Shown: one piece after another, positions 1 through 28,729 of the stretch
Layout: every line of letters starts with the position of its first letter
Numbering within the stretch: position 1 is the first letter of the stretch
From: a virus
IMG/VR virus record: IMGVR_UViG_3300042197_001816
Span: 1 to 28,729 of that record
Direction: 5' to 3' (one strand)
DNA length: 28,729 nucleotides
Notes under the pieces: generated by a model
Told to the model about the DNA's origin: nothing
Databases searched by the model: none
Seen by the model: only the letters and a program-made list of their open reading frames with translations
Program-made: the position numbers and the translations under genes

Positions 1-1
1 A

Positions 2-481
2 TTAACTACCTACTGCGTTGGTATTATCATATATGCTAAATTGAGCAGTTTCAATCTTATTCGCCCATCCTTCTTTTCTTAATTTAATAATTAAGTGTGC
101 AGGACCATCTGAAATTAATCTAATATCTTTATTCGCATAAATTCTGTCTGAAAATCCAGTATAATCATAATATCCAGCATTAACCAAATAATAGTGGTTA
201 TGTAAAGTAGGAACAGCTGGATCTAGTAGTCTAGCAACATCCCAATGTTTATTATGTTTACATCCCCACCAAAGTTCAGTGATATAAACTCTTGATCCAG
301 TATATGAAACAAGAGCACCACCAGTTTCATCTGGTATTGATGTTGGTGCCACATATGACTGTGTAGATTTAGTCATATCATTTTCCAAACTTAGATCAAT
401 CGATCCACCATTTGCTTCTGTGATATAACATTTAAAAACTATTTCAGTTTCTGTGTGTAATATAATATGTTTACCAGCCAT
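2..481 (-). CDS. Hypothetical phage protein, 159 aa
   Basis: I do not recognise this family. The reading frame is complete: its stop codon sits at the window edge and its ATG lies 3 nt beyond the stop of the adenylate kinase fusion gene, so it is the last gene seen in that unit. The protein has no signal peptide or membrane span. It alternates short polar and aromatic stretches, with many Tyr, Trp, Asn and Gly residues in the second half (for example ELWWGCKHNKHWD near residue 70 and a Tyr-rich stretch near residues 95-110). That composition suits a beta-rich virion or fibre-associated protein, but this is inference. It follows a gene carrying a structural-type C-terminal domain, which is weak support for a late or virion role. 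Confidence 0.6.
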   Translation of the reverse strand: MAGKHIILHTETEIVFKCYITEANGGSIDLSLENDMTKSTQSYVAPTSIPDETGGALVSYTGSRVYITELWWGCKHNKHWDVARLLDPAVPTLHNHYYLVNAGYYDYTGFSDRIYANKDIRLISDGPAHLIIKLRKEGWANKIETAQFSIYDNTNAVGS

Positions 482-484
482 AAA

Positions 485-1360
485 TTATCCTTGTACCTTT
501 GTTCCTGCACGCCATTGCTGGCATGACCAGTATCTTGCTTTCCATTTTGGTCCTGGATTGTCGCAATTATGTCTTGCTCTAAAACTTTTACGTCGAGCAG
601 GATCATCTCTTTTTATTTCCATATTTGGATCACCAAATCTTACAATTACTGTATTGCCTGATTCGTTCTTTGTATAAACAGCAAACTTTTTTGGTCCTTT
701 TGGTGTTCTAAAAGGAGAATTTAGAGTCACAGTACGTCCTTGATATTCTGCTTCTTCTAAAACTTCAGGTTCATATGATCTAGTTTCACAAACTAAATCA
801 ATTATACTTTCTTTAAATTCATTAAATGTTTTAGGGTTTGCTTTTATTTTATCTATAATCATTTTAGCAATAGTTTCTGGATTTTCACCCTCTGCTTTTA
901 TTTCTATAAACCCAGATTTACTTTTATAATAATCCACTACAGGACCAGTTTCTTTTTGGTATAAAGCAATTCTATCTTTAATAATTTCTGGTTTATCATC
1001 TAATCTTCCACGAGCAGTTAATCTTCTTATTACTTCTTCTTCACTCACATTTAAATAAATTACTTTATCTATTTTAATTCCCTCTCGTTGTAAGTCTTCT
1101 ACTTGTTGCATATAACGAGGATATCCATCAAACACAGCACCATTTTTAGCATTAGCTACTGCGTTCTTAATTAAATCAAGCACAATTTCATTAGGAGCAA
1201 ATTCACCTTTAGATAAAGACTTTGCTAATTCTGGATTAGTTTCAGCTTTTTTTCTTAATAAATCTCCTGGATAAATATGTTCTAAACCAAACTCTTTTGT
1301 AATAAATTTAGCATAAGTTGATTTACCAGATCCTGGACCACCTAATAAAATTATATTCAT
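485..1360 (-). CDS. Adenylate kinase-like domain fused to a phage FGDPNM C-terminal domain
   Basis: The first ~190 residues form a nucleoside monophosphate kinase, the family that moves phosphate between ATP and AMP. Visible signatures are the P-loop GGPGSGKST (residues 7-15), the NMP-binding GDLLRKKA, the DGYPR motif near residue 100 and a short-lid GRLDDKPEIIKDRI. No long zinc-binding lid is seen. From about residue 205 (EAEYQGRTVTLNSPF) to the end is a different module with FGDPNM (242-247), FRARHNCDNPGPKWKARYW and a conserved Cys pair. I recall this module as widespread in marine phage head-protease and related proteins, but I have not aligned it. The ATG overlaps the upstream stop as ATGA, giving translational coupling. 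The kinase call is firm; the tail's function is unknown, possibly virion or prohead association. Confidence 0.85.
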   Translation of the reverse strand: MNIILLGGPGSGKSTYAKFITKEFGLEHIYPGDLLRKKAETNPELAKSLSKGEFAPNEIVLDLIKNAVANAKNGAVFDGYPRYMQQVEDLQREGIKIDKVIYLNVSEEEVIRRLTARGRLDDKPEIIKDRIALYQKETGPVVDYYKSKSGFIEIKAEGENPETIAKMIIDKIKANPKTFNEFKESIIDLVCETRSYEPEVLEEAEYQGRTVTLNSPFRTPKGPKKFAVYTKNESGNTVIVRFGDPNMEIKRDDPARRKSFRARHNCDNPGPKWKARYWSCQQWRAGTKVQG

Positions 1361-2934
1361 TTTGTTAATCTTGTTCTTTCAATTTTACGAACAACTGGCA
1401 CAAGTTTCATAGCAAAATTATCAATATAAGATTTTGGTAATGCTGCTATGCGTTTTTCTGCTCGTTCTCTTTCAGCAACTGACATATTTGTTGGTGACTT
1501 TTTAAATAATAACTTTTTAATTTTATTAATCGCAAGTCTTCTTGCTCTTTTATTTACTACGTCCATTGATGATGCTCTTTTTAAAGCAAGACGTAATTTA
1601 GCATTTCTTCTACCTTTTGTTCTTGCGAAACGAATACGTGATTTAATACGTTCTGGTCTTGTAAGAACTTCTTTAATTGTAGGAATATCATAAGTAGTAT
1701 TCTCATCATCAACTACATCTAATTCATCATCATCGTATATGTCTAGATAATCGTCATCTTCAAGTGGATCTTCATTATCATATTTACGAATAATTGCATC
1801 CATTTCATAATCATCTAAACCAAAATCAAATTTAGAATCATAAGGATCATTTGATTCTTTTATTGAAGCTATTTCTGCATCAGAAACTTCTCCATCTTTA
1901 ATTATTTCTTTTAATTTTTTATAAAACGTTAAGTAATGATATTTTTCAAGCATTTTGTAAATAACATTCTTAGGTAAAGCATTCTTCTTACCATATTCAC
2001 GTATTTCATCTGGTGTTAAATCAGCATCAAAAACTTCTTTACGATCTTTCATAGTTTGGTCGCCAGCATCTACTAATGCTTTAATACCTGACATAATTTC
2101 ACCAATCTTCTTCGAAACGATTCCTTTTAAGTTTTCAACATTGTCTGGATCTAAACGTTTTAAATCTTGATAATCAACTATATCTCTTTCTAATTCTCCC
2201 TTAACAACATCTAACCTTTTCACTTTGTCTTCAAAATCTTTTGCGTATTTCTCAGGATTAAATTTAAATGCAACTGGCTTTTTAATAAATTTATTTTTTT
2301 CGATATCAAAAATGCCATCACTTAAATTGTCGTTTCTTTCTTTTAATTTTGGATCTGTTAATACAAAATAATTAATGGGATGATTAGTTCCTGGAACTGT
2401 TTTACCATTTATATCTTTTAATGATTTAGCAATTTCTAATCTCTTTTCATCTCTTTGGTTTTCAGGAACATCAAAAAGAACATTAACATCTAAATCAGCA
2501 TCATCTCTATATTGTTTTGTAAGTATTGAACCAATTAAACTAAATTTAATAACTGGTGCTTTCTTTTTAAATTCTTCTATTTGGTCTAATATAATTTTTC
2601 TTACTGATTCTTTTAACTTTGGCTCTTCTGTATCAGCATTATCAAAAATTAATTTTGAATAAGTTTTTTGTGGTATATCAATAACAGATTCAGTTTTACC
2701 ATACTTACGCATTGCTTCTGCTTTTGTCATTTTATACTTATTATAAAAATCATTAGCCGATAAATCTTGTAAATCGATTGCCATATTTTTAAACATTCCC
2801 TCATCTACTACTCCTTGAATGTTTTGAGAATTAGGAATTTTTAAATTCTGTACATCTAATAATCTTTTGAAATCTTTGTATGTAAGGATTCCTCTAGCTA
2901 AATTATCTTTTTTATTTTTATCTACTGGCGTCAT
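1357..2934 (-). CDS. Pol-beta-type nucleotidyltransferase domain protein with basic C-terminal tail
   Basis: This 525-residue protein has a nucleotidyltransferase signature around residues 130-155: FSLIGSILTKQYRDDADLDV, the GS...DxD arrangement of the DNA polymerase beta superfamily. These enzymes transfer nucleotides to RNA, proteins or small molecules; the substrate here is unknown. The middle is charged and helical, followed by a very acidic stretch near residues 385-415 (PLEDDDYLDIYDDDELDVVDD). The last ~90 residues are strongly basic (RIRFARTKGRRNAKLRLAL) and end in a KLVPVVRKIERTRL-type helix. I recall this basic tail on several marine phage proteins, where it may bind nucleic acid or join the prohead core. 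It directly abuts the upstream membrane protein and overlaps the kinase fusion by ATGA. Confidence 0.75.
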   Translation of the reverse strand: MTPVDKNKKDNLARGILTYKDFKRLLDVQNLKIPNSQNIQGVVDEGMFKNMAIDLQDLSANDFYNKYKMTKAEAMRKYGKTESVIDIPQKTYSKLIFDNADTEEPKLKESVRKIILDQIEEFKKKAPVIKFSLIGSILTKQYRDDADLDVNVLFDVPENQRDEKRLEIAKSLKDINGKTVPGTNHPINYFVLTDPKLKERNDNLSDGIFDIEKNKFIKKPVAFKFNPEKYAKDFEDKVKRLDVVKGELERDIVDYQDLKRLDPDNVENLKGIVSKKIGEIMSGIKALVDAGDQTMKDRKEVFDADLTPDEIREYGKKNALPKNVIYKMLEKYHYLTFYKKLKEIIKDGEVSDAEIASIKESNDPYDSKFDFGLDDYEMDAIIRKYDNEDPLEDDDYLDIYDDDELDVVDDENTTYDIPTIKEVLTRPERIKSRIRFARTKGRRNAKLRLALKRASSMDVVNKRARRLAINKIKKLLFKKSPTNMSVAERERAEKRIAALPKSYIDNFAMKLVPVVRKIERTRLTK

Positions 2935-3180
2935 TTAATTTCTAATATTATTAATTTGTTTTTTTACATTTTCTGTTGTAGATGCTGGATGTTTAAAAGT
3001 AATAAAAGATCCTTTTTCTACAACAGAAGAAATATCACATTTTTTATTTTCTACTAAACAATAATCTCTTAATGTACGATACTCACCAAGGAGTAATCCC
3101 ACATAAAATAAACTAACAAATGCTGACATAAAGAAAAGCACTTTTAGTTGTGTTCCGATTTTGTTTAATATTATTTTCAT
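2935..3180 (-). CDS. Small single-span membrane protein, 81 aa
   Basis: The family is not recognised. One hydrophobic segment lies near residues 12-31 (LKVLFFMSAFVSLFYVGLLL) after a short basic N-terminus, followed by a polar tail of ~50 residues with two Cys. A type II anchor or uncleaved signal with the tail on the periplasmic side is plausible. Its stop codon is immediately followed by the ATG of the nucleotidyltransferase gene, so the two are probably translated together. It sits in a run of envelope-directed genes (3189-6124), which suggests a role at the membrane during late infection, such as lysis or superinfection exclusion. That is inference only. Confidence 0.6.
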   Translation of the reverse strand: MKIILNKIGTQLKVLFFMSAFVSLFYVGLLLGEYRTLRDYCLVENKKCDISSVVEKGSFITFKHPASTTENVKKQINNIRN

Positions 3181-3188
3181 ATTTTTAT

Positions 3189-3272
3189 TTAATCGTTGTG
3201 TCTTATTAATATAATATATGCCATAACAAGAATAATAATTACTGCTACTGTTTTTATTAAAAACATTTCCAT
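3189..3272 (-). CDS. 27-aa membrane microprotein
   Basis: Reading the gap between the two neighbouring genes gives a 28-codon frame starting MEMFLIKTV and ending RHND. It consists almost entirely of one hydrophobic helix (VAVIIILVMAYIILI). The ATG follows a Shine-Dalgarno-like AAAGGGA about 6 nt upstream, better than the site of the next gene. The stop lies 8 nt before the ATG of the 81-residue membrane protein. Its position between two membrane proteins and its good ribosome site support a real gene. Holin-like or regulatory membrane peptide roles are possible, but nothing specific can be claimed. Confidence 0.5.
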   Translation of the reverse strand: MEMFLIKTVAVIIILVMAYIILIRHND

Positions 3273-3327
3273 AACTTATCCCTTTGTTAGAAATTAGTTA
3301 TAATATATTATAATATAAAGACTTTAA

Positions 3328-3576
3328 TTATCTTGCTAATGGATTTTGATTCGATTGTCTTAATTCACGAATCTGTACTTTCAATAATTCAACTTCTTTC
3401 GTAAGAATTGCTACATCTTGTGTGACTTTCCCTACTGTTGATGCTACTGCTTTTGGATCAAGTGAATTTATTTTAGCCATAATTTCACCATATTTAATAA
3501 ACCCACCACCAATAGTACCAATAATTGCTACTGTTGCGATTATTTCTTTTAAGTTTGCTTTTATTTTATCTATCAT
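3328..3576 (-). CDS. Small membrane protein with coiled coil, 82 aa
   Basis: The protein has a short amphipathic start, a Gly-rich hydrophobic span near residues 12-28 (IIATVAIIGTIGGGF), a linker, and a heptad-like coiled coil in the last ~35 residues (VTQDVAILTKEVELLKVQIR). One span plus a coiled coil resembles phage lysis accessory proteins such as small holins or inner-membrane spanin parts, but no diagnostic motif is present. Its ATG abuts the stop of the large secreted protein gene upstream (3577), so it is the next cistron in the secreted-protein cassette. Function unknown. Confidence 0.6.
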   Translation of the reverse strand: MIDKIKANLKEIIATVAIIGTIGGGFIKYGEIMAKINSLDPKAVASTVGKVTQDVAILTKEVELLKVQIRELRQSNQNPLAR

Positions 3577-5178
3577 TTATCTATTCCTTTTTAGTTCTTC
3601 AAGTTGAATAATTATATCATTTATCTCATCTTGAATTTGTGCCATTGCTAGTTGTTGTTTACCAATAGGATCTTTACTTACATAAGCATCTAAATTTACA
3701 TTCGTGTAAACTGCTTTTTGTGATATATCAGCTTGTAAATAAAAATCTGGATTTGGTATTCCATTATAATATTTAGGTTCGTAAAAAGAACGATTCTCAT
3801 AAACTGCTAAATTTGGAGCACCTGATTTTATGCCATCTAATTTAATTTCTTGTATTGCCTTTGTTTTTTCATCAACTGTTTTTAATTCTCTTTCTACTTT
3901 TTCTAGTGCAGCTTTAACTTTAATATCGATAGCAGGCAACCCTTTTGCATCAACAGTATTCTCTTTTGTTGATACAGTTTTTTCATCAGACGTCTTCGTC
4001 GTCGATCCTTCTGCTTTCGAATTTTCTGATGAAGCAGACTGAGTTGTTGTAGACGATGACTTTTCTGAACTTGACTCTGTCTTCGTATCTGTTTTCTCAC
4101 TGACTGTCGTAGTTTCTTGATTTGATGAAGATGTAGCATTTGACTCCTTAGTTGAAGTTGGCTCTGGGCTTTCAAAAAGAGTTGGGTTTGCTTCTTTCAT
4201 ATCAGCCACAGCTTGCGTGTTTATTTCATTTGCCATTTCTTTATAATCTAAATCACTCATACCAATATCTGCTTCAGTTAGTCCTACTTTAGCAAATTCT
4301 TCTTTAAATATTTGTTTAATTTCTTCTTCACTAATTAATTCTGTTGGTGTTTCAATTGTAATTGTAGGTGGCACATAACAAGTACCTAATGACTCACAAG
4401 ATATAATTGATGTAGTAATTGTTTGTTCAGTTAAAGATGTTGATGTTAATTTATTATATGTTATACTTAAATTAGGATTACTAATATCAACACCTTGCCA
4501 AGTAGCACCACCACCTGAACTTGATAAATCAAATCTCATTTTAGAAGTATATCCTGATGCTGAATTTTCTCCGATAATAATATTATCTAAATTTTTTGTA
4601 CTTCCAGGAATAGAATTATTATTAGAGTATATTCTATTTTGAGTTATTGTTTCACCTGTATCATTATTAATAACTGAATGTGAAAAGTTTAACCAAGAAT
4701 TCCAAGTCCAAAAATGATGTGTATATGCTGAAGCTGATTGTGTAAATCCTAAATTTTGTTCAGGTTTCGTAATACCAACAGATGTTAAATTCTTTTCAGT
4801 TTGTAAATAAGTTTCACCTGCTTTACCTGTAATATAATTGCAACCTAAATCACTTGTTGAACCTGAAGGATTTGAAGTCTTTTGTGTGCCTGTCCAACTG
4901 TTATCACAAAAATTTGTTGAAACTAAATTACCACTATTTGTATTCGCAACCTTTGTCATTATATCAGTTGTAGTTTGATTTGTGATTGTAGTTGTTATAT
5001 CGCCAATGTTTGGTGTGTTTGGTGTATTTACAGTTGATATTGGTGTATTTGTAATTGTAGTTGTAGTTGTAGTATTACCATTTACTGTCACAGTTGTTGT
5101 GGAAGTTTGAGCGATAGCTGAAGTTGAAACAACTCCAATTATTATTCCTACAATGTATAATAGTTTAATTACTTTCAT
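3577..5178 (-). CDS. Large secreted Thr/Ser-rich protein, 533 aa
   Basis: The N-terminus is a clear Sec signal peptide (MKVIKLLYIVGIIIGVVSTS, then AIAQ with an A-x-A type site). A Thr/Asn-rich stretch follows, with runs such as VTVNGNTTTTTTITN. A globular region at about residues 90-260 has four or more Cys and a beta-strand pattern including SSGGGATWQGVDISNPNLS. Residues ~335-415 are a low-complexity Ser/Thr/Glu/Lys linker. The C-terminal region has NRSFYEPKYYNGIPNPDFYL and a final coiled coil. It overlaps the start of the upstream 95-residue gene's end by 14 nt. Secretion of a non-lysin protein by a phage is unusual. A curli-related gene cluster has been reported in pelagimyophages and this cassette may correspond to it, but I see no curlin repeats here. 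Confidence 0.7.
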   Translation of the reverse strand: MKVIKLLYIVGIIIGVVSTSAIAQTSTTTVTVNGNTTTTTTITNTPISTVNTPNTPNIGDITTTITNQTTTDIMTKVANTNSGNLVSTNFCDNSWTGTQKTSNPSGSTSDLGCNYITGKAGETYLQTEKNLTSVGITKPEQNLGFTQSASAYTHHFWTWNSWLNFSHSVINNDTGETITQNRIYSNNNSIPGSTKNLDNIIIGENSASGYTSKMRFDLSSSGGGATWQGVDISNPNLSITYNKLTSTSLTEQTITTSIISCESLGTCYVPPTITIETPTELISEEEIKQIFKEEFAKVGLTEADIGMSDLDYKEMANEINTQAVADMKEANPTLFESPEPTSTKESNATSSSNQETTTVSEKTDTKTESSSEKSSSTTTQSASSENSKAEGSTTKTSDEKTVSTKENTVDAKGLPAIDIKVKAALEKVERELKTVDEKTKAIQEIKLDGIKSGAPNLAVYENRSFYEPKYYNGIPNPDFYLQADISQKAVYTNVNLDAYVSKDPIGKQQLAMAQIQDEINDIIIQLEELKRNR

Positions 5179-5452
5179 AATCTACCATTGAATCTGGTTC
5201 AATTATTTCCCTTGTTTTTTCATACCAATAACGTCCAGAATCTCTTAACCCATCATTCGCTGAACGTATTTCTTCCATTCTTTTTTTAATATATTTTACT
5301 TCACTTTTTTTTAATTTATAAATTTTGCCGTCTTCACATCGGTCAATCGAACTAATTACATCATCTATAATTGGGCAAGTAAGATCTGGCACTTTTGGTG
5401 CTTTTCTTTTTAGAGCACGCATCGAGATCTTCTGTTTCTTTTTTCGAGCCAT
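5165..5452 (-). CDS. Small charged protein, 95 aa
   Basis: The N-terminus is very basic (MARKKKQKISMRALKRKAPK), followed by DLTCPIIDDVISSIDRCEDG and a charged helical second half (VKYIKKRMEEIRSANDGLRD), then an acidic end. I recall similar marine phage proteins with a CPxIDDVI-type core and a helical tail, but no function is known. The start is supported by AGGAG about 10 nt upstream of the ATG. The gene ends inside the first codons of the secreted 533-residue protein, so the pair is translationally coupled. There is no signal peptide, so this member of the cassette probably stays in the cytoplasm. It could act as a small regulator or chaperone for its neighbour, but that is speculation. Confidence 0.65.
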   Translation of the reverse strand: MARKKKQKISMRALKRKAPKVPDLTCPIIDDVISSIDRCEDGKIYKLKKSEVKYIKKRMEEIRSANDGLRDSGRYWYEKTREIIEPDSMVDYESN

Positions 5453-5494
5453 AATGATAAACTCCTATATTAATTGTTGTCATTATGTACTTTA

Positions 5495-6124
5495 CTATTT
5501 TTTCTCAGTAGTCTCTGCTTTTTTTCTTTCTTCTTCTTTACGTGCGTCTTCAATTACTTTTAACTTATCAACATATTGATTATAGTCAGGTCTTAACTTG
5601 TCGTATTTTAACCATTGTGTAGTTGCTTCTGAACCAATTTTTCCTTCAAATGGACAAGGTGTACCAGATTGTTCCATCGCAAAAAATACACGTGGGTCTT
5701 GACAGAGTATTGACACTGCAGCAACTTTCATTCCTAAATCATTTAAAACTTTTGAAAGTTTAATTCTTTCGCAATTTTCATCTGACTTATAACTTCCTCC
5801 AGTCACACCTACACCGAAAGTAGATAAACCAGCAGAATATCCCACTAAACATAAGTCTTGTGAATATGCTGACATACTCGGAGCAGTTGCACTTGCAGTC
5901 ACTCTTGTGTCACCACTATACGCATTTGTCGTATTTGTAGTTGATGATGTAGTGTTGCTCGATGAACCAGATTGGTATGTTGATGTTGTATTTGAAGTAT
6001 AACCACCTGTAATAGCAGTATTACTTCCACTCGTATTAGTTTGTGTTTGACCCAATGCACTCGTTCCTAGCACTTGCCAGAACGCAATCATAAAACATAA
6101 CGAAAGACCAAATAGTCTTTTCAT
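5495..6124 (-). CDS. Secreted protein with DLC...LCQDPRVF core, 209 aa
   Basis: A signal peptide is evident (MKRLFGLSLCFMIAFWQVLG, cleavage probably near TSALGQ). It is followed by ~60 residues of Thr/Ser/Asn/Gly low complexity (for example TSNTTSTYQSGSSSNTTSST). A conserved-looking core at about residues 85-165 contains SMSAYSQDLCLVGYSAGL, DENCERIKLSKVLNDLGMK and AAVSILCQDPRVFFAMEQSG, then CPFEG. Four Cys in an exported protein suggest disulphides. The last 35 residues are a charged helix (VIEDARKEEERKKAETTEKK). I recall this core in many marine phages, without a known function. The ATG has an AAGGA ribosome site. It shares its layout (signal, Thr/Ser tract, core, helix) with the 533-residue protein, so the two may act together in the periplasm or at the surface. 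Confidence 0.7.
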   Translation of the reverse strand: MKRLFGLSLCFMIAFWQVLGTSALGQTQTNTSGSNTAITGGYTSNTTSTYQSGSSSNTTSSTTNTTNAYSGDTRVTASATAPSMSAYSQDLCLVGYSAGLSTFGVGVTGGSYKSDENCERIKLSKVLNDLGMKVAAVSILCQDPRVFFAMEQSGTPCPFEGKIGSEATTQWLKYDKLRPDYNQYVDKLKVIEDARKEEERKKAETTEKK

Positions 6125-6144
6125 TTGTTTTCCTTTTTAATTTT

Positions 6145-6447
6145 TTATAATGCTTTAATTATTTCTTCCCAATTGGAATAATAATTCTTTATATCATTTT
6201 TTAAATTTATTTCAATTTTTGAACGAAGATCAATCACATCATTTCCGAAATAACTATAATATTCATCATGTAGTTTCTCTAACGAATCATATAATTTAGC
6301 AAGTCTTCTATTTCCCATTAATGTAGCAATATATGCTCTTGCTTTAAAGTGATCGTTATAATGTGTGTACTTTTTTATTTGCTCAATAAAAGGTTTTGGT
6401 AATTCTTCTTGTGGCTTTTCTATTAAAAAGTCTTTAAGAGTTTTCAT
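6145..6447 (-). CDS. Hypothetical protein, 100 aa
   Basis: This is a helical, charged protein with no signal or membrane span. Its core HFKARAYIATLMGNRRLAKL followed by YDSLEKLHDEYYSYFG resembles short marine phage proteins of unknown function that I recall only in outline. It opens MKTLKDFLIEK, much like the MKTIKQLLSE start of the fusion protein whose 3' end it overlaps by 14 nt. Such short N-terminal peptides recur in T4-like virion proteins, where they can act as capsid-targeting sequences, but that reading is inference. The overlap with the upstream 768-codon gene implies coupled expression. Confidence 0.6.
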   Translation of the reverse strand: MKTLKDFLIEKPQEELPKPFIEQIKKYTHYNDHFKARAYIATLMGNRRLAKLYDSLEKLHDEYYSYFGNDVIDLRSKIEINLKNDIKNYYSNWEEIIKAL

Positions 6448-8740
6448 TTTCTTTTTCCTCTGCTTGTATAAATCCTTTTTTACGATAATCTGCCCATTTA
6501 CTTACAGGTATTCTCACTACTCTTTCTTGTCCTGGTTTTCTTAAATTATTTGGTCTCGCAACTAACATAGTTTTTTTCTGTTCTTTAATTCTTCTTATTA
6601 AATTTAAAACAGATTCTAATTTAGTTGATTCAGGTACACAATTTGGAACTTCTTTTCCATTTTTCTTTTTCATTCCAACTTGTTTATAACCAACCCAACA
6701 AGGATCGTCTTTATCTTTTTCTTTTAATTCTTTTTCCTCTTCATCTTTTTCAGTTTCTTTCGATTCAATATCCAAAGTTTTAGGATATCCTTCTTCTCCT
6801 GGACGTTTTGGTCTTAAACCTTTTTCACGTCTTGCATGTATATTTGCCCAAAGACCTGCACCTGCTTCTTTTAATTCTTCTTCTTTTACTGTTTCAGTTT
6901 TAATTATTTGTTGAGATAAAACTGAATAGCCAGTAGTCTTTAATACTTTTTTAACTTTTTCTTTTGCATCATCTGGCGTTTTAGCGAAAACAACTCTTGA
7001 TAATTCTTTATTCTCACTCTTCTCGCCACCTGCCATTGTTGCTGGATCTTTCACAACTGTTTTGACAGTGTACTTATTCATTTCTTTTAAATTTTCTACT
7101 GCTTCACCAAACTTCATAAACGATGGCATATTCGCTGGTGATAATGGATCTGCTTCTATTTCAGTAGGTAATGGTCCTAATACATCTACAGCTTCTTTTT
7201 TACTTTGTAATCCTTGTAATCTTAATCTAGCTGTTGCTATATCAGATTTAATAATTGCCATTTGTGTTTTAGCATCAGCATCAGCAGGATTAATTTTCCC
7301 TAATTTAGCTAAAAGATCTGACACTCTGTCTTTTAATTTCGTAATTCTTTCTTGTTTATTACCAGTTGCTTCTTGCATTGCTTGTGGTAATAATTTTTTA
7401 TCATACTTAACATCTAACATATCTGCAGTTTTTAACATTTGATTTACTACATCAGATAATTCAGGTGTAATTCTTTTTGCTCTTAATTTTCTTAATCCTA
7501 GATTAATTAATTGTTCAGGACTAGACATTTTTTCAGGATTATCTATTCCTAAAGCACCAGCTATAATTCTTGCTATTTTAATTTTATCAGCTGATGTGAA
7601 GTTAAATGGATTATCAGATGCTTCAGTGATTGATGTTTCTTTAAATGTACCTCTTGGAAGTTTTAAAACTAAATCTGCAACCATACCTGATACAGCATGA
7701 TCAATATTTTTTAAAGCATCTATTCCTTTTATTAAAGGAACTTGAAACACATCTTTATTTTGTTTATAAAATTTTAGTGATTCATCAATTGATTTAAGTG
7801 CATTAATAACTGCGACTGAATCTGTTTCAGCTGAGATTACTGATTCTATAATTGGTTTTAATTCAGGAACAATTTCAAAATTAGAAGTTGTAAATCCTTT
7901 ATAAGAAATTTGATGTTTATCTTTAGCTTCTGTTTTATAATTCATATCTGTAATAACTTCCTTTACTGAGTCAAGCCATTTCTTACTTAACTCTCCATTT
8001 TCGTTTATAACTGTAATGTAGTTTGTTCCTCTGTCCATAACTTCATATACTCCTTTATCGTCTTTAACTGTTGACCCAATTTTAAATACTTCACCTCTGA
8101 AATATTTTTCTCTTAATTCGTTTTGATTATTTGATATATTGATTTCGAAAGATTCTATTTTTAATCCTAGTCCCTTACGAACATCATTATACATTTTTTT
8201 GGTATCAACATCAGTAAGTTTTTTAGTGACACCTTTTTCAAAAGATTTATAATCCCCTTTTGAAGCAGCATCTCTCATCTTACTCGCTGACATACCATCA
8301 GCATCATCACTATCAGGATCTCTTTCTCCTGCTGAATGAATTTCTATTTTACTAAACTTATATTCTCTTCCATTATACTTATTTAAAAGAGATTCAAATT
8401 CTTTTGTTCTATCGCTTCCAACAACTAAATGAATTTCTTTAATTCCTTCTCTCTCAAAACTTTGTAATAATTGTATAATGTTTCCTTTCGCAGCATAGAT
8501 ATGAGCATCACGAAAAGACTTTTCCATATACTTAATTTTATCTTTTTGAGATAATGGATTACTCTTTTTGTCTTGAGTAGCTGTTGTGTAAATACGATAT
8601 GGGATTGATGTTTTCTTTGAAAGTGCCTCAACTTTTGAGATTAAAAGTTCGTGCCCAACTGTTGGTGGGTTAAAGCGACCGAATGCAAATATAAGAGATT
8701 TGTTCGGTAATTCCGATAGTAGTTGTTTTATTGTTTTCAT
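6434..8740 (-). CDS. Cytidylyltransferase/NMN adenylyltransferase-like domain in a 768-aa mosaic protein
   Basis: The N-terminal ~180 residues are a nucleotidyltransferase of the HxGH superfamily: FAFGRFNPPTVGHELLISKV (19-38) has the T/HxGH ATP site, and GMSASKMRDAA matches the ISxSxxR-type motif. These enzymes join a nucleotide to NMN, pantetheine-P or similar substrates; the substrate here is not evident. A KOW-like beta segment follows near residues 210-265 (GEVFKIGSTVKDDKGVYEVM). Then come long helical regions, a charged stretch and a Cys pair in CWVGYKQVGMKKKNGKEVPN near residue 690. The last part, RIPVSKWADYRKKGFI, is again a phage-type tail. The mosaic build suggests a virion-linked or prohead protein with an enzymatic head. 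A CTAAATA element lies 33 nt upstream of the ATG. Confidence 0.8.
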   Translation of the reverse strand: MKTIKQLLSELPNKSLIFAFGRFNPPTVGHELLISKVEALSKKTSIPYRIYTTATQDKKSNPLSQKDKIKYMEKSFRDAHIYAAKGNIIQLLQSFEREGIKEIHLVVGSDRTKEFESLLNKYNGREYKFSKIEIHSAGERDPDSDDADGMSASKMRDAASKGDYKSFEKGVTKKLTDVDTKKMYNDVRKGLGLKIESFEINISNNQNELREKYFRGEVFKIGSTVKDDKGVYEVMDRGTNYITVINENGELSKKWLDSVKEVITDMNYKTEAKDKHQISYKGFTTSNFEIVPELKPIIESVISAETDSVAVINALKSIDESLKFYKQNKDVFQVPLIKGIDALKNIDHAVSGMVADLVLKLPRGTFKETSITEASDNPFNFTSADKIKIARIIAGALGIDNPEKMSSPEQLINLGLRKLRAKRITPELSDVVNQMLKTADMLDVKYDKKLLPQAMQEATGNKQERITKLKDRVSDLLAKLGKINPADADAKTQMAIIKSDIATARLRLQGLQSKKEAVDVLGPLPTEIEADPLSPANMPSFMKFGEAVENLKEMNKYTVKTVVKDPATMAGGEKSENKELSRVVFAKTPDDAKEKVKKVLKTTGYSVLSQQIIKTETVKEEELKEAGAGLWANIHARREKGLRPKRPGEEGYPKTLDIESKETEKDEEEKELKEKDKDDPCWVGYKQVGMKKKNGKEVPNCVPESTKLESVLNLIRRIKEQKKTMLVARPNNLRKPGQERVVRIPVSKWADYRKKGFIQAEEKENENS

Positions 8741-8772
8741 GTTTCAATTTATCCATCCGTATTATATGCTTA

Positions 8773-8779
8773 TATTTAG
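8773..8779 (-). promoter_or_regulatory. Candidate T4-type late promoter element CTAAATA
   Basis: The minus strand reads ACTAAATATAAG, located 33 nt upstream of the fusion gene ATG and within the 51-nt space after the previous stop. CTAAATA is close to the T4 late -10 TATAAATA and to the late element described for cyanomyophages. The position would give a short leader. Such a 7-mer can occur by chance in AT-rich DNA, so the intergenic position is the main support. Confidence 0.5.
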
Positions 8780-8791
8780 TATTTTTAAGGT

Positions 8792-10018
8792 TTATCTTTG
8801 CCAACCTTTTAATATATCTGGTGAAAAATTAGCACGCGAAAACTCAAGTCTATCAACGATTTTTATAGCATTTCCTACTTTGTCAATAGCTACAAAACCC
8901 TCTACTCCCGTCGGAACAAAACCTTTATCTGTTCTTAGGAAAGTACCTATTTCTGATGCTTCATTCATCTTAGCTATAATAACCTTTTTAGCATCAGCGA
9001 TTGCATTTGTAAGCTCAAATACTTTTATAATGTCTTCTTGTTTATGAACTGAGAAGTACTTTAAAACTTTTTCTTTTTCAGCTTTGTATTTGTCTTTAGC
9101 TTTATCTGTTTTCTTACTATCTATCGTTTCTTTATAACGATCGGCTATAAAATGAAATAACCCTGCAACATGTGCTTTTACGTTTGTTATTTTTTCACCA
9201 TCTTTAATTTTAGAATTATTATATATTTTAATTAACTCAAGAAGTTCTTTATCAGCTTGAATATCAGAGATAGCTTTAGAATTAATTTTAGAAAAAAGTT
9301 TTTCTACTCTCTCAAGTAATGCATCTAGATTTGCTAATTCAGTTTTTGTAAATGTAGCAGATCCCGATACATCTTTATAAGTTGCATCATCTACCCATAT
9401 AGTTGATATTTTTTTAAATCTATCTACAATGCTTTGTCCAAACTCAGCTGTAAGTTTACCTAAAGATCCTTTATAAGTTGTATGGAATACTACACCTATA
9501 TTTGCCTTTGAAATAGTATTCGCTAATGCTGTATTCGCAGGTATCGCATATACAATTGTATTTGGATGAAATGTAATATAGCTTTCTCCCTCGATAGTTG
9601 TTTTCTTGAGAGTGTCTTTTGTAAACATTATATCACCTTGATAAATTCCTGACTTAACTACTTTAGAAAATTCTTCAAATGCTGTAATAAGTTTATTACT
9701 TAAATCTTTATTTTCTTCGCCTTGTTGTATTTCCTTTACAGACTTATATACTTTTGGTGTTGCATTAAAAATAGACTTAGTTGAAACAAAAAACTTTTTA
9801 TCTTTAGGATCTATTCCTACAAAAATAGCAGGTGCGCCATCCCACTTAACTGTAGTCTTTAATTTACTCGTAGATTTTCCTTGAAGCATTTTTCTTAAAT
9901 CATAAAGAAAATTAATGGCTTTTTTAGTGCCTGATAATCCTTCATTGAAGACCAAGTCTTCTAGATGCTCCATATGAGCATTAACTGATTCTACAAGGTA
10001 TTCGTTAAATTGTTTCAT
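8792..10018 (-). CDS. KWDG ligase-like nucleotidyltransferase, 408 aa (DUF6267-type)
   Basis: Residues 58-65 read KWDGAPAI, the K-x-DG motif I of covalent nucleotidyltransferases (ATP-dependent DNA/RNA ligases and capping enzymes), where the Lys takes the AMP. A second match, YQGDIMFT near residues 126-133, fits the position of ligase motif III. Further motifs are weak, and the C-terminal half is helical, with DKAKDKYKAEKEKVLKYF and a final region GFVPTGVEGFVAIDKVGNAI that looks like a distal ligase-fold strand pair. I recall phage proteins of this type as DUF6267. RNA ligation, DNA nick sealing or protein AMPylation are all possible. It overlaps its upstream neighbour, a nuclease-like protein, by ATGA, which suggests a functional pair. 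Confidence 0.75.
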   Translation of the reverse strand: MKQFNEYLVESVNAHMEHLEDLVFNEGLSGTKKAINFLYDLRKMLQGKSTSKLKTTVKWDGAPAIFVGIDPKDKKFFVSTKSIFNATPKVYKSVKEIQQGEENKDLSNKLITAFEEFSKVVKSGIYQGDIMFTKDTLKKTTIEGESYITFHPNTIVYAIPANTALANTISKANIGVVFHTTYKGSLGKLTAEFGQSIVDRFKKISTIWVDDATYKDVSGSATFTKTELANLDALLERVEKLFSKINSKAISDIQADKELLELIKIYNNSKIKDGEKITNVKAHVAGLFHFIADRYKETIDSKKTDKAKDKYKAEKEKVLKYFSVHKQEDIIKVFELTNAIADAKKVIIAKMNEASEIGTFLRTDKGFVPTGVEGFVAIDKVGNAIKIVDRLEFSRANFSPDILKGWQR

Positions 10019-11118
10019 ATTTTTTTTAATAGTATTCTTAAATATCTTGGTGTAAGTGCACCCTCTGTTGTTCCTCTAAATTGGAATTCAACATCATATT
10101 TGTCATTATTAATTGTTGCTAAAAATTTAATTGCTGCATATTTACGTTTTCCAGATTCGGGATATTTGTAAACTGGATCTGCTGAAATTGAAACATCAGA
10201 TGTATATCCTTTAAAAATTACATCAATATCGTTTTTTCCTGGACCGAATTTATTAATTAGTGTCACTTCTTGTCCAAGAGATAATTGAATAGTTTTTGCT
10301 AAATTTTTCTTAACTATTTGTAGACTTTTGGGAGAAACTACATTTGAACGAAATATCTCACCAAACCCACCCATTCCTACTCCATCTAAACCAAAAAACT
10401 TATATGCTTCATCTCTCACTCTAGGAGTGACTTCAAATATTTCTTTCATACTTCCATTATAGATATAATAAGATGATGAAAATTTAAGAGAACAATATAT
10501 AGATTTATTCGGACCAATAATATCAATATCGCTTACAGCTTCTCCTGTGTTATTCCCAAGAGTTATTTGACCATTTGAAAAACTTGCTGGTCTTTTTGAA
10601 TTTCTATTTCCTACTGCTTTCGCTTCGAATGCATTTAAATTTTTTGGTGTTATTTTATATATACTAAGAAATGTTTTATTTGAAAATAAAGATTCAATTG
10701 TATCTGCATGTTTTAATTTTTTTACTGGTTCACCCTTGAAATAAGCATTTAAATCTTTTTCTAACTCGTTTTCAAATACTTTACCACCTGAACCTTTTGT
10801 TATAATGGGTTTAAAGTAAATGTCACCTGATGCTTTTTGTAATTTAGCTGAATCTAAAAAGAATTGAAATACACCAAGTGAAGATTTAGAAGAGGGTTTT
10901 ATATGATAATTTTTAAATTTAGATTTAGAATTTGATTTAATTTTATCTGCAGCTTTTCTAAAGTTATCAAAAGCATTGCTTCTTGTTGCTTTATCTGCTG
11001 TATAAATTACTATATCATTTTTATTGAAAATTACTTTAGCTGGAGATTCTTTAATTATCTCAACTATTGATTTAACATTAAACAGATTTGCGATAAATTC
11101 AGATGGATTTGTAGCCAT
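10015..11118 (-). CDS. Putative PD-(D/E)xK-type nuclease, 367 aa
   Basis: No clear named family. The middle shows a pattern expected of a restriction-endonuclease fold: a helix with Glu residues (GGKVFENELEKDLNAYF, 111-127) and later AVSDIDIIGPNKSIYCSLKF (195-213), with acidic D197/D199 on one strand and LK on the next. The usual (D/E)xK is replaced by SLK, a variant I recall from T4-like nuclease-like proteins. The C-terminal region is beta-rich. The N-terminal ~100 residues are Lys/Ser-rich and may bind DNA. It lies between the metallopeptidase (TAATG overlap) and the KWDG ligase-like gene (ATGA overlap). A cut-and-seal pairing is attractive but unproven. Confidence 0.6.
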   Translation of the reverse strand: MATNPSEFIANLFNVKSIVEIIKESPAKVIFNKNDIVIYTADKATRSNAFDNFRKAADKIKSNSKSKFKNYHIKPSSKSSLGVFQFFLDSAKLQKASGDIYFKPIITKGSGGKVFENELEKDLNAYFKGEPVKKLKHADTIESLFSNKTFLSIYKITPKNLNAFEAKAVGNRNSKRPASFSNGQITLGNNTGEAVSDIDIIGPNKSIYCSLKFSSSYYIYNGSMKEIFEVTPRVRDEAYKFFGLDGVGMGGFGEIFRSNVVSPKSLQIVKKNLAKTIQLSLGQEVTLINKFGPGKNDIDVIFKGYTSDVSISADPVYKYPESGKRKYAAIKFLATINNDKYDVEFQFRGTTEGALTPRYLRILLKKI

Positions 11119-11606
11119 TAGAAAAACTTTCTTTTAGTCCACTTCTCACCACTTAAATTCATTTTTTCAACCCATTGAATAAACAATCCTTCTTCTCTAC
11201 CCATTGCTTCTATTTCCCATGGTTGATCCCAATAACTAACTTTTTCTGAATTTATTTTATGTTTTCTAAATTTAGTAATAAAATTATGTTTAGTTTCTTT
11301 CATCTCGCCAGTCGCCCATTGTTTTACATGAACCAACTCGTGAGCAAGTGTTTCAAGCATACTTCTTAATCTTAAATTTGAATCTATTTCTATAATATAA
11401 TCTGTTGGTGGAATATCTGAATCTTCATAAAAAGCAGTTTCACCATACGATTCTGTTTTTTTATAAAGTGTTGGTTTAAAAGCTATACGAATATCTAATT
11501 TATTACTTAGACGAGATGAAATGAGTTTTTCGAGACAAAACTTAGCCAATGATTTAGCTAGTTTTTTCTGTTCTTTTGTTCCCCCTCTAAAAGTGATATA
11601 AGCCAT
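11118..11606 (-). CDS. SprT/HELVH-type zinc metallopeptidase-like protein, 162 aa
   Basis: The motif LAHELVHVKQW holds HExxH (H89, E90, H93), the zinc-binding signature of gluzincin/SprT-like peptidases. About 40 residues later, QPWEIEAMGREEG supplies candidate third-ligand glutamates (E131/E133). The fold is small, with no signal peptide, so it would act in the cytoplasm or in heads. SprT-like proteins process DNA-bound proteins in cells; here the substrate could be a virion precursor or a DNA-protein crosslink, but neither is shown. A CTAAATA sequence lies only 5 nt upstream of the ATG, probably too close for a normal leader. Its stop overlaps the next ATG as TAATG. Confidence 0.8.
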   Translation of the reverse strand: MAYITFRGGTKEQKKLAKSLAKFCLEKLISSRLSNKLDIRIAFKPTLYKKTESYGETAFYEDSDIPPTDYIIEIDSNLRLRSMLETLAHELVHVKQWATGEMKETKHNFITKFRKHKINSEKVSYWDQPWEIEAMGREEGLFIQWVEKMNLSGEKWTKRKFF

Positions 11607-11619
11607 AACATTATTTAGG

Positions 11620-11889
11620 TTAAAAACGAATCCAATTAATTATAGCAATTAAAGACCAAATTACGTAAAAACAATTCATTAAAGAACGAGGTTTATCAGA
11701 ATCTGCTGTTGCTGCATAAAACCAACAACTAGAAGATATAAAAGCAAATACCCATCCCCAAGCTTGAAGAGATAATACTGCACTTCCAGTACAAAGTGCT
11801 GCAAGAACACCTGCGATTGCTGCAATCCATCTTGCAAAAGAATCAAATTTTGTTTTCTTTAATAGTTTTATTTTTTTTATTATTAGCAT
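11620..11889 (-). CDS. Small multi-span membrane protein, 89 aa
   Basis: After a basic start (MLIIKKIKLLKKTKFD), three hydrophobic segments follow: AAIAGVLAALCTGSAVLSL, a WGWVFAFISSSCWFYAA span and a C-terminal CFYVIWSLIAIINWIRF. The pattern resembles small phage or bacterial membrane proteins with PnuC- or SWEET-like half-repeats, but there is no diagnostic residue set, so I leave it unnamed. The gene starts inside the last 47 nt of the preceding 73-residue gene and lacks a good ribosome site, implying translational coupling. It probably sits in the host inner membrane. Confidence 0.6.
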   Translation of the reverse strand: MLIIKKIKLLKKTKFDSFARWIAAIAGVLAALCTGSAVLSLQAWGWVFAFISSSCWFYAATADSDKPRSLMNCFYVIWSLIAIINWIRF

Positions 11890-12064
11890 AATACATTTCA
11901 GGCTTTGGTATTTCTTTTAAAGAAATAATTTTAGCATTCATATAATTTTCAATTCTGTTTCTCGCATCTTCTTCGCTGTCAGAATAAAACCAAGATTTTA
12001 TTTGTTTTTTACTCTCGTTAAGTATTATTTCAAACTCCCAAGCTTTATTTAAACGATCTTTCAT
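11843..12064 (-). CDS. Hypothetical protein, 73 aa
   Basis: This is a small cytoplasmic protein with AWEFEIILNESKKQIKSWFY, then a short helix SEEDARNRIENYM and a strand AKIISLKEIP. The order strand-strand-helix-strand suggests a compact alpha/beta fold like other tiny phage proteins of unknown role. The last ~15 residues are Asn/Lys-rich and overlap the next membrane protein gene. Its ATG overlaps the endonuclease VII stop as ATGA. No function can be assigned. Confidence 0.55.
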   Translation of the reverse strand: MKDRLNKAWEFEIILNESKKQIKSWFYSDSEEDARNRIENYMNAKIISLKEIPKPEMYYANNKKNKTIKENKI

Positions 12065-12537
12065 TTTTTACTTAATACGTGTTTAAAGTTTGCTTCAATT
12101 GGAAAATATTTCTCACGATTTTTCATTTTAAGATATTTTATCATTTTTTGTAATATATTAGGATTTTCTCTTATTCTTGCTAGAGCATTATTACAATCAT
12201 GGCAAATCCATCCTCTTGCCTTTCCAGTTTTATGATCGTGATCTAATACGAATGCTCCATTATATCCTACATCCTCTTTTTTGCGTTCACAAAGAGGACA
12301 TGTGTATTGTTCATCTGGCTTTTTATATATTTTTTTAAGATTAAATAATTGTGTAGATGGCTTACTTCTACATTGTTTACATTGATTTAATGGTCTATAA
12401 CCTACCTCTGAACCTCTATGTCTTTTTGAAAATTCTTCTACTGGTTTTTGTTGTTTACAAGACTTACAATAATGTAATAAAATTCCTTCACCTAATGGGT
12501 TTATTATTTCACCTAATATATTTAATTTTTTTTCCAT
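12061..12537 (-). CDS. 49: Recombination endonuclease VII (gene 49 type)
   Basis: Endonuclease VII resolves Holliday junctions and branched DNA before packaging. The core YTCPLCERKKEDVGYNGAF then VLDHDHKTGKARGWICHDCN contains the His-metal finger (D99-H100-D101-H102, N116) and two zinc Cys pairs (C80/C83 and C112/C115). An extra N-terminal zinc-like module (C24/C27 and C53/C56) precedes it, as seen in several phage relatives. At 158 residues it matches the T4 protein's length (157). It follows two microprotein genes, the nearer of which overlaps its start by 16 nt, and it overlaps the next gene by ATGA. The symbol follows T4 usage. Confidence 0.9.
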   Translation of the reverse strand: MEKKLNILGEIINPLGEGILLHYCKSCKQQKPVEEFSKRHRGSEVGYRPLNQCKQCRSKPSTQLFNLKKIYKKPDEQYTCPLCERKKEDVGYNGAFVLDHDHKTGKARGWICHDCNNALARIRENPNILQKMIKYLKMKNREKYFPIEANFKHVLSKK

Positions 12538-12689
12538 TGTAATATATCCTTAATAACTTCCCAAATTGATGAAGTTTTATATTTGTCAATTTCTTCGTTT
12601 CCTTGACTTTGTCCTGATGGGTTTATTGATTCTATTTCATTCGACCAATTAGAGTCAAATGAATCGTATTCATTATATTGTTTAGTCAT
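12522..12689 (-). CDS. 55-aa acidic microprotein
   Basis: This frame was read from the gap before endonuclease VII. It starts MTKQYNEYDSFDSNWSNEIE and ends in a short amphipathic helix with two Trp (SSIWEVIKDILQWKKN). The first two thirds are polar, acidic and probably disordered. Its ATG overlaps the last codons of the 50-residue protein and its end overlaps the endonuclease VII start by 16 nt, the coupling pattern used across this operon. Function unknown; a disordered region with a C-terminal aromatic helix could be a protein-binding peptide. Confidence 0.5.
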   Translation of the reverse strand: MTKQYNEYDSFDSNWSNEIESINPSGQSQGNEEIDKYKTSSIWEVIKDILQWKKN

Positions 12690-12834
12690 ATATTTCAAAG
12701 TGATGGTGAAGTTCGTTAATATCTCTTGTGAGACTAAAATCTTTTTTTCTATTGTATTGTTTTTTATTCTTTACAATTTTTTGTTTAAATTTTGGTGTTC
12801 TTAAAGACTTAGCTACTGGATTTCTTTTTTTCAT
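12682..12834 (-). CDS. 50-aa basic microprotein (RNPVAK...YNRKK type)
   Basis: The frame starts MKKRNPVAKSLRTPKFKQKI and contains VKNKKQYNRKK, then an acidic, His-rich end (INELHHHFEIYD). The N-terminal pattern RNPxAKxLRTPKFxQKxVKxKKxYxRKK is one I recall from many short phage and bacterial proteins, which supports a real gene. The ATG overlaps the stop of the first 2OG-oxygenase-like gene as ATGA, and the end overlaps the 55-residue gene. A strongly basic 30-residue half suggests nucleic acid or ribosome binding, but the role is unknown. Confidence 0.7.
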   Translation of the reverse strand: MKKRNPVAKSLRTPKFKQKIVKNKKQYNRKKDFSLTRDINELHHHFEIYD

Positions 12835-13400
12835 CTATTCCCCCACAATTCTAATGCCTTTGACATTGTGATTTTCTTCCATTCATTATCTAAATATTGT
12901 TCGAAAAGAACAGCAACAGTCATACATTTTATATCACTGTTTGTACAATTTAATCCATGAGGAATTGAAACATTTACAACTGATGGTCTTCTTATAAGTT
13001 CTGAACGAATAAGTTCGCAGTCATTATCATGATATCTTAATGTAATTTTATTTGGATCAAGCTCAGAATCTTCAGCATCAATCCACTCATACATAGGTAT
13101 GGCAATTCCGTTTTTAAATTTATACCATTCCATATAAGCATTAGAATCGCCATAACTGAAATTCATTTTAATTGAACCACTTGGTGATTCTGAGTCGACA
13201 TGAGTACCTAATCTTCCTCTAGCTGGAGTGACGAATAATTCTATTTGAGCAATTTCGAATATATCAGTTTCAAAAGATTTAAGATTAGATGATGCATAGT
13301 TTTTATCTAAAATATGTTTTCCTGCAGGAAATTTTTTAATTATTTCCATATTTTGTAATGGATCAAATTGTTCTTTTAAATGAAAAAAAAAATTATTCAT
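12831..13400 (-). CDS. 2OG-Fe(II) oxygenase-like protein, paralogue A, 189 aa
   Basis: Iron- and 2-oxoglutarate-dependent oxygenases use an HxD...H triad. Here GTHVDSESPSG gives H67/D69 and VSIPHGLN gives H148, separated by a strand-rich region with NFSYGDSNAYMEWYKF. The same order and sequence flavour (HVD, then N-x-x-Y-S-x-G-D, then PH near residue 148) recur in the 196-residue protein at 13708-14298, so the two are paralogues. This copy lacks the Arg ~9 residues after the distal His that usually binds 2-oxoglutarate (it has NCTNSDIK), so activity may differ or be lost. Its ATG overlaps a membrane microprotein stop. Context suggests DNA base or nucleotide modification. Confidence 0.65.
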   Translation of the reverse strand: MNNFFFHLKEQFDPLQNMEIIKKFPAGKHILDKNYASSNLKSFETDIFEIAQIELFVTPARGRLGTHVDSESPSGSIKMNFSYGDSNAYMEWYKFKNGIAIPMYEWIDAEDSELDPNKITLRYHDNDCELIRSELIRRPSVVNVSIPHGLNCTNSDIKCMTVAVLFEQYLDNEWKKITMSKALELWGNR

Positions 13401-13573
13401 TTTATATTCGCAAGTGCTTGTTTAATACTAGGATATTCAACACATGAATATATGTAAAGTAGTAATAATATTAAGAATGCTACTATATAAAGATCATTAG
13501 TTGCAACTCTAAGAAAAATATAAACATTAAGACAAATTTTATCTTTTAAATAATTATATATTTTTTTTATCAT
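13397..13573 (-). CDS. 58-aa membrane microprotein
   Basis: Read from the gap between the two oxygenase-like genes. The N-terminus is basic (MIKKIYNYLKDKI) and one long hydrophobic segment follows (LYIVAFLILLLLYIYSCV), then EYPSIKQALANIK. The ATG overlaps the last 20 nt of the preceding microprotein gene and the TGA overlaps the next ATG, so the frame fills the gap exactly. An inner-membrane protein is expected. The function is unknown. Confidence 0.6.
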   Translation of the reverse strand: MIKKIYNYLKDKICLNVYIFLRVATNDLYIVAFLILLLLYIYSCVEYPSIKQALANIK

Positions 13574-13727
13574 ATTCAGTTATCCAATCTATAAAATTAC
13601 CTATTCTTTCAAGTATGTATCCTAAAAATACTACAATTATCATTACAACAAATAATATTGATATACCTATCCAGAATAAAATATTAATAAATCCCCAAAG
13701 GATTGCTCTAATTAACGATGTAATCAT
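13554..13727 (-). CDS. 57-aa membrane microprotein
   Basis: The frame starts MITSLIRAILWGFINILFWI and continues with a very hydrophobic stretch (ISILFVVMIIVVFLGYI), ending ERIGNFIDWITEYDKKNI. One long or two short spans are possible. An AGAGAGG ribosome site lies about 6 nt upstream of the ATG, inside the end of oxygenase paralogue B, which it overlaps by 20 nt. It forms a pair with the following 58-residue membrane protein. Holin-like or ion-channel roles are conceivable, but no motif supports one. Confidence 0.6.
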   Translation of the reverse strand: MITSLIRAILWGFINILFWIGISILFVVMIIVVFLGYILERIGNFIDWITEYDKKNI

Positions 13728-14298
13728 TTAAAACCTCTCTCATATTTGATATTGGTATTCCCCAGTCTTTTGGTAAAGCTGGTGGATTAGTTCCATGTGG
13801 ATATAGAGTGACAGAAATTGCTTTCCTTGGTTCACTATATGTTCGTACACTATGTGGTTGACCACTCACTATACAAGTTGGTGTTCTTACAGTAGTTCTT
13901 TCAACTTCTTCTACTTCGTTCTCATTAAATGTATAACTATAATCATCATAGCGACCATCGTCTTGTTCTCCGTCAGTTGCTCTTGGTACCCAAGTTGATT
14001 TTGGTTTAAACCAAAGATTATGGTGATCTCCCTTACTATAAGCCCAATTCAATTTACATTTTTCTGTAAACTCAACAGCATCAACATGTATTTCCATTGT
14101 ATAGTTTGCAGGAAATGAAAAAACTTCAGCATCCCAATACAGTAATTTATGTTTTTTAAAAAAGTCAACAGCTTCTGGATTAAAATACTTATTTGGTACT
14201 TGTATAAAACAAGGTGGCAAATCAAAAAACCATTTCATACCCTCTTCACTTAAAGGATCTTGAAAAGGAAGTTTTAGATGAAAATAATTTTTAGCCAT
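13708..14298 (-). CDS. 2OG-Fe(II) oxygenase-like protein, paralogue B, 196 aa
   Basis: The motifs are MEIHVDAVEF (H71, D73), KLNWAYSKGDHHNLWF, GQPHSVRTYS (H149) and EPRKAISVTL (R158). This is a full HxD...H...R set for iron and 2-oxoglutarate binding, with spacing typical of the family, so this copy looks catalytically complete. The start MAKNYFHLKLPFQDPL parallels paralogue A (NNFFFHLKEQFDPL). The family hydroxylates nucleotides, amino acids or small molecules. Lying in one run with a TET/JBP-like enzyme, a glycosyltransferase and a HAD phosphatase, it may act on the same modified base. The ATG overlaps the end of the HAD gene by 8 nt. Confidence 0.7.
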   Translation of the reverse strand: MAKNYFHLKLPFQDPLSEEGMKWFFDLPPCFIQVPNKYFNPEAVDFFKKHKLLYWDAEVFSFPANYTMEIHVDAVEFTEKCKLNWAYSKGDHHNLWFKPKSTWVPRATDGEQDDGRYDDYSYTFNENEVEEVERTTVRTPTCIVSGQPHSVRTYSEPRKAISVTLYPHGTNPPALPKDWGIPISNMREVLNDYIVN

Positions 14299-14740
14299 TA
14301 AATATTTCCTTATTTACCATATTCTTTTCCCAAAAATATAATTTTACGTTTTTATTAATTTTTAAAATACCTTTTAATACTTTTTTATTATCTTCTGTAT
14401 GTTCAACTGCACCAACTGAATTAATTGCATCATTCTTAAATTTTACTACATTGTTTACAGTTCTTGGTACGTTTAATAAAGATAGTGAAATTACTCTTCC
14501 AGGAAAATATTTATTTAACCAATTCATCGTTATTTCCCATGTGCGTTGGTCTTTCTTCCTTGCTGAAATTACATGAAATTTATCTTCAGTTGGTTTATAT
14601 AATAACTCAGCAGAATTATACCAATCATATAGAAATTCTTTTCTTGCTTTTCTCTCAGCCCCATTCATGTGTCCCCATTTTTTTATATTTGGTGGTGGGT
14701 TTAATGCAAGAACACCATCCATATCGTAAGATACTATCAT
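14291..14740 (-). CDS. HAD-superfamily phosphatase, 149 aa
   Basis: Haloacid dehalogenase phosphatases use an Asp nucleophile. Motif I is YDMDGVLA (D6, D8), motif II is HVISARK (S59), the motif III Lys is in VVKFKND (K100 or K102), and motif IV acids lie in EHTEDNKK (E113-D117). The protein is short, with only a small cap (residues ~15-48), like nucleotidases and polynucleotide 3'-phosphatases of T4-like phages. Its ATG overlaps the glycosyltransferase TGA as ATGA. Removing phosphate from a sugar or nucleotide intermediate in DNA modification fits the context, but a general nucleotidase is also possible. Confidence 0.8.
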   Translation of the reverse strand: MIVSYDMDGVLALNPPPNIKKWGHMNGAERKARKEFLYDWYNSAELLYKPTEDKFHVISARKKDQRTWEITMNWLNKYFPGRVISLSLLNVPRTVNNVVKFKNDAINSVGAVEHTEDNKKVLKGILKINKNVKLYFWEKNMVNKEIFNG

Positions 14741-15741
14741 AATAAAATTAAATCTATGTTTGTTTCAGCTTGAACGATTGATTTTTGTTTTTCCCAAATT
14801 AATTTACGTTTTTCATCAGATAAAGATGTGAATTTAGTTAAGTCCTCTGCAGTTTCTACAGGATATGTCCAATTTAAACCATCATTCCCAGATGGTGCAC
14901 AAACTGGAATACCAGCATAAAGTGCATGAAAAGCACGACCAGTTCTCCATCCAGATGTTTTATGTTTACTATCATAAACAGTTAAACACCCTTTATAATT
15001 TCTATAAAATTTTCTTCGATCTTTTTGTTGTGGATTTTCAATAACGTTTACATTAAAATCTGTCCACTCTTTTGGCTTTCCTGATATTTCAAGACTTGGT
15101 GATTTTAAAAATTCTTTAAAGTGTTTTGTTCTTCCGTTTGGTCTTCCAATATAAACAGTTTTATCAATATTGCCATTCGAAAAAGATTCAAATGTCATTC
15201 CATTCGCCATTGGTAAATCTACAACTCTTACACCCATTGGACATTTAAGAATTGTTGAAACTTCTGCAGAGTTAGTTGCATTTGCTGCAACTACCCATCT
15301 ATCCCATTTTTCATTTGGTAATAACTCCCAAAGGAATGGTAGATCAGGATCATCATTAATGAATATTATTTTACCAGAATGTGATTTAATTAGTTCAACT
15401 GTTTTATCCCAATCTTTTTTATAAAATTGTAGATTTGTTCCACCAAATTCTAATATAAGTATATCACAATTTGTGTAATTATCAACAGATGTAAATCCAT
15501 CTGCTGCTGTTGCTTCTGTTGGTGATGAAAAAGGAATTATTGAATAACCAGATGCGAATAAGTTCTTAAAAAGTGCAATCCTTTTCTCTACCCATGCACC
15601 ACGAACACCAGATTCTTTATTTGTTAATCCTATCTTACCAGATACTCTCCGATAACCAAGTTTTAATCCCTTGTTTGAAGAATTAGCAGTATAATACCAA
15701 TCTAGTGCTCGTTCCTCTCCTAAAAATTCATGGAGAGACAT
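14737..15741 (-). CDS. Glycosyltransferase, probably acting on modified DNA bases
   Basis: This 334-residue protein shows the C-terminal half of a GT-B glycosyltransferase: a strand and helix YKGCLTVYDSKHKTSGWRTG followed by RAFHALYAGIPVCAPSGNDG, the usual donor-sugar region (...R.xHALxAGxPV). The N-terminal half has a Rossmann-like pattern with CDILILEFGG and KIIFINDDPDLPFLWELLP. No membrane anchor is seen, so it is cytoplasmic. It begins 2 nt after the TET/JBP-like gene stop. Comparative work on phage TET/JBP enzymes found them paired with glycosyltransferases that cap hydroxymethyl bases, so a DNA glycosylation role is the best inference. Glycosylation of a protein or lipid cannot be excluded. 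Confidence 0.75.
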   Translation of the reverse strand: MSLHEFLGEERALDWYYTANSSNKGLKLGYRRVSGKIGLTNKESGVRGAWVEKRIALFKNLFASGYSIIPFSSPTEATAADGFTSVDNYTNCDILILEFGGTNLQFYKKDWDKTVELIKSHSGKIIFINDDPDLPFLWELLPNEKWDRWVVAANATNSAEVSTILKCPMGVRVVDLPMANGMTFESFSNGNIDKTVYIGRPNGRTKHFKEFLKSPSLEISGKPKEWTDFNVNVIENPQQKDRRKFYRNYKGCLTVYDSKHKTSGWRTGRAFHALYAGIPVCAPSGNDGLNWTYPVETAEDLTKFTSLSDEKRKLIWEKQKSIVQAETNIDLILL

Positions 15742-15743
15742 GG

Positions 15744-17042
15744 TTAAAAAAATGCTTCAAGTGAAGATTTATTTGCTTCAGGATGGTATTTGTGTAATAT
15801 TTCTGTACCTAATTTAGATGTTAGATACTTATACCATTCTTCTTCTTTCCACATATTTTCTGAAACACCATTCCAAAGTTCTCTTTGTAATGGATGGTTT
15901 TTATTTCTACGTCTTTCCTCAACATAATTTTTTCTTGTTAGTTCATAATCCCAAGAACCAAGTTCTAGCATTTTTTCTCTGAAATAACAAACGAAAGAAA
16001 TACGTTCTGCTTCAGGATCTTCAACAATCATTTCAGTATTTCCATGAATACCCTCATGATTGTTAATTAATAATAAATCTCCTGGACGTATATTTACAGC
16101 AACTCTGTATTCTGGTAGTACTAGATAACCTCCTTTGTACTTACCATTGTTTGATACTACTGTAAGATTACTGAATCCTTCATTTAAATCACCAGCATCT
16201 CTATGTGCTGCTGTTCTAAAAGTTTTATTTACAGTCGCTGTAGTGAATACAGTTCCTGGAATAATAAACTTTGGATCCATTTTATCACAAGCTTCTTTTT
16301 GTTTCGCAAAACGTTCAGGCAGTAATTGTTTAAAACCATCTGAAAGTTTTTGTAAAAATGGGAATCCCATAGCAAATTTCTCAGGATTCTTTTCAGTGAA
16401 AGCTGTTGCTCTTCCATAAGGAATACGAGGATATCTATCAAAATATCCAGCAATACCAGACCACACTGCTTGTGCATATGAAGTTGTTGATGTTAATTTA
16501 CTCTTAACTCGTATTGCTTCTTTCACTATTTCATCACGAGGTAATGATTTTATCTCATTCAACCACTCTTCAAAGATAAATCCTTCATCAGTGACTTTAT
16601 TCTTAAGCCACACAGATCCTCTCGATCCTGCTGCTGTTTTATCTTTACCTTTGTATTTTTCTGTAATTGTTGTTATAGGATTAGAACCATCAAGTGTAGT
16701 TTCATACTTAGATAATGCTTCAAGCATTTCTTCTTGATATTCCGTCACCCAGTCACGACCACCAAGTTTTGTACCTTTTGGTCCTGCTGCCACACCACGA
16801 TTTTGTGTTTCGACTGCTGCCTCACGAAGACCTTTATATGCTAGATCTTGTTGCTCTTTCGTAAACCAATTTTTTCTAAATTTAAACAGAATGTTTTTCT
16901 CGCTGTTTATCCCATCAATAGATGGAGCATAGAAATCACAATCATATTCCACCAAAGTGTCATAGTGTGAATGATCTACAAAAGTCGCAAGCAAATGTTC
17001 GCAATCAATCTTATTTGCTGCGGTTATCACCTTTGTCGTCAT
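15744..17042 (-). CDS. TET/JBP-family 2OG-Fe(II) dioxygenase (5-methylpyrimidine oxidase)
   Basis: TET/JBP enzymes oxidise the 5-methyl group of cytosine or thymine in DNA. Residues 278-285 read AAHRDAGD (H280, D282). They are followed by KGGYLVLPEYRVAVNIRPGD, NNHEGIHGN (H333) and ERISFVCYFR (R347), a complete HxD...H...R set with the GGxLVLPE strand typical of the phage branch. The N-terminal half has the family-like TQNRGVAAGPKG near residue 79 and a helical DNA-handling region. The start has an AAGGA ribosome site. The gene lies directly after the helicase gene and is followed by a glycosyltransferase. The protein ends SSLEAFF, almost the same as the DNA polymerase end SSLENFF. No cytosine methyltransferase is in the window, so the substrate base must come from elsewhere or be thymine. 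Confidence 0.87.
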   Translation of the reverse strand: MTTKVITAANKIDCEHLLATFVDHSHYDTLVEYDCDFYAPSIDGINSEKNILFKFRKNWFTKEQQDLAYKGLREAAVETQNRGVAAGPKGTKLGGRDWVTEYQEEMLEALSKYETTLDGSNPITTITEKYKGKDKTAAGSRGSVWLKNKVTDEGFIFEEWLNEIKSLPRDEIVKEAIRVKSKLTSTTSYAQAVWSGIAGYFDRYPRIPYGRATAFTEKNPEKFAMGFPFLQKLSDGFKQLLPERFAKQKEACDKMDPKFIIPGTVFTTATVNKTFRTAAHRDAGDLNEGFSNLTVVSNNGKYKGGYLVLPEYRVAVNIRPGDLLLINNHEGIHGNTEMIVEDPEAERISFVCYFREKMLELGSWDYELTRKNYVEERRRNKNHPLQRELWNGVSENMWKEEEWYKYLTSKLGTEILHKYHPEANKSSLEAFF

Positions 17043-17057
17043 CTTTTTTCCTTTATG

Positions 17058-18461
17058 TTATTCATCGAATTTAAACGATGATGTTGTTTCTGCCTTTATT
17101 CTTTCACCTATATTTCCTTTATCAAATACAGGTGTAGAATCTCCTGCGTCAGCTAGTGCCATATGTCTTTTCATATGTTCTGTTTCAAGATTATATACTT
17201 TCATCTTGTTTCTTTCAACACCAACGACAAATCTCTTATAATAATTAGGATCGTTATAACGATTCTTCAATTGTTTAACACTTGCTATTCCTTCTTTAAT
17301 CATATCTTCAGTAGCAATAATCGCAAACATAAAGTCAGCTGTTGCTGGAAGACCAAATGATTCAGAAGTATCTTCTAATCCTAGATCAGAAGAAGTAAAT
17401 CCTTGTCTTGTTGTTTGAGTCGCAGTCATTATAGGTAAATCATATTGTACTGCTAATCCTCTTAATTCCTCTGCTATACTCTTAATAACAGTGTAAGAAT
17501 TATTATTTCCACCATATTTTAATCGTGCAGAAACACACAAATTTAAATAATCTACGTAAATAACATCTGGTTTAAAATCTTTTTTCATTTTTAGTTCGTC
17601 AAGTAATGATCTAAAATGACCAACATGTGCTGTTGCTGTAGGAAACTCTTTTATAACAAGTTTTCCTTTAGTTTTTTCTTTGACTCTATCAACACGTAAA
17701 GTAAAATCTATTTTCTCTAGAATTTTTAATTCGTCCATAGTGACATTTAATAAATTCGCATCAATACGTTCAGCAATCTTTTCTTCAGACATCTCTAGTG
17801 TTATATAAAGAACATTAAGATTATTCATTAAATTTGCTGCAGCAAAATGACATAAGAACAAAGATTTACCAACTCCTGTTCCTGCTAAAGCAACATTTAA
17901 AGTTTTATTACTCACACCACCACGTGTAATAGTATTAAATAAATCTATATCGAATGGTATTTTTTCTTCTACTCGTTTATAAAAATCAAAACGATCATCT
18001 GCATTCTCAAGATAATCGTGTCCAACTGATTTATCAAAAGAAACTGCAAGTGCATCAGATAATAAAGAAGGAATACTATCTTGTTTTCTTACTTTATCAC
18101 GACCATCTATAATCTTAATACTGTCCATAATAGAATTATAAACAGCTTTATCTTTACAAAATTTTTCAGTAGCATCAACTAACCACTTTGAATTTATATC
18201 TTCTTTGTTCTTTAAATCTTTTGTATAAGCTTGTGCTTGTTGATAGTCAGTTTCAAATAAAGTTTTATCATTACCGAGTTCAATATCAATAACTTCAACT
18301 GTAGCTGGTTTATTAAATTTAATAAAAAATTTTAATATTTGACTAGCGATTGCTCTTTCAATTTTATCTTGAAAATATTCTTCACGTAAATGTGGTACGA
18401 CTTTACGAGCATAATCCTCGTCATGAAGTAAATTTTTAAGTATTGTTGTTTCTATTCTCAT
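17058..18461 (-). CDS. 41: Replicative DNA helicase (T4 gp41/DnaB family)
   Basis: This is the hexameric 5'-3' helicase of the phage replisome. The ATG at 18461 gives 467 residues starting MRIETTILKNLLHDEDY, which lines up with the start of T4 gp41 as I recall it; a longer frame begins with GTG at 18503 and I reject it. The RecA-type ATPase has a Walker A ALAGTGVGKS (ending near residue 200), a LYITLEMSEEKIAERIDANL helix and strand, and a Walker B PDVIYVDYLNL. MTATQTTRQGF matches the sensor region. There is no good ribosome site at the ATG, but it lies inside the end of the preceding gene, so coupled translation is likely. The next gene is the TET-like dioxygenase, which places modification next to replication genes. 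Confidence 0.95.
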   Translation of the reverse strand: MRIETTILKNLLHDEDYARKVVPHLREEYFQDKIERAIASQILKFFIKFNKPATVEVIDIELGNDKTLFETDYQQAQAYTKDLKNKEDINSKWLVDATEKFCKDKAVYNSIMDSIKIIDGRDKVRKQDSIPSLLSDALAVSFDKSVGHDYLENADDRFDFYKRVEEKIPFDIDLFNTITRGGVSNKTLNVALAGTGVGKSLFLCHFAAANLMNNLNVLYITLEMSEEKIAERIDANLLNVTMDELKILEKIDFTLRVDRVKEKTKGKLVIKEFPTATAHVGHFRSLLDELKMKKDFKPDVIYVDYLNLCVSARLKYGGNNNSYTVIKSIAEELRGLAVQYDLPIMTATQTTRQGFTSSDLGLEDTSESFGLPATADFMFAIIATEDMIKEGIASVKQLKNRYNDPNYYKRFVVGVERNKMKVYNLETEHMKRHMALADAGDSTPVFDKGNIGERIKAETTSSFKFDE

Positions 18462-18948
18462 TAGTTTTAGGTTTTGTATATGCTTCCATTTCTTCTTTTC
18501 CACCTCTGAATAAAATGGTTTTGTTTCTTGCTTGTTCTTCTATACATGCCATAAGAAAATCACCCAAATGTCTTTCAAGTTGTTGTTTACTTTCTGGGAT
18601 TTCTACATTAAATTTATGTAGTGATTTTTCTACATTCGCATCATATTCGTAAAATAATTTAATATTACCATCTGTTTGATTTTCAAATGATACTTTACCA
18701 AATGATACAACTACATTTTCAAGTATTCCATTTTTAAATCTAATTTCATTTGCTCCATACTTACCTTTAGTTTCTAAAGTTTCATATGGTGGCACTTTTA
18801 CTGGTTTAGATTTAAGATATTCGTCTCTTGCAGCTTCATATGCTTCTTTAGATTCATATGAATTGGGATCAATAAAAGGAAATAAATTTTCCTTTGTAGC
18901 TGGTATTTCCGAATTATTCGGATTTTGGTTTTGTTTTTCGTCCACCAT
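18436..18948 (-). CDS. Conserved unknown between uvsX and the helicase gene, 170 aa
   Basis: The likely start is the ATG at 18948 (MVDEKQNQNPNNSEIPATKE); a longer frame from a GTG at 18975 has no support. After a disordered, Asn/Pro-rich N-terminus, a beta-rich middle reads RFKNGILENVVVSFGKVSFE, followed by a helical end FLMACIEEQARNKT and FRGGKEEMEAY. In T4, gene 40 occupies this position (uvsX-40-41), but I see no similarity I can name, and related marine phages carry an unnamed protein here. It overlaps uvsX by 35 nt and the helicase gene by 26 nt. A helicase- or recombinase-partner role is inference from position only. Confidence 0.65.
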   Translation of the reverse strand: MVDEKQNQNPNNSEIPATKENLFPFIDPNSYESKEAYEAARDEYLKSKPVKVPPYETLETKGKYGANEIRFKNGILENVVVSFGKVSFENQTDGNIKLFYEYDANVEKSLHKFNVEIPESKQQLERHLGDFLMACIEEQARNKTILFRGGKEEMEAYTKPKTNENRNNNT

Positions 18949-20011
18949 CTTTTTTTTCTTCTGGTTGTATTTCACTTACCTTATCTGATAGTTCGATAGT
19001 AGAACCATATTTAAATGCTTTTTGAGTGTATTCATTTATTTTATCTAATACTTCTTTTGTAAAATATTTTTCAGGATTTTCTTTAATAGCTTTACCAAAT
19101 ACTTTTGTTCCACCAACGTCAATCCTACCACCCTCATCTTTCCATATACCAGCATCAACTGCAACATCAATTAATCCATAGTATCTATCAAGACCTGTTT
19201 CGTATGATAGTTTAATTTCAGCTTTTAAAAATTCTCTTGTAAATCTAGATTTTTGTAGTGTAGCTTTTATAATATTACCAACTACATTTTTATCAGAATC
19301 TCTATCTTTTGATTTACTTAAATATACGATTGTTGATGCAGCATATTTTAAACCAGAACCACCACCCATCTCTTTTGTTGGAACATAGGCACCGATTACA
19401 TCATAAGTATGATTTGTGACAATCATTGGCATTTGTAATTTAGATAATCTTAGTGCAAGTACTCTAAAAGCACCACGAATTAATTGTGCTCTTGTCATAT
19501 CACGAGTGTCGTTCCCCTCAATAATATCTTTTACTTCTTTTTCAGTTGAAAGATTACCAAGTGAATCTAATACGAGTAAAATAGGATGTCTTGCTTCAAG
19601 TGGTACTTTATCAACGTTGTCACAAATTTTTGTAGCTTGATTTCTAAATTCTTGTACTGTTGATACAGGTATTAATACAAATCTCTTAGGATCTATTCCT
19701 CGTTCAGCCAACATATCCTTAGTAATAGCACCCTCTGTTTCAAAGTATATAATGCCTGCTTGTTTTTCTATTTGTTGAAAAGTTTTACAAATTCCTAATG
19801 TGAAGAATGTTTTTCCACTTGATGGTTCTCCTGCTAATGCAGTAATTTTGTTTGCTGGCAATCCATCATAGATATTACCAGATAATAAAGCATTAAATAT
19901 ATAAGATCCAGTATCTACAAATGATGTAGAATCTCCGACTAAATCACCATCAGCTGTACCAGCATATTCGTTATTAATATCTTTTATTACGTCTTTTAAA
20001 AAATCAGGCAT
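18914..20011 (-). CDS. uvsX: RecA-like recombinase UvsX
   Basis: UvsX forms filaments on single-stranded DNA for recombination-dependent replication and repair. The ATG at 20011 gives 365 residues starting MPDFLKDVIKDINNEYAG, has AGGGAGA about 9 nt upstream, and matches the N-terminus of cyanomyophage UvsX as I recall it; the longer frame to 20056 is not needed. Walker A is ALAGEPSSGKTFF (residues 59-70), Walker B is PILLVLDSLGNL, and the loop region GGGSGLKYAAS follows. The acidic, Lys-rich C-terminus overlaps the next gene. The preceding coiled-coil gene overlaps the start by 8 nt, and a strong promoter lies upstream of that pair. Confidence 0.95.
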   Translation of the reverse strand: MPDFLKDVIKDINNEYAGTADGDLVGDSTSFVDTGSYIFNALLSGNIYDGLPANKITALAGEPSSGKTFFTLGICKTFQQIEKQAGIIYFETEGAITKDMLAERGIDPKRFVLIPVSTVQEFRNQATKICDNVDKVPLEARHPILLVLDSLGNLSTEKEVKDIIEGNDTRDMTRAQLIRGAFRVLALRLSKLQMPMIVTNHTYDVIGAYVPTKEMGGGSGLKYAASTIVYLSKSKDRDSDKNVVGNIIKATLQKSRFTREFLKAEIKLSYETGLDRYYGLIDVAVDAGIWKDEGGRIDVGGTKVFGKAIKENPEKYFTKEVLDKINEYTQKAFKYGSTIELSDKVSEIQPEEKKDGGRKTKPKSE

Positions 20012-20171
20012 TTGTATATTTCTCCCTTTTATTGATTGTATCTTGTAATTCAACAATATCTTCTTCTATTTTTTGAAGATTATAATTGTTTTTTAAAAAA
20101 TTGGTTGATTCAAACTCGTGTTCTTGTTGAAGTTCTTTTAATTCTATTTTTAATTCTTTTAAGGTTTTCAT
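20004..20171 (-). CDS. Small coiled-coil protein, 55 aa
   Basis: The likely start is the ATG at 20171 (MKTLKELKIELKELQQEHEF); the longer frame would begin upstream of the promoter -10. Almost all of the protein has heptad spacing (LKELKIELKELQ, LQKIEEDIVELQDTI), so a dimeric coiled coil is expected. It is the first gene after the promoter at 20196-20224 and overlaps uvsX by 8 nt, so it may serve as a uvsX leader cistron. No Shine-Dalgarno is visible. No function is assigned. Confidence 0.55.
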   Translation of the reverse strand: MKTLKELKIELKELQQEHEFESTNFLKNNYNLQKIEEDIVELQDTINKREKYTNA

Positions 20172-20180
20172 AATATTTTT

Positions 20181-20207
20181 ATGGGGTATAGGTATATTAT
20201 ACCCCAT
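20181..20207. repeat. Perfect 10-bp inverted repeat over the uvsX-unit promoter
   Basis: ATGGGGTATA at 20181-20190 and TATACCCCAT at 20198-20207 are perfect complements with a 7-nt loop. On the minus strand the dyad covers the -10 box and the expected transcription start of the promoter at 20196-20224. As DNA it is a possible operator; as RNA it could be a hairpin for read-through transcripts from the lipoprotein gene. There is no T-run after it on the minus strand, so a standard terminator is unlikely. On the plus strand T5 follows, but no plus-strand gene exists here. Confidence 0.6.
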
Positions 20208-20224
20208 TTTTAATTGCAAGTAAA
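20196..20224 (-). promoter_or_regulatory. Sigma70-type promoter upstream of the uvsX unit
   Basis: The minus strand reads TTTACT, 17 nt, TATAAT, followed by ATACC. It lies just after the lipoprotein stop and about 24 nt before the ATG at 20171. The same TTTACW-17-TATAATATA layout occurs at three other gene starts (22983, 26117, 26484), which makes chance unlikely. Use by host RNA polymerase early or mid infection is expected. Confidence 0.75.
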
Positions 20225-20231
20225 GATGGGA

Positions 20232-20684
20232 TTATAGAGATTTTACTTTATACTCAATCACTATAAAAGATCTGAATCTTCCTTGATCTAAAAATTGTTT
20301 GTCGTAAACAACTTTATATTTTGTCAAAGATTGTTCAAATGTTTGGTTTTTCTCGGTTGACTGATACTGACGATTTACTCCGTCTTTTGTACTTTCAGTC
20401 GTTGCCATTGTTTCTTGCTTTGTTAAGCTGTTTGATAACACATCAGCAACTGAGATTTTAGCATTTAATATTGCTTTTGATTTTGATAACTCCATATCAG
20501 AAGATATACCAGAACCACAGCCATATAATACTGTATCAGTAGATTTAAATTCATTACATACTAATGCTGCAACTTTAATTAAATCTTCGTTTCCGTCAAC
20601 TGATGCTTTACCATCTAATTTTGATAAATTACCAGCACATGCTCCTAAGAACATTAACGAACCAACTAATAATATTTTTTTCAT
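20232..20684 (-). CDS. Lipoprotein, LPP20-like, 150 aa
   Basis: The ATG at 20684 is preceded by AAAGGAGGAAACG, the strongest ribosome site in the window; the longer frame to 20723 is rejected. The N-terminus MKKILLVGSLMFLGACAG is a lipoprotein signal with lipobox LGAC, so Cys15 would be lipidated and anchored in the envelope. The mature part has an Ala/Ser-rich helix SKAILNAKISVADVLSNSLT and a strand-rich end (YKVVYDKQFLDQGRFRSFI), in the style of LPP20/CsgG-related lipoprotein domains. It follows a signal-peptide protein gene whose stop lies just before the ribosome site. Curli-related genes have been reported in pelagimyophages and this may belong to that set. A superinfection or lysis role is also possible. 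Confidence 0.72.
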   Translation of the reverse strand: MKKILLVGSLMFLGACAGNLSKLDGKASVDGNEDLIKVAALVCNEFKSTDTVLYGCGSGISSDMELSKSKAILNAKISVADVLSNSLTKQETMATTESTKDGVNRQYQSTEKNQTFEQSLTKYKVVYDKQFLDQGRFRSFIVIEYKVKSL

Positions 20685-20697
20685 CGTTTCCTCCTTT

Positions 20698-21090
20698 CTA
20701 TCTAGCAGATGCACCAGCAGCAACTCTTTGTAATAATAGAGAAGATGTTAGTACTATCAGTGTTTCACCAAGAGGTGATGTAATCAAATCTTTTATAAAA
20801 GAAGAATCACTTTCACCAGTTTTTACTTCTTCGTGGCATCGTTTTACTTCATCTCTGCCAATAACTACACCATCTTTGGTTCTTTCTTGACTTTCATAAA
20901 TGCAGGAATTTCTCGGACCAGATTGTCGATTAATTCTATCTGCATCGTACCCATACGCATTGCCATTAATATAAGCTGTGACAAATGCATCTGAATTGAA
21001 AGATCTTACTATCGCTTGTGCGTTTACTATTTTCGCAAGGAAAAGACTAAGCACAAAATAGAATACAGTTAAAAAAATAAATTTTTTCAT
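20698..21090 (-). CDS. Exported protein, 130 aa
   Basis: A long signal peptide or anchor is clear (FIFLTVFYFVLSLFLAKIVN, then AQA). The mature region has ADRINRQSGPRNSCIYESQE and DEVKRCHEEVKTGESD with two Cys that could form a disulphide. A hydrophobic segment near the end (LGETLIVLTSSLLLQRVAAG) may be a C-terminal span, giving a protein tethered at both ends. The start overlaps the previous stop as TAATG, and the gene ends 13 nt before the lipoprotein ATG, so the two are probably made together in the envelope. The family is not recognised. Confidence 0.65.
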   Translation of the reverse strand: MKKFIFLTVFYFVLSLFLAKIVNAQAIVRSFNSDAFVTAYINGNAYGYDADRINRQSGPRNSCIYESQERTKDGVVIGRDEVKRCHEEVKTGESDSSFIKDLITSPLGETLIVLTSSLLLQRVAAGASAR

Positions 21091-21302
21091 TAGCAGTGAT
21101 TCCCTTTTCTTCTAATAGGTGTCACTTTACCTCTAATTTTAGTTTCATTTTCAATAGTGCTTGATGCTTTTAATATATCTTTTTTAATTAGATTAAGTCT
21201 AGTAATTGCTGCTATTGACATACCATTCTCAACATAATCTCTTACATCATCTAGATCTTCAACAAGTTTATGTGTAAATATTTTATTATATACCATATGC
21301 AT
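21090..21302 (-). CDS. Hypothetical protein, 70 aa
   Basis: This is a small helical protein (FTHKLVEDLDDVRDYVENGM, then AAITRLNLIKKDILKASSTI) with a basic C-terminus (RGKVTPIRRKGNHC). It has no signal or membrane span, unlike both neighbours. The ATG overlaps the preceding 30-residue gene's stop as TAATG, and its own TAA overlaps the next ATG the same way. Function unknown. Confidence 0.55.
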   Translation of the reverse strand: MHMVYNKIFTHKLVEDLDDVRDYVENGMSIAAITRLNLIKKDILKASSTIENETKIRGKVTPIRRKGNHC

Positions 21303-21394
21303 TATTTTTTATCATTATAATAGATATGAAAACATATCCAAATTGTTAAAATAAGATTAACAAGTATTACTAAATCTATCACAGCACCATTCAT
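21302..21394 (-). CDS. 30-aa membrane microprotein
   Basis: Read from the 90-nt gap, the frame MNGAVIDLVILVNLILTIWI continues CFHIYYNDKK and stops. It is a single hydrophobic helix with a short basic end. The ATG overlaps the preceding TGA (ATGA) and its TAA overlaps the next ATG (TAATG), so it fills the gap exactly with the coupling used by its neighbours. Function unknown. Confidence 0.55.
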   Translation of the reverse strand: MNGAVIDLVILVNLILTIWICFHIYYNDKK

Positions 21395-21837
21395 TTAGTA
21401 GTCTCTGTTGGTACAAAATATTCTTTTAACTTATCGATTGTTGAGAATATTCCTGGATTTTCTTCTTTAGTTTTAGACCAACTTTCAACTTGATATGTTT
21501 TTGTTTCTTGCCAAAAATTAGACAGTCCTGTTCCTATTTTATCAGGAGTGGATATTACAAAATTACCAAATCCAATCGCTTGATCTTGTATTGTTTTAGA
21601 TGTAGTTTCATACCACTCTGTAATTTCATCTTTAATTGGTTTCTCAGAAGATAATGCACTTTTTGGTGCAAAAACTATTATTGTAAAAAGAACAATAATA
21701 AATATAATTGCTCCAATTAAATCTTGTTTTCTATGTAAATCGTACATATATTTTTTTAAATTATTATCAACTTTTGACTCATTTTTAGGTTGAGATACAT
21801 GTGCTTTCTTTTTATAAGCAAAATCTTTAGTTCCCAT
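21391..21837 (-). CDS. Single-span membrane protein, 148 aa
   Basis: A Lys-rich cytoplasmic start of ~38 residues precedes one strong span (LIGAIIFIIVLFTIIVFA, residues ~40-57). A periplasmic helical domain follows with several Trp (EITEWYETTSKTIQDQA, LSNFWQETKTYQVESWSKTK). The layout fits a type II inner-membrane protein. Genes of this build occur beside polymerase or recombination genes in marine T4-like phages, but no function is known. The ATG overlaps the upstream stop as TAATG. Confidence 0.6.
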   Translation of the reverse strand: MGTKDFAYKKKAHVSQPKNESKVDNNLKKYMYDLHRKQDLIGAIIFIIVLFTIIVFAPKSALSSEKPIKDEITEWYETTSKTIQDQAIGFGNFVISTPDKIGTGLSNFWQETKTYQVESWSKTKEENPGIFSTIDKLKEYFVPTETTK

Positions 21838-22079
21838 TATTTTTTCTCCTCTGATATTTTTTTAGTTTGATATAACAACTCAGCCATTATACTCTTAGCC
21901 ATTTGTTGCATTGAGTCTTCCATCTCAGCTTCAAATAGTTGTTTCTTACAATCACGATCGCAACTATTTGGCATCAAATTCAGCACCACATTATTATATG
22001 TTGTATTCTTACGAGCAAGACTATGTACTGTAAAAATTACACAAAACACTAATAGAATTTTAAATATAAGTTTAAGCAT
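21837..22079 (-). CDS. Small exported or anchored protein, 80 aa
   Basis: I choose the ATG at 22079 (MLKLIFKILLVFCVIFTVHS), which overlaps the nuclease-like gene end; the longer frame would use a GTG at 22097. The N-terminal hydrophobic segment is a signal anchor. The mature part carries NLMPNSCDRDCKKQLFEAEM with a CxxxC pair, then a helical Met/Gln-rich end (DSMQQMAKSIMAELLYQTKK). The Cys spacing could hold a periplasmic disulphide. Its TAA overlaps the next ATG. Family not recognised. Confidence 0.58.
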   Translation of the reverse strand: MLKLIFKILLVFCVIFTVHSLARKNTTYNNVVLNLMPNSCDRDCKKQLFEAEMEDSMQQMAKSIMAELLYQTKKISEEKK

Positions 22080-22731
22080 GTTTAAAATATGTTTCACCTT
22101 GTTCTTCAGTTAGTAAATACACAGGCTTTTTTAACAGACATTGTATCTTTGGTAATTGTTCACTATAAAATCCAGGAGCCCATTCTTTTTGAAACTTATA
22201 TGATTTTGTATCAAATTTTACCCAATCAATTCCATATTTCGTTTCATGTTTTTTGTGTTGATTAAACTGATCTTTAACCCACATATAACCATGTTTAAGT
22301 TCATTAACAGGTATTTTTGACAAATCATGAAGAATTATAGTACCATCATTTAATACAGATGCATAAAGAGGGATTTTATTTAATTCTTTACCAAGTGCAA
22401 TTAAATTTTCGTATTTTTCATTATGTTTTAATTTACCATTAACAACACCACACTCAATCATCATACCCTGTCTTACAAAATAATTGACTACTTTCATACC
22501 TTTACGAATATCAAAATATGGTAAAGTTCTATGTTTAAATTCAATGATATATTGAATAGTATTTAATAAGTTATCTTGACTAATTCCATCGTATTTGTTA
22601 AATTTACCAGTGACTAATTCAACTGCTCCACGATTTTCAACTAGTTGTTTGTTGTTATTCCATAATGTTTTGACTGTTTCATTACTCCAGTCTTGCCATT
22701 CTTTTGTACTTTTAACATTGCTTTTTGTCAT
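22072..22731 (-). CDS. Putative PD-(D/E)xK nuclease-like protein, 219 aa
   Basis: The ATG at 22731 (MTKSNVKSTKEWQDW) has AAAGG about 10 nt upstream; two more ATGs at 22752 and 22749 lack a ribosome site. The central region reads GKFNKYDGISQDNLL, then a strand TIQYIIEFKHRTLPYFD with E-x-K, then KGMKVVNYF, and later PLYASVLNDGTIILHDLSK. An acidic residue, ExK one strand later, a helix with a conserved Lys and a final strand pair match the restriction-endonuclease fold used by Holliday resolvases and small phage nucleases. I infer a DNA nuclease, or a dead relative that binds DNA. It sits directly downstream of the polymerase. Confidence 0.6.
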   Translation of the reverse strand: MTKSNVKSTKEWQDWSNETVKTLWNNNKQLVENRGAVELVTGKFNKYDGISQDNLLNTIQYIIEFKHRTLPYFDIRKGMKVVNYFVRQGMMIECGVVNGKLKHNEKYENLIALGKELNKIPLYASVLNDGTIILHDLSKIPVNELKHGYMWVKDQFNQHKKHETKYGIDWVKFDTKSYKFQKEWAPGFYSEQLPKIQCLLKKPVYLLTEEQGETYFKHA

Positions 22732-22757
22732 ATAGTTAGTGCCTTTCATCATATAGT

Positions 22758-22973
22758 TTATTTTATTGTTTCTAAGTATTTTATTGTTGTACGAATAGCA
22801 TTAGCATATTCACGAGCATAATGTAAATCTTGATATTCACTGTCAGCAAGATCACCCTCTGCTTTTTTAGTTTCAAGATATTCAACGTCTTTTAATGTAT
22901 CAATTAATACATTTGAACATACATTAATAGCAGTTATTATATCTTCTGTTTTTAATATACTTTTATCACTCAT
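22758..22973 (-). CDS. Hypothetical helical protein, 71 aa
   Basis: An all-helical small protein (TEDIITAINVCSNVLIDTLK, YLETKKAEGDLADSEYQDLH) with no signal. The -10 of the promoter at 22983-23011 ends only 9 nt before the ATG, so the expected transcript has a leader of about 3 nt, too short for a normal ribosome site. This gene would be the first of the unit that runs into the nuclease-like and envelope genes. Function unknown. Confidence 0.58.
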   Translation of the reverse strand: MSDKSILKTEDIITAINVCSNVLIDTLKDVEYLETKKAEGDLADSEYQDLHYAREYANAIRTTIKYLETIK

Positions 22974-22982
22974 ACACCCTAT

Positions 22983-23011
22983 ATTATACCATATTTTTCT
23001 TTAAAAGTAAA
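22983..23011 (-). promoter_or_regulatory. Sigma70-type promoter after the DNA polymerase gene
   Basis: TTTACT, 17 nt, TATAAT, then ATAGGG on the minus strand, within the 80-nt space between the polymerase stop and the next ATG. Its hexamers and spacing match the other three promoters. It would restart transcription for the envelope-protein unit. The start codon lies 10 nt after the -10 box. Confidence 0.75.
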
Positions 23012-23053
23012 GCTTTCTGTAAAGAAAAAAGTTAATAAAATCAATAGCTTAGA

Positions 23054-25558
23054 TTAAAAAAAATTCTCTAAACTACTTGTTTCTTCAGTTTTCCATCCCA
23101 ATGGTGTAATAATTAACTTTAAAGCATCTAAAAATACTTTTTGGAACATTGTATCATAATCAATATATTGATCTATTTTAAACTCACTTGGCAATTTATC
23201 TAAAAACGCAATTACATTTGTGGATTGTAAAGGGTTTGGTGTTTTAAGATGTATAAATTTAATCTTATCGCTTTCTCTTATAAGTTCTATTTTTTTCGTC
23301 AGTTTCATTTTATTTACAAAATGATTATGCATTAAAGCACCACGAGTATGCATTGGTGTGGATAGTTTATAAATTTTTACAGGATCGGCATATTCATTTA
23401 TACCCTGACATGATCTAGGAAATGCTATTTGTTCTGGTTTTAAACTATAAAATTCTTTTCTGTAATTATTAATGAAATTAAATAATTCATATTGATTGCC
23501 ATATAATATAATAGGAAGAGCATCTTTAAGTTTTTTTCTTACAATCATCGGTGTACTTGATTTAACAATCTCTAACCCCATTATTTTAAACTTAGGTGTG
23601 GTGTAAGAAACACCCTCATTATCTAATACTGAAAGAATGTATCTTTTCTTAGCAGTCCATATTGCTCTGTCAGAAATACTTTCTCGTTTCATTATCATTT
23701 TATTCTTAGCATTATGACGTTTTGCTAATTCATCATAACAAGTATTAATATATGGTATAATTTTATCTTGACAAATTTTATCTATAAATGCTACAATTTT
23801 AGATCTATCAGGTACATCTAAGAATGCTTTCTCTACTATTTTTTCAAAGTTTACATATATTGAATCTGTATCAACAGCGATAATATAATCTTTATTTTCT
23901 GTTTTTAATATTTTATTCACATAATCATTCATTTTATTATGAATCCATTTTATGGCAAGTTGTCCACCAAGTGTAATTGCTTCAGCCATACGTATATCGA
24001 AATATCTAAAATGCTCATTACCTATTGCACCATAAGCACTATTTAAAGCAATCTTATAAGCCATTTGTTCATTGTTATATTTTGATATAACTTTTTTAAG
24101 TTTAGGATCTTTTGTTATTTGATATTGTTTTTCTGCTTCTATCAATTTCTTTTTAGCAATATCTCTTTGAGCATAAAAAGTGTTCATAATATTAGGAAGC
24201 ATTCCCTCTATTTTATTTGAATAGACTGAACCATTAGCAGCAACAGTTTCACCATCCTGGAATTCAGCTGGATTGTTTAGATAATGTTCTACTCCTGATT
24301 TGTAAGTTTTATTTTGAATTGTTTCTGGCGAAATATTATAATGCATAATTAAATGCGGATAAAGTGAAGTTAAGTCAAACCCAACAACCCATTTATGCAT
24401 TCCTAAGATTGGATCTTTTACATATGCTCCTTCGAACTGTTGACTTTTTCCTACTGGCTTTTTAGGTGGGATAATAATATTTTTTTGTATAAGGTGATTG
24501 TGAATAATCATATCCCAAGTTCTTACTTGAGAATAAACATCAGTAAAATTAACTTTCGCTTTATATGCAAAAGTGACAATTAATTCTAAAAGACGCATTT
24601 TATCTTCTAGTTGAGTAATTAATTCAGTATCTCTTATATTATAATCAACAAACTTATTCCAGTTCTTCGTGTAAAATTCTTTAAATGAAGCATACTCACT
24701 ATGATCTAATTTGGTTATACCTAATTCATCTTGTGCTATATCAACAAGCTTATAAGATTCTTTATTCGTATAAGTATATTTTTTATACAAACTCATATAA
24801 TCTAAAAGAGATGTTCCCTCAAAATCAATATATGTTGTTTGTTTATTTCTTACCGAAACTGTTTTAGATGAAATAAAAGACCATGGACTTAGTTTTTTAG
24901 CAGTATGATCGCCTAGCAATAACTGAATTCTTTTATAAAGATAAACTGTGTCAAATGCACCTACGTTCCAGCCAGTAATAATATCTGGACAATTTTTATG
25001 CCACCACTTAATAAAATCATCAAGCATAGCATTCTCATCAGGGAAAGCACGATATTCAACGTCTGTGCGTTCACCTGTATATTTTTTTAAACCCCATGTA
25101 ATAATTTTTTTAGTATGAATGTCTTGTACTGAAAGAAGTATAATAGACTCGGTTGGATTATTTACGTCAGGAAATCCATTCTCAGTTGTTGTTTCTATAT
25201 CTAAAGAATATATTCTTATTTTGTAATAATCAAAATCTAAACTCGCTTCAGGATATGCTTCATTAATATATTGATGAGTAAACGAAAGCATTCCATAAAC
25301 ATCAAAATTAGAGATTGTTTTAAATTCATCGAAAAACGTTCTTGCATGTTTCATAGAGTCAAAATTAACTCTATAACAAGGTTTTCCGTCGAGTGTTTTA
25401 TAGGGTGTATTGCCAGTTCCTTTGGTAATATAACAGTGCGGTTTAAAAGGGATTCGTTCTTGGATTCGAGTACCAACATCGGTGACTGCTCGAACGAGCA
25501 CATCGTTGGCTGTAGTAGAAACGTTAGTGTAAAAATTTGTACCTATTTTAGAATTCAT
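23054..25558 (-). CDS. 43: DNA polymerase, family B (T4 gp43)
   Basis: This is the replicative polymerase with 3'-5' proofreading. Exonuclease motifs are SLDIETT (D120, E122), GWNVGAFD (196-203) and YNIRDTE (306-312). Polymerase motifs are FDLTSLYPH (D395 motif A), NSAYGAIGN (506-514, with K502) and VDTDSIY (563-568, motif C). All catalytic Asp are present. At 834 residues it is slightly shorter than T4 gp43 (898). The C-terminus TSSLENFF resembles the sliding-clamp-binding tail of T4 gp43. The leader has a small hairpin beside the GAGAAAG ribosome site, as in the T4 and RB69 autoregulated leaders. It is probably transcribed from the promoter at 26117. Confidence 0.97.
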   Translation of the reverse strand: MNSKIGTNFYTNVSTTANDVLVRAVTDVGTRIQERIPFKPHCYITKGTGNTPYKTLDGKPCYRVNFDSMKHARTFFDEFKTISNFDVYGMLSFTHQYINEAYPEASLDFDYYKIRIYSLDIETTTENGFPDVNNPTESIILLSVQDIHTKKIITWGLKKYTGERTDVEYRAFPDENAMLDDFIKWWHKNCPDIITGWNVGAFDTVYLYKRIQLLLGDHTAKKLSPWSFISSKTVSVRNKQTTYIDFEGTSLLDYMSLYKKYTYTNKESYKLVDIAQDELGITKLDHSEYASFKEFYTKNWNKFVDYNIRDTELITQLEDKMRLLELIVTFAYKAKVNFTDVYSQVRTWDMIIHNHLIQKNIIIPPKKPVGKSQQFEGAYVKDPILGMHKWVVGFDLTSLYPHLIMHYNISPETIQNKTYKSGVEHYLNNPAEFQDGETVAANGSVYSNKIEGMLPNIMNTFYAQRDIAKKKLIEAEKQYQITKDPKLKKVISKYNNEQMAYKIALNSAYGAIGNEHFRYFDIRMAEAITLGGQLAIKWIHNKMNDYVNKILKTENKDYIIAVDTDSIYVNFEKIVEKAFLDVPDRSKIVAFIDKICQDKIIPYINTCYDELAKRHNAKNKMIMKRESISDRAIWTAKKRYILSVLDNEGVSYTTPKFKIMGLEIVKSSTPMIVRKKLKDALPIILYGNQYELFNFINNYRKEFYSLKPEQIAFPRSCQGINEYADPVKIYKLSTPMHTRGALMHNHFVNKMKLTKKIELIRESDKIKFIHLKTPNPLQSTNVIAFLDKLPSEFKIDQYIDYDTMFQKVFLDALKLIITPLGWKTEETSSLENFF

Positions 25559-25570
25559 TTAGTCTTTCTC

Positions 25571-25583
25571 GCGAATATATCGC
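25571..25583 (-). promoter_or_regulatory. Hairpin abutting the DNA polymerase ribosome site
   Basis: GCGA (minus strand) pairs with TCGC around a 5-nt AT loop, ending next to the GAGAAAG ribosome site and 12 nt before the ATG. In T4 and RB69 the polymerase binds a hairpin at this position in its own mRNA and blocks translation. The stem here is only 4 bp, so the match is positional, not by sequence. Confidence 0.4.
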
Positions 25584-25598
25584 AACCTTTTTATTAAG

Positions 25599-25671
25599 AG
25601 TGGTGTGCCACATTTGAAGGCACATAACAAATTTCTTCGCTCTAAGAAGAAGAAGATAAAGGCACACCACT
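25599..25671 (-). ncRNA. 73-nt structured leader element with alternative pairings
   Basis: AGTGGTGTGCC (25671-25661 on the minus strand) pairs perfectly with GGCACACCACT (25609-25599), an 11-bp closing stem. Inside, TTCTTC and GAAGAA can form a small stem. A second TGTGCC (25624-25619) can pair with the same 3' arm over a 9-nt loop, so the two folds exclude each other. It lies between the winged-helix gene and the polymerase ATG. The length recalls a tRNA, but cloverleaf arms are not present. It may be a regulatory leader or a processed RNA. Confidence 0.5.
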
Positions 25672-25705
25672 ATTTACTGGCGAGGATTTAGCCCTCTCAG
25701 TAAAT
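25672..25705 (-). repeat. Interrupted hairpin after the winged-helix gene
   Basis: ATTTACTG pairs with CAGTAAAT (8 bp) and GAGG with CCTC inside (4 bp), around a 7-nt loop. It starts 8 nt past the winged-helix gene stop and directly adjoins the 73-nt element. There is no T-run after it on the minus strand, so it is more likely part of a structured intercistronic RNA than a terminator. Confidence 0.5.
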
Positions 25706-25712
25706 TCTTTAA

Positions 25713-26063
25713 TTAGTTAATTGGTGATAATTCAGATTTTCTTACTGGATTTTTCCAATTAGAATATTTGAACTTTGTACCATATAAAGCTTCAATCCCA
25801 GCAGCAATAATTGCTCTTGTTGGACTGCCAAGTCTGTAATATGTTTTACCAGCAATTTTATTGCCATAAATCATATGACCCTCTGCTCTTAATGTATCAA
25901 TCATCGCTCTTGGAGACTCTAGATCAAATTTATCTCTAATTGTCTGCCATGCAATGTTTTCACCTTTTGACAAAAGATTTAACACTTTTGCTTTTTTTGA
26001 TAATGCTGGTCTTCCACTTCTTACAGTAGATTTTCTACCAAACATTCTTTTCAGTATAGTCAT
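25713..26063 (-). CDS. Winged-helix/HTH DNA-binding protein, 116 aa
   Basis: After a basic, probably disordered start (GRKSTVRSGRPALSKKAK), a helix-turn-helix follows: KVLNLLSKGENIAWQTIRDK, then FDLESPRAMIDTLRAEGHMI, then a wing IYGNKIAGKTYYRLG. This order (helix, helix-turn-helix with SPRAMIDTLR, two-strand wing) is one I recall as conserved in cyanomyophages. It probably binds DNA as a regulator or a structural factor. The ATG has AAGGAG about 10 nt upstream and sits ~54 nt after the -10 of the promoter at 26117. The next gene is the DNA polymerase, so a role in its control is possible. Confidence 0.75.
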   Translation of the reverse strand: MTILKRMFGRKSTVRSGRPALSKKAKVLNLLSKGENIAWQTIRDKFDLESPRAMIDTLRAEGHMIYGNKIAGKTYYRLGSPTRAIIAAGIEALYGTKFKYSNWKNPVRKSELSPIN

Positions 26064-26116
26064 TATATATTTACTCCTTGTTATACTATATTGTTTATTT
26101 TTACTTTACTCCCTAT

Positions 26117-26145
26117 ATTATACTATAAAATTTCTTGGAAGTAAA
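26117..26145 (-). promoter_or_regulatory. Sigma70-type promoter for the winged-helix and polymerase unit
   Basis: TTTACT, 17 nt, TATAAT, then ATAGGG on the minus strand, lying fully between the Sm-like gene stop and the winged-helix ATG. The box sequence and downstream ATAGGG are identical to those of the promoter at 22983. The leader would be ~46 nt and carries its own AAGGAG site. Confidence 0.78.
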
Positions 26146-26155
26146 ATACCTTTAA

Positions 26156-26476
26156 TTACACGATTAAAGATGGTTTTGTTATAATATCCAAACCAGAACC
26201 AAACATACGATTATATTCGTTAGTTAGTGCTTCTGCTGGGATTGATGTTGTTAATACCATATCTGATCTAAAAGCAAATACTTTATCAGATGAAAAAGGA
26301 AGAAATGGTGCGAATGCTAATGACATTCTTTTTGTTTCTTTGCCATCTTCGCCTGTTAATATAACAGCAGGTGATTCAATAGTAATTTCTTTTTCATCTT
26401 CTTTAATTACTTTACCAATCATGTGTTGGCCATTTAATAATACGATTATTTTAACTTGTGGATTATTTTGATTCAT
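26156..26476 (-). CDS. Sm-like (LSm/Hfq-fold) phage protein, 106 aa
   Basis: The sequence follows the Sm1-Sm2 pattern: KIIVLLNGQHMIGKVIKEDE then ITIESPAVIL, and a second part FLPFSSDKVFAFRSDMVLTT. It ends with a conserved LTNEYNRMFGSGLDI helix and strand. I recall small proteins like this in nearly all cyanomyophages, annotated Sm-like; RNA binding is a reasonable inference but not shown. The ATG is only 7 nt after a -10 box, so the mRNA may be leaderless. No upstream alternative start exists, and the first residues fit the family start. Confidence 0.75.
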   Translation of the reverse strand: MNQNNPQVKIIVLLNGQHMIGKVIKEDEKEITIESPAVILTGEDGKETKRMSLAFAPFLPFSSDKVFAFRSDMVLTTSIPAEALTNEYNRMFGSGLDIITKPSLIV

Positions 26477-26483
26477 AGACTAT

Positions 26484-26512
26484 ATTATATTATAAAGATA
26501 CTTGCATGTAAA
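26484..26512 (-). promoter_or_regulatory. Sigma70-type promoter with start site at the Sm-like gene ATG
   Basis: TTTACA, 17 nt, TATAAT, then ATAGTCT and ATG on the minus strand. A start 6-8 nt after the -10 would fall at or next to the A of ATG, predicting a leaderless transcript. The upstream half lies beside the stop of the Cys-rich microprotein gene. Confidence 0.7.
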
Positions 26513-26515
26513 GGT

Positions 26516-26695
26516 TTAGAGAATCGGCTCTAATTCATCCTGGAGTAATTCTGATGGAGTTTTGATAGGTGTATCGGGTGTTGGTTTTTCTTTTTCAAGA
26601 GTGAAAGATTCTTCGCACTTGCATTGTTTAAGCAAACAACAAGGAATGCCTAAACAATCAAGATGAAAAATACAATCTCTTGGAAGATTGTTCAT
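26516..26695 (-). CDS. 59-aa Cys-rich microprotein
   Basis: Read from the gap, the frame starts MNNLPRDCIFHLDCLGIPCC and continues LLKQCKCEESFT, with six Cys and one His in the first 27 residues. A charged Pro/Thr-rich end follows (EKPTPDTPIKTPSELLQDEL). The Cys spacing could bind zinc or form disulphides; with no signal peptide a cytoplasmic zinc site is more likely. The ATG is 3 nt after the previous stop. The frame has no match that I recognise. Confidence 0.6.
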   Translation of the reverse strand: MNNLPRDCIFHLDCLGIPCCLLKQCKCEESFTLEKEKPTPDTPIKTPSELLQDELEPIL

Positions 26696-26698
26696 AGT

Positions 26699-26863
26699 TT
26701 ATAGAAAACTTGATAATGATGTAAGTAATCCTAAAATAAAAAGTACCAATAAACCTACACCTATAATTATTTCATAGATAGGTTGATATTCTCTATAATG
26801 TTTTGATACTTTTTTTGTTGATTTACTTAACCATTTGTTTTCACAATTATTATATGGAAACAT
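26699..26863 (-). CDS. 54-aa single-span membrane protein
   Basis: The ATG at 26863 (MFPYNNCENKWLSKSTKKVS) follows GAGAAAG; the longer frame to 26902 would run through the hairpin at 26889 and is rejected. After a polar, basic N-terminus a single span lies at the end (EIIIGVGLLVLFILGLLTSL), so it is probably tail-anchored with the basic part in the cytoplasm. The next gene starts 3 nt later. Function unknown. Confidence 0.58.
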   Translation of the reverse strand: MFPYNNCENKWLSKSTKKVSKHYREYQPIYEIIIGVGLLVLFILGLLTSLSSFL

Positions 26864-26888
26864 TTTACTTTCTCTTTTAAATGTAATT

Positions 26889-26917
26889 GATTGGTGGAGC
26901 AATAAACTCCACCAATC
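26889..26917 (-). terminator. Strong hairpin after the Hsp20 gene
   Basis: GATTGGTGGAG and CTCCACCAATC form a perfect 11-bp stem around a 7-nt loop, 15 nt after the Hsp20 stop. No T-run follows on the minus strand, so termination would be partial or the hairpin may protect the Hsp20 mRNA 3' end. It is the most stable simple hairpin I see in the window. Confidence 0.6.
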
Positions 26918-26931
26918 GTTTATATAAGCAA

Positions 26932-27384
26932 TTACTTAATTGCTACTTTTTTTGGTTTTTTATGTTCTGGGATTATTCTCTCTAGAATAACTTTTAACAT
27001 ACCATTTAGATACTGAGCATCTTTTACTTCGATATTCTCAGATAATGCAAACGTTCTTTCGAAAGCACGATTTGCTATACCTTTGTATAACTCAACATCT
27101 TTTGATTCTGATTTTGTTTCATCAGATTTTGATTCACCTTTGATAACTAATTTGTCATCTTCTAGTGTTATTTCAATGTCTGATTTTGCAAAACCAGCTA
27201 CTGCCACTTCGATAACATATTTGTTCTCGTCAACTTTTTTTAAGTTGTATGGTGGGTAGTTTGGTATCATTTTGCCAAATGACTCGTGTATATCGTGGAA
27301 TCTTGCCAATTGGTCATCGAATCCAACGAAAAATTTATCGAAGTCTTTGAATGCGTCGTTAAAAAAAGTAGGAAGTCTAGTCAT
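26932..27384 (-). CDS. Small heat-shock protein Hsp20 (alpha-crystallin family)
   Basis: sHsps hold unfolding proteins in large oligomers. The alpha-crystallin domain runs from about residue 44 (PPYNLKKVDENKYVIEVAVA) through GFAKSDIEITLEDDKLVIKG to the conserved LNGMLKVILERIIPEHKKP. The I-P-E near the end matches the I-x-I/V-type tail region. The N-terminal arm is short and Phe/Asp-rich (FFNDAFKDFDKFFVGFD). At 150 residues it resembles bacterial IbpA and the Hsp20 common in cyanomyophages, thought to aid virion assembly. It overlaps the phasin-like gene by TAATG and ends at a strong hairpin. Confidence 0.93.
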   Translation of the reverse strand: MTRLPTFFNDAFKDFDKFFVGFDDQLARFHDIHESFGKMIPNYPPYNLKKVDENKYVIEVAVAGFAKSDIEITLEDDKLVIKGESKSDETKSESKDVELYKGIANRAFERTFALSENIEVKDAQYLNGMLKVILERIIPEHKKPKKVAIK

Positions 27385-27587
27385 TACTTTCCTCCTTTGC
27401 TAACTGTCGCAACAAATGTTTCGCCTAAACTCACGAATGATTTTGCTAATGTTTTGCTAAAAGTTTGAGTAGCATCAATAATTGAATTTACTGGTTCTGC
27501 TACTTTTGCGTCTTTGATGAATGTTTCAACAACAGACTTTTGTGCGTTTGACAGAGTGTCAATCGCTTGGTTTATTTGTGCTATCAT
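27384..27587 (-). CDS. Phasin-like small helical protein, 67 aa
   Basis: An all-helical protein starting MIAQINQAIDTLSNAQKSVV, followed by ETFIKDAKVAEPVNSIIDAT and a Ser/Thr/Ala-rich amphipathic helix (FSKTLAKSFVSLGETFVATV). The repeated small residues and amphipathic pattern look like phasins, the surface proteins of storage granules, but the similarity is only in style. The AGGAGG ribosome site 5-6 nt before the ATG is one of the best in the window. Coupling to Hsp20 by TAATG suggests joint high expression, perhaps as a chaperone partner. Confidence 0.6.
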   Translation of the reverse strand: MIAQINQAIDTLSNAQKSVVETFIKDAKVAEPVNSIIDATQTFSKTLAKSFVSLGETFVATVSKGGK

Positions 27588-27690
27588 TATATCCTCCTAT
27601 GAAAGCAAGGTTATTATTTACTACTGACTTTCCACTATTGGAACAATCAGGTATGTTATACTCGATACAACGATCGAATATACACTATTA

Positions 27691-27725
27691 TATAGGTATT
27701 ATTTATAAAATTACTAGTACCTATA
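27691..27725. promoter_or_regulatory. Inverted repeat enclosing a TATAAATA late-promoter-like element
   Basis: TATAGGTA (27691-27698) and TACCTATA (27718-27725) are perfect 8-bp complements. Between them the minus strand carries TATAAATA (27707-27700), identical to the T4 late -10. The only gene downstream is the phasin-like/Hsp20 pair, 113 nt away. The ~140-nt space from 27588 to 27730 holds no gene that I can see. Late expression of Hsp20 would fit, but AT-richness makes chance matches possible. Confidence 0.42.
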
Positions 27726-27730
27726 CAATA

Positions 27731-27886
27731 TTATTTATTTAAGTTATTGATTTTATTATCTTTTTTTTTATTCAATAGACTTAAATTCCGTGTCTTTGAG
27801 CCCATTTTCTTACCTAAAATAAGACCCATAAAGAATGCCATAACTATAAAAGCAACTATTAATAAAGTATGCCAAATATAAAACAT
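27731..27886 (-). CDS. 51-aa membrane microprotein
   Basis: Read from the gap, the frame MFYIWHTLLIVAFIVMAFFM continues GLILGKKMGSKTRNLS and ends in a Lys/Asn-rich tail. A single N-terminal span with a basic cytoplasmic tail is expected, and the AFFMGLILGKKMG pattern resembles many short phage anchors. The ATG is 1 nt after the stop of the upstream secreted-protein gene (TAAT-ATG), so coupling is likely. Function unknown. Confidence 0.6.
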   Translation of the reverse strand: MFYIWHTLLIVAFIVMAFFMGLILGKKMGSKTRNLSLLNKKKDNKINNLNK

Positions 27887-27887
27887 A

Positions 27888-28298
27888 TTAATCGCTTAGA
27901 TATCCTGCACGCACTTTTTTATTAAAAAGTTTTTTAAATTCTGGATTATTAATCAATACCTCGAGATCGCAACCTCTAAGTTCATCATCTGAGATTTTAT
28001 AATTCGCCCAGTAATTTTGAAAACTAAATTGATTTCCCAAACATGACAGTTGATCCACATTAAAATTGTAATCTGTTGTGTGTATCACCTGCATTGCAAA
28101 TTCACTAAGCCATTTCCCACAACCAGCTCCTCCCCAACGACCACCATTTCCATATATGTTTACCTCTCCTGGAGAACAGTCTGAACGATGATAGACAAAT
28201 CCATAACCATTATTTGGAGCTGCACTCGCTGTGTTAGTAATAAAGTTTATTGATAATATAGACAATAAGATTGCTATACATGTTATTATATTTTTCAT
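27888..28298 (-). CDS. Secreted Cys-containing protein, 136 aa
   Basis: The ATG at 28298 lies 1 nt after the regA stop and gives a clean signal peptide (MKNIITCIAILLSILSINFI, then TNTASA before APNN). The longer frame to 28337 would bury that signal. The mature protein reads YGFVYHRSDCSPGEVNIYGN, GGRWGGAGCGKWLSEFAMQV and then three-part polar sequence with LSCLGNQF and GCDLEVLINN. Four Cys suggest two disulphides in the periplasm. I know no family. Its place directly after regA suggests early or middle expression, unlike a lysis protein. Confidence 0.65.
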   Translation of the reverse strand: MKNIITCIAILLSILSINFITNTASAAPNNGYGFVYHRSDCSPGEVNIYGNGGRWGGAGCGKWLSEFAMQVIHTTDYNFNVDQLSCLGNQFSFQNYWANYKISDDELRGCDLEVLINNPEFKKLFNKKVRAGYLSD

Positions 28299-28299
28299 A

Positions 28300-28677
28300 T
28301 TATTTTGCTCTTTTTCCAATATTATATTTAGCCACAAGTTCCCAACCTGCTTTGTCTTTATGTGCTAAAACTTTGATTTGACTTAAAGAAGCTTTGGATG
28401 AAATTTGAGTAAGATCTTTAATTTTTAATAATCCCCAATCAGCCAATAATACAGCTATTGTATTTCTTCTTTCAATATCGTTTGTAGTAATATTAGATTC
28501 TTTTCCATCTAAAGAAAATAATTCTTTAAAATGAACAATAAAATATCTTCCTTGTTTATGTAATATATGACAAGATTGATATAGTTTTTTATCAGTACGA
28601 CTTGCGATACCGATACGTGTTAATGTTTCTCTAATTTTTAAAAAGTTATCAGGTTCAATTAAAAAAACCTCTAACAT
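28300..28677 (-). CDS. regA: RegA translational repressor
   Basis: RegA binds the start regions of many early phage mRNAs and blocks their translation. The sequence aligns along its length with T4 RegA as I recall it: MLEVFLIEPDNFLKIRETLT, RIGIASRTDKKLYQSCHIL, then GRYFIVHFKELFSLDGKE, RRNTIAVLLADWGLL and the end WELVAKYNIG. At 125 residues it is close to T4 (122). In T4 regA lies just upstream of gene 43; here several accessory genes separate them. The upstream 52 nt to the window edge are open and would be expected to hold the end of the clamp-loader gene 62, but I cannot confirm it. Confidence 0.93.
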   Translation of the reverse strand: MLEVFLIEPDNFLKIRETLTRIGIASRTDKKLYQSCHILHKQGRYFIVHFKELFSLDGKESNITTNDIERRNTIAVLLADWGLLKIKDLTQISSKASLSQIKVLAHKDKAGWELVAKYNIGKRAK

Positions 28678-28729
28678 TTTGTCTGGATTCCATGCGTATG
28701 GAATAGACTTATTTGAATCTTCTTTTACA

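Follow-up and report, generated by a model that had tools for sequence, protein, structure and literature searches.

The window analysed here, that is, the whole stretch of 28,729 nt at positions 1-28,729 of the IMG/VR virus record IMGVR_UViG_3300042197_001816, is derived from a T4-like phage. The five enzyme genes that an earlier note on this DNA had placed behind a helicase gene are all found as open reading frames with the same boundaries, on the minus strand. The upstream anchor of the locus is a T4 gp41-like replicative helicase of the DnaB family (17058..18503, minus strand; Pfam DnaB_C, 2e-16), followed after a 15 nt gap by a TET/JBP-type Fe(II)/2OG dioxygenase of 432 aa (15744..17042), the proposed thymine-in-DNA hydroxylase, and, after a gap of 2 nt, by a predicted GT-B fold glycosyltransferase (GT) of 334 aa (14737..15741), for which a 5hmU glycosyltransferase role is proposed from its fold and its adjacency to TET. 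The GT gene overlaps by 4 nt with that of a HAD-superfamily phosphatase of 149 aa (14291..14740), which in turn overlaps by 8 nt with the gene of OX1, a beta-helix 2OG-oxygenase-like protein carrying an HxD...H...K motif (13708..14298). OX2, a diverged OX1 paralogue (12831..13400), is found 307 nt from OX1, and two small minus-strand ORFs of ~57 aa each (13397..13727), recognised on reading the sequence and with homologues in the related locus L019, occupy that interval. The description of one coupled block is thus valid for TET, GT, HAD and OX1, with their gaps of 2-15 nt and overlaps of 4-8 nt, and has to be given up for OX2.

The TET protein matches the Pfam family Tet_JBP (PF12851) at 6e-23 over residues 197-356, with 81.3 bits against a cut-off of 34.9, as well as phrog_24024 at 1e-173, and the profile of its family reaches human TET2 (4e-5). 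The full HRD...H...R set read earlier in this protein was confirmed, as H280-x-D282, H333 and R347 align onto the catalytic residues of TET2 and are invariant across 10 relatives. Judged by its sequence, the product of 15744-17042 is therefore a TET/JBP-family enzyme and not an amino-acid hydroxylase. The family has more than 590 relatives in IMG/VR, and members are also encoded by the cultured phages DLP_6, Cr30, C48C1 and S-CBWM1.

Structure prediction, which had been advised for all five proteins, gave a GT-B fold for GT and a double-stranded beta-helix for OX1. In the case of GT, Pfam offered just a sub-threshold match to Glyco_trans_1_2 (E 0.07), and the AlphaFold model, of moderate confidence (mean pLDDT 77, pTM 0.79), is that of a two-Rossmann GT-B enzyme, whose best 12 Foldseek matches are all Gtf3/GtfC proteins (E 5.7e-8 to 2.9e-5; nearest TM ~0.53), in line with the glycosyltransferase originally called. 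An identity with the TAGT family (PF20691) was rejected, since no TAGT match occurs in the window or in its close relatives; such matches were obtained in DLP_6, S-CBWM1 and Cr30. The HAD protein has no Pfam or NCBIfam match, and its naming as a phosphatase is upheld by motifs invariant among 8 homologues: D6-x-D8 (DxDGV), S59 (SAR), K102 and E116-D117. Across the loci compared, its gene keeps company with that of GT. Kinship with the HAD protein of the inositol cassette described below was also considered and discarded, as profile comparison gave a 7.5% probability, with only the ED motif in common. Sequence-profile searches of the PDB with the GT, HAD and OX alignments returned nothing useful. 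In 68 GT loci, read over short stretches, TET accompanies GT in most cases and a kinase or ADDT gene stands beside GT in none; the TET-GT-HAD association is far beyond chance, and the suggestion that TET and glycosyltransferase form a probable DNA hypermodification module is borne out.

A synteny set of 101 related TET loci revealed that the place beside TET is a slot holding mutually exclusive cassettes, and that the GT-HAD pair of the window is one of several interchangeable sets of decoration genes. In 71 of these loci, a helicase cluster is found no further than three genes ahead of TET. The slot, which runs in the window from the TET stop to the OX1 start (14291..15743, minus strand), can be filled by GT-HAD, by GATase-amidoligase/GNAT-ADDT-kinase, by FkbM-ADDT-inositol-phosphate synthase, by GT4 or by TAGT, the last seen in some relatives of the window TET (S-CBWM1, DLP_6, L135/L144). 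Across the 97 loci used for co-occurrence counts, GT-HAD is present in 24, many of them near-identical so that independent cases are few, and ADDT/kinase in 59, with an overlap of 0. ADDT was found in L017, L027 and Cr30, and a search for ADDT/aGPT-PPlase gave nothing in the window or in the GT-HAD records that it covered. On the TET tree, the alternation of GT with ADDT/kinase amounts to 10 changes, and that of GT-HAD to at least 4 on well-supported branches. Moreover, the homology of the window to L017 and L019 ends at the TET stop and restarts at the OX1 start, the slot being occupied by an amidoligase/ADDT/kinase set in L017 and by a lone P-loop kinase in L019. This exclusivity, together with the repeated swaps on the TET tree and the gene-precise borders, suggests that the different cassettes probably share a single TET product as their substrate.

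The absence of a C5-methyltransferase gene noted for the window extends beyond it: PF00145 was found in none of 44 records, nine of them of 139-177 kb and four complete isolate genomes, the metagenomic contigs being possibly incomplete. The same search did score in 10 of 14 control genomes, and it gave one match in a different TET group, where a PF00145-like gene adjoins the TET of L161. A motif scan for C5-methyltransferases in three long relatives found none; a diverged enzyme of this kind could escape Pfam. Members of the thymidylate-synthase (TS)/pyrimidine hydroxymethylase family are likewise absent in 43 of the 44 records, and Cr30 encodes a TS-family protein. The sister locus L017 encodes an ADDT that aligns across 98% of its length, at 28.8% identity, with the ADDT of Salmonella phage Det7 and related phages. 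Det7 is closely related to ViI. The DNA of ViI contains 5hmdU-derived bases made via a 5hmdU DNA kinase (PMC6449724). Distant GT-HAD homologues (33%) also exist in L243/L244 without TET, where the pair adjoins the 5hmdU-kinase helical protein HMUDK_hel (9e-26) and a TS-family enzyme with Asn at the position of ThyA-177, which the residue rule for this family (PMC8670742) makes dUMP-type. Altogether, the lack of methyltransferase and hydroxymethylase, the Det7-type ADDT and the context of the TET-less GT-HAD pairs make 5hmU a likelier TET product than 5hmC.

The best explanation, which we regard as reasonably probable, is a post-replicative DNA hypermodification in which TET converts thymine to 5hmU, GT-HAD glycosylates the product and the cassettes of the slot are interchangeable. 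In a first step, TET would hydroxylate the methyl group of thymine in phage DNA, as kinetoplastid JBP does; GT would then move a sugar onto the hydroxyl of 5hmU to give a base-J-like glycosyloxymethyluracil, which would protect the phage DNA against host nucleases. HAD may serve the sugar branch, our guess being that it most likely dephosphorylates a sugar-phosphate or a by-product.

A cytosine pathway, where 5mC made by the host or by an unseen phage methyltransferase is oxidised to 5hmC by TET and glycosylated by GT, appears unlikely. One residue could be read in its favour: in the alignment with TET2, D285 of the phage enzyme sits at N1387, and it would correspond to D234 of NgTet1. R355 of the phage enzyme sits at H1904, which like N1387 contacts the base in TET2; these two positions leave the substrate unsettled, however, because the fungal CcTet too carries R at the position of H1904. 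The phage TETs studied by experiment to date, all of them from Burke 2021, are reported to use 5mC and to be found together with C5-methyltransferases, but such a gene is missing from all the records searched, the four complete isolate genomes included, the alternative cassettes and the TET-less GT-HAD pairs are of 5hmdU type, and host 5mC would be too sparse for a dedicated pathway. Thus, of the two options left by the earlier note, a methyl source elsewhere or a thymine target, the second is favoured and the 5mC reading is not supported.

OX1 and OX2 could in principle oxidise the sugar or the base further, so that the five genes would make up a single long pathway, as the earlier note had proposed. 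The two proteins are indeed paralogous, at 22-25% identity, and share an invariant H71-x-D73, H149 and K159. The OX1 model (pLDDT 90) is a double-stranded beta-helix; this motif and fold make both of them putative 2OG oxygenases, at low TM-scores and without any family match. Gene adjacency and the location of OX1 inside the ADDT cassette of L084 speak for the long pathway, which we nevertheless consider very improbable, because the presence of OX1 and OX2 does not follow GT-HAD. OX1 keeps its place where GT-HAD is replaced (L017, L019) and is missing beside GT-HAD in L086, L087, L096, L097 and L134, whereas OX2 is gained and lost as a single gene, being missing at the junction in L019 and located elsewhere in L015. 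Furthermore, the related record that contains L025 has three additional OX paralogues at another site, where they adjoin a ketoacyl-synthase-like gene, and the OX1 fold is closest to cupin/JmjC proteins, including the protein hydroxylases NO66 and MINA53 (TMq up to 0.43). OX1 is probably a lineage companion outside the core pathway, and both proteins may be neighbours with unrelated or merely auxiliary roles. Equally improbable is that TET and GT target RNA, protein or surface glycans beside an incidental helicase, even if proteins are glycosylated by some GT-B enzymes, Gtf3 among them: the GT-HAD pair is exchanged with cassettes of ADDT and P-loop kinase, enzymes with relatives that modify bases in DNA, and replication genes adjoin TET in most loci.

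The proposed thymine hydroxylation thus resembles kinetoplastid base J, where a TET/JBP dioxygenase (JBP1/JBP2) forms 5hmU that JGT then O-glycosylates, and the combination by which such a system is recognised, a TET/JBP enzyme with a glycosyltransferase, is present in the window. Here, however, the genes are those of a phage, the GT-B enzyme is nearest to Gtf3 and is paired with a HAD protein, no J-binding domain was found in the phage system, and the proposed role is protective rather than epigenetic. The cytosine clusters reported by Burke et al. (2021) also place a phage TET next to a glycosyltransferase, and the TET-associated type (TAGT) is seen in some relatives of the window TET. The window GT does not match the TAGT model, however, and the C5-methyltransferase that those clusters need, encoded alongside them, was found in none of the 44 records here. 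With the thymidine hypermodification of ViI, M6 and phiW-14, the family shares ADDT, P-loop kinase and HMUDK-type genes in sister loci, and 5hmdU as common intermediate. In those phages a TS-family hydroxymethylase makes 5hmdU as a nucleotide that is then incorporated, and the route goes through phosphate, whereas in the window TET would form 5hmU within DNA, and GT-HAD, which holds the cassette position instead of a 5hmdU DNA kinase, would add a sugar. A TET-initiated thymidine hypermodification has already been suggested by the annotation of a five-gene set of Rhodococcus phage Tonitrus, with a TET-like protein, aGPT-PPlase2 and a 5hmU kinase (PMC11955845). That set has a ParB-like nuclease, and neither a GT-HAD alternative nor cassette exchange was described for it (PMC11955845); TET-ADDT-kinase sets have been annotated before, while the TET-GT-HAD branch and the exchange of cassettes appear new.

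The broader proposal, to which we give even chances, is a viral base-J-type system combining in situ thymine hydroxylation by a phage TET with a new GT-B family and HAD, in which TET is a fixed platform and T4-like phages exchange glycosyl, aminoacyl/amidoligase and FkbM/inositol cassettes gene for gene. If true, it would explain why these phages lack both hydroxymethylase and methyltransferase, it would provide a natural set of interchangeable enzymes, each decorating 5hmU, and a large aquatic family of thymine-acting phage TETs would link the DNA armour of phages to the origin of eukaryotic base J.

The window, a virus contig of 28.7 kb with a GC content of ~30%, carries a T4-type replication set of UvsX (18914-20056), a gp41-like helicase (17058-18503) and a family B DNA polymerase (23054-25558), the closest relatives of its UvsX being those of cyanophages and of Pelagibacter phage HTVC008M (~57% identity). 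All five enzyme genes that an earlier note had described as one coupled hypermodification block were found on the minus strand. Close packing holds for four of them: a 15 nt gap separates the helicase from the TET/JBP-type dioxygenase (TET, 15744-17042) and 2 nt separate TET from the glycosyltransferase (GT, 14737-15741), with overlaps of 4 nt between GT and the HAD phosphatase (14291-14740) and of 8 nt between HAD and the oxygenase-like OX1 (13708-14298), whereas OX2 (12831-13400) lies 307 nt further, behind two small ORFs. An Endonuclease VII-like HNH gene (12061-12537), without homologue in 101 compared loci and missing from the matching position in relatives, may be a mobile endonuclease. 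At 485-2934, an adenylate-kinase-like protein adjoins a nucleotidyltransferase-fold protein.

The window dioxygenase groups with TET/JBP, as originally proposed, rather than with amino-acid hydroxylases, since it matches PF12851 (6e-23) and a ten-sequence TET profile recovers human TET2 (4e-5) in an alignment that matches up HxD, H and R. Sequence signal is weak for GT; its AlphaFold model (pLDDT 77) is of the GT-B type, and Gtf3/GtfC glycosyltransferases take all of the top twelve places among its PDB matches (5.7e-8 to 2.9e-5). The four catalytic motifs of HAD are all invariant. The GenBank label 'SNF2 DNA repair protein' carried by TET/JBP proteins of DLP_6 (27179-28525), Cr30 (59353-60681), S-CBWM1 (3729-5165) and HTVC112P (7599-8507), loci L028, L029, L031 and L032, looks like a propagated misannotation.

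IMG/VR holds >590 stretches encoding relatives of this TET, and a comparison of 101 loci sorts the genes that come after TET into alternative cassettes: GT-HAD (24 loci), GATase-amidoligase-[GNAT or LMW phosphatase]-ADDT-P-loop kinase (26), GATase-GNAT-ADDT-kinase (23), FkbM-ADDT-inositol-1-phosphate synthase-kinase (3), a kinase alone (3), a GT4 glycosyltransferase alone (6), TAGT (4) and other contents in the rest. GT-HAD was not found together with ADDT or kinase in any compared TET locus, nor did ADDT or kinase accompany GT in any of 68 loci from a search started from GT, most of which have TET alongside. Mapped onto the TET tree, GT-HAD requires at least four changes across well-supported branches, while ten are required for GT against ADDT/kinase. 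The sister locus L017, whose TET is 89% identical, has the amidoligase/ADDT/kinase set, and DNA homology of the window with L017 or L019 ends at the TET stop codon and restarts at the OX1 start codon. ADDT, myo-inositol-1-phosphate synthase, a small HAD and a P-loop kinase occur in L024 (3041-6699), L080 (9299-13499), L085 and Cr30 (L029 12024-17891), joined by an FkbM methyltransferase in all except Cr30; this set possibly yields an inositol-type DNA adduct. In L096 (6519-7634) and L097, a SulP-type sulfate permease gene sits between GT and HAD.

The paralogues OX1 and OX2 conserve H71-x-D73, H149 and K159, and the OX1 model (pLDDT 90) is a double-stranded beta-helix matching cupins and JmjC-type oxygenases at low TM. 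Their participation in the TET-GT-HAD pathway was set aside for these reasons: OX1 stays in place whichever cassette is present, five GT-HAD loci lack it (L086, L087, L096, L097, L134), OX2 moves independently, and in a relative of the window's phage three further tandem paralogues lie elsewhere in the L025 record beside a FabF-like ketoacyl synthase (L038 4419-6535 and 6493-7734); as a counter-example, L084 has OX1 inside an ADDT cassette.

Between 5mC and thymine, the two substrates left open in the earlier note, the evidence favours thymine. A C5-methyltransferase (PF00145) was found in 0/44 records, nine of them of 139-177 kb and four of those nine complete isolate genomes; run on control genomes, the same search was positive in 10/14, and a single record from another TET group also gave a match. 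PF00303, the dCMP/dUMP hydroxymethylase family, matched only Cr30, leaving 43/44 records without it, and scanning three long relatives for motifs gave a result consistent with the Pfam searches. Given these results, phages of this TET group seem, from their gene content, to have no means of their own of supplying 5mC, 5hmC or 5hmU precursors; their sole abundant 5-methylpyrimidine would be thymine. In L161 (1862-5715), the neighbour of a flavobacterial-phage-type TET is a short methyltransferase of PF00145-like type, and an ADDT-like protein and a P-loop kinase lie downstream. Two further observations support the thymine reading. First, the sister-cassette ADDT resembles Salmonella phage Det7-type proteins (29% identical over 98% of its length). 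Phage ViI is close kin of the Det7-type phages. ViI DNA contains bases derived from 5hmdU (PMC6449724). Second, there is a distant GT-HAD pair (33%) in L243/L244, records without TET. Behind this pair come HMUDK_hel (9e-26) and an enzyme of the thymidylate synthase family; at the position where the CMP hydroxymethylase MilA has Asp, this enzyme carries Asn, as thymidylate synthases do. Asn177 is the dUMP-type residue (PMC8670742).

Iyer et al. in 2013 reportedly predicted TET-derived hydroxymethyl pyrimidines as starting points. In phage Tonitrus, TET, aGPT-PPlase and a 5hmU kinase have been annotated as thymidine hypermodification (PMC11955845). As far as the incomplete literature covered shows, and with priority not certain, the new elements are the TET-GT-HAD branch, the group-wide absence of methyltransferase and hydroxymethylase, and the gene-precise cassette exchange beside TET. 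Gene content, predicted folds, co-occurrence and cassette exchange are what the analysis demonstrates. The TET-GT-HAD branch is probably a base-J-like route, in which TET would oxidise thymine in DNA to 5hmU, GT would then glycosylate the product and HAD would contribute a supporting phosphatase step; the DNA so modified may be protected from host nucleases.
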